The translations under genes and the position numbers were made by a program. This document shows, one piece after another, positions 1 through 57,753 of a stretch of 57,753 nt of DNA. The stretch's first letter is position 1; each line of letters begins with the position of its first letter. The DNA is taken from NCBI GenBank assembly GCA_000708525.1, contig JMRP01000016.1:1-57753 (forward strand), in the 5' to 3' direction. Under the pieces are notes generated by a model. That model was not told the origin of the DNA. It worked only from the letters and a program-made list of their open reading frames with translations, and did no database searches. Origin of the DNA: Cyanobium sp. CACIAM 14. GTDB taxonomy: Bacteria > Cyanobacteriota > Cyanobacteriia > PCC-6307 > Cyanobiaceae.

Positions 1-116
1 GCTAGACACGAGCGCGAGGACGACAACTGGTGAACGAAGGCTGCTCCTGTAGCCATCGGCCTCGATCCCGGACGGTTCCGGATGGGTCTCGTTGGGCGTT
101 CAGGTCCGAGGAGCCC

Positions 117-710
117 TCACACCTTCGCCAGCGTCACCCGCTCCGGCTGATGCTGATACTTGCCTTCGCGGTCCTGGTAAGTGGTGGCGCAGGGATCGCC
201 CTCGAAGAAGAGCAGCTGGCAGATGCCTTCACCGGCGTAGATGCGGCAGTCGGCGCCGGAGGAATTGCTGAACTCGAGTGTGAGGTGGCCCTCCCAGCTG
301 GCCTCGGCGGGGGTGGTGTTGACGATGATGCCCAGGCGCGCATAGGTGCTCTTGCCCAGGCAGATCACGGTGATATTGGCGGGCACCCGGAGCTTCTCGA
401 AGGCCACGCCCAGGCCATAGGAATGGGCCGGCAGGATGAAGTAGTCGCCGTCCGCGTCGCTGTGCAGGGAGGCCGGCTCCAGGTTGGCCGGATTGAACCG
501 CTTCGGGTTCATCACGGTGCCGGGCACGTGCCGGAAGATCAGGAACTCCTTCGGCGACAGCCGCAGGTCGTAGCCGTAGGAGGAGCAGCCGAAGCTGAGC
601 ACGGGCCCGCTGCGGCTCTCCGGATCGAGATGGCGCACCAGCGTGGGCTGGAACGGCTCGATCATGCCGGCGGCGGCCTGCTCGTTGATCCAGTGGTCGT
701 TCTTGAGCAT
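117..710 (-). CDS. dcd: dCTP deaminase
   Basis: Deaminates dCTP to dUTP, feeding dTMP synthesis in the cytoplasm. The 197-residue product has the usual family length. It carries the dCTP deaminase/dUTPase trimer-fold signatures: the SFGCSSYGYDLRL stretch near residue 40, the nucleotide-binding GKSTYARLGI stretch near residue 120, and the TTPAEASWEGHLTLE segment containing the expected catalytic Glu. It begins 4 bases after the stop of the BtuR-like gene upstream on the same strand, so the two are probably co-transcribed. Nothing unusual is seen in the protein. Confidence 0.95.
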   Translation of the reverse strand: MLKNDHWINEQAAAGMIEPFQPTLVRHLDPESRSGPVLSFGCSSYGYDLRLSPKEFLIFRHVPGTVMNPKRFNPANLEPASLHSDADGDYFILPAHSYGLGVAFEKLRVPANITVICLGKSTYARLGIIVNTTPAEASWEGHLTLEFSNSSGADCRIYAGEGICQLLFFEGDPCATTYQDREGKYQHQPERVTLAKV

Positions 711-714
711 GGCG

Positions 715-1317
715 TCAGCAGCCGCGGCGCAACTGGGTGACTTGATCCGCCATCGCCATCAGGCTGGCGGGCATGGAAGGGCCCGTAAGGATGACATCCA
801 GGTGGGGCGGCCGCCGCTCGAGGGTGGCGATCACCTCGCCGGCCGGCAGGTAGCCCAGGGCGATCGCCAGGCCGAGTTCGTCGAGCACCATCAGATCCAG
901 GTCACCCGCCAGGAGCCGCTGGCGGCTGTAGTCCCACACCTCCCGCACCGCCTCCAGGGCCTCCTCCGCCTGGTGCGACGGCCCATCGAGGCAGTGGGGC
1001 GTGGCCGGGCGCAGCCACTGCAGGCGGCCGCAGAGCCAGAGGCTGCCCTCCAGCCCCTGCTCCACCCCGCCCTTGAGGAACTGGCTCACCAGCACCCGGC
1101 TGCCGAGACCGGCACTGCGCAGGGCCTGACTGAACACCGCGGCGAAGCTGCCGCGGAAGGGAGCGGTGTGGATCTGCAGCAGGCCCTCGGTCTGGGTGAC
1201 CAGCCGCAGCGGCGGCGTCGGAGGTGGCCCCAGCGGTGGTACCAAGGCCAGGCCCTCGGAGCGGGCTCCGGCCGCCGCTCGCTGGGGATGGCCGGGGTCG
1301 ACGAGGCTGGCGGTCAT
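715..1317 (-). CDS. BtuR/CobO-like P-loop-fold protein
   Basis: About 200 residues resembling corrinoid adenosyltransferases of the BtuR/CobO family, which adenosylate cob(I)yrinic acid diamide. The fold signatures are present: a QFLKGG strand after the first helix and a DLDLMVLDELGLAI Walker B-like segment. The segment that should be the Walker A loop reads HTAPFRGSFA and lacks the GK[ST] core, so ATP binding is doubtful. The start at 1317 (ATG, MTASLVDPGHPQ) is chosen over an upstream in-frame Met at 1413 because the added residues look like non-coding leader. It lies just before dcd. It may be a non-catalytic or repurposed relative; the exact function is unknown. Confidence 0.75.
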   Translation of the reverse strand: MTASLVDPGHPQRAAAGARSEGLALVPPLGPPPTPPLRLVTQTEGLLQIHTAPFRGSFAAVFSQALRSAGLGSRVLVSQFLKGGVEQGLEGSLWLCGRLQWLRPATPHCLDGPSHQAEEALEAVREVWDYSRQRLLAGDLDLMVLDELGLAIALGYLPAGEVIATLERRPPHLDVILTGPSMPASLMAMADQVTQLRRGC

Positions 1318-1477
1318 GGGCACCCCATGGAAGTGGTGGGCGGATGGGTCAGGGGGCGGTCCCCAGCCCTTCACCTCCCGAATGTAGCGGCGATCGCCAG
1401 AGGGACACACCATCGGTGGTGGAAACAGGCGTACCAGTGGCGCCGCCTACGCTTGCGGCTTCCCTGCCTCCGGCCGC

Positions 1478-2278
1478 GTGATCCAAGCCTCCACCGGCGC
1501 CTCCAGCCCACCCTCAGGTGGCCTCCGCAACGACGGCCGCCCCGCCGACGCCCTGCGGCCGGTGCAGGTGCTCTGGGATCCGATGGGCTTCGCCCTCAGT
1601 TCGGTGAGCTTCTCGGCAGGGCGCACCCGGGTGCTCTGCAGCGTCTGCCTCGACGAGGAGGTGCCCCGCTGGCGGCGCGGCTCCGGCAGCGGCTGGCTGA
1701 GCGCCGAATACCGGCTGCTGCCGGCCTCCACCCCGAGCCGCCAGTCCCGTGAGCTGATGAAACTCTCCGGCCGCACCCAGGAGATCCAGCGGCTGATCGG
1801 CCGCAGCCTGCGGGCCGCCCTCGACCTCGACGCCCTCGGCGAGCGCACCCTGCTGGTCGACTGCGACGTGCTGCAGGCCGACGCGGGCACCCGCACCGCC
1901 TCGATCACCGGCGCCTGGATCGCCCTGGCGGCAGCGCTCCAGCGCCTCTGCGAGCGCGGCGTGCTGGCGGCCTCCCCCCTGCGCCAGCAGGTGTCGGCCG
2001 TGTCGGTGGGGCTGGTGGACGGCCAGGCCCTGCTGGACCTCGACTATTCCGAGGATTCCCGCGCCGAGGTGGACCTCAACGTGGTGATGGACCAGGAGGG
2101 GCGGCTGCTGGAGATCCAGGGGACCGCCGAGGGCGCCCCCTTCCCCCGCGCGCGCCTCGACGCCCTGCTGGACCTGGCCGAGCCGGGCCTGCGGGACCTC
2201 CAGGACGCCCAGCGGCAGGCCCTGGCCGTGGCACCCACCGCTGCGGCCGTCGCCGCAGGCACAGGCCTCAGCGGCTGA
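1478..2278 (+). CDS. rph: Ribonuclease PH
   Basis: Phosphorolytic 3'-5' exoribonuclease that trims tRNA 3' ends. The product has up to 266 residues (family about 240), so the GTG start at 1478 may be too early; the conserved part begins near residue 17 with [12 protein letters not shown]. Visible family motifs are [11 protein letters not shown] followed by the long helix containing [16 protein letters not shown] (phosphate and RNA contacts), [20 protein letters not shown], and [16 protein letters not shown]. It is transcribed divergently from the BtuR-like gene across about 160 bases and is followed by ntcA. Confidence 0.92.
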
Positions 2279-2299
2279 ACCACCGGGACCCTGCAAAGG

Positions 2300-2341
2300 G
2301 TGTCATTCGCTACATGGTTCGCCGATGGCGATCCATAGGTT
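2300..2341 (+). promoter_or_regulatory. Class II NtcA-activated promoter of ntcA
   Basis: The sequence shows GTG at 2300-2302, eight bases, then TAC at 2311-2313, which fits the NtcA operator GTN10AC. Exactly 22 bases later is TAGGTT at 2336-2341, fitting the -10 element TAN3T. This spacing is the canonical class II NtcA arrangement and predicts a transcript starting near 2348, just before the ATG at 2364. Autoregulation of ntcA is known in other cyanobacteria; here it is inferred from spacing alone. Confidence 0.7.
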
Positions 2342-2363
2342 CCATACCATTCATCACGCCTCG

Positions 2364-3104
2364 ATGGTCGCCGCCACGCGTGGCTTCAGCCGCTATCCCA
2401 ACGGTCCGTCCAGTGGGGCTTCAGGTTCGGTGCCCTCGATGGCTACCCCCGGCTCGCAGACCACCACCCTCCTGGAGGTGATGCGCAGCCTGGCGGGCAG
2501 CAGCCTGGAAACCATCGAGCGCGGCAAGACGATCTTCTTCCCTGGCGACCCCGCCGAGCGCGTCTACCTTCTGCGGCGGGGCGCCGTGCGGCTGTCCAGG
2601 GTCTACGAATCCGGTGAGGAGATCACCGTGGCGCTGCTGCGGGAGAACAGCCTCTTCGGCGTGCTGTCGCTGCTCACCGGCCAGCGGTCGGACCGCTTCT
2701 ACCACGCCATCGCCTTCACCCGGGTCGAGATGGTGACAGCCCCGGCCGCCTCGGTGCGGCGCGCGATCGAGCAGGACGCCAGCGTCGGGCTGCTGCTCCT
2801 CCAGGGCCTCTCCTCCCGCATCCTCCAGACCGAGACGATGATCGAGACCCTCACCCACCGGGACATGTCCTCCCGGCTGGTGAGTTTCCTGCTCGTCCTC
2901 TGCCGCGACTTCGGCGTTCCCGGCAGCGAGGGCATCACCATCGACCTCCGGCTCTCCCACCAGGCCATCGCCGAGGCGATCGGCTCCACCAGGGTCACCA
3001 TCACCCGCCTGCTGGGCGACCTGCGCAACGACGGTCTGGTGCAGATCGACCGCAAGAAGATCACCGTCTTCGATCCGATCGCCCTGGCCAAGCGGTTCAG
3101 CTGA
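2364..3104 (+). CDS. ntcA: Global nitrogen regulator NtcA (Crp/Fnr family)
   Basis: 2-oxoglutarate-responsive activator of nitrogen assimilation genes in cyanobacteria. An N-terminal cyclic-nucleotide-type effector domain ([20 protein letters not shown]) precedes the long dimerisation helix and a C-terminal winged helix with the near-invariant recognition segment [20 protein letters not shown]. The start at 2364 ([12 protein letters not shown]) is preferred over the in-frame ATG at 2325 for two reasons: NtcA proteins of picocyanobacteria begin with a similar RGFSRYP stretch, and 2325 lies upstream of the predicted promoter -10. Regulation is probably autogenous through the site at 2300-2341. 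Confidence 0.96.
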
Positions 3105-3179
3105 ACGGCCGGCCCCGGAGGCCGGCCCGCTGGCGGCCGGCAGGGATACTTGGTGCACCGCGGAACCGAGGCGCACGAG

Positions 3180-4427
3180 GTGTCGGGCTGGCTGCTGATC
3201 CTGGCGCTGCTGGTGCTCGGCGGAGTCCTCTCCACCCTGGGAGACCGGCTCGGCAGCCGGGTGGGCAAGGCGCGTCTGAGCCTCTTCAACCTCCGGCCCC
3301 GCAACACGGCCGTGGTGATCACGGTGCTGACAGGCAGTCTCATCAGTGCCGTGTCCCTGGGGCTGATGCTGCTGGTGAGCGAACGGCTGAGGGTGGGGCT
3401 CTTCCAGCTCGACCAGATCCAGGATCGCCTGCGGGACAGCCGCCTTGCCCTGCAGCGCAACGAGGGGGAACTGCAGCGCACCCGGGGGGCGCTGGACCGC
3501 AGCCGCCTCGATCTGACGCTTGCCGAACGGCGGCGGGACCAGGCTCTGGCGAGCCAGCGCCGCGCCAGGGACCAGCTGCTGGAGGCGGAAGGGCGGGTGG
3601 ACAAGCTGCGCCGGGAGCTGCAACCGCTGCAGGCCGAGCGACACCGCCTGGAGGCGGAGCGGGCCCGGCTCAACCGGGAGGTGCAGGGCCGGGACGCGGA
3701 GATCCGCCGCACGGAGGCCGAACTGGCGACCGTGCGACAGCGGATCGCCGCCGGCGAGAAGGAGCTCAGGGATCTCGAGAAGAACGTGATCGCCCTGCGG
3801 CGGGGCGACGTGGTCATCGCCAGCGGCCAGCCGCTGGCCACGGCCAAGGTGCAGCTGCAGCGACCCGACCAGGCCAGGCAGGTGATCGATGCCCTGCTGC
3901 AGGAGGCCAACCGGGCCGCCTTCCAGCAGCTGCTTCCCGGTCAGCCGCCCAACCGCCAGATCCTGCTGGTGCCCCGCAGCGACATCAGCCGGCTGGAATC
4001 CCTGCTCGGCAGCCCGGGCGTCTGGGTGGTCAGCATCCGTTCCGCCGCCAACGTGCTGCGGGGGGAGGGCCAGGTGCTCGCCTTCCCCGACCTGCGCCCC
4101 AACCGTCAGGTGGTGGAACAGGGGGAAGTCCTGGCCCGCACCTCCCTCGAGGCGGACGTCCGCGACCCGGAGGCCGTGCGCAGCCGCCTCAACCTGCTGC
4201 TCACCGCGGCATTCGCCAAGGTGCAGCGCCAGGGCACCCTGGCCAACGGCCTGCAGTTCGACCCGGCCGCGTTCACCGCCCTGGCCCGCGATCTCAGCGA
4301 CCGCCCCGCCGGCCAGAACGCCAATCTGGAGGCGCTGGCCACGCGCAGCGCCGACACTCCCGACCCGATCACGGTGGAACTGCGCTGGCTGCGCAACGAG
4401 CCGGGGCCCACCAACCCGCGACGATGA
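3180..4427 (+). CDS. DUF3084 membrane-anchored coiled-coil protein
   Basis: About 415 residues. The N-terminus has one membrane segment (SGWLLILALLVLGGVLSTLG), then an RVGKARLSLFNLRPR linker and a second hydrophobic stretch. A long Arg/Glu/Leu-rich coiled coil follows (roughly residues 85-205), then a globular C-terminal domain. This architecture matches the cyanobacterial DUF3084 family, whose function is unknown. GTG at 3180 is chosen because the family begins with a short MSGWLLIL segment; TTG 3150 and GTG 3153 are alternatives. The stop overlaps the next gene's ATG by four bases (ATGA), implying translational coupling to the RuvC-fold protein. Confidence 0.85.
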   Translation: MSGWLLILALLVLGGVLSTLGDRLGSRVGKARLSLFNLRPRNTAVVITVLTGSLISAVSLGLMLLVSERLRVGLFQLDQIQDRLRDSRLALQRNEGELQRTRGALDRSRLDLTLAERRRDQALASQRRARDQLLEAEGRVDKLRRELQPLQAERHRLEAERARLNREVQGRDAEIRRTEAELATVRQRIAAGEKELRDLEKNVIALRRGDVVIASGQPLATAKVQLQRPDQARQVIDALLQEANRAAFQQLLPGQPPNRQILLVPRSDISRLESLLGSPGVWVVSIRSAANVLRGEGQVLAFPDLRPNRQVVEQGEVLARTSLEADVRDPEAVRSRLNLLLTAAFAKVQRQGTLANGLQFDPAAFTALARDLSDRPAGQNANLEALATRSADTPDPITVELRWLRNEPGPTNPRR

Positions 4428-4867
4428 CGGCCGAGGGCGGCACACCCCTGGCAGCCGCCGGACCTCTGGCCGGCCTCGATCCGGGCCGCAGCAAGTGCGG
4501 CCTGGTGCTCACCGATCCGGACCGCCTCGAGATCCTCGAGGCGCTGGTGCTCCCCCCCGAGGCCGCCTGGCAACAGCTCGAGGAATGGTGCCGGCAGAAG
4601 GGCCTGGCCGCCGTGGTGATCGGCAACGGCACCGGCAGCCGATCCTGGTGCCAGCGCCTGGCCCCGCTTCTGGCCGTGGAGCTGGTCGACGAGCGGGGCA
4701 CCACCCTGGCGGCACGGCGGCGCTACTGGCAGCTGTTTCCCGCAAAGGGCTGGCGCCGGCTGCTCCCCGAGGGGTTGCGCCACCCTCCCAGGGACTGGGA
4801 CGACGTGGTCGCCCAGTTGCTGCTGGAACGGCGGCTGGGGCGCTGCCTGCCGCGCCGGGGCCGCTGA
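4424..4867 (+). CDS. RuvC/YqgF-fold nuclease-like protein
   Basis: A 147-residue protein with the RNase H-like resolvase fold. The first strand carries LDPGRSKCGLVLTD with the expected catalytic Asp, VVIGNG follows, then LVDERGTT with the YqgF-type Asp-Glu, and WDDVVAQLLLERRL supplies a late Asp. The acidic residues of the active site therefore appear intact. It overlaps DUF3084 by four bases and ends 11 bases before the convergent DUF3146 gene. It could be a second YqgF-type pre-16S rRNA nuclease or a Holliday-junction resolvase relative; the substrate cannot be told from sequence. Confidence 0.72.
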   Translation: MTAEGGTPLAAAGPLAGLDPGRSKCGLVLTDPDRLEILEALVLPPEAAWQQLEEWCRQKGLAAVVIGNGTGSRSWCQRLAPLLAVELVDERGTTLAARRRYWQLFPAKGWRRLLPEGLRHPPRDWDDVVAQLLLERRLGRCLPRRGR

Positions 4868-4878
4868 GGGCGCCGGGG

Positions 4879-5136
4879 TCAGAACGATGCCCGCACCGTG
4901 AAGACGTAGTCGCCCCCCGGCTCGAGCTGGTAGTCGGCCTTGAGCAGGAACCTCAGCAGGGCGTCCTGGATCAGAGCCCGCCCCAGGGAGGGCTCCACCT
5001 GCAGCTCCCCCCGGTCGAACGCCCAGCGGAACCGCCACTGGAAGCCCCCCGCGGTGATCTCCCCCTCGAGCAGGCAGGGGCTGAAGCTCTGGCGCAGAAC
5101 CCGCAACTGGGCTGTGGTGGCGGGCAGGCGACTCAC
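4879..5136 (-). CDS. DUF3146 family protein
   Basis: An 85-residue cyanobacterial protein of unknown function, recognised from the pattern of a short N-terminal strand, the Trp/Phe-rich FQWRFRWAFDRGELQVEPS region and a C-terminal PGGDYVFTVRASF. It has no signal peptide or membrane segment. It lies downstream of pth on the same strand (42-base gap) and is probably the last gene of the psbH-tatA-pth group. Confidence 0.75.
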   Translation of the reverse strand: MSRLPATTAQLRVLRQSFSPCLLEGEITAGGFQWRFRWAFDRGELQVEPSLGRALIQDALLRFLLKADYQLEPGGDYVFTVRASF

Positions 5137-5178
5137 GGGGATCGGGCGGGTAGGCAGGCGTGGGAGCGATCCGTGCCC

Positions 5179-5787
5179 TCAGGATGGCGGCTGATCGGCA
5201 CGAAAACTGTTCAACCGGGTGGCGGCCCTCTCCAGTCCGAGGCGGCGAATCAGGTCGATCCCCACCGCCACCTCCTCCAGAACCCTTTCGAGCACGGGCC
5301 GGTCGGCGACGGAGAAACGGCCCAGCACGTGGGAGACGGTACGGGCCCTGCGTTCCTCAGGGTTCTCCCCGGGGGCGCCGATGCCGATGCGCAGCCGGGC
5401 GAAGGACTCACTGCCGAGATGGGCGATCGTGCTGCGCAGCCCGTTGTGACCGCCGGCCCCGCCTGCGGCTCTGAGCCGCAGACGTCCCAGGGGCAGGTCC
5501 ATGTCGTCGACCAGCACCAGCAGCTGGGAGGGTTCGAGCCGGAACCAGTCGAGGGCGGCCCGGATCGAGCGGCCGCTGTCGTTCATGAAGGTCTGGGGCA
5601 TCAGCAGCCTCAGGCGCTTCTCCCCCTGGCCCGTTTCGGCGAGCAGCCCATGCAGGCGGGGCTGGTTGCGGAAGCTGACGCCCTCGGATCGGGCCAGCCG
5701 TTCCAGCACCATGAAGCCGACGTTGTGACGGGTGTCGGCATAGCGGGGGCCGGGATTGCCCAGGCCCACCAGCAATTGCAGATCCAA
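5179..5787 (-). CDS. pth: Peptidyl-tRNA hydrolase
   Basis: Releases peptides from prematurely dropped peptidyl-tRNA. At 202 residues it has the usual length, and all signature residues are visible: VGLGNPGPRYADTRHNVGF (Asn and catalytic His), MPQTFMNDSG, VDDMDLPLGRLRLR (Asp) and GGHNGLRSTIAHLG. It lies 15 bases after tatA on the minus strand, so it is likely co-transcribed with psbH and tatA. The link to photosystem II genes is positional only. Confidence 0.96.
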   Translation of the reverse strand: MDLQLLVGLGNPGPRYADTRHNVGFMVLERLARSEGVSFRNQPRLHGLLAETGQGEKRLRLLMPQTFMNDSGRSIRAALDWFRLEPSQLLVLVDDMDLPLGRLRLRAAGGAGGHNGLRSTIAHLGSESFARLRIGIGAPGENPEERRARTVSHVLGRFSVADRPVLERVLEEVAVGIDLIRRLGLERAATRLNSFRADQPPS

Positions 5788-5802
5788 CGGTGGCCGGGAC
5801 GC

Positions 5803-6087
5803 TCAGGTGGAGGCGTTGGCGCCGTCCTCGGCCCTTGCCTCGGAGGCGGAGGCGGAGGCGGAGGCGGCCGGCGTGATGGAGGCGGGAGCGGGTTCGGATT
5901 CAGCCGCCTGGTCACCCGCCACGGCGCTGCGGAATTCCTTCTCGAACTCCTGGGATGCCGATTGGAAGCCTTTCAACGTCCGCCCGAGCGTCTTGCCGAG
6001 CTCCGGCAGGCGCTTGGGTCCGAAGACCAGCAGGCCGATGGCGGCGATCACCGCCATCTCGGGCAGACCGATGCCGAAGATGTTCAT
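5803..6087 (-). CDS. tatA: Sec-independent translocase subunit TatA/E
   Basis: A 94-residue pore-forming component of the twin-arginine translocase in thylakoid and cytoplasmic membranes. There is a short N-terminal membrane helix (MNIFGIGLPEMAVIAAIGLLVF), the FGPKRLPELGKTLG hinge, an amphipathic helix and an acidic/Ala-Ser tail. The tail is encoded partly by four perfect GGAGGC-type hexamers at 5842-5865, giving an Ala-Ser repeat that may vary in length between strains. It sits between psbH and pth. Confidence 0.93.
   Translation of the reverse strand: MNIFGIGLPEMAVIAAIGLLVFGPKRLPELGKTLGRTLKGFQSASQEFEKEFRSAVAGDQAAESEPAPASITPAASASASASEARAEDGANAST
5842..5865. repeat. Hexanucleotide repeat, 4 units, inside tatA
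   Basis: Four consecutive GGAGGC units on the plus strand encode the alternating Ala-Ser stretch near the TatA C-terminus. It is in frame, so unit-number changes would only lengthen or shorten the tail. Confidence 0.8.
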
Positions 6088-6106
6088 GGGCCGGGAGGAA
6101 GGGGAA

Positions 6107-6307
6107 TCAGCCGACGCCGTTCCAGTTGACGTTGATGCCTTCGAGCAGGAGCGACTTGTTGTACAGCTGCAGGATCACCAGCAGGAAGACCAGGAACAGC
6201 AGCATGAACACGCCCATCACGGGGGTGGTGCCCCAGCCGGGCACCACTTTTCCGTACTCGGAATTCAGGGGGCGCAGCAGGTTTCCCAGACGGGTGCGTT
6301 GGGCCAT
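6107..6307 (-). CDS. psbH: Photosystem II protein PsbH
   Basis: A 66-residue single-span thylakoid protein of the PSII core, needed for stable assembly near CP47. The N-terminal [17 protein letters not shown] stretch, the central helix ([21 protein letters not shown]) and the lumenal [15 protein letters not shown] segment match the family. It is followed 19 bases later by tatA and is divergent from psbN, the usual psbH/psbN opposition. Confidence 0.97.
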
Positions 6308-6343
6308 GGCAGCTAGGACCTCTCGGGCACGGGATCGCGGTGA

Positions 6344-6352
6344 TTACTGTAA
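6344..6352. promoter_or_regulatory. Possible overlapping -10 elements for psbH and psbN
   Basis: The 9-base palindrome TTACTGTAA lies between the divergent psbH and psbN genes. It reads TACAGT toward psbH and TACTGT toward psbN, each fitting TANNNT. A transcript toward psbH would have a leader of about 30 bases. No convincing -35 is visible on either side, so this is only a candidate. Confidence 0.3.
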
Positions 6353-6439
6353 GGGTCTTGCCGGCCCCCCCGAGTCGGGCTGACGAGAGTTGTGACGGAA
6401 GCCCCCACCGTCGCCAGCCCTCCCTGCCAGCCCTCCCTC

Positions 6440-6589
6440 ATGGACACCGCCGCCAGCCCCTCACCCGCCCTTTCCGTGGCCCTCGCGGTGCTCGCCGTGC
6501 TGCTGGCACTCACCGGCTTCGGCGTCTACACCGCCTTCGGCCCCCCCTCCAAGGGCCTCGCCGATCCCTTCGACGATCACGACGACTGA
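6440..6589 (+). CDS. psbN: PsbN protein
   Basis: A 49-residue single-span thylakoid protein, an assembly factor for PSII reaction centres rather than a stable subunit. One membrane helix ([24 protein letters not shown]) is followed by the diagnostic [17 protein letters not shown] tail. ATG 6440 gives the usual family length; a longer in-frame GTG start at 6392 would add a Pro-rich leader absent from PsbN. The 3' end overlaps the convergent GH38 gene by 13 bases. Confidence 0.95.
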
Positions 6590-9561
6590 AGGCCAAGGCG
6601 GCGCCTCAGCCGCCAGTGACCCAGCTGCCAGGGTGCCAGCACCCGCACATCGTCCGGGTCCTGCGGCACCAGCGCCCGCTCGAGACCGTCACAGCGGCTG
6701 ATCACCTGCCAGCCCGGCCCCGTCTCCAGTCGTCGCCGGCAGGGGCCGAGATTCTGGACGCTCAGCACCACCTCACGGGCGGCCTGCTCCGCGGCGCCGC
6801 TGCCGCCATCCCGCGCCGGCCGCAGGGCCACCAGCTGCAGATCGGCCGCGAGGGGAGGGAACAGGGACCCGGCCCCGCAACCCATCTCCTCGGAAGCAAC
6901 CGCGCCGGTCCCAGCGGCCGGCCGGCACCAGAGCGGCTCCCGCAGGCGGGTGGCCTGCTGAGGCGCCGCGGCGGCGCGCCAGCCGCCGGGGCAGGGGAGC
7001 AGGGCCAGCCGCTGGCGCTGCCAGCCATTGTCCGCGCCGGGATCGGGCCAGGTAGGTCCCCGGAGCAGCGACACCCCCAGCCCTGCCTCCGTCGCCGAGA
7101 CGCCCTGGGGGCCGTCGAGCAGCACCGCCAGGCCATCCCCACGGCCCTCCCCCACCGAGGCGATCCAGCTGATGGCGCTCACCTCCCAGCGGGCCCGCTC
7201 ACGGGCGGTGAGGGCCTTCGCCGGCCGTTCGATCACGCCGCCGCTGGTGTCGGCCGCCCAGCGGCTGGCCGGCGCGGCAAGGGGGATCTCCAGCCGCAGC
7301 AGCTCATGGCGCTGCCGCCAGTGGATGCTCACGACCAGCTCCAGCCAGGGGCTGCCCGCCAGCAGGCGGCCATCCAGGCGCACCGGACTCTCGCCGCAGC
7401 GGCCGCGCCAGCGGAACCGGGTGCAGAGGGGGCCGGTCTCGAGCCATTCCGGCACGCCCTGCCAGGTCCAGGGGAGGGGGTGCTGCCGGTAATCGGCGGC
7501 CAGATCCCAGGCATCCCAGAACTCGCCCCGGTCGCGCCAGCGGCACCAGGCCAGGGGGCCGGCCAGCTGGGGCACTCCCGCCCCATCGAAGAGTTGCTCC
7601 ACCCCCCGCGGGCCGATCAGGGCGGAGAGCCTCCCGTTGCTCAGTCGCCAGTGATCGGGCCCCAGCTCCGGAGCGACCTCCAGGCTCACGGCCCCCTCCA
7701 CGGGCCAGGCGGCCGCAGCGGCGGCCGGCGCCGCGCCCTCCCCCTGCCGCCGCAGAGCCAGCACCCCCACCCCCTCGATGCCGGGCAGCTGCAGCCACTG
7801 GCCACCTCCGGGGGCCGGCTGGCCCCGCAGCGGCCGTTCGCCCTCTGTGCCCTGGAGCCACCAGCGGCCGGGCGGCAGCCGCAGCGTGCGGGGCAGCGGC
7901 GGCAGCGGCTGGAGCTGCACGGCGCACCAGCGGTGCGCCCCGCCCGCCAGCAGGCCACGCTGCAGCACCCGGTCGCGGCGGCGGGCGGCCCGGCGACGGG
8001 CCTGCCGCCACTGGGGCTCGGCCTGCTCGAACACCTCCGGGATCGCGGTGCCCGGCAGGATGTCGTGGAACTGCTGGAAGAGCAGCGTGCGCCAGTCACC
8101 GGTGGTGCCCGCGGACTCAGAAGCGCCGAGCAGGGCGACGGCCAGATCGGCCTCCCGCAGCAGACGCTCCAGGGTGCGGTTGTGGCGTTTCTGGTCCGGG
8201 CGGCTGGTGGCGCAGCCGCGGTGCAGCTCCAGATAGAGCTCGTCCCGCCACACGGGCAGTTGATCCGCCAGGCGCTCCAGCGGTGCCAGGAACTGCCGCA
8301 GGGTGCCGTGCCGATGAGCCGCGGCCTCCGGCCGCCCCTGCCAGAGGGCAAGCTGCTCCAGCATCTCGGCGGTGGGCCCGCCGCCGTGGTCCCCCACCCC
8401 GGGCAGCCAGAGGGCTTCGGCACAGCCGCTGACTTGCTGCCACGCCAGCCGGTAGCGCTCGATCGCCACCGGATCGCCATCGCTGCCGATCGGTGCCGTC
8501 ATCAGGGAAAGCACCTCGGCGCCGCAGCGGCTGCGCCAGCGGAACAGCCTGTGGGGGAACGGGTTGGTGGCATTCCAGGCCAGCTTGTGGGTGCAGAACC
8601 AGCGCACCCCCGTGGCGGCCGCCACCGCCGGGAGTCCGGCGCCGAAGCCGAAGCTGTCCGGCAGCCAGGCCAGCCCATGGCTCCACTCGGGGAAGGTGCG
8701 CAGGCTGTACTGCTGGCCCTCCTGGAACTGGCGCAGCAACGAGGTGGTGGGGACCAGCACGCAGTCGCTCTCCACCCAGGGGCCGTTGAGAGGCTCCCAG
8801 CGGCCTTCGCGCATGGCCCGGCGGATGCGTGCGAACAGGCGCGGCCGGTGGAGCTCCAGCCAGGCGTAGAGCGCCGGGGTGGAATGGCCGAAATGGAGCG
8901 ACCCGAAGCGCTCCATCAGGGCCAGGGTGGAGCCGAAGGTGCGCTCCGCCGCCTGCCAGGTGTCGGCCACGGGCCAGAGCCAGGCCAGGTCGAGATGGGC
9001 GTGGCCCAGCACGTGCACCAGGCCCGCTCCAGGAGCCTCGTCGTGGCCCTGCTCCCGGCGCAGGCACCGCAGCTCGTCGCCGGTGGCCGCCAGCAGGCCG
9101 TGGGGGTCGGCGGGATCGAGCGGCTCGAGCTCGATCCGGCTGTGGATCAGGGCGCCGTCGTCGTGCAGGGGACTGCGCAGGCGCAGCTCCAGATCGAGCG
9201 GGGTCCCCTCCCACCAGCGCCCGGGCAGGGGCCAGCGGCAGGCCGTGTCGAACAGATCACCGCTGTGGATCCGCTCGCCATCCACCCAGAGCTCGGCACG
9301 GTCGGCCCACCAGCGCAGGACCAGCCTGGCCCGGGCTCCGGCGCTCCCATCGACGGCGGGGGCCAGGAGGCGCCAGGCATCGGGACGGAGCGAACGCAGG
9401 CGCAGGCGGCACCACTGGCCGCCCCGGGGCCAGACGATCAGGCCTCGCTCCGCCCAGTCGGGCCGGTGGGTCCGCCCCCAGTCGCCGCCCAGGGCCGGAC
9501 CGGTGCCGCCGCCGGGCAGGAGGGTCTGCCAGCGGGGTTGAAGATCCAGCGGCCGGTGCAT
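6577..9561 (-). CDS. Alpha-mannosidase, glycoside hydrolase family 38
   Basis: A 994-residue zinc-dependent GH38 enzyme cleaving alpha-mannosides. An N-terminal beta domain (about residues 1-180) precedes the catalytic alpha/beta domain. That domain contains [12 protein letters not shown] near residue 187 (zinc His and Asp) and [12 protein letters not shown] near residue 300, with the expected catalytic Asp nucleophile. C-terminal beta-sandwich domains follow. No signal peptide is visible, so a cytoplasmic role such as glycan turnover is likely. It sits inside the psbH/psbN-psbI neighbourhood, overlapping the psbN end by 13 bases. A perfect LacI-type palindrome lies 13 bases before the ATG, suggesting carbohydrate-responsive repression. 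Confidence 0.93.
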
Positions 9562-9573
9562 GGGGAACGTGAC

Positions 9574-9585
9574 TGAAACGTTTCA
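9574..9585. promoter_or_regulatory. LacI-family-type operator before the GH38 gene
   Basis: TGAAACGTTTCA is a perfect 12-base palindrome with the central CG typical of LacI/GalR-family operators. It lies 12 bases upstream of the mannosidase start codon, where a bound repressor would block transcription initiation or elongation. No LacI-family regulator gene is in this window. Confidence 0.6.
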
Positions 9586-9646
9586 ATCGAAGCCGGTTGC
9601 CCCCGCCGGACGGCCTCGGACAGGCTGGATGGACGACCACCCCCCA

Positions 9647-9652
9647 TAAGAT
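9647..9652 (+). promoter_or_regulatory. Possible -10 element of psbI
   Basis: TAAGAT fits the TANNNT -10 consensus and lies about 72 bases before the psbI ATG, in an otherwise GC-rich leader. No clear -35 is seen, so this is a weak candidate. Confidence 0.25.
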
Positions 9653-9723
9653 GATGCGGCTGCCGAGGGGTCATCGAGACCCGCACCGGCGCCTGTCACT
9701 CCCTGTCACCCGCCGGACAGACC

Positions 9724-9843
9724 ATGCTCGCCCTCAAGATCTCGGTTTACTCGGTCGTCTTCTTCTTCATCGGGATCTTCGTGTTCGGCTTCCTGGCCAG
9801 CGATCCCGCCCGCACCCCCAGCCGCAAGGATCTCGAAGACTGA
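9724..9843 (+). CDS. psbI: Photosystem II reaction centre protein PsbI
   Basis: A 39-residue single-span PSII subunit that binds early to D1. The translation [20 protein letters not shown] continues [19 protein letters not shown], matching the family over its whole length. It is too short for many gene callers. It stands alone on the plus strand between the divergent GH38 gene and the DUF3769 gene. Confidence 0.97.
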
Positions 9844-9977
9844 ACAACCCTTGCAGGCGCTGACGGCCGACGCTCACCCCGCGGCCATCGCCCGTCACGA
9901 GAACCGGTCCTGCAACGGTTCGGCCGCCGGAGCCCCATGGCAGGATCGCCCGCGTTCTCGCCGTCCTTCCGCTGCCT

Positions 9978-12900
9978 GTGGTGCTCCATCCCCGGACGGC
10001 ACGCCGGCAGCCTCCGGCTCACCTCGTCACTGGCCTGGGCCTGTGGTTGACCGTCTGGGGCGTGCTGGCCATGACGGCGGCCCCGGCCCGGGCCCGGCCT
10101 GATCGGGGCCCCACCCTCGTGGCCGCCGAGCCGGAGAACCCGGCTGCGGTCCCGCCCCCGCCGGCAGCCGCGACCGGCGGGGCCACCCCCAACCCCTTCG
10201 ACGACGAACCGCCCGTTTCCGGCAGCCCTTCCCTGGACGCGGGACCGGCCGAGCCCTCCCCCGCAACCCCCGGGACACCGCCGGCAGCAGGGAGGGCCGC
10301 GGCCCCGGCTCCGGTGGCGAGTCCCGCCCCGGCAGGCGAAGCGGTCCCCCTGGAGCTGGAACTGACCGCCAACCAGCAGGGTTACGACAGCCAGCTGCAG
10401 CGTTTCGTGGCCACCGGCAACGTCATGGCCCGGATCGCCGGGGGACGCCTGCTGGCGGATCGGCTGGAATTCGAAGCCAGCACGCGCACCCTCTACGCGG
10501 TGGGCAATGTGCGCTTCCAGCGCGGCCAGCAGTACCTGCAGGCCAGCCGCCTGCGCTATGCGCTGCTGGAAGGGGTGGGGGAGATCAACGATGTCTACGG
10601 CGTGATCGACCTGGACACCACCAAGCAGGACTTCAATCTCGAGAAGGAAGCCTCCCAGCCCCTGCCGCCACCGGAACCTGTCAGCTGCACGCCCACCTAT
10701 CCGCCGGTGCCCCAGTGGCATCCCTACCCCTGGGCGGTGACCGCCTGGGGCGGCCAGATGTATGCGGGCGAGTTCTCCGACACCTTCACCTTCAGCGGCC
10801 GCTTCCGGCCCGAATACCTGGGGGGCTTCGGGTTGCAGCGCCGGCTGATCGACGCCGGCCCGCTCTCCCTGGTGTTCGACTCCAATCTGCTGGGCCACCG
10901 CGCCGCCGCCCAGCCGGGCGGCTTCAACCAGACCGTTCCCTTCGCCATCACTCCCGCCCAGTCGTTCGGTGAACTGACGGCAGGGGTCGGTCTGCGCCTG
11001 TGGCTGCGCCCCTGGCTCAACCTGCTCTTCGTGGAGGGTCTCAGCGTCACCTCCGACAAGAGCAACTACGAGCGGACCTTCCGCCAGAACTCCGCCCGTC
11101 TGCTGAACTACCTCGGCTTCGAGGTGGAGGCCCTGTTCACACCGCGCTGGTCGGCCGTGGGCCGGATCCATCACCGCTCCGGCGCCTACGGCACCTTCAG
11201 CGGCGTCAGCGAGGGGAGCAACGCCTACATGATCGGCCTGCGCTACCGCTTCGGCACGGACAGGCCCACCAGCCAGCCGATGCCGGTGCCCCCGTCCCAG
11301 GACTGCCCGGGGGCTCCCCCTCTGGCCAGCGAGCAACCGGACGGCCTGGCCCAGCAGCTCGAGCAGGTGACCATGGGGCGCGGCTGGACCGGCACCAGTG
11401 GTCAGCCGGTGCCGCCGCCCCCCGAACAGCCCACCGTGACCGACAGGGGCGGTGTCTGGCGCAACGCCAGGGAGCAGGAACGGCTGCGAAGCGAAGCCAT
11501 CGGCCGGATCCCCCAGCGGGTCGACAACGTCACCTTCCAGCGCAGCCTCACGGCGGAGCGGCGATTCGGCTTCCCCCGCGACTACGTCACCCCCGACGTG
11601 GCCAACGATTACGGCACCACCCGGCCCGAGCAGCTCAGGGATCAGACGACCCAGGGGAACAGCAAGCTGATCCGCGGCACCATCAGCCGCTGGCGCATCC
11701 AGGCCCATCGCCTGAAGCTCACCCCCAACACGCTGTCCGGCGATCGGGTGGGCTTCACCAACGATCCCTTCACCCCGGCCCAGTCATGGATGGACTCGGA
11801 GAAGGTGGTCATCACCCTTCTGCCGAACGGCGACACGCTCGTGCAGGCCAGACGCAACACCCTGCGACTGGAAGACCGACTGCCCATCAGGGTGGTGACC
11901 GAACGCCGAATCAAGAAGGAGCAGGAGGTCAGCAACCCTCTCGTTCTGGGCTTCGACAGCAAGGACCGGGACGGCGTCTTCGTCGGGTACAACCAGCAGA
12001 TCAAGCTGGGCAACAGCACCACCCTGCTGCTCCAGCCTCAGGTGATGGTGCAGCGCCTCTACACCGGCAACACCGACGTGTATCCACCTCCCGGCGCTCC
12101 CGCCGGGTCCACCGAAACGGTGAAGCAGCCCGCCAAGACGGGGGACTACTTCGGTCTTGAAGCCCGGCTCACCGGGCCCTTCCTGGGATTCAACACCGAC
12201 GCCAGGCTGAGCATCTCCACCTTCAACCCCGAAAACCTGCCCAACGGCACCCGCGCCTTCGGCGACTTCGCCCGGGTGGTGACCCTGCCGCTGCTGGGCA
12301 CCAGCACCTTCCGCATCTACGGGGCCTATCGCTTCCGCACCTGGAACGGCTCCCTGGGGGAACAGGACGTCTACTCCGCCTACGGCGTGTCCCTCGAAAA
12401 GCAGGGGTCCCTGCCGACCTGGGGGAAACTCTCCAGGAGCTACTACTGGCGCATGGGGGTCGGCCGGTTCGAGGCCAACCAGTTCGGCACCAACCAGCTG
12501 CTGAACGTCTGGCGTGCCAACGCCATCGGCTCGATGAACTTCTCGTATCCCATCTGGACCGGGAAGGCCTCCACCAGCCCGCCTGTGGTGCAGCTGGCCA
12601 ACACGCCCGTTCCGATCGTGCCCGGACTGCGCTTCAACGCCAACCTGCTGGGCATCGCCTCCTACTTCAGCGACGGCACCAACCAGAACACGATCGGCCT
12701 GTCCGGCGGCCCCACGCTGACCCTGGGCCACTTCGAGAAGCCCTTCCTCGACTACACCCAGCTCACCATCACCGGCGGGATCACCCTGCGGCAGGGGCAG
12801 AGCCCGCTCAGCTTCGACCGGGCGGTGGATCTGGGCACCGTGGGGATCGGCCTCTCCCAGCAGCTGGTGGGTCCGCTGGTGTTCAGTGGCGGCATCGGCA

Positions 12901-13118
12901 TCAACGTCGATCCGAAATCGGGCTTCTACGGAGACATCACCGGGTCGTATCTGGAGCTGCGCTGGCAGCGGCGCTCCTACGAGATCGGGGTCTACTACAG
13001 CCCCTATGACGGCCTCGGGGGCGTGCGGGTGCGTCTGAACGACTTCAATTTCAACGGACCGGGAACGCCGTTCATTCCCTACCACCCCACCCGCAACGCC
13101 CTGCAGCGACCCTTCTAG
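9978..13118 (+). CDS. DUF3769 outer-membrane beta-barrel protein (LptD-like)
   Basis: A protein of 1046 residues in a cyanobacterial family related to LPS-assembly protein LptD. The N-terminus has a hydrophobic signal segment (HLVTGLGLWLTVWGVLAMTAA), then a Pro/Ala-rich linker. An OstA-like domain follows (about residues 117-215: NVMARIAGGRLLADRLEFEA and NVRFQRGQQYLQASRLRY). The rest alternates aromatic and polar residues as in a large C-terminal barrel, ending with a terminal Phe, typical of BAM substrates. It probably helps place LPS in the outer membrane. The start is GTG at 9978. Confidence 0.85.
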   Translation: MVLHPRTARRQPPAHLVTGLGLWLTVWGVLAMTAAPARARPDRGPTLVAAEPENPAAVPPPPAAATGGATPNPFDDEPPVSGSPSLDAGPAEPSPATPGTPPAAGRAAAPAPVASPAPAGEAVPLELELTANQQGYDSQLQRFVATGNVMARIAGGRLLADRLEFEASTRTLYAVGNVRFQRGQQYLQASRLRYALLEGVGEINDVYGVIDLDTTKQDFNLEKEASQPLPPPEPVSCTPTYPPVPQWHPYPWAVTAWGGQMYAGEFSDTFTFSGRFRPEYLGGFGLQRRLIDAGPLSLVFDSNLLGHRAAAQPGGFNQTVPFAITPAQSFGELTAGVGLRLWLRPWLNLLFVEGLSVTSDKSNYERTFRQNSARLLNYLGFEVEALFTPRWSAVGRIHHRSGAYGTFSGVSEGSNAYMIGLRYRFGTDRPTSQPMPVPPSQDCPGAPPLASEQPDGLAQQLEQVTMGRGWTGTSGQPVPPPPEQPTVTDRGGVWRNAREQERLRSEAIGRIPQRVDNVTFQRSLTAERRFGFPRDYVTPDVANDYGTTRPEQLRDQTTQGNSKLIRGTISRWRIQAHRLKLTPNTLSGDRVGFTNDPFTPAQSWMDSEKVVITLLPNGDTLVQARRNTLRLEDRLPIRVVTERRIKKEQEVSNPLVLGFDSKDRDGVFVGYNQQIKLGNSTTLLLQPQVMVQRLYTGNTDVYPPPGAPAGSTETVKQPAKTGDYFGLEARLTGPFLGFNTDARLSISTFNPENLPNGTRAFGDFARVVTLPLLGTSTFRIYGAYRFRTWNGSLGEQDVYSAYGVSLEKQGSLPTWGKLSRSYYWRMGVGRFEANQFGTNQLLNVWRANAIGSMNFSYPIWTGKASTSPPVVQLANTPVPIVPGLRFNANLLGIASYFSDGTNQNTIGLSGGPTLTLGHFEKPFLDYTQLTITGGITLRQGQSPLSFDRAVDLGTVGIGLSQQLVGPLVFSGGIGINVDPKSGFYGDITGSYLELRWQRRSYEIGVYYSPYDGLGGVRVRLNDFNFNGPGTPFIPYHPTRNALQRPF

Positions 13119-13149
13119 TTCAGGAGCTCCGGTAGTTCAGGAGCTCCGG
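13116..13149. repeat. 17-base tandem duplication at the DUF3769 stop
   Basis: Two perfect copies of TAGTTCAGGAGCTCCGG (13116-13132 and 13133-13149). The first base triplet is the DUF3769 stop codon. The internal GGAGCTCC palindrome gives each copy weak hairpin potential. It lies between the convergent DUF3769 and leuD genes. Confidence 0.85.
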
Positions 13150-13164
13150 CAGCCCAGGCGGGGG

Positions 13165-13809
13165 TCAGCCGAGGGCGAAGCCGCTCAGATACGGCAAGCG
13201 GGCGGCCGTGGCACGAAGTTCGGCGTCATGGGCCACCAGCTGGGCCGTTCCGTTCCATTCGCCGCTCAGCAGCATGCGGCGGGGGCCATCCGCCACCTGC
13301 AGCTCCCAGACCCGGGGCTCACCACCGGTGAGGAGGGTCACCGCGGGCGGCTGCAGATCCAGCTGCAGCACCGCGGCGGGATCGGCGGCGATGGCACCCT
13401 GCAGGGCCAGCACGGACTCGTGATCGGCCGTGAGGCAGGGGATGCCCAGGGCCAGGCAGTTGCCGAAAAAGATCTCGGCGAAACTTTCACCGATCACCGC
13501 CCGGATGCCCCAGCGCATCAGCGCCTGGGGGGCATGCTCCCGGCTGGAGCCGCAGCCGAAATTGCGATTCACCACCAGGATCGCGGCGTTCCGGTGCTCC
13601 GGCCGATCAAAGGGATGGGGGCCATCGGGATGGTCGGCCCGCTCGGCGCGATCGTCGGCGAAGGCGCCTTCGGCCAGCCCTTCGAAGCTGACGCACTTCA
13701 GGAAGCGAGCGGGGATGATCCGGTCGGTGTCGATGTCGTCGCCGGGGACGGACACCCCGCGGCCACGGCAGCCGAGGATCGGTCCGGAGGGGAACGGGGT
13801 GGTGCTCAT
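13165..13809 (-). CDS. leuD: 3-isopropylmalate dehydratase small subunit
   Basis: Pairs with LeuC to isomerise 2- to 3-isopropylmalate in leucine synthesis. The 214-residue product has the swivel-domain signatures [15 protein letters not shown] and [15 protein letters not shown] 13809 overlaps the leuC stop by four bases (ATGA), so translation of the two subunits is coupled; an in-frame start further upstream would lie inside leuC. Confidence 0.95.
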
Positions 13810-15278
13810 GCTCGGATGGCGGCGGTTTCCAGGGCCGCCGGCGCGGTGGGAGAGGGGGCGCCATCGGTCGGCGGACCGAGGAAGCGGCGCACATCGGCCA
13901 CATGCCCGCTTACCGCGGCCGCGGCCACCATGGCGGGGCTCATCAGCAGGGTGCGGCCGGAGGCGGAACCCTGGCGCCCCTTGAAATTGCGATTGCTGGA
14001 ACTGGCACTGATCTGGCGGCCCTCGAGCCGGTCGGGGTTCATGGCCAGGCACATGGAGCAGCCGGGTTCGCGCCACTCGAAACCGGCGTCGCGGAACACC
14101 GCATCGAGGCCCTCGGCTTCGGCGGCGGCGGCCACCTGTTCGCTGCCCGGCACCACGAAGGCCTTGATGCCCGGGGCCACGTGGCGGCCGCGGGCGATCG
14201 CGGCGGCGGCGCGCAGATCACTCAGCCGCCCATTGGTGCAGCTGCCGATGAAACACACATCCACGGGTACCCCCTCGATCGGCGTTCCGGGACGGAGATC
14301 CATGTAGCGGTAGGCCTCCTCGGCGATCGGCCGCTCGTCGGGCTCGGTCTGCTCGAGGGTGGGGATGGACTCGTCGATGCCGATTCCCTGGCCGGGCGTG
14401 ATGCCCCAGGTGACCGTGGGAGCGATCGTGGCGGCATCGAACACCACTTCGTCGTCGAAGACGGCCTCGGGACCGGAGGCGAGGCTGCTCCACCAGGCCA
14501 CGGCCCGATCCCAGGCCTCGCCGGCAGGGGCATGGGGACGCCCCTTCAGGTAGGCGAAGGTGACGGCATCGGGATTGACGTAACCGCAGCGCGCTCCTCC
14601 TTCGATGGCCATGTTGCAGAGGGTCATGCGCTCCTCCATCGACAGGGCCGCGATGGCCGGGCCCGCGAATTCGTAGGCATAGCCCACGCCGCCCTTCACC
14701 CCCAGACGGCGGATGATGTGGAGCACCAGGTCCTTGGCGTAGACGCCGCTCTGCAGGGCGCCCTCCACCCGGATGCGCCGCACCTTGAGCTTGGCCATGG
14801 CCAGGCTCTGGCTGGCGAGCACGTCGCGCACCTGGCTGGTGCCGATGCCGAAGGCGATGGCACCGAAGGCGCCGTGGGTGGAGGTGTGGGAGTCCCCGCA
14901 GGCCACGGTCATGCCGGGCTGGGTGAGACCCAGCTCCGGGGCGATCACGTGCACGATGCCCTGGCGGCCGCTGCCGAGGCCATGCAGGGCAATGCCGTGC
15001 TCGGCGCAGTTGCGCTCCAGGGTGGCGAGCATCTCCTCGGCCAGGGGATCGGCGAAGGGCCGCGCCTGGGAGGTGGTGGGCACGATGTGGTCCACCGTGG
15101 CCACGGTGCGCTCGGGGTGCCGCACGCTCAGTCCCAGATCCCGCAGGGCGGCGAACGCCTGGGGACTGGTGACCTCGTGGATGAGGTGCAGGCCGATGAA
15201 GAGCTGGGAGCCGCCGCCGGGCAGGTCGGCGACGCGGTGGAGATCCCAGACCTTGTCGTAGAGGGTGCCGGCGCTCAC
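13806..15278 (-). CDS. leuC: 3-isopropylmalate dehydratase large subunit
   Basis: A 490-residue aconitase-family subunit holding the [4Fe-4S] cluster. The cluster ligands are visible in [13 protein letters not shown] and [11 protein letters not shown], followed by the RNFKGRQG motif. The start is GTG at 15278. leuC-leuD form an overlapping pair. The small DUF2811 gene ends 29 bases upstream on the same strand, so all three may be transcribed together. Confidence 0.96.
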
Positions 15279-15307
15279 GGATGGCCCTGGATGGTCAGAA
15301 GGTCACC

Positions 15308-15568
15308 CTAGTGGGGAGGGTCGCCGGGGATGGCCGTCGAGGCCGGCGGCAAGCCGCGGTGGAACAACCCATCGAGGTAGTGCCGGGCCACCGCACGGTC
15401 GGGGCTGGCGTGCTGGAACAGAAAACCCGCCAGGGCCGCCTGCATCAGGCGGTACTGATCCCACTGGGGGTGCACGCGGATGAACTCGCGCATGGCTTCG
15501 AAGAGGTCTTCCGGCATCTGGTTCTCGATGCTCACGGTGCGGGGAGCGTGGTCGGGGATCTGGCTCAT
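15308..15568 (-). CDS. DUF2811 domain protein
   Basis: An 86-residue cyanobacterial protein of unknown function. The conserved part is VSIENQMPEDLFEAMREFIRVHPQWDQYRLMQAALAGFLFQ, predicted helical, with a short basic tail. ATG 15568 is chosen because the conserved segment starts about ten residues later; longer in-frame starts add an Arg/Pro-rich leader. It lies 29 bases before leuC on the same strand. Confidence 0.75.
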   Translation of the reverse strand: MSQIPDHAPRTVSIENQMPEDLFEAMREFIRVHPQWDQYRLMQAALAGFLFQHASPDRAVARHYLDGLFHRGLPPASTAIPGDPPH

Positions 15569-15926
15569 GCGGCGCTGGTCATCGGCACCCCCATCAGGCC
15601 ACGGGGACCTGCCCGCCGTCAAAGCAGGCCCGGCCGGTCCTGTCTCATGGGTCCACCGAAGAGAATCCCCGCGGCAGGCGGCTTCCTGCCGTCGCTCAGC
15701 GGCTGGCGGCGGGAGCGGCTCCGACAGCCCCGTCCGGTCAAGAGGGAAGGCCCTTTCCCCCAGCCCGGGGCCGGGATCCCCCCCGTCTGCATGGGACCGG
15801 TCCGCCCAGACTGTGGAAAAAGGCGGGTCATTCCGGGGAAAACGCGGGAGCACCGTGGAAAAGCTGATGCCTCAGGATTCGTGATCGTTGGCCGTCTCCC
15901 CAGCAGATGTTCCGATGGGGAGCCGT
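15569..15926. other. Intergenic stretch between cinA and the DUF2811 gene
   Basis: No convincing gene. A 7-bp GC hairpin (CGGCAGG, six-base loop, CCTGCCG) lies at 15672-15691 but has no T run on either strand, so it is not a clear terminator. The promoter of the DUF2811-leuCD group is expected here but is not readable. Confidence 0.5.
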
Positions 15927-17201
15927 TCAGACGCCCCCGTTGTTGAGACGTAACCGCAGACGGTTCAGGCTCTCCCCCACGCTGAGGAGCTGGATCCAGC
16001 TGCGCTCGCGGCCGCTGCCGAAGTGCACGGGCGCGCTCCGGCAGCCGTCGGGGCCGGCCACGGCGATGTGGACCAGCCCCACGGGCTTGGCGTCGCTGCC
16101 GCCGCCGGGGCCGGCGATGCCCGTCACCGCCACTCCCCAGTCGGCCCCCGTCACACGGCGCACCCCGCCGGCCATGGCCTCGGCCACCGGATCACTCACG
16201 GCGCCATGGCACGCGAGCAGGTCGTGGGGCACCCCCAGCAGCCCCTGCTTCACCGCGTTGGCGTAGGCGATCACCCCGCCGAGGAACACCTCCGACGCCC
16301 CCGGCACCGCCGCCAGCGCCGCACCGAGGCGGCCGCCGGTGCACGACTCGGCCACCGCCAGCGTCTCGCCCCGGCGCCGCAGGGCCTCCAGCACCACCGA
16401 GGCCAGGCTGTCCCCATCGACGCCGTAGCAGAGGGCCCCCGTGCGGCGCCGCAGTTCCGCCTCCACCGGGGCCAGCAGGGTCTCGGCGGCCGGAGCATCG
16501 GCCGCCCGTGCCGTGATCCGCAGCTTCACCTCCCCCTCACCGGCGTAGGGCGCCACCGTGGGGTTCTCCAGATCCAGCAGATCCCGCACCTGCTCGGCCA
16601 GATCGGATTCGGGCACCCCCCAGAAGCGCAGCATCCGGCTGGCGAACACGCCGCTGGCGAGGCCGGCCCGGCGCAGCCAGGGAACGGCGGTGGCCTGCCA
16701 CATCGCCCGCAGTTCCCGGGGCACCCCCGGGAAGGTGAGCACCGTGAATCCCGGCAGCGGGGTCCAGATCATCCCGGGCGCCGTGCCGACGGGATTGGGC
16801 AGCACCTCGGCCCCCCGCGGCAGCAGAGCCTGCTTGCGGTTGCTGGCCGCCACCGGGCGGCCCCGCGCCTGGAGCCGGGCCTGGATCGCCGCCCAGATCT
16901 CCTCCCGCTCCTCCAGTTCGGCGCCGAAGGCCGCCGCGATCGCCTCGGTGGTGAGGTCGTCGGGGGTGGGGCCCAGGCCTCCGGTGGTGAGCAGCACCCG
17001 ACAGCGACCCGCCGCCTGGCGCACCGCTTCGATCAGCCGCTCGCGGTTGTCGCCCACCACCTCCTGGCGGTGATGCATGACGCCGAGAGCCGCCAGCTCC
17101 TCGGCCAGCCAGCGGGCGTTGCCGTTGACGATGTTGCCGAGCAGCAGCTCGGTGCCGATGCACAGCACCTCCACCCCGGCCCGGCAGGGGAGCCCGTTCA
17201 C
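15927..17201 (-). CDS. cinA: CinA family protein (MoCF domain plus nicotinamide amidase-like domain)
   Basis: About 424 residues. The N-terminal molybdopterin-binding-like domain ([36 protein letters not shown]) is joined to a C-terminal CinA/PncC-type domain with [13 protein letters not shown] and [10 protein letters not shown]. Such proteins act in pyridine-nucleotide repair or salvage as NMN deamidase or ADP-ribose pyrophosphatase. GTG 17201 overlaps the stop of the WecA-type gene by four bases (GTGA). It is followed downstream by 358 bases with no gene. Confidence 0.92.
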
Positions 17202-18280
17202 TGGGCCTCCTCCTCCATCTGCCGGCGGCTCACCACCAGCACGGCGATCAGCACGGCCGTGGCCAGAGCCAGCCACAGGAAGCGCATCTCGGCGTTGGCC
17301 ACCACCAGCGCCAGGGCCGCCAGCCACTGGGTGAAGGCATAGATGAGCACCACCGTGCGGCGATGGCTGAAACCGGCTCTGAGCAGGCGGTGGTGCAGAT
17401 GCCTCCGATCTGGGTAGAAGGGCGAACGGCCTTCCCGCAGCCGCCCCATGATCACCGCCGACATGTCGGCCAGCGGCAGCGAGAGGATCAGCAGGGGCAG
17501 CAGCAGGCTGACACTGGTGAGCCGCTTGGCGGGGCCCACGATGCTGATCGCGGCGAGCGCGAAGCCGAGGAAGTAGGACCCCCCATCCCCCATGAAGATG
17601 CGGGCGGGGTTGAAGTTGTGGCGCAGGAAGCCCAGACAGCTGCCGGCCAGGGCCGCCGCCAGCAGGCCGGCGGCAGGCTGGTTGAGGCTGAAGCTGACCG
17701 AGAGCAGACCCACCGCCGCAATGCCGCTCACCCCGGCGGCCAGGCCGTCGAGCCCATCGAGCCAGTTGATCGCATTGGTGATCCCCACCAGCCAGACCAC
17801 CGTCGCCAGCAGGCTCAGACCCGCCGGCAGGGAGAGGGAGGCGGAGGTGGCCCCCAGGTCGAAGGGCAGATCGATGCTACCGATGCGCACCCCCTGGTTC
17901 CACACCGCCGTGGCCACCAGCACCTGGCCGAGCAGGCGGGGCAGGGGCGGCAGGGCGAACAGGTCGTCGGCCAACCCGATCACGAAGAAGCAGAGAGCCC
18001 CTGCCAGGGTGGTCCAGATCAGCTGGTCCTTGTCGGGCGGCAGCTCCGCGAACCCACCGAGGGCCCATGTGCAGGCCAGGGAGAGACTGAAGCCCACGAC
18101 GATGCCCACTCCGCCGAGGCGGACCATCGGGAGGCTGTGCTGTTTGCGGGCATCGGGAGGGTCGAACAGGCCCCAGCGCAGGCCCAGGGCACGCACCACA
18201 GGCACGATCAACGCCGTGAGGAGGGCTGCCACGATGGCCGTGAGCAGAGCCGCCGCGTTGGGGCTGTAGGCAAGGGTCAC
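17198..18280 (-). CDS. WecA/TagO-type undecaprenyl-phosphate sugar-phosphate transferase
   Basis: A 360-residue polytopic membrane protein of the MraY/WecA family, which joins a UDP-N-acetylhexosamine phosphate to undecaprenyl phosphate to start O-antigen or other surface polymers. Diagnostic cytoplasmic motifs are [18 protein letters not shown] (metal-binding Asp pair), [27 protein letters not shown] and the His-rich [13 protein letters not shown]. About ten hydrophobic segments are visible. The GTG start follows glyA by 57 bases, and the stop overlaps cinA. Confidence 0.92.
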
Positions 18281-18337
18281 AACGGCGGGCCGGGAAGCAG
18301 CGGTCCTGAGGCCGCCACGTTACGGGCGGATGGGGCC

Positions 18338-19636
18338 TCAGGCGTGCTGGAGCTCACGCTGGCGTCCGTAGAGGGGGAAGCGCTCGCAGAGGGCGGCCAC
18401 CCGCTCCCGGCAGCGCAGTTCGACGGCCGCGTCGTCCTGGTGCAGCAGGCGGTCGGCGATGATATCAGCCACCTCGCGGAATGCCTCGGCATCGAAGCCG
18501 CGGGTGGTGAGCGCGGCGCTGCCGAGGCGCAGGCCGCTGGTCACGAAGGGCGACTCGGGATCGAACGGCACCGTGTTCTTGTTGGCGGTGATGTTCACGT
18601 CGCTCACCAGAAGGTCCGCCACCTTGCCGGTGAGGCCGATGGAGCGGAGGTCGAGAAGCACCAGATGGTTGTCGGTGCCGCCGGAGACCACGGCGATGCC
18701 GCGCTCCTGGAGGCGCTCGGCCAGGGCCTGGGCATTGCCGACCACCTGCTGGCTGTAGCTCCGGAAGCTCGGCTGCAGCGCCTCGCCGAAGGCCACGGCC
18801 TTGGCGGCGATCACATGCTCCAGCGGCCCGCCCTGGGAGCCGGGGAACACGGCCTTGTCGAACTGGCGGCCGAAGGCGGCATCGCCGGCCAGGATCAGGC
18901 CGCCCCGGGGGCCGCGCAGGGTCTTGTGGGTGGTGGTGGTGACCACGTGGCAATGGGGCACAGGCGAGGGGTGCACCCCGGAGGCCACCAGGCCCGCGAT
19001 ATGGGCCATGTCGGCCAGGAGATAAGCCCCAACCTCGTCGGCGATGGCGCGGAAGGCCGCGAAGTCGATCGTGCGGGGGTAGGCGGAGTAACCGCAGATG
19101 ATGAGTTTCGGCCGGTGCTCGAGGGCGAGCTGGCGGATGGTATCGAAGTTGAGCCGATGGGTGTCGGGGTCGACGCCGTAGTGGACAGCCTTGAACCACT
19201 TGCCCGACACGTTGACAGGAGAGCCGTGGGTGAGGTGACCGCCGTGGGAGAGGTCCATCCCCAGGATCGTGTCGCCGGGCTGCAGCAGAGCCAGGAACAC
19301 GGCGAAGTTGGCCTGAGCGCCGCTGTGGGGCTGGACGTTGGCCCAGGCCGCCCCGAAGAGCTGCTTGGCCCTCTCGATGGCCAGCTCCTCGATGATGTCG
19401 ACATGCTCGCAGCCACCGTAGTAGCGCTTGTGGGGCAGGCCTTCGGCATATTTGTTGGTGAGCACCGATCCCTGTGCCTCCATCACGGCCCGGGAGGCGA
19501 AGTTCTCGCTGGCGATCAGTTCCAGGTGGGTCTGCTGCCGCCGCAGTTCCTTCTCGATCAGGGCGGCGATGGCCGGATCGCCACTGGCCAGAGGGCTGTT
19601 GATGGGCGCAGGGCCGTGATCGGCTCGGTCCGCCAT
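18338..19636 (-). CDS. glyA: Serine hydroxymethyltransferase
   Basis: PLP enzyme interconverting serine and glycine with tetrahydrofolate; important in one-carbon supply and photorespiration. At 432 residues it has the normal length. Visible motifs include the N-terminal [47 protein letters not shown] and the PLP-lysine loop [15 protein letters not shown]. It is the first gene of the minus-strand run glyA-wecA-cinA. A terminator separates it from the upstream tRNA-Arg gene. Confidence 0.97.
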
Positions 19637-19722
19637 GGGGCTGCTCGCAGTCTCAGTCGATCGTAGGCAAGCAGGGAGGGGCCGGCCGGGCCGCGGCCGC
19701 CAGCGAACGGACCCCCTGCCAC

Positions 19723-19745
19723 AAAAAAACCGCCCCGAAGGACGG
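19723..19745 (-). terminator. Rho-independent terminator after tRNA-Arg
   Basis: On the minus strand a 6-bp stem CCGTCC/GGGCGG with a stable TTCG loop (19730-19745) is followed directly by seven T (19723-19729). It ends transcription of the tRNA-Arg gene and insulates glyA. Confidence 0.88.
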
Positions 19746-19758
19746 TGGGAGGAAGGAA

Positions 19759-19832
19759 CGCGCCTGGAGAGATTCGAACTCCCGACCCTCTGATCCGTAG
19801 TCAGATGCTCTAATCCGCTGAGCTACAAGCGC
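19759..19832 (-). tRNA. tRNA-Arg (anticodon ACG)
   Basis: A complete cloverleaf without encoded CCA. The acceptor GCGCTTG pairs with CAGGCGC; the D arm is GCTC/GAGC. The anticodon stem TCTGA/TCAGA closes the loop CTACGGA with anticodon ACG (inosine-modified in bacteria, reading CGN). The T arm is GGGAG-TTCGAAT-CTCTC. The discriminator is G. A terminator follows 13 bases downstream. Confidence 0.97.
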
Positions 19833-19947
19833 CTGCTTCGACATTCTCACCCCACGGGGTGCCGATCCGTCAACAACGCCCCGCCCGCCCCCGGCCCGAT
19901 AGGGTCCGGATCAGCGCACCCCACCGAAGCCCGGCGGGCCCTCCTCC

Positions 19948-20196
19948 ATGCCGATCCGCTGGTACAGCCCCGCCACGCCTCCCGATCCCGCCGATCCCAC
20001 CTACCGCCACTACGAGCGGATCGTGAACCTGACCCTCCATGCCTCCCTGTTCGCGGCGGTGAACAGCGGCCTCTGGGTGGTCCAGGGACTGCGCCATCCC
20101 TGGGTCCATCTGGACTGGCTGACTGCGGTCTGGGCCGCCCTGCTGCTGGCCCATGGCAGCGTGGTGGTGCTGCAACGCCCCCGCCTCCAGCCATGA
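19948..20196 (+). CDS. Small two-helix membrane protein
   Basis: 82 residues: a polar N-terminus (WYSPATPPDPADPTYRHYERIVN), then two hydrophobic segments around residues 30-50 and 58-76 separated by a short HPWVHLDW turn, resembling 2TM-domain proteins. Function unknown. It overlaps the next gene by four bases (ATGA), suggesting a coupled pair with the DUF3181 protein. Confidence 0.7.
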   Translation: MPIRWYSPATPPDPADPTYRHYERIVNLTLHASLFAAVNSGLWVVQGLRHPWVHLDWLTAVWAALLLAHGSVVVLQRPRLQP

Positions 20197-20480
20197 CGCT
20201 CGCCGCCTCCGACCTCGAGGAACTGAGCCGGGCGATCGCCGACAGGCTCTACCTGCAGGTGGCGGGCTGGCATCTCTACCTGGGCGATGCGGGCCTGGCC
20301 CAGACGCTGGCGATCGAGTGCGCCGCACGGCTCGACCAGGGCGCGGCGGTCTGCGCCCGCCAGGCCCTGGAGGCGGTTCAGGTGCCGATCGGGGGTGGGG
20401 CCACCCGCCTGCCCCTGGCGAGGCTGGTGCCCTCCGGCCAGCTGCGTGATCTGGAAGACGTGCTGCAACCCTTTTGCTGA
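20193..20480 (+). CDS. DUF3181 family protein
   Basis: A 95-residue, mainly helical cyanobacterial protein of unknown function. The family pattern ELSRAIADRLYLQVAGWHLYLGDAGLA is clear at the N-terminus. Its ATG lies within the end of the preceding small membrane-protein gene, so the two are probably translated together. No catalytic motif is seen. Confidence 0.78.
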   Translation: MTLAASDLEELSRAIADRLYLQVAGWHLYLGDAGLAQTLAIECAARLDQGAAVCARQALEAVQVPIGGGATRLPLARLVPSGQLRDLEDVLQPFC

Positions 20481-20536
20481 GATCCGCTGCTGGAAGCCCC
20501 TTCCGCGGATAGGGTGACGCCCCACGCAGGCGGGAC

Positions 20537-20794
20537 GTGCTGGTCATCGAAGTCACCAATGCCCGTGACGTGGTCCGCCAGCGCATCGGCAGGCTGGGCA
20601 GCCGTCTGATCGGCAAGGTGGTGGACGCGGAGGCCCAGGTCGAAAAGGCCCTGATCCAGGAACTGGAGAGCGCCTTCCGGGACTTCGGCATCGAAGCCCG
20701 GATCTTCTCCATCGACGGTCCCCAGATGATCGGGCGCTCCCATCTGGAGATCCCTGTGCAGGTCCGTGAGGACCGGCAGGTCCGGCTTCCCTAG
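20537..20794 (+). CDS. Conserved hypothetical protein, 85 residues
   Basis: The family is not recognised. GTG start at 20537. The product is a compact alpha/beta protein: VIEVTNARDVVRQRIGRLGSRLIG, a charged helix (VDAEAQVEKALIQELESAFRDFG) and a C-terminal strand pair. It has no signal peptide or membrane segment. It follows the DUF3181 gene by 56 bases and ends 18 bases before the convergent murJ. Confidence 0.65.
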   Translation: MLVIEVTNARDVVRQRIGRLGSRLIGKVVDAEAQVEKALIQELESAFRDFGIEARIFSIDGPQMIGRSHLEIPVQVREDRQVRLP

Positions 20795-20812
20795 GGACGT
20801 CCGCCGGGGCCC

Positions 20813-22417
20813 TCAGGATCCCCGACGCCGGGCCAGCCGCAGCAGTTGCCGTGCCTCCGGAACGCCGGCGAGCGAAGCCAGCAGAGCGAAGAGCGCCACG
20901 GCCGCGCCGGCGCAGAGGCCGTTCTGCAGCAGCAGCCCCCCCAGACCGGGCGGCCAGACCAGCCGCTCCGCCAGGCCCCAGGCGGCCAGCCCGGCGGCCA
21001 GGGCGGCCCCCGCCAGCGCCAGGGTGTCACGGGCCCACGGGCGCAGGGGCAGCCCGCCGAGGCGGGCCGAGAGCGCCACCAGCAGCCCCAGGCAGGTGAT
21101 CAGATTCACGGCCACGGTGGCCAGCACCAGGCCGGGCGCGCCGAAGTTGAAGGCGGGCAGCTGCAGGCCGGCGGGGCTCGGTCCGCCCACCAGCAGCCAG
21201 TCGAAGACCGCATTCAGGCCGATGCCCCCGATCGACCAGCGGAAGGGGGTCGTGGCATCCCCCAGGGCATAGAACACCCGCACCAGCACGTCCCGGCCCA
21301 GGTAGGCGGGCATGCCCAGGCCGTAGGCCATCAGCAGCCCGCCGACCAGCCGGGCGGCGCCGTGATCGAAGGCGCCCCGCTCGTACACGAGGGCCACGAT
21401 CGGGCCGGCCAGTCCCACCAGCACCGCCCCCAGCGGCAACATGCTGGCGCTGGAGAGCATCAGCCCCTGGCGGATGCGGGCGATCAGCTCAGCTCGGTCC
21501 TCCGGGGCGGTGAGGCGGGAGTACACCGGCAGCAAGGGCACCAGCAGGGCATTGGAGATCAGGCCCAGGGGGGTCTGGACCAGGAGGTTGGCGTATCCCA
21601 GCCCGGCGGCGGCACCCACGATCCCCGAGGCGAAGAACAGATCCACGAACACGTTGATCTGCAGCATCCCGGAGGAGAGCGTGGCCGGCCCCATGATCCG
21701 CAGCACCTCCCGCACACCCGGATCGCGCGCGTCCCAGACCAGCTGGAAGCGGTGCAGGCCCTGCCGGGCCAGGGCGGGCAGCTGGATCAGCCACTGCAGC
21801 ACCGCACCGAGGGTGGTGCTGGCGGCGAGCACGACTCCGCCGATCACCGCCGCGGCGGGCAGCGTGATGCCGGGGCCCAGCTGCCACCAGAGGACGGCGA
21901 TGCCGCCGATCACGGCGACGCTGGAGAGCAGCGGGCTCACCGAAGGCAGCCAGAACACGTCGGCGGCGTTGAGTGCCCCGAAACCGAGGCCGATCAGACC
22001 GGCGAACAGGGCCATCGGCGCCATCCAGCGCAGCTGGAGCACCGCAAGCTCGTGGCGGCTGACGTCCAGGCCCGGCCCCACCAGGGTGATCAGCGGATCC
22101 GCCGCCACCAGCAGGATCAGGGTGACGCCGATCAGGCCCGCGCCGACCAGGGTATTGATGCTGGCCAGCACATGGGCGCCCTCGTGCCTCGGACGGCGGG
22201 AGAGCACGCTGACCATGGCGCTGTGAAAGGGGCCGTTGATGCCGCCGAGCAGGATCAGCAGGAAGCCCGGCAGCACGTACGCGTAGTTGTAGGCGTCATA
22301 GGCGGCACCCACGCCGAAGGCGGCGGCGATCACCTGCTGGCGCACCAGACCGGCCACCTTGCTGAGGGCCGTGGCCGCCCCGACGATCAGAGCAATCCGG
22401 CGCAGGGATCGGGCCAT
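20813..22417 (-). CDS. murJ: Lipid II flippase MurJ
   Basis: A 534-residue polytopic MOP-superfamily protein that flips lipid-linked peptidoglycan precursor. About 14 hydrophobic segments are visible. The N-terminus SKVAGLVRQQVIAAAFGVGAAYDAYNYAYVLPG is typical of MurJ/MviN. ATG 22417 (MARSLRRIALIVGAATALSK) is preferred over an in-frame ATG 30 bases upstream, which adds an atypical leader. It is divergent from sfsA across 65 bases. Confidence 0.93.
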   Translation of the reverse strand: MARSLRRIALIVGAATALSKVAGLVRQQVIAAAFGVGAAYDAYNYAYVLPGFLLILLGGINGPFHSAMVSVLSRRPRHEGAHVLASINTLVGAGLIGVTLILLVAADPLITLVGPGLDVSRHELAVLQLRWMAPMALFAGLIGLGFGALNAADVFWLPSVSPLLSSVAVIGGIAVLWWQLGPGITLPAAAVIGGVVLAASTTLGAVLQWLIQLPALARQGLHRFQLVWDARDPGVREVLRIMGPATLSSGMLQINVFVDLFFASGIVGAAAGLGYANLLVQTPLGLISNALLVPLLPVYSRLTAPEDRAELIARIRQGLMLSSASMLPLGAVLVGLAGPIVALVYERGAFDHGAARLVGGLLMAYGLGMPAYLGRDVLVRVFYALGDATTPFRWSIGGIGLNAVFDWLLVGGPSPAGLQLPAFNFGAPGLVLATVAVNLITCLGLLVALSARLGGLPLRPWARDTLALAGAALAAGLAAWGLAERLVWPPGLGGLLLQNGLCAGAAVALFALLASLAGVPEARQLLRLARRRGS

Positions 22418-22482
22418 GGCGGCTGGGCACAGCCCATCGGGACGCACGGCAGTATGGCCGGCTCCCCCCGGCAGCCCCAGCC

Positions 22483-23253
22483 ATGGCCTCAGCGTCCGAT
22501 GCCGTGCCCGATGCCGTGCCCGTGCTGAGCTGCGATCCGCTGGTGGAGGGGGTGCTGCTGAAGCGCTACAAGCGCTTCCTCGCCGACGTGGCGCTGGACG
22601 ACGGCCGCTCGGTGACGGCCCACTGCCCGAACACCGGGCCGATGACGGGTGTGCTGGTGCCGGGGGGCCGGGTCCGCCTGCGTCACGATCCCTCCCCCAG
22701 CCGCAAACTGGCCTGGACCTGGGAGCAGGCCCAGGTCAGCGGCCATGGCGACAGTCCCGTCTGGGTGGGGGTGAACACGGCACTGCCCAACCGCCTGGTG
22801 CGGGCCACCATCGAAGCCGGTTGCCTGGAGCCCTGGCTGGGCCCGGTGGCCGGGATCCGCGCCGAAGTGCCCTACGGCGAGGGGCGCCGCAGCCGGATCG
22901 ATCTGCTGCTGACGCCGGCAGCCGGAGCCGCCGATTCCCGGCCGATCTATGTGGAGGTGAAGAACACCACCTGGAGCGAAGGGGATCTGGGCCTGTTCCC
23001 GGACACGGTCACTGAACGGGGCCAGAAGCATCTGGAGGAACTCATGGCCGTGCTGCCGGCGGCCCGGGCGGTGCTTGTGCCCTGCCTGAGCCGGGGGGAC
23101 GTGTCGCGCTTCGCACCGGGGGACAGCGCCGACCCCCGCTATGGCGAGCTCTTCCGTGCCGCTCTGGCGGCAGGGGTGGAGGTGCTCCCCTGCAGGTACC
23201 GCTTCGGCAGCGCCTCGGTGGAGTTCCTCGGCCTGGCGACCGTGGAGGTCTGA
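22483..23253 (+). CDS. sfsA: SfsA family protein
   Basis: A 256-residue homologue of sugar fermentation stimulation protein A, a family with an OB-type N-terminus and a nuclease-like C-terminal fold. Visible motifs are VEGVLLKRYKRFLADV, HCPNTGPMTG, SRIDLLL and VEVKNTTW, followed by FPDTVTERGQKHLEEL. The Asp/Glu/Lys set resembles a PD-(D/E)XK active site. It is the last core gene before the hopanoid locus. Confidence 0.93.
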   Translation: MASASDAVPDAVPVLSCDPLVEGVLLKRYKRFLADVALDDGRSVTAHCPNTGPMTGVLVPGGRVRLRHDPSPSRKLAWTWEQAQVSGHGDSPVWVGVNTALPNRLVRATIEAGCLEPWLGPVAGIRAEVPYGEGRRSRIDLLLTPAAGAADSRPIYVEVKNTTWSEGDLGLFPDTVTERGQKHLEELMAVLPAARAVLVPCLSRGDVSRFAPGDSADPRYGELFRAALAAGVEVLPCRYRFGSASVEFLGLATVEV

Positions 23254-23354
23254 GGGCGAAGGGCCGGCGGGCCGGGCTTCGGGCAGCCTTCCGAACTCAG
23301 CGGCGGGAGCCGCGCCGGTTTTCCGCCATCCCCCGCTCCCAGGGACGTCAGCCC

Positions 23355-24554
23355 TCAGCCGGCGGCGTAGGTGCGCCCCTTCCAGGCCCCTCCCCGGCCA
23401 CGCCAGTGGCGCAGAGCTGAATCGATCGTCATCAGGGTGTAGAGCAGAGCGATCGCGGGCAGGGCGAAGGCACGCAGGGGAGACAGTCGGTAGAAGCGCA
23501 GCATGGGGGCATAGGCGAACGCCATCAGCGACCAGCCCGCCAGGCCCAGGACGATCAGGGTCGGATCCCCCAGCAGCAGACCCGCGGCCACCCCGGCCGG
23601 AGGCATTAGGTAGATCAGGCCCATTCCCAGCACGGTGCCCAGCAGCCACCAGGGGGAGTGGTCGAGCTGGGAGAAGGCGGTGCGAGCCACCATCGTCCAG
23701 ATGGACGCCAGATCGGGATAGGGCCGCAGGCTGATGGTGCCGTCGCTTAGACCGAGCCAGAGGCGCCCTTCCCCGAACACCAGGCGGTCGTTGCTCTTCA
23801 CCGCCTGGGCCAGGGTGCAGTCATCGATCAGGGCCCCGTGGATCGAGGCCAGACCGCCGATGCGCTCGAGGGCGTCCCGGTGGATGAGGAGGCATCCGCC
23901 GGCTGCAGCCGCCGTCGGGCTGGTGGGCCGATTCACCCAGCGGAAGGGGTAGAGCATCTGGAAGAAGAACACGAAGGCGGGGATCAGCCATTTCTCCCAG
24001 AGACTCGTGCACCGCAACCGCACCATCAGCGATACCAGCGAGTGCTGACCGGCTTGCGCCCGGGCCACCAGGGCGGCCAGGCTGGCGGGCTCATGCTCGA
24101 TGTCGGCATCGGTGAACAGGATGTATGTCGGGACAGGCTGCAGGGCCTCCGCCATGCGCACCCCCTGGGCCATGGCCCAGAGCTTGCCGCTCCAGCCCCG
24201 GGGCAGAGGGGAACCGTCGCAGATCACGAGCTGATCGCTGCGGCCCAGCTCCTGGGCCGTGCGCCGGGCCACCGATGCGGTGCCGTCGTCACTCTGGTCG
24301 TCGACCAGGATCACCCGGAGAGAACCAACGTAGGTCTGAGCCAGCAGCGAACGCAGGGAACGCGGCAGGACCTCAGCCTCGTTGCGCGCCGGCACCACCA
24401 CACAGACCGGCGGCAGGGGAGGGTGGGGAACGGCGCCTGGGGGAACAGGCGGTGGTGGATCCACCCGCCAGAACTGACCGCGGAAGATCAGCAGATGGAT
24501 CCAGGTGCCAAGGGAGAGGACGACGAGAACCTCAGACACGAAAGAAGTCGTCAT
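23355..24554 (-). CDS. hpnB: Hopanoid-associated glycosyltransferase HpnB
   Basis: A 399-residue family 2 glycosyltransferase anchored in the membrane. An N-terminal helix (SEVLVVLSLGTWIHLLIF) is followed by the GT-A domain with VCVVVPARNEAEVLPRSL, LVDDQSDDGT, PRGWSGKLWAMAQG, FTDADIEHEP (DXD-like) and ALIDDCTLA. Hydrophobic helices follow near the C-terminus. HpnB genes accompany squalene-hopene cyclase in many bacteria, but the acceptor is not established. It is divergent from shc across 107 bases. Confidence 0.9.
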   Translation of the reverse strand: MTTSFVSEVLVVLSLGTWIHLLIFRGQFWRVDPPPPVPPGAVPHPPLPPVCVVVPARNEAEVLPRSLRSLLAQTYVGSLRVILVDDQSDDGTASVARRTAQELGRSDQLVICDGSPLPRGWSGKLWAMAQGVRMAEALQPVPTYILFTDADIEHEPASLAALVARAQAGQHSLVSLMVRLRCTSLWEKWLIPAFVFFFQMLYPFRWVNRPTSPTAAAAGGCLLIHRDALERIGGLASIHGALIDDCTLAQAVKSNDRLVFGEGRLWLGLSDGTISLRPYPDLASIWTMVARTAFSQLDHSPWWLLGTVLGMGLIYLMPPAGVAAGLLLGDPTLIVLGLAGWSLMAFAYAPMLRFYRLSPLRAFALPAIALLYTLMTIDSALRHWRGRGGAWKGRTYAAG

Positions 24555-24661
24555 CGCAAGTAGTCATCCAGGTGACGGGCCCGGAGAACGGCTGGTCCAC
24601 AGGTAGATATTCGCCGCAGTACGCTACCAGCTTCCAACCCGAGTCCGCCAAAGGCTGATCC

Positions 24662-26581
24662 GTGCCAGAGACCATCACCACATCGCCGGTGCAAGCGGCC
24701 ATTCAGTCGAGTCGGAATCATCTGCTTTCGATTCAGCATCCAGAGGGATATTGGTGGTCGGAACTGGAATCCAACGTCACCATGACGGCGGAATTCATTC
24801 TTCTGCACAAGATCTGGAAGACGGATGCCGGCCGTCCATGGCACAAGGCGGAGTCCTATCTGCGATCCCAGCAGAGGGACCATGGGGGCTGGGAGCTGTT
24901 CTTCGGCGATGGCGGTGATCTGAGCACCTCCGTGGAGGCCTACATGGCGCTTCGGCTGCTGGGTGCCCAGCAGACGGACCCAGCCCTGGTGGCCGCTTCG
25001 GAATTCATCCTTGAAAAAGGCGGAATCGAGAAATGCCGCATCTTCACCAAGTTCCACCTTGCCCTGATCGGTTGTTATCCCTGGGCGGGGGTCCCTTCGA
25101 TCCCCCCCTGGGTGATGCTCTTCCCGAACTGGTTCCCCTTCACCATCTATGAATTGTCCAGCTGGGCGCGGGGGAGCACCGTACCGTTGCTGATCGTCTT
25201 CGATCAGAAGCCCGTCTTCCCGGTGGATCCTGTCATCCGGCTGGATGAATTGTATCGGGATCCCAGGGCGAAAACCCATCCATCTCTGCCCCGCTCCGGT
25301 GGCCTCGGCGACGTGTTCGTGCTGCTGGATGGCGCCTTCAAGCTGATGGAGAGGCTTGGCCTGGTGCCCTTCCGCCGCTGGGGCCTGAGGGCCGCCGAAC
25401 GCTGGGTGCTGGAGCGCCAGGAGGCCTCCGGGGATTGGGGAGGGATCATCCCGGCCATGCTCAATTCCCTCCTGGCCCTGCGCACGCTGAACTACGCGGC
25501 CTGTGATCCCATCGTGGCGCGCGGTATGGAAGCGGTCGATCGCTTCACGATCGAATCCGCCGATCAGATCAGAGTTCAGCCCTGCGTGTCCCCCGTGTGG
25601 GACACGGCCCTGACGGTGCGCGCCCTGGGCGCCTCCGGTCTGGCGTCCGACCACCCCGCCCTTGCCCGAGCCGGGGAATGGCTGCTGAACAAGCAGATTC
25701 TCGACTACGGCGACTGGGCCATCAAGAACAGGAGGGGGAAACCAGGAGCCTGGGCCTTCGAGTTCGAGAACCGCTTCTATCCCGATGTGGATGACACCGC
25801 CGTTGTCGTGATGGCGCTGGCCACCGTGTCCCTCGCCGATGAACCACGCAAACGGCAGGCCATGCAGCGGGGGGTCGCATGGATTCTGAGCATGCAATGC
25901 AGGCCAGGCGGATGGGCCGCCTTCGATCTCGACAACGATCAGGCCTGGCTCAACGCACTCCCCTACGCGGATCTCAAGGCGATGATCGATCCAAATACCG
26001 CCGATGTCACCGCCAGGGTTTTGGAGATGCTGGGCCGCCTCGGACACCGTGGCAACGCCGATCAGATCGAGCGGGGACTGGCCTATCTGCTGCGGGAGCA
26101 GGAGCCCGAAGGCTGCTGGTTCGGGCGTTGGGGAGTCAACTACATCTATGGAACCAGCGGTGCGCTGGCCGCCCTGGCGTGGATCAGCCCGGAGCGGCAC
26201 ATCAGGGCCATGGAACGGGGGGTCCGCTGGCTGCTGCAGTGCCAGAACCCCGATGGGGGCTGGGGAGAGTCCTGCCGAAGCTACAGCGATCCTTCCCTCA
26301 AGGGGGTGGGAAAGAGCACCTCCTCGCAGACGGCCTGGGCCATGATCGGGCTGTCGGCCTTCGCCGCCCTCGACGCCAGCCATCTTGCCCTGACCGCCCC
26401 AGCGCTGGAGCGCGGTGCGGGCTATCTGGTGAAGGCCCAGCGTCCGGATGGCACCTGGGAGGAGGCGGAGTTCACAGGGACGGGCTTCCCCTGCCATTTC
26501 TACCTCAAATATCATCTTTATCAGCAGCATTTTCCGCTCACGGCATTGAGCGGTTATGCCCGGCTGGGGGTGTCTCCGTAA
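24662..26581 (+). CDS. shc: Squalene-hopene cyclase
   Basis: A 639-residue monotopic membrane enzyme that cyclises squalene to hopene. The protonating motif DVDD is at residues 375-378, matching the well-studied Alicyclobacillus enzyme. Several QW repeats are present (for example the stretches near QQRDHGGW, QCRPGGWAAFD, QEPEGCWFGRWG and QNPDGGWGES). The C-terminus GTGFPCHFYLKYHLYQQHFP is typical. The start is GTG 24662. The last 44 bases overlap the convergent hpnG gene. Confidence 0.97.
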   Translation: MPETITTSPVQAAIQSSRNHLLSIQHPEGYWWSELESNVTMTAEFILLHKIWKTDAGRPWHKAESYLRSQQRDHGGWELFFGDGGDLSTSVEAYMALRLLGAQQTDPALVAASEFILEKGGIEKCRIFTKFHLALIGCYPWAGVPSIPPWVMLFPNWFPFTIYELSSWARGSTVPLLIVFDQKPVFPVDPVIRLDELYRDPRAKTHPSLPRSGGLGDVFVLLDGAFKLMERLGLVPFRRWGLRAAERWVLERQEASGDWGGIIPAMLNSLLALRTLNYAACDPIVARGMEAVDRFTIESADQIRVQPCVSPVWDTALTVRALGASGLASDHPALARAGEWLLNKQILDYGDWAIKNRRGKPGAWAFEFENRFYPDVDDTAVVVMALATVSLADEPRKRQAMQRGVAWILSMQCRPGGWAAFDLDNDQAWLNALPYADLKAMIDPNTADVTARVLEMLGRLGHRGNADQIERGLAYLLREQEPEGCWFGRWGVNYIYGTSGALAALAWISPERHIRAMERGVRWLLQCQNPDGGWGESCRSYSDPSLKGVGKSTSSQTAWAMIGLSAFAALDASHLALTAPALERGAGYLVKAQRPDGTWEEAEFTGTGFPCHFYLKYHLYQQHFPLTALSGYARLGVSP

Positions 26582-27251
26582 ACAACTTACGCGCCAGCAG
26601 GTGCAGGGCTCGCAAGGCCTTCAGGGACCCGCCGATCAGACGGGTGGCCGCCTTCGGACGTTTCAGAAAAGCCAGCAGTAGTGGAAACGCCTGCGGAGTT
26701 CCCCCTGACGACAGAGCCCCATGGAGATCAGGGATGTCATGGTCACAGTCGTCACTCACCACCCGGAGGATTGCCACGTGATGACCAGCCTCCGAGAGGA
26801 TATCCAGGACAGGAAAACTCTCCATGTCGACCATGTCGGCGTGGGTCTTCCGCCCAAGCAGTTTCTTGTCGTGGCGTCGGCACACCACCGCATCAGCGGT
26901 GATCAGACGGCCGGTGCGGATCCCTGGGGCGGACCGGGCGATGGTGGCCGTCAGAGGGGCGTCACAGGCTCTCCAGACGACGGCCATGTCCTCCGGCTGC
27001 CGACCACAATCCCGAATCAGAAGGGCTTCGCCGACGGGCAGATCTTCCACCAGTGCGCCCCCGAGACCCATCAGCAGGATCCGTGATCCCGGCGGGAACA
27101 AGCCGTCGGCGATCAGTCGTTCCAGATGGGGTCTCTGCGCCACCCGGCCGATGGGAATCGGCGCCACCGTCGGTCCATGCGGTGAGGCCATGCGGATCGA
27201 GGCCGCGACGGCACGGTGCTCCAACCCGGCGGGCACGAGAATCACATCCAC
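26538..27251 (-). CDS. hpnG: HpnG, adenosylhopane nucleosidase (phosphorylase superfamily)
   Basis: Removes adenine from adenosylhopane to give ribosylhopane. The conserved part runs from VDVILVPAGLEHRAVAASI through LMGLGGAL, TADAVVCR and VDMESFPVLDILSEAG to VVSDDCDHDIPD, fitting the nucleoside-phosphorylase fold. Its neighbours hpnH, shc and hpnA make the assignment strong. GTG 27251 is chosen because residues upstream to an ATG at 27473 are Arg/Ser-rich and unlike the family; the longer start cannot be excluded. The 3' end overlaps shc by 44 bases. Confidence 0.85.
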   Translation of the reverse strand: MDVILVPAGLEHRAVAASIRMASPHGPTVAPIPIGRVAQRPHLERLIADGLFPPGSRILLMGLGGALVEDLPVGEALLIRDCGRQPEDMAVVWRACDAPLTATIARSAPGIRTGRLITADAVVCRRHDKKLLGRKTHADMVDMESFPVLDILSEAGHHVAILRVVSDDCDHDIPDLHGALSSGGTPQAFPLLLAFLKRPKAATRLIGGSLKALRALHLLARKLFTETPPAGHNRSMP

Positions 27252-27643
27252 TGAAAGGGTCGACGAAGTCTCCTGCCTGGGCACTCGTGGAAAGGGACGG
27301 GGCGAAGGGGAAAGATCCAGGAGCTCCGCTCGCCGATCGGATCCAAAGCTACTGGCTCGTTCCGGTCTTTTCGCCTCTCTCCTCGTTTCGCCGGCCCTTC
27401 CTGCCGATCGCTGCCGAGCGTGAAGGCTGGCGTTGAAGCTTTCGGTGAAGACCTTCCGATGGGGTGAATCCATCGGCTGGCTGGCATCCAGCCAGAAGCT
27501 TCATCCAGGCAGGCTGATTGACACCGACACCCCTGCCAACTCCAGCCCTGCTTCCAGTTCCGTCTCCGTCTGTGGATGATTCGTGATAGGTGCCACAGTT
27601 CTAGAGTCATCCGATACCCAGCGATCCGATAGCAACTTCGGGA
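27252..27643. other. Divergent stretch between hpnG and the RND gene
   Basis: About 390 bases. The hpnG frame stays open to 27473 but its residues look non-coding. The rest holds no supported gene. A TTGACA-like hexamer occurs near 27517 without a matching -10. Promoters for both directions are expected here. Confidence 0.4.
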
Positions 27644-30310
27644 ATGCACGCAGCCAACGAGCAGAAGTCTGTACGCCAGACCATGAATGTCTCACGGCTG
27701 GCCATAAGATATCCACGCCTCACGATTGGATTCTGGCTCGCCGTCGTGGTGGCAGGCCTGATTGCCTTTGGCTCCCTGCGCTATGCCCTCTTTCCCGACA
27801 TCACCTTTCCAGTGGTGATTGTGAATGCAACGGGCCCAGAAGCTACAACATCCCTGGCGATGGAGTCAGAAGTCACCATACCGATCGAGGAGAGATTGAA
27901 GCGGCTCGAAAATCTTGATGACATCATCTCGACGACAGCACCCGGCAGGGTTTCCGTGAGAGTCTCCTTCCAGGTGGGAACGGACCTGGAAACGGCAAGA
28001 AAGGCAACCCGGAAGGCCCTGAGTTCCGTGATCTTGCCAGAGGGAACGGCGGTGGAGACGGTCTCTCTGAATCTCAATGAGTCTTCAGCGGTGACCTATG
28101 TCGTCCAGAGTTCTTCGTTGGATCTGGATCGACTCAGTGTCCGCACGGAAGCGCGAGTGGTCCGGCCGGTCTGCGCCGTCAAGGGGGTCCTCAAGGTGAG
28201 AATGCTCGGCCTGCTGCAGCCTCCCACTACAATGACTGATTCTGCCCAGCTTGAGATTTCCACCCCTACTCAGGTGAGGTTCAATGGGGAGGCTGCACTG
28301 GCACTCGAGGTGATCAAGACGAGCCAGGCCAATACGATTGATCTCGTCAAACGAGTAGAGGAAGAAATCGAGAAGATCCGTGCTGGGCTACCAGATATTC
28401 AGATTATTCAGGCATCAACCCAGGCCCACTACATCGAGGAAGCCAGCAATGCCACAATGGAATCAATCGCGATCGCCATCGCATTGTCGGTCATCGTGAT
28501 TTACCCCTTTCTTTGGAACTGGCCGGCCACCCTGATTGCTGCCCTGGCCATCCCCACCTCTCTCCTGGGTACGTTCATCGTGATGGCCATCTGCGGATTC
28601 AATCTGGAGACGATTACCCTGCTTGCAATTGCCCTGGTCGTGGGCATCATTGTGGATGATGCCATTGTCGATGTCGAGAATATCTCCCGCCACCTGGACA
28701 TGGGGAAACCTCCACGGGAAGCAGCTGTTGACGCCACCGATGAAGTAGGCCTCACCGTTACAGCCGCCACCCTCACCATCGCCGCCGTGTTCCTTCCAGT
28801 CGGCTTGATGGGAGGAGTCGTGGGGCAATTCTTTCGGCCCTTCGGCATCACGGTGTCAGCCGCCGTGTTGATCTCTCTGCTGGTGGCCCGAACGCTTTCT
28901 CCTCTTCTTTCGATGTGGTGGCTACGGAAAGCGCCCCCGAGAGCTGAGGGGAGTCGTTGGCGATCGTTTCTGAATGGATACGACTCCCTGCTGAACTGGT
29001 CACTCGGACATCGCTATCTGGTGGTTGCTGCGACGATCTTCAGCCTCGTGCTCGGGATCGGGCTGGTCTTTGTCGTAGACAAGGGTTTCATTCCCAGGCT
29101 CGACCGAGGCGTATTCATCATCAGATATGTCTCCCAGAAACTTGCAGCACCAGGGGAAGATGCCATGGCGATGGAGCCTGGAGATCGTGCGCTCAAGGAC
29201 ACGGCGATGGTTCTACTGCATACAAAGAGCCAGGCCATCGAGATCGAGAATCTGGTGAGACATACCCCTGATGTGGAGGATGTGCTGATGACGGTGGGGA
29301 CAAGATGGGGGGAGCCTGACTCAGGGGATCTGCTGGTCAGATTGAAGAAGGATCGCCCATTGACCACCACCGAGATAAAGAAGGAGATTCGTGACAGGCT
29401 TGCAGCACTATCGGGTCTGAAGATCAGCGTGGAAGACATTCCATTTGTGGATACAGGCAGTGAACAGCCGATTCAGATCAGGCTGCATGGCTCCAACCTG
29501 AAGACACTCAATGAAACTGCTCTGAAAATCAAGGATCACATCTCCGGATTGCCAGGCCTTGTCGATGTTTCGACGACAGCAAGCCCTTCGTCAGACCAGG
29601 GAGATCAGTCAGGTTCGGCCGATGGGTTGATCGAGCGCGAGAACGGACGGCGGGTACGCTACATCAGGGCGAACATCAACCCTCACATTTCCGTTGATCA
29701 GGCTGTGCAACTGATCGACAAGGCCACAAGGCGGATGCTGCCGAATGGCATCACAATGACCATGGGAGGAGATTCACAGCGCATCGGGGAGATCCTGAAG
29801 AGCTTTGCATCAACAATGATTCTTGGGATTGTCTGTATCATTGCCGTCCTTTACATCCTGTTCAAGAGCTGGAGCGATCCACTCATCATCGCCTTCTCGT
29901 TGCCACTCTCACTGGTCGGGGCCATGCTGGCGTTGATCCTGACCGGCCATGAGTTCGGAATGATCTCTGTGATTGGTGTGATTTTCCTGATGGGCCTGAC
30001 GAACAAGAACGCCATCATCATGGTCGATTACATCAATCAGTTGCGCCAGACGGGCCTGGCACGAAAAGATGCCGTTCTCAAGGGTGCCTCCGTTCGCCTC
30101 AGGCCGATTCTGATGACAACGGCCGCAACGATCCTGGGCATGCTGCCCGTCGCTCTCGGCCTGGGTGCGGGGTCAGAACTGAGAGCACCGATGGCGATTG
30201 CCATCATGGGAGGATTGATGGCGTCATCGCTCCTGAGCCTCCTGGTGATCCCCGTGATGTACAGCCTGTTCGAAGGCCTCCGCTTCAAGATGGCACGATC
30301 GGCGGGATGA
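27644..30310 (+). CDS. RND permease of the HAE1/AcrB type lacking docking subdomains
   Basis: An 888-residue proton-driven RND permease; family members usually have about 1030. Both halves are present: TM1 near residues 28-45 and the TM4 proton-relay Asp pair in GIIVDDAIVDVEN (D338, D339). The TM10 lysine is in LTNKNAIIMVDY (K788). The porter domains have unusually short middles. From VRMLG (~188) to VRFNGEAALALEV (~211) only about 20 residues remain where AcrB has about 100. The second half is cut likewise around residues 643-665. These are the DN and DC docking subdomains. No adaptor or TolC gene is adjacent. It is probably part of the hopanoid locus, perhaps replacing the unrelated MmpL-type HpnN. 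ATG 27683 is an alternative start. Confidence 0.85.
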   Translation: MHAANEQKSVRQTMNVSRLAIRYPRLTIGFWLAVVVAGLIAFGSLRYALFPDITFPVVIVNATGPEATTSLAMESEVTIPIEERLKRLENLDDIISTTAPGRVSVRVSFQVGTDLETARKATRKALSSVILPEGTAVETVSLNLNESSAVTYVVQSSSLDLDRLSVRTEARVVRPVCAVKGVLKVRMLGLLQPPTTMTDSAQLEISTPTQVRFNGEAALALEVIKTSQANTIDLVKRVEEEIEKIRAGLPDIQIIQASTQAHYIEEASNATMESIAIAIALSVIVIYPFLWNWPATLIAALAIPTSLLGTFIVMAICGFNLETITLLAIALVVGIIVDDAIVDVENISRHLDMGKPPREAAVDATDEVGLTVTAATLTIAAVFLPVGLMGGVVGQFFRPFGITVSAAVLISLLVARTLSPLLSMWWLRKAPPRAEGSRWRSFLNGYDSLLNWSLGHRYLVVAATIFSLVLGIGLVFVVDKGFIPRLDRGVFIIRYVSQKLAAPGEDAMAMEPGDRALKDTAMVLLHTKSQAIEIENLVRHTPDVEDVLMTVGTRWGEPDSGDLLVRLKKDRPLTTTEIKKEIRDRLAALSGLKISVEDIPFVDTGSEQPIQIRLHGSNLKTLNETALKIKDHISGLPGLVDVSTTASPSSDQGDQSGSADGLIERENGRRVRYIRANINPHISVDQAVQLIDKATRRMLPNGITMTMGGDSQRIGEILKSFASTMILGIVCIIAVLYILFKSWSDPLIIAFSLPLSLVGAMLALILTGHEFGMISVIGVIFLMGLTNKNAIIMVDYINQLRQTGLARKDAVLKGASVRLRPILMTTAATILGMLPVALGLGAGSELRAPMAIAIMGGLMASSLLSLLVIPVMYSLFEGLRFKMARSAG

Positions 30311-30349
30311 CGCCAAACGATTGGCGGCCCACCCATTGGCAACCTTGAG

Positions 30350-31342
30350 ATGCCGGAGAAGGTCTTTGTCACGGGTGGAGCAGGGTTTGTCGGGACCAAC
30401 CTGATTCACCTGCTGCTCGAGCAGGGCTATCAGGTCAAGGCCTTGGCAAGGTCGTCATCCTCGACGCAAAACCTCGATGGCCTTGATATCGAGCTGGTTC
30501 AGGGCGACCTGAACGACACGAACCTATGGTCACAGATGAGGGGATGCGAGGCGCTCTTTCATGTGGCAGCACATTATTCGCTTTGGCAGGCCGATCGAGA
30601 TCGGCTTTACCGTGACAATGTGCTTGGCACGCGTGCCATTCTTCAGTCAGCACGACGAGCTGATGTGAGGAGGGTTGTATACACAAGCTCAGTGGCTGCC
30701 ATCGGTACCGGTCGCCGTGGAGAAGCCCTCACTGAAACCCACCAGACACCCATGGAGCAGCTGATCGGAAACTACAAAAAGTCAAAGTTCCTCGCAGAGT
30801 TGGAGGCCAAAAAGGCCGTGGCTGCTGGGCAGGACGTGGTGATTGTGAATCCCACGAGCCCCATTGGGCCGTGGGACCGCAAGCCCACACCAACGGGTGA
30901 CATCATTCTGCGCTTCCTTCGCAGGCAAATGCCCTTCTATCTGGATACAGGCCTGAACTTCATTGACGTGAGAGATGTGGCCTGGGGTCATTTGCTTGCC
31001 CTAGAAAAGGGAGTGACTGGACAACGATATATCCTTGGACATCAGAATATGACGCTGAAATCCATGCTTGATCTGCTCGCGGCCCATACAGGACTTCCCA
31101 GCCCATCGCAACGGATACCCCACTGGTTGCCCCTGCTATCCGCCTGGGTGGACGAACGTCTTCTTGCCAGGCTGGGGAAATCCCCCTCGATCGCTCTGGA
31201 TGGGGTAAGGATGGCGAGTCAGCACATGTACTATGACAGCTTCCTCGCCGTCCACGAACTCGGTTTGCCCCAGTCGCCTGTGACACGCGCACTGGCCACG
31301 GCGATTGACTGGTTTGAGAAGAACGGCTTCGTGCAACTCTGA
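30350..31342 (+). CDS. hpnA: Hopanoid-associated sugar epimerase HpnA
   Basis: A 330-residue extended short-chain dehydrogenase/reductase. The Rossmann motif GGAGFVGTNLI starts at residue 9, and the catalytic Tyr/Lys lie in NYKKSKFLAE with the upstream Ser in VYTSSVAAIG. HpnA genes recur in hopanoid clusters; a role in side-chain processing is assumed but not proven. It follows the RND gene by 39 bases, so it belongs to the same plus-strand transcription unit. Confidence 0.92.
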   Translation: MPEKVFVTGGAGFVGTNLIHLLLEQGYQVKALARSSSSTQNLDGLDIELVQGDLNDTNLWSQMRGCEALFHVAAHYSLWQADRDRLYRDNVLGTRAILQSARRADVRRVVYTSSVAAIGTGRRGEALTETHQTPMEQLIGNYKKSKFLAELEAKKAVAAGQDVVIVNPTSPIGPWDRKPTPTGDIILRFLRRQMPFYLDTGLNFIDVRDVAWGHLLALEKGVTGQRYILGHQNMTLKSMLDLLAAHTGLPSPSQRIPHWLPLLSAWVDERLLARLGKSPSIALDGVRMASQHMYYDSFLAVHELGLPQSPVTRALATAIDWFEKNGFVQL

Positions 31343-31526
31343 AATCGCATCAGTTGCCAACAGGCTGCGTGCCGATGCCGACAGCGCCGGTCGAGAGCTC
31401 GACAGCCAGGATGCCAGAAAAAATGCTCCCAGAGGAGGGGAAGGGCCGCGCAGATCCCCATGGGAGTAAAATTAGCGTGTTCTTCAGGTTCAACGACGTG
31501 CAGACACTCAACCCTGGATCTCAGTG
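31343..31526. other. Spacer between hpnA and hpnH
   Basis: 184 bases without a gene. A short A-rich run around 31418 and the AGGAGGGG at 31433 are not close enough to hpnH to serve as its ribosome site. A separate promoter for hpnH could lie here. Confidence 0.4.
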
Positions 31527-32549
31527 ATGGCTGTTCATCTGAAGCAGGCTGTTGAAGTCGGGAAGTATCTGATGCTTCAGCGCCTCAAGGGGCGGAGGCG
31601 TTACCCACTGGTCCTGATGCTTGAACCCCTTTTTCGCTGCAATCTGGCCTGCCCTGGATGCGGAAAGATCCAACACCCTGTGGACGTTCTGCGGCAGCAT
31701 CTCAGTCCGGAGCAATGTTTTGCGGCAGCCGAGGAATGCGGAGCCCCTGTTGTATCCATTCCAGGGGGTGAACCCTTGATGCATCCGGAGATCGACAGGA
31801 TCGTATCCGGCCTGGTGGAACGCAGAAAGTTTGTCTATCTATGCACGAATGGCTTACTGCTTGAAAAGAGCCTGGATAAGTTTCAACCTTCGCCCTACCT
31901 CACCATCAGCGTTCACCTTGATGGCATGCAAGCCCGGCATGACCATTGCGTGGATCGGAGCGGTGTCTTTGACACGGCCATATCGGCCATCAAAGCCGCC
32001 AAGAAGAGAGGCTTCAGAGTCACAACGAACACAACCACCTTCAAGGGAATGGATCCCGCCGAAGTGCAGGAACTTTTCGACTTCCTGGAGAACCTCGGGA
32101 TCGATGGCATGATGATATCGCCGGGATATAACTATGAATGGGCGCCGGACCAGAAGCATTTCCTTGCCAGAGAACAGACCCATCAGCTCTTCAGGGAGAT
32201 ACTTGCCCCCTTCCGGTCGGGAGAGAAGTCCTGGAATTTCAATCACAATCCTCTCTTTCTAGACTTCCTGACGGGGGATAAGGACTATGAATGCACACCC
32301 TGGGGGAGCCCCAGCTACAGTGTCCTTGGCTGGCAGAAGCCGTGCTATCTCCTCAATGAGGGACACTATTCCACCTTCCAGGAGCTTATCGACAACACCG
32401 ATTGGGAGCACTACGGACGAGCGAGTGGCAACCCGAAATGTGCTGACTGCATGGTTCACTGTGGTTATGAACCGACCGCCGCTGTTGATGCCATGAATCC
32501 CGCCAACATGAAACGTGCTCTTGGCAGTGTGCTGGGTCTCGCCCGGTGA
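31527..32549 (+). CDS. hpnH: Adenosyl-hopene transferase HpnH (radical SAM)
   Basis: A 340-residue radical SAM enzyme joining the 5'-deoxyadenosyl group to hopene, the first side-chain step of C35 hopanoids. The cluster motif CNLACPGC is near residue 37 (CX3CX2C). [24 protein letters not shown] and TISVHLDGM are further family landmarks. Late Cys residues ([14 protein letters not shown]) match the HpnH C-terminal domain. ATG 31527 (MAVHLKQAV) is preferred to the adjacent GTG 31524. Confidence 0.96.
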
Positions 32550-32636
32550 GCCCCAGCTCAGAGCACCACAGGCGCATCATCCTGCGACTTTCTCATTGAA
32601 CACCGCTGAAACCTCAACTCTTGCTGTGGCCCCACC

Positions 32637-33470
32637 ATGTCTCTTCGCTCCGATGCCCTGCAGACGCTGAAAGACACCAGCCGGACCTTCTATATACCCA
32701 TTCGGCGGTTGCCCGATGGGCTGCTGGAGGCTGTTTCCTCCGCCTACTTGTGCATGCGGGCGATCGACGAAGTTGAGGACCATCCCAGCCTTGACAATGT
32801 CACCAAGACTTCCTTGCTCCGTAGGATCAGCCTGAATTTTCAGGCGGCAAACGGTGAACGGAGCAGCGTCTCCTTTGGGGATGGCCTGCAGGCTCCCGAC
32901 AACGACCTGGCTGAAGTCTCCCAGAGGATTGGGGAATGGGCCTCCCTGGCGCCGTCGGCGATCGCACCACGGATCTGGGATGCCACTGCCGCCATGGCGG
33001 ATCGGATGGCCTACTGGGCAGAGTGCAGCTGGCGCATCGAAACGGAGGCAGAGCTCAATCAGTACACATTCAGTGTGGCAGGGTCGGTAGGCCTTCTGCT
33101 TTCAGATCTGTGGGCCTGGTACGACGGGACACAGACTGATCGAACCCTGGCTGTTGGATTCGGCCGCGGACTGCAGGCTGTGAACATCCTTCGCAACCAG
33201 AGGGAGGATATCAGTCGAGGGGCTAACTTCCTTCCAGTCGGATGGGATCGCAGCCAGATGCATGCCTATGCCAGTCGGAACCTGTCACTGGCGGATGCCT
33301 ACACCAATCAACTGGCCCCTGGCCCCATACTCGACTTCTGCAGAATTCCCCTGACCCTTGCCCATGGGACGCTGCAGGCGATGGCTCTCGGGGATCTCAA
33401 GCTCAGTCGGGCGCGGGTGATGCAGCTCATTGAAGAGGTCATGGGCGAAAGAGTTCTGGAACTTGATTAG
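32637..33470 (+). CDS. Squalene/phytoene synthase family protein, probable squalene synthase
   Basis: 277 residues with the class I head-to-head prenyl synthase fold. The first Asp-rich motif is AIDEVED near residue 43. The second reads NILRNQREDISRG near residue 185, with Asn where the first Asp of DXXXD normally stands. The flanking shc and hpn genes make squalene the likely product. There is no hpnC/hpnD/hpnE trio in the window, so one enzyme may convert farnesyl diphosphate to squalene. Another activity, such as making a hydroxylated or dehydro product, cannot be excluded. It ends seven bases before hpnJ. Confidence 0.85.
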   Translation: MSLRSDALQTLKDTSRTFYIPIRRLPDGLLEAVSSAYLCMRAIDEVEDHPSLDNVTKTSLLRRISLNFQAANGERSSVSFGDGLQAPDNDLAEVSQRIGEWASLAPSAIAPRIWDATAAMADRMAYWAECSWRIETEAELNQYTFSVAGSVGLLLSDLWAWYDGTQTDRTLAVGFGRGLQAVNILRNQREDISRGANFLPVGWDRSQMHAYASRNLSLADAYTNQLAPGPILDFCRIPLTLAHGTLQAMALGDLKLSRARVMQLIEEVMGERVLELD

Positions 33471-33477
33471 GAGACCG

Positions 33478-34932
33478 ATGCTGCGCACTCTGTTTCTCAG
33501 TCCGCCCTCGTTCAATGGCTTTGACGGAGGGGCAGGCGCCAGGTACCAAGCCAAGCGGGAGATCACATCGTTCTGGTATCCCACCTGGCTGGCTCAGCCG
33601 GCGGCCCTCGTCCCCGGAAGCAGGTTGGTCGACGCACCGCCCCATGGCCTGGAAATCGGGGATGTCCTGGCGATCGCCCGGGATTACGACCTGGTGATCA
33701 TGCACACCAGTACGCCGTCCATCCGCAACGATGTTCTATGCGCCCAGGCCATCAAGTCTGAGAAGAAGGATACATTGATCGGGTTCATTGGAGCCCATGT
33801 GGCTGTTCTTCCTGAGCAAACACTCCGCCATCATCCCGGCATTGACTTTGTTTGTCGGCATGAGTTTGACCTTACCTGCAAGGAGTTGGCAGAGGGTCTC
33901 CCCTGGGATCAGATCAGCGGTCTGAGCTTCCGTGACAAGGATGGGGAAATCCGCCACAATCCGGACCGCAGTCTTATCCACGACTGGGATGCCATGCCCA
34001 GTGTGCTGCCCACCTACGCCCGCGACCTGGATATCCGTAAGTATTTCATCGGCTACCTCCTCCACCCGTATATCTCCTTTTACACAGGTCGCGGCTGCCC
34101 CGCCAAATGCAGTTTCTGCCTGTGGCCCCAGACCATTGGGGGCCATCAATACAGGGCCAAGAGCCCGGAAGTGGTCGGTAGGGAAATGGAAGAAGCGAAG
34201 GCCATTTTTGGAAACCGTGTGCGTGAATACATGTTCGATGACGATACATTTACCATCGACAAGCAAAGAGCGATTGAAATCAGCAGACATATGAAGCGCT
34301 TGAAGCTTACCTGGAGCTGCAATGCCCGCGCGAATCTTGATTACGACACTCTCAAGACCTTGCGCGACAATGGGCTGCGGTTGCTGCTGGTAGGTTTTGA
34401 ATCTGGCAATCAGCAGATTCTTGACAACATAAGGAAAGGCGTGAGGCTTGAAGTGGCCCGTAAGTTCATGAAGGACTGCAAGCGGCTTGGCATTCTCGTG
34501 CACGGCACATTCATCATTGGTCTTCCGATCGAAACTCCGGACACCGTTGAAGAAACCATCCAGTTTGCCTGTGAAATCAGTCCTCACACCATCCAGGTTT
34601 CGATCGCGGCTCCCTATCCCGGAACAGAGTTGTATGCCCAGGCCCAACAACATGGGTGGTTCTCTGACGACTCTCTTGTTGCAGAATCCGGCATCCAGAC
34701 CTCAACACTGAGCTATCCTTCCTTATCTGGCAGCCAGATCGAAGACTCGGTTGAGCAGATGTACCGACGCTTCTACCTGCGCCCGAAGGCCATCCTCCCA
34801 ATTGTTCGAGAGATGGTTACAGATCCCCAGATGTTGTCCCGAAGACTGCGCGAAGGCCGGGAATTCTTCTCCTATCTCCGTGAACGTAGGGCCCAGCAGT
34901 CGGCCGCCCATGCGTCTGCAGCTTCTCGCTGA
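33478..34932 (+). CDS. hpnJ: HpnJ, B12-binding-domain radical SAM protein
   Basis: About 484 residues. An N-terminal cobalamin-binding-type domain (about 1-150) is followed by the radical SAM core with CPAKCSFC (CX3CX2C) in GRGCPAKCSFCLWPQ. YMFDDDTFTIDK, NARANLDY and LVGFESGNQQIL match the family. In Burkholderia, HpnJ contracts the glucosamine ring of the hopanoid head group to a cyclitol. ATG 33478 has AGGAG five bases upstream; the longer in-frame start lies inside the preceding gene. hpnK follows after 12 bases. Confidence 0.93.
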   Translation: MLRTLFLSPPSFNGFDGGAGARYQAKREITSFWYPTWLAQPAALVPGSRLVDAPPHGLEIGDVLAIARDYDLVIMHTSTPSIRNDVLCAQAIKSEKKDTLIGFIGAHVAVLPEQTLRHHPGIDFVCRHEFDLTCKELAEGLPWDQISGLSFRDKDGEIRHNPDRSLIHDWDAMPSVLPTYARDLDIRKYFIGYLLHPYISFYTGRGCPAKCSFCLWPQTIGGHQYRAKSPEVVGREMEEAKAIFGNRVREYMFDDDTFTIDKQRAIEISRHMKRLKLTWSCNARANLDYDTLKTLRDNGLRLLLVGFESGNQQILDNIRKGVRLEVARKFMKDCKRLGILVHGTFIIGLPIETPDTVEETIQFACEISPHTIQVSIAAPYPGTELYAQAQQHGWFSDDSLVAESGIQTSTLSYPSLSGSQIEDSVEQMYRRFYLRPKAILPIVREMVTDPQMLSRRLREGREFFSYLRERRAQQSAAHASAASR

Positions 34933-34944
34933 GATCATCAGATT

Positions 34945-35829
34945 GTGGTTGATGAATTGCCCCTGTCCCAGGCGAGAAAACAGCGAAAGATGGTCATTAA
35001 TGGCGATGACTTTGGCTATTCCCATGACGTCAATCTGGCCATCATCTCGGCGCACCAGTCCGGCATTCTGACCAGTGCAAGTCTGATGGTGACAGGCGAA
35101 GCCTTCAACGAAGCCGTCGAACTCGCCAGAGAGAATCCCAAACTTGGAGTGGGACTTCACCTGGTTGTCGGCAAGGGACGTTCGGCTCTCCCTGTCTCCC
35201 AGGTACCGCACCTCGTGGATAGCTCCGGCCAGTTTCCCAGCGCCCCTCTGGTGGTTGGACTTCGCTATCAGTTCAACCGCGCCGCCCGCAGAGAGTTGCG
35301 ACTGGAGATCGAGGCCCAACTGCAACGATTCAAAGAGACTGGCCTCACCCTCAGCCACGTGGATGGCCATCTTCACAATCACGTTCACCCCTATGTGCTG
35401 CAATGCCTGGTGGCTCTTTCGCGGAACTATGGCATTCATTTCATCCGGCTTCCCTACGAGGAGTTGACGCTCGACTGGTCCACAGGCTCCAGGCCAGGCC
35501 CGAGCCAGGTCATCCTATGGAGTGTCTTTCGGCTGCTGCGGATCTATGGCGTCAGGCTGCTCTCCGCTCACCGTATAGGCTATGCAGATCGTGTCTATGG
35601 GCTGCTCCATTCGGGACGCATCACTGAAGCTTATCTGCAGAAGCTGATCCCCCTCATTACTGCAGACAGGGTAGAACTCTACGCCCATCCATCACTGGGT
35701 GGCAACGATAATACAACCCAGACCAGTAACAACCACGAGCAATCTGAGTTTCACTCCTTGACGAGCAGCAGGGTCAGCCATCTGATTGCCATGAGCGGCT
35801 TTCAACGGGTCACATTCACAGAACTCTGA
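34945..35829 (+). CDS. hpnK: HpnK, YdjC-type carbohydrate deacetylase
   Basis: 294 residues. YdjC/ChbG-family metal-dependent deacetylase motifs are clear: VINGDDFGYSHDVN near residue 17 (Asp pair) and SHVDGHLHNHVHP near residue 135 (metal His). In the characterised pathway HpnK removes the acetyl group from N-acetylglucosaminyl-bacteriohopanetetrol made by HpnI, before HpnJ acts. GTG 34945 is the longest start; ATG 34990 (MVINGDDFG) is an equally reasonable choice. Confidence 0.92.
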   Translation: MVDELPLSQARKQRKMVINGDDFGYSHDVNLAIISAHQSGILTSASLMVTGEAFNEAVELARENPKLGVGLHLVVGKGRSALPVSQVPHLVDSSGQFPSAPLVVGLRYQFNRAARRELRLEIEAQLQRFKETGLTLSHVDGHLHNHVHPYVLQCLVALSRNYGIHFIRLPYEELTLDWSTGSRPGPSQVILWSVFRLLRIYGVRLLSAHRIGYADRVYGLLHSGRITEAYLQKLIPLITADRVELYAHPSLGGNDNTTQTSNNHEQSEFHSLTSSRVSHLIAMSGFQRVTFTEL

Positions 35830-35839
35830 TCCCATTTAG

Positions 35840-35877
35840 AGGTTGCCTTGCTCGGAGGCCTTGCTAGGTTGCCTTGC
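35840..35877. repeat. 12-base direct repeat before hpnI
   Basis: AGGTTGCCTTGC occurs at 35840-35851 and again at 35866-35877, separated by 14 bases. The second copy includes the TTG used as the longest hpnI start, which makes the 5' end of hpnI uncertain. Confidence 0.8.
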
Positions 35878-37070
35878 CCCAGATCCTTACCCATTTTGTC
35901 AATCTTATGGTCGGCAGCATCATGCTGGTGGTTACGGTTGCCGGCATCTTCTACTATCTGGCCGCCTGTTACGCGGTCTTTCGATTCAAGCAGGAAAGCC
36001 ATGGGGATCATGCGCTGATCCAGCCCCCTGTCACGATCGTCAAACCCCTCCATGGGGCTGATTCAGACACCTACGGGGCTCTGGAGAGTTTCTGCTGCCA
36101 GAACTATCCATGTTTCCAGATGATCTTTTCAGTTCGCTCCCCCGCTGACCCTGTGGTAGCGGTGGTTGAACAACTGATCCACGATTATCCTCACCTCGAC
36201 CTCTGCCTGGTCGTCAGTGATCACAGCTGGGGGGCCAACAACAAGGTCAACAACATGGCCAACGCACTGGCACATGCCAAACATCCCATCTATGTGTTTG
36301 CAGATAGCGATATATGGGTCCAGCCTGACGACCTGGTTCGGATCCTGCAGCCGCTGGCGAATCCCCATGTTGGTCTGATCACCACCATGTACCGCACCCG
36401 GCCCAAGGGCTGGTTGGCGGCCTTCGAGGCACTGGGGACTTCGACGGAGTTCTTCCCCTCCGTCCTTCTGGCCCGCCAGCTGGAGGGCATGGCCTTTGCT
36501 TTCGGAGCCACCATCGTCATCCGTCGGGATGTGCTGGAATCTTTCGGCGGGTTACCTGTCATTGCCAACTATCTGGCGGATGATTACAAGATCGGCGCCT
36601 GCACAGCCAAGGCCGGTTACCAGGTGGTCCTTTCCGATTGTGTGGTGGAACACGCACTGACAACCGCAGATCTCAAGTCGTTGATCCTCCATCAGTTGCG
36701 CTGGGTCCGTGGAAACAGGTTTTCTCGCCCCTGGGGCACGCTGGGACTTCTGTTCAGCTACGGCACCGTCTCGAGCCTGGCATTTCTCCTGCTCACCAAC
36801 GGATCTTTGCTTGCGGTGCTGCTGTTCAGCCTCTCATGGATGCTCAGGTATCTCCTGGGATGGATGGTAGGTGTGCGTCTGCTCCAAGACCAACCGGCTA
36901 GCCGCCTCCTCTGGCTGGCACCGGTCCGTGATCTGGTGAGTTTTTTGATCTGGTCGGCTAGCTGGTTCGGTTCTGATGTTGTATGGAACAACCGTCATTT
37001 CAGGCTCTCCAAGGGTGGATGGATCAGGGAATATCCCTCACCGACATCCCCGTTGCCCCCCCTCCGTTGA
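35874..37070 (+). CDS. hpnI: HpnI, ceramide-glucosyltransferase-like hopanoid glycosyltransferase
   Basis: 398 residues, GT family 21-like, membrane-anchored. After an N-terminal helix the GT-A domain shows VTIVKPLHGADSDTY, a DXD-type FADSDIW, and ADDYKIG. The HQLRW segment stands at the (Q/R)XXRW position, here with His first. C-terminal hydrophobic helices follow. In Burkholderia HpnI adds N-acetylglucosamine to bacteriohopanetetrol. TTG 35874 is the longest start; ATG 35907 (MVGSIMLVV) may be the true one. It converges with the ABC exporter gene. Confidence 0.9.
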   Translation: MPQILTHFVNLMVGSIMLVVTVAGIFYYLAACYAVFRFKQESHGDHALIQPPVTIVKPLHGADSDTYGALESFCCQNYPCFQMIFSVRSPADPVVAVVEQLIHDYPHLDLCLVVSDHSWGANNKVNNMANALAHAKHPIYVFADSDIWVQPDDLVRILQPLANPHVGLITTMYRTRPKGWLAAFEALGTSTEFFPSVLLARQLEGMAFAFGATIVIRRDVLESFGGLPVIANYLADDYKIGACTAKAGYQVVLSDCVVEHALTTADLKSLILHQLRWVRGNRFSRPWGTLGLLFSYGTVSSLAFLLLTNGSLLAVLLFSLSWMLRYLLGWMVGVRLLQDQPASRLLWLAPVRDLVSFLIWSASWFGSDVVWNNRHFRLSKGGWIREYPSPTSPLPPLR

Positions 37071-37116
37071 CTGGCTGGTGAGAGTTGATGCTGCAGATTC
37101 TGGCCCTCCATGCCGA

Positions 37117-37133
37117 ACGCCGACAGTCGGTGT
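37117..37133. terminator. Possible hairpin between hpnI and the ABC gene
   Basis: A 7-bp stem ACGCCGA/TCGGTGT with a three-base loop lies between the convergent hpnI and ABC gene ends. There is no T run, so its role as a terminator is uncertain. Confidence 0.25.
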
Positions 37134-37135
37134 CG

Positions 37136-38767
37136 TCACCATGGCTTCGCAGAGGCTGCTGAGACAACTTTTCCATCCTCCAGCTTGACCAATCTATCGG
37201 CCAGATGAAAATATCGGTCATCATGGGTGATGACGATGATTGTTTTACCCTGTCGATTCATTTCCGGCAGGATCTGCTGATAGAATAACTCTTTGAACGA
37301 AGGATCCTGATCCGCCGCCCATTCATCAAAGAGATAGATTGATCGGTCTTCAAGATAGGCGGTCAGCAGTGCCAGGCGTTTGCGTTGCCCCTGGGAGAGG
37401 TGAATACTGGAGAACCTCCCTCCCTCTACCCTGACCTTTCCAGATAGCCTCAGTTTCTGGAGATAGAGCTCTGCTTTTCTGTCAAGCTGCCGATGCCCAA
37501 GACCAAGCAATCTTTCAAACAGATGGAAGTCTGAGAAGACGGCTGAAAAATGCTGCCGATACCATTCGCGGTTGTCCTCATTGATCTGGATGCCATTGAT
37601 TCTCACTTCACCGGACTCTGGCGCATAGAGACCGGCAATCAATTTTGCGAGTGTCGACTTTCCACTGCCGTTGCCACCGATGATGAACAGTAACTCACCC
37701 CTCCTGATCTCCAGGTCGACAGGGCCCAAGACGAAACTATCGTCGGCATCTTCTTTGTAGTATGGATAGACAACATTTCTGAGCTCCAGCCTCGTCCAGG
37801 CACTGTCATCCAGCGAGCTTTCCTTGATCGCTTCCTGGTGCAGAGCCAGAGACAACCCCAGAGAGCTGATCTTCCGAAGGGACACATTGGACTTGCTCAG
37901 ATAAGGAAGATTATTGACAATATTATCAATTGGCAGCATCATGAATGTGAAGGTAAGAATGTAGCTTGAGACCATCTGCCTGCTGGAGGCAATCCATTGA
38001 GGTAACGCAAACAAAATGATCCCAGCCGCAACGAAAAATATCAACTTTCCGACACTTGAAGAGATGGCAAAGCGAACGAGACCCTGAATGCTGAGATTCC
38101 TAAATCGTCTGGCGCTTGTTTCCACTTCCTCATCCAGAAAGGCAAGACGTCTGCGCTGGTTGAGCTTGAGTTCCTTGATCCCTTCCGTGGTGCTTCGGAA
38201 ATGGCTGAACAGCTGGTCCTCCTCGTCTCTCGCATGCTTCAGAAACCACTCCCCTGACCTCACGAAGCGGATGCAGGTGAGGGCCGCCAGGCTGCAGAGA
38301 ACCACCGTCAGCACCAGCCCCGTCCAGGAGAGCCAGGTGATGTACACCAGGCAACCCACCGCAGTGGCAAGATCGATGCAGACAAAGGGGATGCGCTCGA
38401 TCGCATCGGTGATGGCATGAACATCCTGAGTGAGACTCGCCATCAACCTCGGGCCCCCAAGCTCTTCCAGTCGATTCAGTTCGGTCTGAATGATCTGGCG
38501 AACCAGTCTGATTCGCATCTGCAAAACGGCACCCTGGGACAGATGCACAAGCACCACCTGCGAAACAATGCTGGTGACCAAGGCCACCACCATGAGCCCT
38601 GCGAACCCTGCCATCAGCCATTCCCCATTGCCAGCGGTGGGCTGATTGATCGCATGGCTGATGAGGCCGATCAAGGCGGCGGAGCTCCCTCCGCTGAGAA
38701 TCCCCGTGATGACCGCGATCAGCATCCTTCGCCCGGATGAGCGCAGCAGAAAGCGAATCAGCTCCAT
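37136..38767 (-). CDS. Cyclic-peptide-export-type ABC transporter (PvdE/SyrD/YojI family)
   Basis: 543 residues, a fused six-helix membrane domain and ATPase. Walker A is GGNGSGKS (364-371), the signature is LSQGQ (458-462), Walker B is IYLFDE (477-482) and the switch His is 515. The membrane domain and the FSDFHLF Q-loop region match exporters such as PvdE and YojI. It opposes the hpn operon and lies at its end, in the most AT-rich stretch of the locus. No peptide synthetase or precursor gene is nearby, so the substrate is unknown; export of hopanoid or another lipid is only a speculation. Confidence 0.88.
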   Translation of the reverse strand: MELIRFLLRSSGRRMLIAVITGILSGGSSAALIGLISHAINQPTAGNGEWLMAGFAGLMVVALVTSIVSQVVLVHLSQGAVLQMRIRLVRQIIQTELNRLEELGGPRLMASLTQDVHAITDAIERIPFVCIDLATAVGCLVYITWLSWTGLVLTVVLCSLAALTCIRFVRSGEWFLKHARDEEDQLFSHFRSTTEGIKELKLNQRRRLAFLDEEVETSARRFRNLSIQGLVRFAISSSVGKLIFFVAAGIILFALPQWIASSRQMVSSYILTFTFMMLPIDNIVNNLPYLSKSNVSLRKISSLGLSLALHQEAIKESSLDDSAWTRLELRNVVYPYYKEDADDSFVLGPVDLEIRRGELLFIIGGNGSGKSTLAKLIAGLYAPESGEVRINGIQINEDNREWYRQHFSAVFSDFHLFERLLGLGHRQLDRKAELYLQKLRLSGKVRVEGGRFSSIHLSQGQRKRLALLTAYLEDRSIYLFDEWAADQDPSFKELFYQQILPEMNRQGKTIIVITHDDRYFHLADRLVKLEDGKVVSAASAKPW

Positions 38768-39374
38768 GTCATGGGGGATTTACATCGGCAAGAAATCACA
38801 CATCCTCAGCGGATCTTTTCCAGCGGTCTGTCGTTTCCCTGTCCTTTCATGCTTCCACGCATGCTGCCGATCGGCCGGATCTCCTCTTCGCGACCCGAGC
38901 GACAGGGAGGCATGCCTGGAGAGTGCGGGAACCCGCGACCCCGGCGAACACGGCGACCTCGGCGACCCCATCCAATCCGACCACTTCAACTTTATGCATT
39001 TCTTTTCATCCATTTCTTTGCATCGATCCCAGACGTGCCTTCCAATTCAGACATCGTTCTGAGAGCCTGCACCTCCGGGTCGCCGAGGCCAAGCATCCTA
39101 TGGGAGCGCAGGCTTGCCCCCCGGCGGCGGCGGAACTGGCGCCTTCCCCCTTCCCAGCGCCGTGCAGCGCCCCACCGCGCCCGACCCTGCTCGCCCGGCC
39201 AGCGGGCAGCCGGCGGCTCCGGACCCGCCCCGGGCTGCAGCTCCGCGCGCGGCGTGTCCATCCGTTCGCGGCCTCTCCTCTCGGCCTTCCGCCCATGGCC
39301 CTCCGAGGCTCCGGTCCGTTTCACGCCCTTCGCAGCGCCGCGGCCCATAGAGTCGGGTCAACCGGTACCTGCCC
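38768..39374. other. 607-base intergenic stretch at the right edge of the hopanoid locus
   Basis: No supported gene. The left third is AT-richer (promoter of the ABC gene expected). It includes a perfect 10-base palindrome AGGCATGCCT at 38908-38917. From about 39100 the sequence turns very GC-rich and resembles core leader sequence before ispH. Long open frames here have no recognisable protein character. Confidence 0.5.
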
Positions 39375-40583
39375 GTGGACACCCGTGCCTTCAAGCGCTC
39401 CCTGCACCATTCGGATCGCTACAACCGCCGTGGCTTCGGCCTGGGCGAGGAGGTCGCGGACAGTCTCGAGCAGGCCTACCAGAGCCATCTGATCGCCAGC
39501 CTGCGGGAGCATGGCCATGTGCTCCAGCGGGGCCGGCTGAAGATCCGCCTGGCGGAAGCCTTCGGCTTCTGCTGGGGCGTGGAGCGGGCGGTGGCGATGG
39601 CCTACGAGACCCGCCGGCACTATCCCAGCGAGCGGATCTGGATCACCAACGAGATCATCCACAACCCCTCGGTCAACGCCCATCTGCGCCAGATGGACGT
39701 CCGCTTCATTCCGGTCGACGACGACGTCAAGGACTTCTCCGACGTGGGCACCGGCGATGTGGTGATCCTGCCGGCCTTCGGGGCCACGGTGCAGGAGATG
39801 CAGCTGCTCAACGAGCGGGGCTGTCACATCGTCGACACCACCTGCCCCTGGGTCTCGAAGGTGTGGAACACGGTCGAGAAGCACAAGAAGCACGCCTTCA
39901 CCTCGATCATCCACGGCAAGGTGAAGCACGAGGAAACGCTCGCCACCAGCTCCTTCGCCGGCACCTATCTGGTGGTGCTCGATCTGGCCGAGGCCCGCAT
40001 GGTCTGCGATTACATCCTCACCGGCGGCCAGGGCGCGACCGATCGCAAGGCCTTCATGAGGCATTTCGTCAACGCCTGCTCCCCCGGCTTCGATCCCGAC
40101 CGGGACCTGGTGCGGGTGGGCGTCGCCAACCAGACCACCATGCTCAAGAGCGAGACCGAGGAAATCGGCAGGCTGTTCGAACGCACGATGATGCAGCGCT
40201 ACGGGCCCGGCGAACTCGACCAGCACTTCCTTGCCTTCAACACCATCTGCGATGCGACCCAGGAGCGGCAGGACGCCATGTTCGCCCTGGTGGACGAACC
40301 CCTCGACCTGATGGTGGTGATCGGCGGCTACAACTCCTCCAACACCACCCACCTGCAGGAGATCGCCGTGAGCCGCGGCATCCGCTCCTTCCACATCGAC
40401 ACTCCCGAGCGGATCGGGCCCGGCAACCGCATCGAGCACAAACCCCTGGGTGGCGCCATGGAGACGGTGGAGCCCTTCCTGCCGGACGGACCGATCACCG
40501 TCGGCCTCACCTCCGGTGCCTCCACCCCCGACCGCGTGGTGGAAGACGTGATCGAACGCCTGGTGGAGCTCAGCGAGGAGTGA
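39375..40583 (+). CDS. ispH: 4-hydroxy-3-methylbut-2-enyl diphosphate reductase
   Basis: The last MEP-pathway enzyme, an iron-sulfur reductase giving IPP and DMAPP, precursors of chlorophyll, carotenoids and, here, hopanoids. At 402 residues it is the longer cyanobacterial/plant form. The three cluster cysteines are visible in [19 protein letters not shown] and FNTICDAT. The GTG start at 39375 ([13 protein letters not shown]) agrees with picocyanobacterial homologues. It restores core gene order after the hopanoid locus. Confidence 0.96.
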
Positions 40584-40773
40584 GGACCCGGCCAGGATCG
40601 GCACACCGGCGAGCGGGACGCGGACGGGTGGCTTTACATTCACCTCAGGTTTCGTCTCCTGCCATCGCCCGCCACCGGCTCCCCAGGCATCCCGGGCACT
40701 CACCGGCACCGGGGCCGAAACCTCCGCTCTTTCCTGCCTCTCCGCTCTGACCGACCGCACGCCCCTGATCACG

Positions 40774-41442
40774 ATGGCGGCAGGCCCTTCCCTGCAGCAC
40801 GACCCCGGCGCCGACCTGCCGCAGCCCCTGCGGGAGAGCAGCGAGCCCACCGTCCGCCGCTACGCCAGCACCTTCGCCGATCTGATGGAGATGCGCGCGC
40901 CGGCGGCCGTGGTGGGTGCCTACCTGGATCGCCACGAAGGCTGGTTCCGTCGTTGTGCAGCGCCGATGAAGGTCGCCCCGATCGGCCACCGGGGCTACGT
41001 GCTCACCCTGGGCCGGTTCGGCAACTTCGGCTTCGAGGTGGAGCCCACCATCGGCCTTGAGCTGCTGCCGGAGGCGGCCGGTGTCTACCGCATCATCACC
41101 GTCCCGGTGTCGGACGGAGATCCTGCCCTGAGCGGCCTCTACGACGTCGAATTCGTCGCCTCCCTGTGCCTCGACGAGGCCAGCGGCTCCGAGGTGTCGA
41201 GCGAGGAGGTGGATGGGGTGATGCAACACACCCTGGTGCGCTGGCAGCTCGACCTGGCCGTCTGGCTGCGTCTGCCCAGCATGCTCTCGCTGCTGCCCGA
41301 GCCACTGCTGCAGAGCAGCGGCGATCACCTGCTGCGCCAGATCGTGCGGCAGATCTCGCGGCGGCTCACCTGGAAGGTGCAGGAGGATTTCCATGCCAGC
41401 CACGGCATCCCCTGCCCTCCCCGCCGTCGGGCCCAGTTCTGA
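40774..41442 (+). CDS. DUF1997 family protein
   Basis: 222 residues, a cyanobacterial and plastid family of unknown function. The pattern YASTFADLMEMRAPAAVVGAYLDRHEGWFRRCAAPMKV and the RWQLDLAVWLRLP region are characteristic. The fold appears alpha/beta without membrane segments, perhaps a lipid- or pigment-binding SRPBCC-like shape. It converges with the DUF4079 gene, 19 bases apart. Confidence 0.8.
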   Translation: MAAGPSLQHDPGADLPQPLRESSEPTVRRYASTFADLMEMRAPAAVVGAYLDRHEGWFRRCAAPMKVAPIGHRGYVLTLGRFGNFGFEVEPTIGLELLPEAAGVYRIITVPVSDGDPALSGLYDVEFVASLCLDEASGSEVSSEEVDGVMQHTLVRWQLDLAVWLRLPSMLSLLPEPLLQSSGDHLLRQIVRQISRRLTWKVQEDFHASHGIPCPPRRRAQF

Positions 41443-41461
41443 AGGCCGGGCCCCATGGGCT

Positions 41462-41932
41462 TCAGGGGGCGGTGAGGATCTTGTTGACGATCTGCATGCC
41501 ACTGACGGCCTGCCAGAGGAACAGGGTCATCACGGTCATGTTGAGGCCCACGTGAACCTTGCGCGCGATCAGGTTGCCTGCCTGCATCAGCGGGGACAGG
41601 GCGGCGGCGATGGCGACCAGGGAGATCATCCCGAGCCCCACCAGCAGGTGGGGGCCCACGAAGAGCTTGCCGTTGTTCGCGTAGGTCACGGCCATGCCGC
41701 CGACGCAACCAAGGACCATCAGGGCGAGGACGGCGCTGCCGAAGAGGAAATGGCGTTTGGCGAACTGGCCCTTGACCAGTTGCTTGCGATCCTCCGCCTC
41801 GGCGGTGCGGGTCTTCTTGGCCTTGATGCCGAGCACCATGGCGTAGCCCGCCAGGCCCAGCAGCACCCACATCAGCAGGGGGTGCACGAAATTCAGACTG
41901 AACGCGAGTGAGGCGGGGAGGGCGGCGAACAT
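41462..41932 (-). CDS. DUF4079 membrane protein
   Basis: 156 residues with four hydrophobic segments: NFVHPLLMWVLLGLAGYAMVLG, HFLFGSAVLALMVLGCVGGMAV, LLVGLGMISLVAIAAALSPLMQ and LNMTVMTLFLWQAVSGMQIVN. Conserved His residues near the helices recall haem-binding cytochrome b-type bundles, but function is unknown. ATG 41932 is chosen; the frame extends upstream only through non-conserved sequence. It follows purH on the same strand by 79 bases. Confidence 0.8.
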   Translation of the reverse strand: MFAALPASLAFSLNFVHPLLMWVLLGLAGYAMVLGIKAKKTRTAEAEDRKQLVKGQFAKRHFLFGSAVLALMVLGCVGGMAVTYANNGKLFVGPHLLVGLGMISLVAIAAALSPLMQAGNLIARKVHVGLNMTVMTLFLWQAVSGMQIVNKILTAP

Positions 41933-42011
41933 GGCGCGGGGAGGCTCCGCGGAGCCAGGCCCAGGGCCAGGGCCCGCATTGAACGCATCGAAGTTACAAC
42001 TCTCGCCGGCC

Positions 42012-43559
42012 TCAGTGCAGAAAATGGCGACGGCCGGTGACCACCATCGCCAGGCCGTGGGCGTTGCAGGCCGCGATCGAGTCCGCATCGCGTCTGCTGC
42101 CCCCGGGCTGGATCACCGCGCTGATGCCGTGCCGTGCCGCCAGCAGCACCGTGTCGTCGAAGGGGAAGAAACCGTCGCTGGCCAGGACCGCACCGCGGGC
42201 GTTCTCACCGGCGGCCTCGAGCGCCAGACGGGCCGATCCCACGCGGTTCATCTGGCCTGCCCCGACTCCCAGGGTGAGCCCTTCCCGGGCCACGAGGATC
42301 GCATTGGAGCGGACGTGGCGAACCACCTGCCAGGCGAAGCGCAGATCCCGCCATTCCGCCTCGCTGGGGGGCCGCTCACTCACCACCTGCCAGGTGTCCG
42401 GATCGATCGGCAGGTCATCGGCCTGCTGGGCCAGCACGCCCCCGAGCACGCTGCGCAGTTGGAGGCGCCCTGAGGCCGCGGCCACGGCCCCGGGGGCGAG
42501 CTCGAGCAGGCGGAGGTTGGCCTTGGTGGCCAGGTGCTGGCGGGCCTCCTCCGAGAAGGAGGGCGCCACCACGCACTCCAGGAACAGCCCGGTCAGGTGC
42601 TCGGCGGCGGTCCGGTCCACCGGCCCGTTGAGGGCCACGATGCCGCCGAAGGCCGAGGTCCGGTCGGCGTCCAGGGCCCTCTGGAGAGCCTGGGCAGGAG
42701 CGGCGCCGAGGGCAACCCCGCACGGGTTGGTGTGCTTGATCACCACCGCCGCCGGCTCGGCCCCCGGGCCGTAACCGAACGCGGCCACGGTGGTGAGGGC
42801 CGCCTCCAGGTCGATGAGGTTGTTGTAGCTGAGCTCCTTGCCCTGGAGCTGGCGGGCCGCCCCCCAGCCCGCGCCTGCCTCCCCGTACCAGCGGGCGCTC
42901 TGGTGCGGGTTCTCGCCGTAGCGGAGCACCTGCCGCACCGGCAACTCCAGATGCAGGGGGGAGGCCACGCTCTCGCCGCCGAGACGGGTGTCGATCCAGG
43001 CGGCGATCGCGGCGTCGTAGGCGGCCGTGTGCGCGAAGGCCGCGAGGGCGAGCCGGCGCCGCAGGGCGTCGTCGACCCGGCCGGCGGCCAGGGCCTCCAG
43101 GAACCCGGGATACTGGTGGGGATCGGTGAGCACCGCCACATCGGCGTGGTTCTTGGCCGCCGCGCGCACCATGGCCGGGCCGCCGATGTCGATGGTCTCG
43201 ATGGCGGTCTCCCAGCTCACGGCGGGATCGGCCACCGTCTCCCGGAAGGGATAGAGATTGACCACCACGACATCGATGGGGGAGATCGCCTGCGCCTCCA
43301 GGTCTGCCCGGTGGGCGGGATCGTCCCGGCGGGCAAGGATGCCGCCATGGATGCGTGGATGGAGGGTCTTGACACGGCCGCCAAGGATCTCGGGGGCGCC
43401 GGTGTGGTCCGCCACCCTGGTGACCTCCAGCCCGGCGGCGGCCAGGGCGGCGGCGGTGCCGCCACTGGAGAGCAGGGTGAATCCCCGGGCCAGCAACCCC
43501 TCCGCCAGCGGCACCAGGCCCCGCTTGTCGGACACGCTGAGAAGGGCCGTGGGAGCCAT
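42012..43559 (-). CDS. purH: Bifunctional AICAR formyltransferase/IMP cyclohydrolase
   Basis: A 515-residue enzyme for the last two steps of IMP synthesis. The N-terminal cyclohydrolase part (ALLSVSDKRGLVPLAEGL, LHPRIHGGILARRD) joins the formyltransferase part with RYGENPHQSARWY, LQGKELSYNNLIDLEAA and KHTNPCGVALG. The length is normal and no key residues are missing. It is divergent from the esterase gene across 56 bases. Confidence 0.97.
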   Translation of the reverse strand: MAPTALLSVSDKRGLVPLAEGLLARGFTLLSSGGTAAALAAAGLEVTRVADHTGAPEILGGRVKTLHPRIHGGILARRDDPAHRADLEAQAISPIDVVVVNLYPFRETVADPAVSWETAIETIDIGGPAMVRAAAKNHADVAVLTDPHQYPGFLEALAAGRVDDALRRRLALAAFAHTAAYDAAIAAWIDTRLGGESVASPLHLELPVRQVLRYGENPHQSARWYGEAGAGWGAARQLQGKELSYNNLIDLEAALTTVAAFGYGPGAEPAAVVIKHTNPCGVALGAAPAQALQRALDADRTSAFGGIVALNGPVDRTAAEHLTGLFLECVVAPSFSEEARQHLATKANLRLLELAPGAVAAASGRLQLRSVLGGVLAQQADDLPIDPDTWQVVSERPPSEAEWRDLRFAWQVVRHVRSNAILVAREGLTLGVGAGQMNRVGSARLALEAAGENARGAVLASDGFFPFDDTVLLAARHGISAVIQPGGSRRDADSIAACNAHGLAMVVTGRRHFLH

Positions 43560-43615
43560 GACGGCGGAAAGGGCGGTGGAGGGGCCAACCTACGCAGCAG
43601 CCGCCTACCGCCACC

Positions 43616-44293
43616 GTGACCACCGATGCCTGCGCCGGGACCCTCCGGTGCGACGACGACGGCACTGCTCTGTGGATCGGCCCCCGGCAGGCCGACCGAC
43701 GCCTGGTGCTGCTGCACGGCTGGGGCGCCGATGCCGATGACCTGCTGGATCTGGGCGAGATCCTGCTGGGTGGGGACCCCGCCCGCGCCGGCGTCAGCGT
43801 GGTGGCGCTGCGGGCGCCGCTGCCCCACCCGGGCGGCGCCGGCCGCCAGTGGTACGACCTGCAGCAGCCTGAATGGCCCCAGCTGCCCCAGGCACTGCAG
43901 GACCTCAGGCGGCGGCTGCTGGCCCTGGAGACGAGCGTGCCCCTGGCGAACACTGCGCTCCTGGGCTTCTCCCAGGGGGCGGCCATGGCCATCGACGTGG
44001 CCACCGGCGGCGGATCCGATGCTTCGGAGCCTCTGCGGCTGGCGGCCCTGATCGGCTGCAGCGGCTACCCCCACCCTGACTGGCGACCGCGGCGGCCACG
44101 TACGGAGATCCTGCTCACCCATGGAGAGCAGGATCCTGTGGTGCCTTTCGGGGCGAGCCTGTCCCTCGAGCGGTCGCTCACCGAGGCGGGGGGATCGGTG
44201 CAGCGGCTGGCCTTCCCAGGCGGCCACTGCATCGATCCCGGCCTGATGGACACCATGGGGGACTTTCTGCGGCGCCGTTGGCGGATGGGCTGA
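43616..44293 (+). CDS. Alpha/beta-hydrolase, carboxylesterase/lysophospholipase type
   Basis: 225 residues of the small cytosolic esterase family (COG0400-like). LLHGWGADADD forms the oxyanion region. GFSQGAAMA holds the nucleophile Ser, HGEQDPVVPF the Asp and FPGGHCI the His, a complete triad. The GTG start at 43616 is the only reasonable one. The natural substrate is not predictable. It converges with the DUF3155 gene. Confidence 0.85.
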   Translation: MTTDACAGTLRCDDDGTALWIGPRQADRRLVLLHGWGADADDLLDLGEILLGGDPARAGVSVVALRAPLPHPGGAGRQWYDLQQPEWPQLPQALQDLRRRLLALETSVPLANTALLGFSQGAAMAIDVATGGGSDASEPLRLAALIGCSGYPHPDWRPRRPRTEILLTHGEQDPVVPFGASLSLERSLTEAGGSVQRLAFPGGHCIDPGLMDTMGDFLRRRWRMG

Positions 44294-44342
44294 GCAAGAG
44301 ATCCGGCCAGCGGCCTCAGCCCTGCCGAGCCGTCAGAACGGC

Positions 44343-44714
44343 TCAGACGAAGGCGTACTCGTACTCCTCCATCTCCTCCCAGTCGTCGGAGGCGAGGGCC
44401 TCGAGACCTTCGAACAGCACCTCTTCACCGATGCTGTCGACGATGCGGCGGAGAGCCGGGAACAGGAAGTAGTTCTCTTCGGCGTACTGGGCACTGAACA
44501 GACCTTTCTCCCCCCAGAAGAAGCGATCGGTGGTGTGCTCGTTGCGGCGCACGTTGAGGATCGCCGGAGCGACCAGTTCCGTTTCAGCGATGTAGCGGCG
44601 AGCTGCCGTGACCGGCTTGTGGGAACCGGTTTCGAGGTTGAAGGTGGGGACATGGGCAAGAACCCGCTGTCCGGCGAGACGACGGCGACTGATCCGCTTG
44701 CGCTTCTTGGACAT
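44343..44714 (-). CDS. DUF3155 family protein
   Basis: 123 residues, a cyanobacterial protein of unknown function. A basic N-terminus (MSKKRKRISRRRLAGQRVLAHVP) is followed by SHKPVTAARRYIAE and an acidic C-terminus (DDWEEMEEYEYAFV). The strong charge asymmetry suggests nucleic-acid or ribosome contact, but this is inference. ATG 44714 is chosen because the frame upstream is not conserved in character. Confidence 0.8.
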   Translation of the reverse strand: MSKKRKRISRRRLAGQRVLAHVPTFNLETGSHKPVTAARRYIAETELVAPAILNVRRNEHTTDRFFWGEKGLFSAQYAEENYFLFPALRRIVDSIGEEVLFEGLEALASDDWEEMEEYEYAFV

Positions 44715-45115
44715 GAGCATGAATCCCTGTGAAGGGAGACCGAGGGTGGAAGGAGGGGGAGGGTGACGGCAGACGGCCCGCGATCGGAGGGAGCCGACGG
44801 CGAACGCCATGTCGGGCCCGCCATCCCGGGGGTGGCGGGCCCACGTCCATACGTCTGTCAACCTGCGGTGGGTCGGGGAGGATCACCGTCGGCAACGCCG
44901 GCCCCCGGGCAGGGAGCCGGAACAGAGGCGGTACGCATCTGCCCCTGCTGTAGCCTCGGTTGCGGGCGAAGCGCAACTTTGGCCGTTACGACTGCAACTT
45001 TCCGCCCGTCCGAGGACTGCCAGGTAGTGGTCGTTACAGCCAGCCTAAAACTTTTTTTGAGATTCGACACACCTCCGCGGAAAATTCCCTGGACGGATCC
45101 CGGTTGCGGGTGGTG
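44715..45115. other. Divergent regulatory stretch between DUF3155 and the histidine kinase
   Basis: 401 bases with no supported gene. It holds two perfect GCAACTTT copies 21 bases apart (44973-44980, 44994-45001), a related AACTTT at 45049, and two GTTAC copies (44985, 45033). These repeats may be a regulator's binding array for one of the two genes. A run of seven T follows at 45052. Confidence 0.45.
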
Positions 45116-46246
45116 ATGCCTGTTTCGGATCGGTTCCTGGCGCTGGTGGGGTTTCAGCTGGGCCAGTTCGTCGACTGCCCCGAGGTCCGGTCCCTGGTGG
45201 TCTACGTGACCCACCAGGGGGAAGGGGGCCAGCCCAGCCTGATCCCCGTCGGCCACTGGCCCTCCGACGAGCGCTCCCTCCCTCCCGTGGGCAGCGTCAG
45301 TCCCCTGCGGGTACCGGCCCAGGAGCGTCGCTGGCTGCCGCTGCGGGATGGGCAGCGGCTGCTCGGGGCCCTGCAGGTGGAGACGGCGGGATACCCCTGG
45401 CCGGATTCCCTCGGCCAGCGGCTCCAGGCCCTCGCCCTGGCGGTCACCGAGTCGCTGCGAATGGATCTGGAGGGCCGCGACCTGCGCCAGCGGCTCGCCC
45501 AGCGGGAGGAGCAGCTGGGCCTGCTGCTGCACCAACTGCGCAACCCCCTCACGGCCCTGCGCACCTTCGGCCAGCTGCTGCTGCGGCGAATCGGCCCCGA
45601 CCATGAGGCCCGACCCCTCGTGGAGGGCCTGCTTGCCGAAGAGCGCCAGATCAACCGCTATGTGGAGGCCATCAGCGCCCTGGTCCACCCGGACGGCCTC
45701 CTGGCCGCCCCTCTCTCCCCCCAGCCCCTGCTGCTCCCCCCGCTGCTGAGCGGGCCGGAGGGCCAGCCTCTCGCCCTGCTGCTGGAACCGCTGCTGCAGC
45801 GCGCCGCCGCCACCGCGGCCCTGCAGGGGCGGAGCTGGCAGGGACCCGCTGCCCTGCCCGAATGGTGCGGGGACAGCGGATCGGTGGCGGAGATCCTCGC
45901 CAATCTGCTGGAGAACGCCTTCCGATACAGCCCTGCGGGCGCTGCCGTGGGGCTGCATGGGGCGGTGGACGACCGCTTCCTCCACCTCACGGTGTGGGAC
46001 GGGGGGCCAGCGATACCGGAAGGGGAACGGGAGGAGATCTTCGGGCGGGGGGTGCGGGGCACGCGGGGCAGGGACCTGCCCGGCACCGGGCTGGGGCTGG
46101 CCCTGGGAAGGGACCTGGCCCGCAGCCTGGGAGGCGACCTGCAGCTGGTGGTCCCCCCGCGGCGGCTGGCCGAAGGCTTGCCCGACCAGGGCAACGCCTT
46201 CCGTCTCAGCCTGCCGCGGACACCAGCCGCAGCGCCCCGGCGATGA
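45116..46246 (+). CDS. Soluble orphan sensor histidine kinase
   Basis: 376 residues without membrane segments. A GAF-like sensor region (about 1-110, SDRFLALVGFQLGQF and GQRLLGALQVETAGYPW) is followed by the dimerisation helix with the phospho-acceptor His139 in LLLHQLRNPLTALRTF. The ATPase domain has the N box EILANLLENAFRYS, G1 VWDGGPAIP and G2 GTGLGLALGRDLA. No response regulator is adjacent. ATG 45116 is used; GTG 45110 is possible. The 3' end overlaps cobS by 41 bases. Confidence 0.88.
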   Translation: MPVSDRFLALVGFQLGQFVDCPEVRSLVVYVTHQGEGGQPSLIPVGHWPSDERSLPPVGSVSPLRVPAQERRWLPLRDGQRLLGALQVETAGYPWPDSLGQRLQALALAVTESLRMDLEGRDLRQRLAQREEQLGLLLHQLRNPLTALRTFGQLLLRRIGPDHEARPLVEGLLAEERQINRYVEAISALVHPDGLLAAPLSPQPLLLPPLLSGPEGQPLALLLEPLLQRAAATAALQGRSWQGPAALPEWCGDSGSVAEILANLLENAFRYSPAGAAVGLHGAVDDRFLHLTVWDGGPAIPEGEREEIFGRGVRGTRGRDLPGTGLGLALGRDLARSLGGDLQLVVPPRRLAEGLPDQGNAFRLSLPRTPAAAPRR

Positions 46247-46981
46247 GCAGCAGCGTCCAGGCTTCGCTCCACTCCACGCAGGCCCCGTAGGTGTCGCCGC
46301 TGTGACCACCCAGCCGGCGGCCCAGCGCCAGCGGGACCAGCAACGCCGGCAGCAGCCCCAGCAGGCCCGCGGCGACGGGCCAGCGCTCCAGCCCCGGCCA
46401 GGGCAGCAGCAGCAGGAGCGGCAGCAGCAGCAGGGTGGGCCGCAGCTCCACCGCCAGACCCGCCCGATGGAGGCGGTGGAACGCGGCGCTGCCTCCCTGG
46501 CGCAGATACGGGAACCAGGCCATGGCGGGGAGGGGGCCACCCGCCCCCAGACCGCGGCCCATACCAGCGCCATGGGCGCCGCCGCGGCCAGCGTGGCCAG
46601 GGCCGCGGCGCGGAGCAGCATCAGCAGGGCCAGGGCCTGGACACCGCTCGCTCCCACCCGGCTGTCGTCCATCGCCTCCAGGGAGCGCTCGCCGGCGGCC
46701 AGGCCATCGGCAGTGTCCATGGCGCCATCCACGTGCAGGCCGCCGCTGAGCCAGAGGGCCAGCGCCAGCACCAGGGCCACCTGGGCCAGCAGGGGCACGT
46801 GCCCCTCCAGGCCCCACCAGAGCAGTCCCTGCAGCCCCCCGAGGACGGCGCCGATCCAGGGGGCGAAACGGGCGATCCGCTTGAACCGGGGCGCCGGCGC
46901 GGGCCAGGGGGGCAGCACCGTGTAGAAGATCCAGGCGCCGGCCAGATCCCGGAGCCACGAGGGGGTGCTCAGACGTGGCAT
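46206..46981 (-). pseudogene. cobS: Adenosylcobinamide-GDP ribazoletransferase, frameshifted
   Basis: CobS joins adenosylcobinamide-GDP to alpha-ribazole in cobalamin synthesis at the membrane. The N-terminal part reads in one frame (DLAGAWIFYTVLPPWP, GGLHVDGAMDTADGL with the metal-binding Asp, SRVGASGVQALALLMLLRAAAL). The C-terminal part continues in another (AMAWFPYLRQGGSAAFH to LRLVSAAG). The two join at a C run on the minus strand (46532-46536). One added C restores VWGRVAPLPAMAWFPYLR and a 258-residue protein of normal length. This is therefore either an assembly error or a real one-base deletion. Confidence 0.85.
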
Positions 46982-47115
46982 GACGGCGTCGGCAGGGACC
47001 CGGCGTAGCGTCGCAGCAGCCCTGTTGCGGCGCCATCACCTTCGCGTTCCAGATCACGGCCCGTTGCCCGCGGACCCGCGCCCGCTGCGGCTGCTTTCAC
47101 ACCCCCCACGGCCCG

Positions 47116-48156
47116 GTGGACACCCCCCGGTTCATGCCGGTGGGCACCGCCGCCACGGTCAAGGGCATCAGCGTCCCTCAGCTTCAGGAGACCGGGGCCC
47201 GGATGGTGCTGGCCAACACCTTCCATCTGCATCTGCAGCCGGGAGAGGGGGTGGTGGCGGAGGCCGGCGGGCTGCACCGCTTCATGGGCTGGGACGGTCC
47301 CCTGCTGACCGACTCCGGGGGCTTCCAGGTGTTCAGCCTCGACGCCATCAACCGGATCGACGACGACGGCGTGGTGTTCCGCTCCCCCCGGGACGGGTCC
47401 CGCATCGCGCTGACTCCGGAGCGCGCCGTGGCCATCCAGCGGGCTCTCGGCGCCGACGTGGCCATGGCCTTCGACCAGTGTCCGCCCTACCCCGCCAGCG
47501 AGACGGCGGTGGCCGAGGCCTGCCGGCGCACCCATCGCTGGCTGGAGCGCTGCGTCGCCAGCCACGGCGGTGGCGAGCAGGCCCTGTTCGGGATCGTGCA
47601 AGGGGGCTGCTTCCCCCATCTGCGCGCCGAATCGGCCCGGGTGGTGGCGGCGATGGACCTTCCCGGCATCGCCGTGGGGGGGGTGAGCGTGGGCGAACCC
47701 GCTGAGGAGATGCACCGGGTCGTGCGGCAGGTGGGTCCCCTGCTGCCCGAGGAGAAACCCCGTTACCTGATGGGCGTGGGCAGCCTGCGGGAGATGGCGA
47801 TCGCGGTGGCCAACGGCTTCGACCTGTTCGACTGCGTGCTGCCGACCAGGCTCGGCCGCCACGGCACGGCGCTGGTGGCCGGGGAGCGCTGGAACCTCCG
47901 CAACGCCCGCTTCCGCCATGACCACGGCCCGCTCGATCCCAGCTGCGGCTGCCTGGCCTGCCGCCGCCACAGCCGCAGCTATCTGCATCACCTCGTCCGC
48001 AGCGAGGAGCTCCTCGGCCGCACGCTGCTGAGCCTGCACAATCTCACCACCCTGCTGCGCTTCACCACGGCGATGGCGGCGGCGATCAGCCAGGGATGTT
48101 TTGCAGAGGATTTCGCTCCCTGGGAGCCCCACTCCCCGGCCGCGCACACGTGGTAG
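47116..48156 (+). CDS. tgt: tRNA-guanine transglycosylase
   Basis: Exchanges G34 for a queuosine precursor in tRNAs with GUN anticodons. Core motifs are [12 protein letters not shown] with the expected catalytic Asp, [23 protein letters not shown] and the zinc site [17 protein letters not shown]. The first canonical start is GTG 47116. However, typical Tgt N-terminal sequence ([19 protein letters not shown] then HTPHGP) continues in frame upstream to about 47035, where no ATG, GTG or TTG exists. From ATC 47035 the protein would have 373 residues, the usual family length. Confidence 0.92.
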
Positions 48157-48188
48157 GTTCCGGCCAACGCAATGGTTCTCCCCCAGGC

Positions 48189-48347
48189 ATGGTTCTCTCC
48201 CTGCTGGCCGGCTCCGCGCCCCACACCCTCGCCCAGCTGCCCGAGGCCTACCAGGCCTTCGCCCCCCTGGTGGACATCCTGCCGATCATCCCCCTGTTCT
48301 TCCTGCTGCTCGCCTTCGTCTGGCAGGCCTCGGTCGGCTTCCGCTGA
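48189..48347 (+). CDS. psbK: Photosystem II protein PsbK
   Basis: A 52-residue precursor of a single-span PSII subunit near CP43. A short N-terminal leader ([15 protein letters not shown]) precedes the mature region [20 protein letters not shown] and the helix [17 protein letters not shown], which is diagnostic. ATG 48189 gives the normal length. It follows tgt by 32 bases and converges with the WecG-type gene. Confidence 0.96.
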
Positions 48348-48357
48348 ACGGCGGGCC

Positions 48358-49086
48358 TCAGCGGCGTTCCCGCAGCACCGCCCAGGCGAAGGCGGGCAGC
48401 GCCAGCATCCTGCGCCAGCGGGTGGGTTCCTTGACCAGCCTGTAGAGCCACTCGATCCTGAGGGTGCGCATCCAGGCCGGAGCTCGCTTCTTGACCCCGG
48501 CCCACACGTCGAAGCTGCCTCCCACTCCCATCCAGAGGCCGGTGCGGGGCTGGGGCAATCCCTGGATCCAGGTTTCCTGGCGGGGCACCCCCAGGGCCAC
48601 CAGCACCAGATCGGGGCGGGACTGCAGCAGCTGGCGCTCCAGACCCGGCCAGGCTTCGGGGGGGTGGTAGCCATGGGCGCTGAACACCAGCTTCATCCCA
48701 GGCAGGTCATGCAGCAGCCGGTCGCGCAGCCGATCCATCACCGGCGGGCTCGCCCCCACCAGCGCCACCCGCCAGCCCACGGCCGTCGCGTGCTCGAGCA
48801 GTCGATGGGCCAGTTCGATGCCGGGGCTGCGTCGGACCCGGTGCGACTGGAGCCCCAGAGCCCACACCACACCGGCCCCATCGGGAATGACCATCTGGGC
48901 GGCCTCGATCGCGGCCCCCAGGGCGGGATCGGCACGGGCGGCCATGGTCATCTCCGCGTTGAGGGTGACGATCTGGCCACCGCCGGCGTCATGGAGGGCC
49001 ACGGCATCCCGGAACACGTCGTTGCTTACATTCACGGGAATGCCCAGGACGCGGGCGCGGACCGGCGAGGTCGCGATGGCTGCCAT
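48358..49086 (-). CDS. WecG/TagA/CpsF-type glycosyltransferase
   Basis: A 242-residue GT family 26 enzyme that adds a sugar to an undecaprenyl-linked acceptor. Motifs are LGIPVNV, IVTLNAEMTMAAR, IPDGAGVVWAL, VALVGASPPV, VLVALGVPRQETWI and GVGGSFDVWAGVKKRAPAWM. ATG 49086 gives a normal length; the frame remains open far upstream only as a shadow of the GH15-like gene. It may work in the same surface polymer pathway as the WecA-type enzyme at 17198-18280. Confidence 0.92.
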   Translation of the reverse strand: MAAIATSPVRARVLGIPVNVSNDVFRDAVALHDAGGGQIVTLNAEMTMAARADPALGAAIEAAQMVIPDGAGVVWALGLQSHRVRRSPGIELAHRLLEHATAVGWRVALVGASPPVMDRLRDRLLHDLPGMKLVFSAHGYHPPEAWPGLERQLLQSRPDLVLVALGVPRQETWIQGLPQPRTGLWMGVGGSFDVWAGVKKRAPAWMRTLRIEWLYRLVKEPTRWRRMLALPAFAWAVLRERR

Positions 49087-49164
49087 GGAACGGGACGACG
49101 GCGGGGAGAATCTATGGCCTGATTCCGCCCTCCCCGGCAGCAACCGGCACGTCCCCACAGGCCC

Positions 49165-52100
49165 ATGACCACCGCAGCGAGCCCTGGGCTCATGGCCGGC
49201 CCGGAGGGGTCCGCCCCCTTCCCTCCCAGCGACGAGGCGGAGGCCCGGCAGCTTCTGCAGCGCCTCGACAGCCGCATCGAGCATGTGGTGCTGCGCCGCC
49301 AGCATCCGATCACCGGTCTGCTGCCCGCCAGCACCGCCAGCACCGTGCACGGCAACTACGGCGACGCCTGGGTGCGCGACTGCGTCTATACGATCCAGTG
49401 CGTCTGGGGACTGGCCCTGGCCCACCGGCGCCTGGAGGGCCCCTGCCGCCGTGCCTTCGAGCTGGAGCAGCGGGTGCTGCAGCTGATGCGGGGTCTGCTG
49501 CGCTCGATGATGCGCCAGTCGGCGAAGGTGGAACGCTTCAAGAGCAGCCTCGACCGCCTCGACGCGATCCACGCCAAGTTCGACACCGCCACGGGCGATC
49601 CGGTGGTGGCGGACGACGGCTGGGGCCACCTGCAGCTCGACGCCACCGCCCTGTTCCTGCTCCAGCTGGCCCAGCTCACCCGCTCCGGGCTGGTGATCAC
49701 CCAGACCAGCCACGAGCGCGACTTCCTCCAGAACCTCGTCTACTACGTGGCCCGGGCCTACCGGGTGGCCGACTACGGCATCTGGGAGCGAGGCGACAAG
49801 GGCAACCACGGTCTGCCGGAGCGCAACGCCAGTTCCATCGGAATGGTGAAGGCTGCCCTGGAGACCCTCGTCGGTCTCGATCTCTACGGGCCCCACGGCG
49901 ACGGCAGTGCCTGTCTGATCATTCCCCATGACGCCATCGTGCGGCTGCGCCGCGCCCTGAGGGCTCTGCTGCCGAGGGAATCGGGCAGCAAGGAGGCCGA
50001 CAGCGCCTGTCTCTCGGTGATCGGCTACCCCGCCTGGGCCGTGGAGGACCTGGCCCTGGTCCAGCGGACCCGGGAGAAGATCCGCAGCGAGCTGGCCGGC
50101 CCCTGCGGCTACAAGCGGTTCCATCGCGACGGTCACCAGACCGTGGTGGAGGACGTGACCCGGCTGCACTACGAGCGGGAGGAAATGGCCCAGTTCGAGC
50201 ACATCGAGTGCGAGTGGCCCCTGTTCCTGGCCTACGAGCTGATCACCGCCTGCTGCGAAGGCCGCTGGGAGGAGGCCCGCCGCTGGCGCCGGCGGCTCCA
50301 GGAGCTGAGCGTGATGGTCGACGGGGAGGCCCTGCTGCCGGAGCTCTATCTGGTGCCCGCCGGGCAGCTCGAGGCCGAGCGGCGCCAGCCCGGCAGCCAG
50401 AAGCGGGTGCCCAACGAGAACATCCCCCTGCTCTGGGCCCAGAGCCTCACCTGGCTGTCCGACCTGCTGCTGCACGGATTGATCACCCCCGACGATCTCG
50501 ATCCCTGCGGCCGCCGCCACCCCACGCCCCTGGGGGCCGAGGAGGTGCTGGTGGCCCTGGCTCCCGCCGACGCCGGCACCGCCGAGGCCCTGGCCGCCGC
50601 CGGCCTGCCCGTGCAGGTGCCGCCCGAGGCCGGCAGCCCGGGGGGCGAGGCCCTTCCTCTGCGGGTGGCCAGCTCGCGGGAGCTGGCCCGGCGCCTGGCG
50701 ACCGTGGGGGCCAACGGGAGGCTGGGCCTCTCGGGCCACCCCCCCGTGAGGATGGAGACCCACGCCACCGCCAGGCTCTACCGCCATGACGGCGAACTGA
50801 TCGGGTTTCTGCCGGCGGTGCTCGAGGAGGACACCTTCTACCTGGCCGATGATGCCCAGGTGCTGGTGGACACGGTCGCCACCGAGGTGCGGGTGCTGCA
50901 GCGCCACTGGCGCGGCCCAGGTGCCCCGCTGCTGCTGGTGCCGGTCGCCGCCGGCCCCTTCCGGCGGGAGCCGGAAGCGTTCCTGGGCCTGGGTCGCGAG
51001 CTGCAGCAGGGGGTGCTCGGCGCGGTGCCCGTGCGGCTGGTGTCTCTGGAGGAGCTGGTGCCCCTGGCCAGTGTCATCGACCTTCCCCCCAGGCCCTGGC
51101 CGCCTGCGATCTGGTGCCAGACGGCCACACCCTGCTGCCGGCCAGTGCCAGCCACCAGCCGCTCACCGCCCGCCAGGAGCAGGAGCTCGAGGACGTGCCG
51201 CTGGCCCATCTGGTGGAGCGCCTCTGGGGGAGCCGCTCGCTGGAGGAGCAGGCCGAGGTGCTGGAGCTGCTGAGCCGGCGGCTGGGCCCCAACGCCAGGC
51301 TCCAGGGTCCCCGCGGCGGGCCCGGGGTGCGCCTGATGATGCTGCTGGAGGAGGTCTACCGCCGCGCCCTTGCCGATGCCGACTGGAGCGTGGTGCGCCG
51401 CAGCGCCGGAGCCATGGGGCTGGTGCATCCCCAGCTGGAGGATGCCCTCACCGATCTGCTGGTGCGGCAGAAACAGGTGGTGGTGGGCCGCAATTACACC
51501 CGCGACTCGCTGATCACCCACCCGGAAGGCAGCCTGACCATCGCGGCGATGGTGCGGCGCTTCAGTGGCGAGGACGGACGCGAATGGATGCTCCAGCAGG
51601 AGCTGCTGCTGGCCCTCGACGGCATGGCCCGCTCCGACGCGGAACTGCTCAGCGGCAGCCTCACCCTCCAGCTGGGCCAGCTGCTGCTGCTGCTCACCGG
51701 TGAGCTGGCGACGGAGGCCAACCTGAGCCCCAGCGAGGCCTTCGAAGCCCTCTGCCGGCTCCCCCCCCACGCGATCCGCCGCCGGCTCCGGCTCGTGCTG
51801 GCCGACGTGGAGCATGCCCGGGCCTCCCTGCAGCGCAAGGAACAACTGCACCTGCGCGGCCGGGTGCGCTGGGAGGTGCCCGATCCCCTGGCAGAGCTTC
51901 CGAAGGACGGCGGCTGGCTGAAGCACCGCATGCGACTGGGGGCGCTGCAGCGGGTACCGAAGGATTTCTACCCGGGCATCTGGGACCTGCTGCACCACTG
52001 TCCCGGCATCGTCATCGGAGACAAGCTGGAGCGGCGCAACCGGCTGGAGAGCGCGCCGCTGCTACGCGAGAAGACACCGGGAGAGAAGAACTTCGCCATC

Positions 52101-52415
52101 CTGGTGGAACATCTGCTGAGCAAGATCGAGGCGCCGGAATACCGCCGGCTCTGCATCGAGACCCTGCTCACCCTGCTGGCCTTCGTGGCCGCCAATCCCA
52201 AGGTCCAGTTCGACGACGACATCGTGCTGGACGTGGTGATCGGCCATGCCGTGCGGGTGGGCTGGCAGCAGCGGCATCCCCGGGTGCCAGCCGCCGACTA
52301 CGGCCAGCACAAGGCGGAAGCCTGGGATCTCTTCTACCGGTCGTCCCCCGCCGACTGCCGCCGCTGGCAACTGCTGGCCCTGCAGGAACTCACCGATGGG
52401 GCCCTGGCCGCCTAG
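49165..52415 (+). pseudogene. Phosphorylase-kinase-alpha/beta-like GH15 protein, frameshifted
   Basis: A large cyanobacterial protein resembling the regulatory subunits of phosphorylase b kinase, with a GH15 (glucoamylase-like) N-terminal barrel. The first part (GLLPASTASTVHGNYGDAWVRDC, DDGWGHLQLDATALFL, KRVPNENIPLLWAQSL) runs to about 51085. The second part (LVPDGHTLLPASASHQPL to LLALQELTDGALAA) follows in another frame. The run of six C at 51085-51090 is the junction; one more C restores the frame and a 1083-residue product. It may be an assembly error or a lesion. The role is unknown, plausibly in glycogen control. Confidence 0.8.
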
Positions 52416-52443
52416 CAGCGCCCGGGCCCTGGGTCGGAAACAC

Positions 52444-53436
52444 CTAGATCGGGGCCTCGAGGGCCATGCAGAGATTGGGCTGCTCGACGCACCGCTCGAT
52501 CAGGTCGGCCAGCTGCAGCGCCCGGGAGGCCTGCAGGCCATCGACGGCCGGGGTTTCTCGGCCGCGCACGCACTGCAGGAAGTGTTCCAGTTCGGCGTAG
52601 AGGGGTTCGATCGAGGTGGTGCTCACCTCCTCGATGAAGCCGTCGTTGCGGTAGAGCAGCTCGCCGTGATCGGCACTGATCGATTCGTGGGCGCGGCGGT
52701 GAACGCGCAGGTTGTGGTTGAGGAAATCGGTCTCCATCAGGCTGCCGCGGCAGTGGGCACTGAGGCTGCGGATCTTGCGATGCGACATCTTGCTGGCCGT
52801 GAGACTGGCCACCACGCCGTTGGCGAAGCCGAGGGTGGCATTGACGTAGTCGATCGGGCCATCGGAGCTGCGGCCCCCGGCAGCGGCCAGGCGCACCACC
52901 GGCGACGCCGCCAGCTCCAGCACCAGGTCGATGTCGTGGATCATCAGGTCGAGCACCACCGACACGTCGTTGGCGCGATCGGCGTTGGGGCTGTGACGCC
53001 GCGCTTCGAGCACCACCACCTCCTCATTGGCCAGCACCCGCAGCAGCTCCCGGAAGGCGGGGTTGAAGCGCTCGATGTGGCCCACCTGCAGCAGCCGGCC
53101 GGCGGTTTCTGCGGCGTGGATCAGATCGGCCGCCTCCTCCTGGGTGGCGGCGATCGGCTTCTCGATCAGCACGTGGGCCCCCGCCTGCAGACAGGCCATG
53201 CCGACCCGGTGGTGCAGCAGGGTGGGGACGGCGATGCAGACCGCCTCCACCTCGCCCAGCAGGGCTTCGTAGCTGGGGAACCAGCGGCAGCCGAACTGCT
53301 CGACCGCCAGACGGCCCCGGGGCTCGTCGGGATCGGCCACGCCCACCAGCTCGGCGTCCCGGAGCAGGCTCAGCACCCGCGCATGGTGCCAGCCCATGTT
53401 GCCGATGCCGATGACACCCACACGCACCGGGTTCAT
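52444..53436 (-). CDS. Gfo/Idh/MocA family oxidoreductase
   Basis: A 330-residue NAD(P)-dependent sugar or cyclitol dehydrogenase type. The Rossmann motif GVIGIGNMGWHH is at the N-terminus. The catalytic-lysine motif EKPIA lies near residue 96, and HIERFNPAF and DLMIHDIDLVLEL (active-site His region) follow. The substrate is not predictable; UDP-sugar and inositol-type relatives exist. ATG 53436 is chosen, since the open frame upstream is a shadow of the CBS-domain gene. It lies 35 bases after that gene on the same strand. Confidence 0.88.
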   Translation of the reverse strand: MNPVRVGVIGIGNMGWHHARVLSLLRDAELVGVADPDEPRGRLAVEQFGCRWFPSYEALLGEVEAVCIAVPTLLHHRVGMACLQAGAHVLIEKPIAATQEEAADLIHAAETAGRLLQVGHIERFNPAFRELLRVLANEEVVVLEARRHSPNADRANDVSVVLDLMIHDIDLVLELAASPVVRLAAAGGRSSDGPIDYVNATLGFANGVVASLTASKMSHRKIRSLSAHCRGSLMETDFLNHNLRVHRRAHESISADHGELLYRNDGFIEEVSTTSIEPLYAELEHFLQCVRGRETPAVDGLQASRALQLADLIERCVEQPNLCMALEAPI

Positions 53437-53471
53437 GGCAGGGGCTGAGCAGGTGGGCGCATTATCGATGA

Positions 53472-54746
53472 TCAGCTTCCATCCCCGCTCGAGAGGGTGA
53501 TCTGGACCCGCTCGATGCGGGGGCCGTCCATGATCAGCACATCGATGCGGACCCCATGCCAGCGCAGACATTCCCCGGGGGAGGGGATGTGCTGGAGCCG
53601 CTCCAGCACGAACCCGGCCACGGTGTGATGGCCTTCCGCCTCCGGCAGCTGCAGACCCAACTGGCGGTTCAGTTCGACGATCTCCAGATCCCCGGCCGCC
53701 GACCAGCTGCCGTCGACGAGCGGCAGCAGATCCTGGGCGGTCTCCAGGGGGTTCTCCTCCTCGCCGACGATCTCGCCGGTGAGGTCGGCCACGGTCACCA
53801 GCCCCTCGGTGCCGCCGTGCTCGTCGACCACGACCAGGAGGGGCTGGCCGCTGCGGATCAAGGGAAGAAGGTCGGCCAGCGACGCACTCTCCTGGACCTG
53901 GGTGACGGGCAGGATCCACGGAGTCAGGGGAGTCTCGGGCTGCAGCAGGCCGCGGGCGATGGGCTCGGCCAGACGACGCAGATCGAGCAGGCCACGCACG
54001 TCGTCGAGGGAGGTGCCTATCACCGGGAAGCGGGCGTGCTGGCTGGCATGCACCGACTCCATCATCTGGGCGAAGGTCACGTCGGCCGGCAGCGTGACCA
54101 TGCCGGAGCGGGGCACCATCACCTCCCGCACCAGGGTGTCCCGCAGGGAGAAGACACCCTCGAGGATGTTCCGCTCGTCGGGCATCAGCCCGGTGACGCC
54201 GCCGCTCTCGATGAGCGTCTCCAGCTCACCGGCCGAGAGGACCGGCACCAGTTCGTCCCAGTTGCGGGGCAGGCCGAGGAGCCTGAGCAGGCCGCCGCTG
54301 AGGCGTTCGATCAGCACCAGCACGGGGGCCAGGGTGCGGGTGAGGGACTCCAGCAGCGGCGCCAGCCGCAGGCCCGACCCCTCGGGACGATGCAGCACCC
54401 AGGCCTTGGGGAGCAGACCGCCCACCAGGGTGGCCAGCAGGGCCAGGGCCAGGAACACCCCGGCATCGACCCAGGCCTGCTCGCTCCAGCCCATCCAGCC
54501 GGCCACCTGCTCCGCCAGGCCCCGGGCCAGCCAGCCCATGGCCAGCAGGGCCAGCACCAGCCCCAGCTGGGTGGCCACCAGCACCCGCCGCAGGCGGTGC
54601 TGGAGCCGGGCCACCGACCGGGCCCCGGGTTCCTCGGCCTCCTCGAGCTCCCGCACCCGGCTGGGCCGCAGGCGGATCAGGGCGAATTCCCCGGCGGCGA
54701 AGAAGGCCAGCAGGGCCATCAGGATCGCCAGTACCAGGAAGCGCAT
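53472..54746 (-). CDS. CNNM/HlyC-CorC family membrane protein (DUF21, CBS pair, CorC domain)
   Basis: 424 residues. An N-terminal DUF21 domain with four hydrophobic segments (FLVLAILMALLAFFAAGEFALI to the GLLPKAWVL region) is followed by two CBS domains (VREVMVPRSGMVTLPAD, HARFPVIGTSLDDVRGLLD, PLLVVVDEHGGTEGLVTVADL). A C-terminal CorC/HlyC domain ends the protein. Family members act in magnesium or cobalt transport; the old hemolysin label is misleading. It is followed by the Gfo/Idh/MocA gene. Confidence 0.9.
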   Translation of the reverse strand: MRFLVLAILMALLAFFAAGEFALIRLRPSRVRELEEAEEPGARSVARLQHRLRRVLVATQLGLVLALLAMGWLARGLAEQVAGWMGWSEQAWVDAGVFLALALLATLVGGLLPKAWVLHRPEGSGLRLAPLLESLTRTLAPVLVLIERLSGGLLRLLGLPRNWDELVPVLSAGELETLIESGGVTGLMPDERNILEGVFSLRDTLVREVMVPRSGMVTLPADVTFAQMMESVHASQHARFPVIGTSLDDVRGLLDLRRLAEPIARGLLQPETPLTPWILPVTQVQESASLADLLPLIRSGQPLLVVVDEHGGTEGLVTVADLTGEIVGEEENPLETAQDLLPLVDGSWSAAGDLEIVELNRQLGLQLPEAEGHHTVAGFVLERLQHIPSPGECLRWHGVRIDVLIMDGPRIERVQITLSSGDGS

Positions 54747-54806
54747 CGGGAAAGAGTCGTGGCAGCAGGTTAGGCCCGCCGGACGGCTGACCCTGAAGCG
54801 GGGGAC

Positions 54807-55028
54807 TCAGCCCTCGCCGCCCTCGCCACCCTCGCCGCCGTGGCCCCGGTCGCTCCCCGCCGGCGCCTCCTTCGTCGGCGCTCCCGCAGCCGGCTTGGAG
54901 GGGGCGGGGGTGCTCACACCGGCCTCACCGCCCTCGTTCTCCTTCGGCTCGGGTGCATGGCCGCAGCCGAAGGTGGTGGTGATCAATCCGGTGGTGACGA
55001 GGAACAGGGCAACGCTCGAACGGGCCAT
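54807..55028 (-). CDS. Small Gly/Glu-rich lipoprotein
   Basis: 73 residues. A signal peptide (ARSSVALFLVTTGLITTTFGC) ends in a Cys that could be lipidated, although TFGC is an imperfect lipobox. The rest is low complexity, rich in Pro, Ala, Gly and Glu, ending with GGEGG repeats encoded by short tandem triplets. No family is recognised. It lies between the CBS-domain gene and the divergent dioxygenase gene. Confidence 0.6.
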   Translation of the reverse strand: MARSSVALFLVTTGLITTTFGCGHAPEPKENEGGEAGVSTPAPSKPAAGAPTKEAPAGSDRGHGGEGGEGGEG

Positions 55029-55122
55029 GGGCTGGGGCGGAGGTGCTCCCGATTGTGGCCATGAAGCGCCCCGGCAGCCGATTCGATGCGACCGTGGCGG
55101 GTGCCCGATCGGACATCGGAGG

Positions 55123-55788
55123 ATGCACTTTCGTCTCGAACCCCTGCTGAGCGAGGGCCAGGTCGGCGAGTTGCGCGCGGCCCTGCTGGCGGACGACGCC
55201 CCCTGGCGGGACGGGGCCGAAACGGCCGGATGGCACGCCCGGGGCGTGAAGCGCAACCGCCAGCTGGATCCCAGCTCCAGCCTCCACCAGACCCTCGCCT
55301 CCGCCCTCGCCGATCAGCTGCTGCAGCATCCCCTGCTGCAGGCGGCGGCTCTGCCGGTGCAACTCCACAACCTGCGCTTCAGCCGCTGCAGCGTCGGCGA
55401 GGGCTACGGCCGCCACGTCGACAATGCCTACATGGTGGGGGGCCGCTCCGATCTTTCCTTCACCCTGTTCCTGAGCGGGCCGGACCAGTACGGCGGAGGC
55501 GATCTGGTGCTCGAGAACCCTGCGGGCGAGAGTGCGGTCCGGCTGCCGGCAGGTCATGCCCTGGTGTACCCGAGCTCCCTCCTGCATCGGGTGGAACCGG
55601 TGACCTGGGGGGAGCGGCTGGTGGCCGTGGGCTGGATCCAGAGCCGGATCCGACGCAGCGACCAGCGCGAACTGCTGTTCGAGCTGGACACGGCGCGTCG
55701 CGCCCTGTTCCGTGAGCAGGGCAAGGAGGAGATCTTCGACCTGCTCAGCCGCTGCTACAGCAACCTGCTGAGACTGTGGGGGGACTGA
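55123..55788 (+). CDS. PKHD-type Fe(II)/2-oxoglutarate dioxygenase (PiuC/YbiX family)
   Basis: 221 residues. The iron site is visible as HVD in GYGRHVDNAYMV and a distal His in SSLLHRVEPV, with the 2-oxoglutarate Arg in GERLVAVGWIQS. FTLFLSGPDQYGGGDLVLE is typical of the family. Members are often linked to iron uptake or siderophore use, but no such gene is adjacent. ATG 55123 has GGAGG just upstream. The stop codon touches the tRNA-Met fragment. Confidence 0.92.
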   Translation: MHFRLEPLLSEGQVGELRAALLADDAPWRDGAETAGWHARGVKRNRQLDPSSSLHQTLASALADQLLQHPLLQAAALPVQLHNLRFSRCSVGEGYGRHVDNAYMVGGRSDLSFTLFLSGPDQYGGGDLVLENPAGESAVRLPAGHALVYPSSLLHRVEPVTWGERLVAVGWIQSRIRRSDQRELLFELDTARRALFREQGKEEIFDLLSRCYSNLLRLWGD

Positions 55789-55830
55789 TGGGGGTCCCGG
55801 GGATCGAACCCGGCTCAGGCGAATTATGAG
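55789..55830 (-). other. 3' half of a tRNA-Met(CAU) gene, probable attachment-site remnant
   Basis: On the minus strand the sequence has a full anticodon loop CTCATAA (anticodon CAT), the 3' anticodon stem TTCGC, a variable loop, a perfect 5-7-5 T arm (CCGGG-TTCGATC-CCCGG), the acceptor strand GACCCCC and discriminator A. Just 5' of the loop (55831-55835) the required GCGAA is replaced by GCTTA, so no anticodon stem forms. No D arm follows. Identity ending at the anticodon loop is what tyrosine integrases leave at the far side of an inserted element. The intact tRNA should lie outside this window. Confidence 0.75.
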
Positions 55831-56098
55831 TAAGCCGAGAAGCCTTGCCAGGCAGAGGGTCTCGGAGGTGATGTGCCTACGATATGCCTAACAGTGGTCC
55901 TGCCAGGTCCGATTTGTGCACCATAGATGCGGGGCGCAAGCGCCCAGATGCACCTTGGGAAACACCCATGGGGTATTGAGGAGCACTTGCTTGCTCACGA
56001 CCACCGTCACTAGTGGACACCCTTGGGACCAGATCGGACGCCCCTGCTACTCTTCGTCTCAGATGAGACTCCTCTCAACGCGGAGCACCTAGCCAGCT
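55831..56098. other. Stretch between the tRNA-Met fragment and the 405-residue gene
   Basis: 268 bases. No recognised gene. A short open frame from 56023 (64 codons) has no family resemblance and runs into the next gene in another frame. Base composition is less GC-rich than the core genes to the left. Confidence 0.4.
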
Positions 56099-57316
56099 AT
56101 GCAGCAGAGCAGGAAGGGTCTGCCAGCAACGCCTTCCAAGCCTCCAGCCTCACTCCGCCAACCAGGCCAGCATGGGAGAAGCGGACGAGCCGCTCAACCC
56201 AGCCTGCTGACGGCTGACGGGCGTCCGCAAGCGGATGGTCCTGGACCTGAGCTGGCCGCGCGGCACCCTGAGGCCAGAGCACTTTCAAACTTCCAAGCAG
56301 GGATCAGCAAGTTCATCGGCGGTGAGACCGAGCGCTGCAAGGAGCTTGTAGCGCAGGTCAGTAGAAGATTCCAGGCGACGCACTCCATTGCTGAAGCCGA
56401 ACAGAAATCTCTTGCAAGTCTCGCCGAGCTCGCCAATCAGCCCCGGGGGTTGATCGAGTTCATCCAGTCACAAGCCAGAGCTCTGCAGCACGTAACAGAA
56501 GACACTCAGGAGACACTGAGGCGAGTCGCCGACAGTAGTCCTCCCTGTTTGCAGCTGCTGGGCATTGGACTGAGCGTGGGCTCTCTCTGTGCCCGTAGGG
56601 CAGACAGTGATATCGACTTCAAAAGCGAGCCGGACCTGCCGGTGCGGACCCATTCCGGCCCCACCTTCCAATCCCGCGGGCCGGCTTCCCTTGTGAGCCT
56701 CCGAGAACGCACTGGATCAAGCGAGCACGATGAACAGCGCCTAACAGCCAACTCCCCTTTCTTAGTTCACCCCGATGGGCCGGAAGAAGTCACTGCCTGG
56801 CTGGAACAGAACCTCGGTGACACTGGCCGACGAAAGCCCCTGGAGCCGCTGAACCAGCTTGTCGAGTCAGAGGAGATCACGCCCGGCGGGAGTGATGGGC
56901 TGATGAGCGTAATGCTTACGTGGCGGGAGTTGAACGAGTCCAGGCTCAGTCAGGATGAACGCAATCAATTCGATCTGATGCTTGCTTTTCGTCTGGAGCA
57001 GCTCGGACTGTCGACTTCACTTTGGTCTCAGCAACAGGGCAGCAGTGGCCTGTTCATTCCCAGACCGAACAACACAGCCCAGGTGTCAGTGCCTGTTCTT
57101 GAGCCGAAGAAATGTACGTCGAAGGAACTGGCAGACAAGCTGAATTATGACGAAGCGACTATCCGCCGCAAAGCCGCTGACAGCTGGCATGAAGGGACCG
57201 GACCACAACCCCTGAAGGGACATCCGGATTGGTTTGTGGTGGAGCGAGGCAACACTGATGGGGGGCGACGCTGTGGCTGGAAGTTCCAGCAGCGAAAGAG
57301 AACCGAAGAGACCTGA
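56099..57316 (+). CDS. Unrecognised 405-residue protein with a C-terminal helix-turn-helix-like segment
   Basis: No family is recognised. The first 60 residues are Pro/Gly/Arg-rich and may not be translated. The middle is helical and charged (FIGGETERCKELVAQVSRRF, IAEAEQKSLASLAELANQ). The C-terminus CTSKELADKLNYDEATIRRKA reads like a helix-turn-helix of the excisionase/MerR kind, followed by a strand-rich tail (HPDWFVVERGNTDGGRRCGWKF). Its position just beyond a tRNA fragment suggests a regulator carried by an integrated element. The start ATG 56099 is only the longest choice. Confidence 0.5.
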   Translation: MQQSRKGLPATPSKPPASLRQPGQHGRSGRAAQPSLLTADGRPQADGPGPELAARHPEARALSNFQAGISKFIGGETERCKELVAQVSRRFQATHSIAEAEQKSLASLAELANQPRGLIEFIQSQARALQHVTEDTQETLRRVADSSPPCLQLLGIGLSVGSLCARRADSDIDFKSEPDLPVRTHSGPTFQSRGPASLVSLRERTGSSEHDEQRLTANSPFLVHPDGPEEVTAWLEQNLGDTGRRKPLEPLNQLVESEEITPGGSDGLMSVMLTWRELNESRLSQDERNQFDLMLAFRLEQLGLSTSLWSQQQGSSGLFIPRPNNTAQVSVPVLEPKKCTSKELADKLNYDEATIRRKAADSWHEGTGPQPLKGHPDWFVVERGNTDGGRRCGWKFQQRKRTEET

Positions 57317-57753
57317 TTTCATCAGCCATGGCGGCTGCGAATGTGCCGGTCCTCAGACCCCTGCGATAATTGCAAGAGTGCAATCAACCGAGAAGTCCTC
57401 TGAACTCTACAGCGGCTTGAACTCGGGTCAGGCCAGCAGCCACTGCAGAAATCTGGCCGTGAGCACCTCGTTCAGCATGGACCAGTATCCGGGGGTCACG
57501 TCAAGGCCCTGTTCGGCATTACCGGAGACGGACGGTGATTGAGCACCCTGGCTGTCTGAGGCCAGTGGATCGCGTGCTCGGGGGAAAGGGTGGCCGGCGT
57601 TCCTACCAGGAAGCCGACAATGCAGGGGCGCAGCCACGCTCAGTGGTTAACCACCTGTGCGGGTCCTGCGAGTCCGTTCCGGGGTTGCCACAATCCCCTG
57701 CATCTTCCACTGGATGACCTGGAGGGGATGGATGACCTGATCGGCGGGGATCG
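57317..57753. other. Right end of the window, no supported gene
   Basis: 437 bases. Short open frames on both strands (for example 57428-57637 minus and 57535-57717 plus) show no family resemblance. No integrase, repeat of the tRNA fragment or terminator is visible. Confidence 0.4.

Follow-up and report, generated by a model that had tools for sequence, protein, structure and literature searches.

The genome of Cyanobium sp. CACIAM 14 carries, between sfsA and ispH, a self-contained cassette of eleven genes that very probably came by lateral transfer from a filamentous cyanobacterium, one of Scytolyngbya/Leptolyngbyaceae type, and that, by its gene content, would serve to make and to move hopanoids. 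The enzymes of the cassette are ordinary; what deserves attention is its apparent lateral origin, the alternation with the ammonium transporter gene amt at one site, and the RND transporter. The window analysed here is the whole contig of 57,753 nucleotides, which belongs to a draft genome of 3.2 Mb (G000 in the following). The host family also includes genera with genomes of 1.5–1.9 Mb, which fits picocyanobacteria.

Gene content and layout of the sfsA–ispH interval

Family calls follow the curated cut-offs of NCBIfam, and scores and cut-offs are given gene by gene in Table 1. Seven Hpn/Shc families, HpnB, Shc, HpnA, HpnH, HpnJ, HpnK and HpnI, lie above their cut-offs. The earlier note had placed the named hopanoid genes together between the two core genes, and all of them are found there in the order given: hpnB, shc, hpnG-like, rnd, hpnA, hpnH, sqs, hpnJ, hpnK, hpnI and the ABC exporter gene. 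From rnd through hpnI the intergenic gaps range from −5 to 181 bp, and this short or negative spacing looks as in a transcription unit.

Table 1. Features of the cassette and its core neighbours in the window
Feature	Position	Strand	Evidence
sfsA, left core neighbour	22483..23253	+	TIGR00230 218.6 bits, cut-off 126.45; in 42/42 genus genomes
hpnB, hopene-associated glycosyltransferase	23355..24554	-	TIGR03469 556.7 bits, cut-off 379.25; 76% identity to G010 copy
shc (hpnF), squalene-hopene cyclase	24662..26581	+	TIGR01507 901.9 bits, cut-off 431.1; DVDDTA at residue 375 (script)
hpnG-like phosphorylase	26538..27473	-	TIGR03468 72.7 bits, below cut-off 187.1
RND transporter, AcrB (HAE-1) type, 888 aa	27644..30310	+	PF00873 569 bits; phmmer alignment to MdtB
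hpnA, hopanoid-associated sugar epimerase	30350..31342	+	TIGR03466 453.2 bits, cut-off 367.65
hpnH, adenosylhopane synthase, radical-SAM	31524..32549	+	TIGR03470 539.8 bits, cut-off 225.05; CxxxCxxC
sqs, cyanobacterial-type squalene synthase candidate	32637..33470	+	PF00494 84.6 bits; 46-row alignment
hpnJ, radical-SAM enzyme for cyclitol ether	33466..34932	+	TIGR03471 780 bits, cut-off 577.6; CxxxCxxC
hpnK, deacetylase	34945..35829	+	TIGR03473 269.5 bits, cut-off 232.6
hpnI, BHT N-acetylglucosaminyltransferase	35874..37070	+	TIGR03472 343 bits, cut-off 310
ABC exporter, cyclic-peptide/SyrD-like family	37136..38767	-	TIGR01194 492 bits, cut-off 286.2
Right junction	38768..39374		only last ~50 bp match ispH leader of relatives
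ispH, right core neighbour	39375..40583	+	NF009911 683.1 bits, passes cut-off; in 42/42 genus genomes

The hpnG gene named earlier is confirmed in part: the minus strand carries a divergent, hpnG-like gene whose TIGR03468 score falls below the cut-off. It shares 44 bp with the 3' end of shc, the conserved portion covers about 26538–27255, and the start codon is uncertain. The protein aligns with those that other cyanobacteria encode at the hpnG position and has MES/MEG and SDD stretches in common with them, to which we ascribe a presumably catalytic meaning. For hpnJ, the ATG at 33466 is the more likely start compared with the TTG at 33430 of the listed open reading frame, since residue 19 is the first that the family match covers. 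The type of ABC exporter found at the right end recurs near hpnJ or hpnI in 25 of 80 HpnJ loci at an identity of at least 45% (the best 80 of 154 relatives). The claimed lack of hpnO, hpnP and hpnR in the window was checked in part, through a scan with the HpnJ model for B12-type radical-SAM proteins, in which no such protein of the host genome except HpnJ itself exceeded 57 bits.

Composition and distribution of the cassette

We regard the cassette as foreign to the host genome, because 2-kb windows between 27 and 39 kb, which make up the greater part of it, have a GC of 54–58%, compared with about 70%, mostly 67–75%, in the flanks. The stretch from hpnB to hpnG is intermediate with 62–67%. 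The same gradient is seen in GC3, which is 0.84 for hpnB, 0.78 for shc and 0.63–0.69 for hpnG through the ABC gene, compared with 0.88–0.91 for sfsA and ispH. GC3 of the Scytolyngbya cassette genes discussed below is 0.51–0.61.

The distribution likewise marks the cassette as accessory. The same locus in all relatives had been set beforehand as the outcome that would make it core; shc is found in only 2 of 42 genus genomes, the window's genome and a second one, a metagenome-assembled genome from Kiruna (G010). These are also the only two of 150 genomes of the order with HpnJ above cut-off. Of the 386 cyanobacterial genomes sampled, 36 have HpnJ (E ≤ 1e-90) and 82 have HpnH (E ≤ 1e-100), and all HpnJ bearers are HpnH-positive. 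The GC dip, the foreign origin and the presence of amt at this site in relatives are absent from the earlier note.

A jump in GC of this kind resembles a misjoin, and both bearers are apparently draft assemblies, so that a filamentous cyanobacterial contig might have been joined into a picocyanobacterial genome by chimeric assembly or contamination. Both cassette junctions are internal to the contig in the window, and G010, a separate assembly, holds the same cassette between the same flanks with proteins that are 58–89% identical to those of the window. These two findings rule against a chimera, which we consider extremely improbable.

Relation to Scytolyngbya

In the scan of named genomes we kept the best 80 of 154 HpnJ relatives, and by record titles all 80 are cyanobacterial. 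The nearest HpnJ among them is that of the Kiruna genome with 89% identity, followed by Scytolyngbya sp. HA4215-MV1 with 84–85%. The Scytolyngbya hpn cluster (L040, JAHHIA010000001.1) consists of eleven genes in an order identical to that of the Cyanobium cassette, and it is the only one of these 80 loci in which the complete order is found. Since many of the loci are incomplete, with the end of the contig or of the flank falling inside them, an identical order in other donors is possible. In quick maximum likelihood trees the window groups with the Kiruna genome at an SH-aLRT support of 100 for both HpnJ (80 rows; one of the 80 loci was left out for length) and sqs (45 rows); the node that adds Scytolyngbya receives 91 and 96, respectively.

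Protein identity between Cyanobium and Scytolyngbya is 81% for HpnH, 71% for Shc, 70% for Sqs, 60% for the ABC exporter and 55% for RND, and it drops to 49% for HpnI and 37% for HpnG. From the last two values it follows that the donor was not close kin of Scytolyngbya HA4215-MV1, or that the transfer is old. The Scytolyngbya cluster further differs in that its ABC gene lies on the opposite strand to that of the Cyanobium cassette, and in its flanks, which contain no match to sfsA or ispH. The donor lineage in detail is what we infer from these comparisons.

The sfsA–ispH slot and the history of the cassette

The comparison of sfsA–ispH gene order across the genus, proposed in the earlier note, finds the cassette in two genomes and amt or a short gap in the others. 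Both flanking genes occur in all 42 genus genomes searched. Fifteen close relatives, and also G168, which is more distant, have an amt-type ammonium transporter gene of 504–506 aa between them; PF00909 was confirmed at the slot in seven of the 15, the seven so examined. In G133 the slot holds amt plus about 6 kb. Judged by coordinates, 23 of the other 24 genus members have at most 400 bp between sfsA and ispH, and G169 has about 1 kb of other sequence. The two cassette bearers are without amt in the slot and have one Amt gene elsewhere in each genome.

At the right junction of G010, the sequence ahead of ispH is similar over 182 bp (70% identity, E 2e-15; best of 50 shuffles E 0.025) to the final 75 bp of amt, its terminator and the leader of ispH. 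About 70–100 bp of this match are terminator and ispH leader, common to the relatives anyway, and about 75 bp are amt coding sequence. G010 thus likely keeps a decayed amt end, and because of this resemblance amt was probably displaced by the cassette in this genome. In G000, the match to relatives is confined to about 50 bp of the ispH leader.

The relation of the two bearers was examined in a core tree of nine proteins, from which G113, G153, G166, G169 and G174 were dropped for having fewer than five of the nine. G000 pairs with G145 (97.5/97), which is represented by only six of the nine proteins, and G010 groups with seven amt-bearing species (100/100). The two cassette bearers are therefore not sisters. 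Divergence at fourfold sites between G000 and G010 is 0.34–0.67 for the cassette genes and 0.25–0.29 for sfsA and ispH, a comparison that is inexact since base composition differs; in our estimate composition explains part of the excess, not all of it.

Two histories can be set against these data. The cassette could be ancestral to the group of close relatives and have been lost in most lineages, with amt refilling the site and G000 and G010 surviving as bearers. Site and gene order are alike in both, the two form a monophyletic pair in the gene trees, and they share the left-to-right gradient in GC3. However, the placement on the core tree would demand several losses with amt returning to the site, and the divergence of the cassette exceeds what vertical descent lets expect, with the reservation on composition given above. 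We consider ancestral descent with loss rather unlikely. Alternatively, the cassette arrived twice, or recombination in the conserved flanks passed it from one picocyanobacterium to another, the sfsA–ispH interval serving as an exchange slot. Greater divergence of the cassette than of its flanking genes and the separate positions of the bearers agree with this, as does the variable content of the slot in the genus, which ranges from amt, alone or extended, over other sequence to almost nothing. Moreover, amt of G168 is 92% identical to that of G040, yet for concatenated core proteins the identity of G168 to G000 and to G010 is only about 79%. On the other side, we noticed no integrase and no att-like repeat in the interval, judged from gene identities: the eleven genes all carry other identities than integrase or transposase, and the sole tRNA of the window (19759–19832) lies away from the cassette border. 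With two bearers only, gains and losses are also beyond counting. We favour an exchange slot at which the cassette moved among picocyanobacteria or arrived twice over ancestral loss, and consider this a serious possibility just short of probable.

Squalene supply and predicted product

The host genome contains two SQS_PSY genes, the cassette sqs and one CrtB-like gene, which makes the cassette sqs, on family assignment, its only squalene synthase candidate. All 16 HpnJ-bearing genomes tested have a CrtB-like gene and one sqs-type gene (G236 also has a third match of 36 bits). Five hop-negative members of the genus were tested, and all five have the CrtB-like gene alone and no squalene synthase candidate. 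The sqs type of the cassette is found beside hpnJ in many cyanobacteria. Its first Asp-rich motif is DEVED; the second is altered to NQRED compared with DxxxD, and the N at its start is shared with the most frequent forms of this motif in the alignment of 46 cyanobacterial Sqs copies.

The family match of sqs ends near residue 200, and a truncated or frameshifted gene was therefore considered. It was rejected, as the other two frames contain no continuation and 44 complete neighbour genes are 273–278 aa long. An extra gene of other function was likewise rejected, there being no strong second synthase in the 16 HpnJ-bearing genomes tested. The status of sqs as sole candidate and the architecture of the RND protein, described below, are further observations beyond the earlier note. 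According to the part of PMC5862535 consulted, there are two variants of cyanobacterial squalene synthase, and the enzyme is always found together with the hopanoid module. The same part lists HpnA, HpnB, HpnF, HpnH and a phosphorylase for the cyanobacterial module 65. All five are in the cassette, which differs in also containing the RND protein, the ABC exporter and HpnIJK, not named there.

With the sqs-like gene as a squalene source by predicted activity, the pathway would run as follows. Sqs would convert two farnesyl diphosphates to squalene, which Shc would cyclise to hopene. HpnH would add an adenosyl group, and the HpnG-like phosphorylase would remove adenine. A further step, for which we name no enzyme, would give bacteriohopanetetrol (BHT). 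HpnI would then add N-acetylglucosamine to BHT, HpnK would deacetylate it, and HpnJ would carry out the rearrangement to BHT cyclitol ether. Finally, the docking-less RND protein, perhaps together with the ABC exporter, would take hopanoids out of the inner membrane.

The HpnI, HpnK and HpnJ steps of this route are described in PMC12583986, of which a part was consulted; that part gives no known enzyme for the conversion of ribosylhopane to BHT. In Cyanobium, the three families are adjacent and all over cut-off. The differences to the described route are that the host is a cyanobacterium and that the product is predicted from the genes. The earlier note had held that this organism can make BHT cyclitol ether. 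The gene content fits, with shc and hpnH, expected for a C35 hopanoid cluster, and hpnI, hpnK and hpnJ, expected for the cyclitol ether, all over their curated cut-offs and an hpnG-like gene beside them; the capacity to proceed from squalene to BHT cyclitol ether is thus a prediction. The pathway might instead stop short at diplopterol or hopene, at BHT or at BHT glucosamine with little cyclitol ether, or the cassette might be decaying. The HpnG match is indeed weak, and many strains with hpnI/J/K hold mainly BHT glucosamine (same part of PMC12583986). Against this, both bearers have all frames uninterrupted as far as they were compared, and the radical-SAM cysteines, the DXDDTA motif and the relay-like residues of the RND protein are retained, so that we consider an incomplete or decaying pathway unlikely. 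In titles and abstracts of the open-licence literature we found no report of hopanoids in picocyanobacteria. Relevant strains may, however, be covered by the classic survey of cyanobacterial BHPs, Talbot et al. (2008), which is cited in PMC12271159.

An AcrB-type RND protein without docking subdomains

The RND protein of the cassette reaches 569 bits with the AcrB family (PF00873) and 20 bits with the HpnN model, whose cut-off is 751.85. It matches AcrB over most of its length, as an HAE-1 pump does. In the phmmer alignment, residues of about 202–284 and 695–814 of MdtB have no counterpart. We take these segments to be equivalent to the DN and DC docking subdomains, which face TolC in AcrB. 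From this alignment, the protein is an HAE-1 scaffold that lacks both TolC-docking subdomains. In 30 distinct orthologues of 868–921 aa in total, the two segments at the docking positions are 15–49 and 58–69 residues long. Four residues, D338, D339, K788 and R818, are invariant in all 31 rows of the alignment, which stand for 30 distinct proteins since the window protein is counted twice. We assume that they correspond to D407, D408, K940 and R971 of AcrB and have their proton-relay roles (the Asp pair in TM4, Lys in TM10 and Arg in TM11). An AlphaFold model built from five sequences was unusable (mean pLDDT 48.9, pTM 0.34).

The distribution of the protein follows that of HpnH. It is found (E ≤ 1e-120) in 71 of the 386 cyanobacterial genomes, and 69 of the 71 carriers also have HpnH, the exceptions being G227 and G273; 13 HpnH bearers are without it at this threshold (Fisher p 3.8e-60 over 386 genomes, kinship ignored). 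The scan scored two candidates per genome, which leaves the absences soft. In 26 of the 69 co-carriers rnd and hpnH lie on one contig within 7.3 kb; in the rest they are far apart or on separate contigs. Seven named loci show rnd, and in each of them it adjoins hpnA or hpnG. Architecture and gene company argue against reading the protein as an ordinary multidrug pump, although as to substrate this reading is possible.

In Burkholderia, the hopanoid transporter is HpnN, a member of HAE-3 (PMC8277102). HpnN and the Cyanobium protein are alike in being RND proteins without docking funnel that are encoded in a hopanoid cluster; they differ in that HpnN belongs to HAE-3 and the Cyanobium protein has the HAE-1 scaffold. 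No HpnN over cut-off was found in 17 genomes, 16 of them HpnJ bearers, in a search for which 14 control genomes gave no positive control. Because 69 of the 71 carriers also have HpnH, the RND protein may replace HpnN in cyanobacteria. The main text of PMC5862535 contains no occurrence of 'RND', and in titles and abstracts of the open-licence literature we found no treatment of this RND protein in cyanobacterial hopanoid work.

Transport roles of the RND protein and of the ABC exporter are suggested by family and neighbourhood. We propose tentatively that cyanobacteria move hopanoids with an AcrB-type pump minus both docking subdomains, which would have come to resemble HpnN by convergence in having no funnel, and that one transfer of the whole make-and-ship cassette, pump and biosynthetic genes together, could turn a hopanoid-free picocyanobacterium into a producer.

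Implications

Hopanoids and BHT cyclitol ether found in waters and sediments are used as markers of their source, and rare picocyanobacterial producers that arose by transfer would blur such readings. The cassette also offers a natural gain-of-function test, as bearer and non-bearer species share the chromosomal neighbourhood. Finally, the movement of hopanoids in cyanobacteria becomes testable through the RND protein, which accompanies HpnH across the phylum and is unusual in its architecture.

Genes within the hopanoid cassette

Of the 80 HpnJ loci compared (the best 80 of 154 HpnJ relatives, cyanobacterial by title), 25 have an ABC exporter of the TIGR01194 type near hpnJ/hpnI, counted at 45% identity or above. 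A hopanoid-linked role of this exporter type is not described in the excerpts of the hopanoid literature consulted. An alignment of 46 rows shows that the most frequent forms of the cyanobacterial squalene synthase type have N instead of the first D of the second Asp-rich motif.

Ammonium transporter genes in the sfsA–ispH slot

The amt copy in the slot of genome G133 shares only 71% identity with the other slot copies. It is followed by about 6 kb of extra sequence including reading frames of 414 and 778 amino acids; by eye, the former looks like a membrane protein and the end of the latter resembles a histidine kinase. The second Amt gene of this genome appears to be split into two fragments that are not in the same frame, one of which contains a stop.

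The slot amt copies of genomes G168 and G040 share 92% identity, despite the core proteins of G168 being about 79% identical to those of the two cassette bearers, CACIAM 14 and G010. Judged from these sequence identities, the slot amt, like the cassette, seems to have moved.

Coordinates of the features discussed
Feature	Sequence	Position	Strand
amt, sfsA–ispH slot of G168	L193 (slot locus)	1415-2926	
sqs, cyanobacterial squalene synthase type	window	32637-33470	+
Second Amt gene of G133	G133:C9	26420-27373	
Additional ORFs behind amt, G133 slot	L188 (slot locus)	3192-7249	
ABC exporter, cyclic-peptide (TIGR01194) type	window	37136-38767	-
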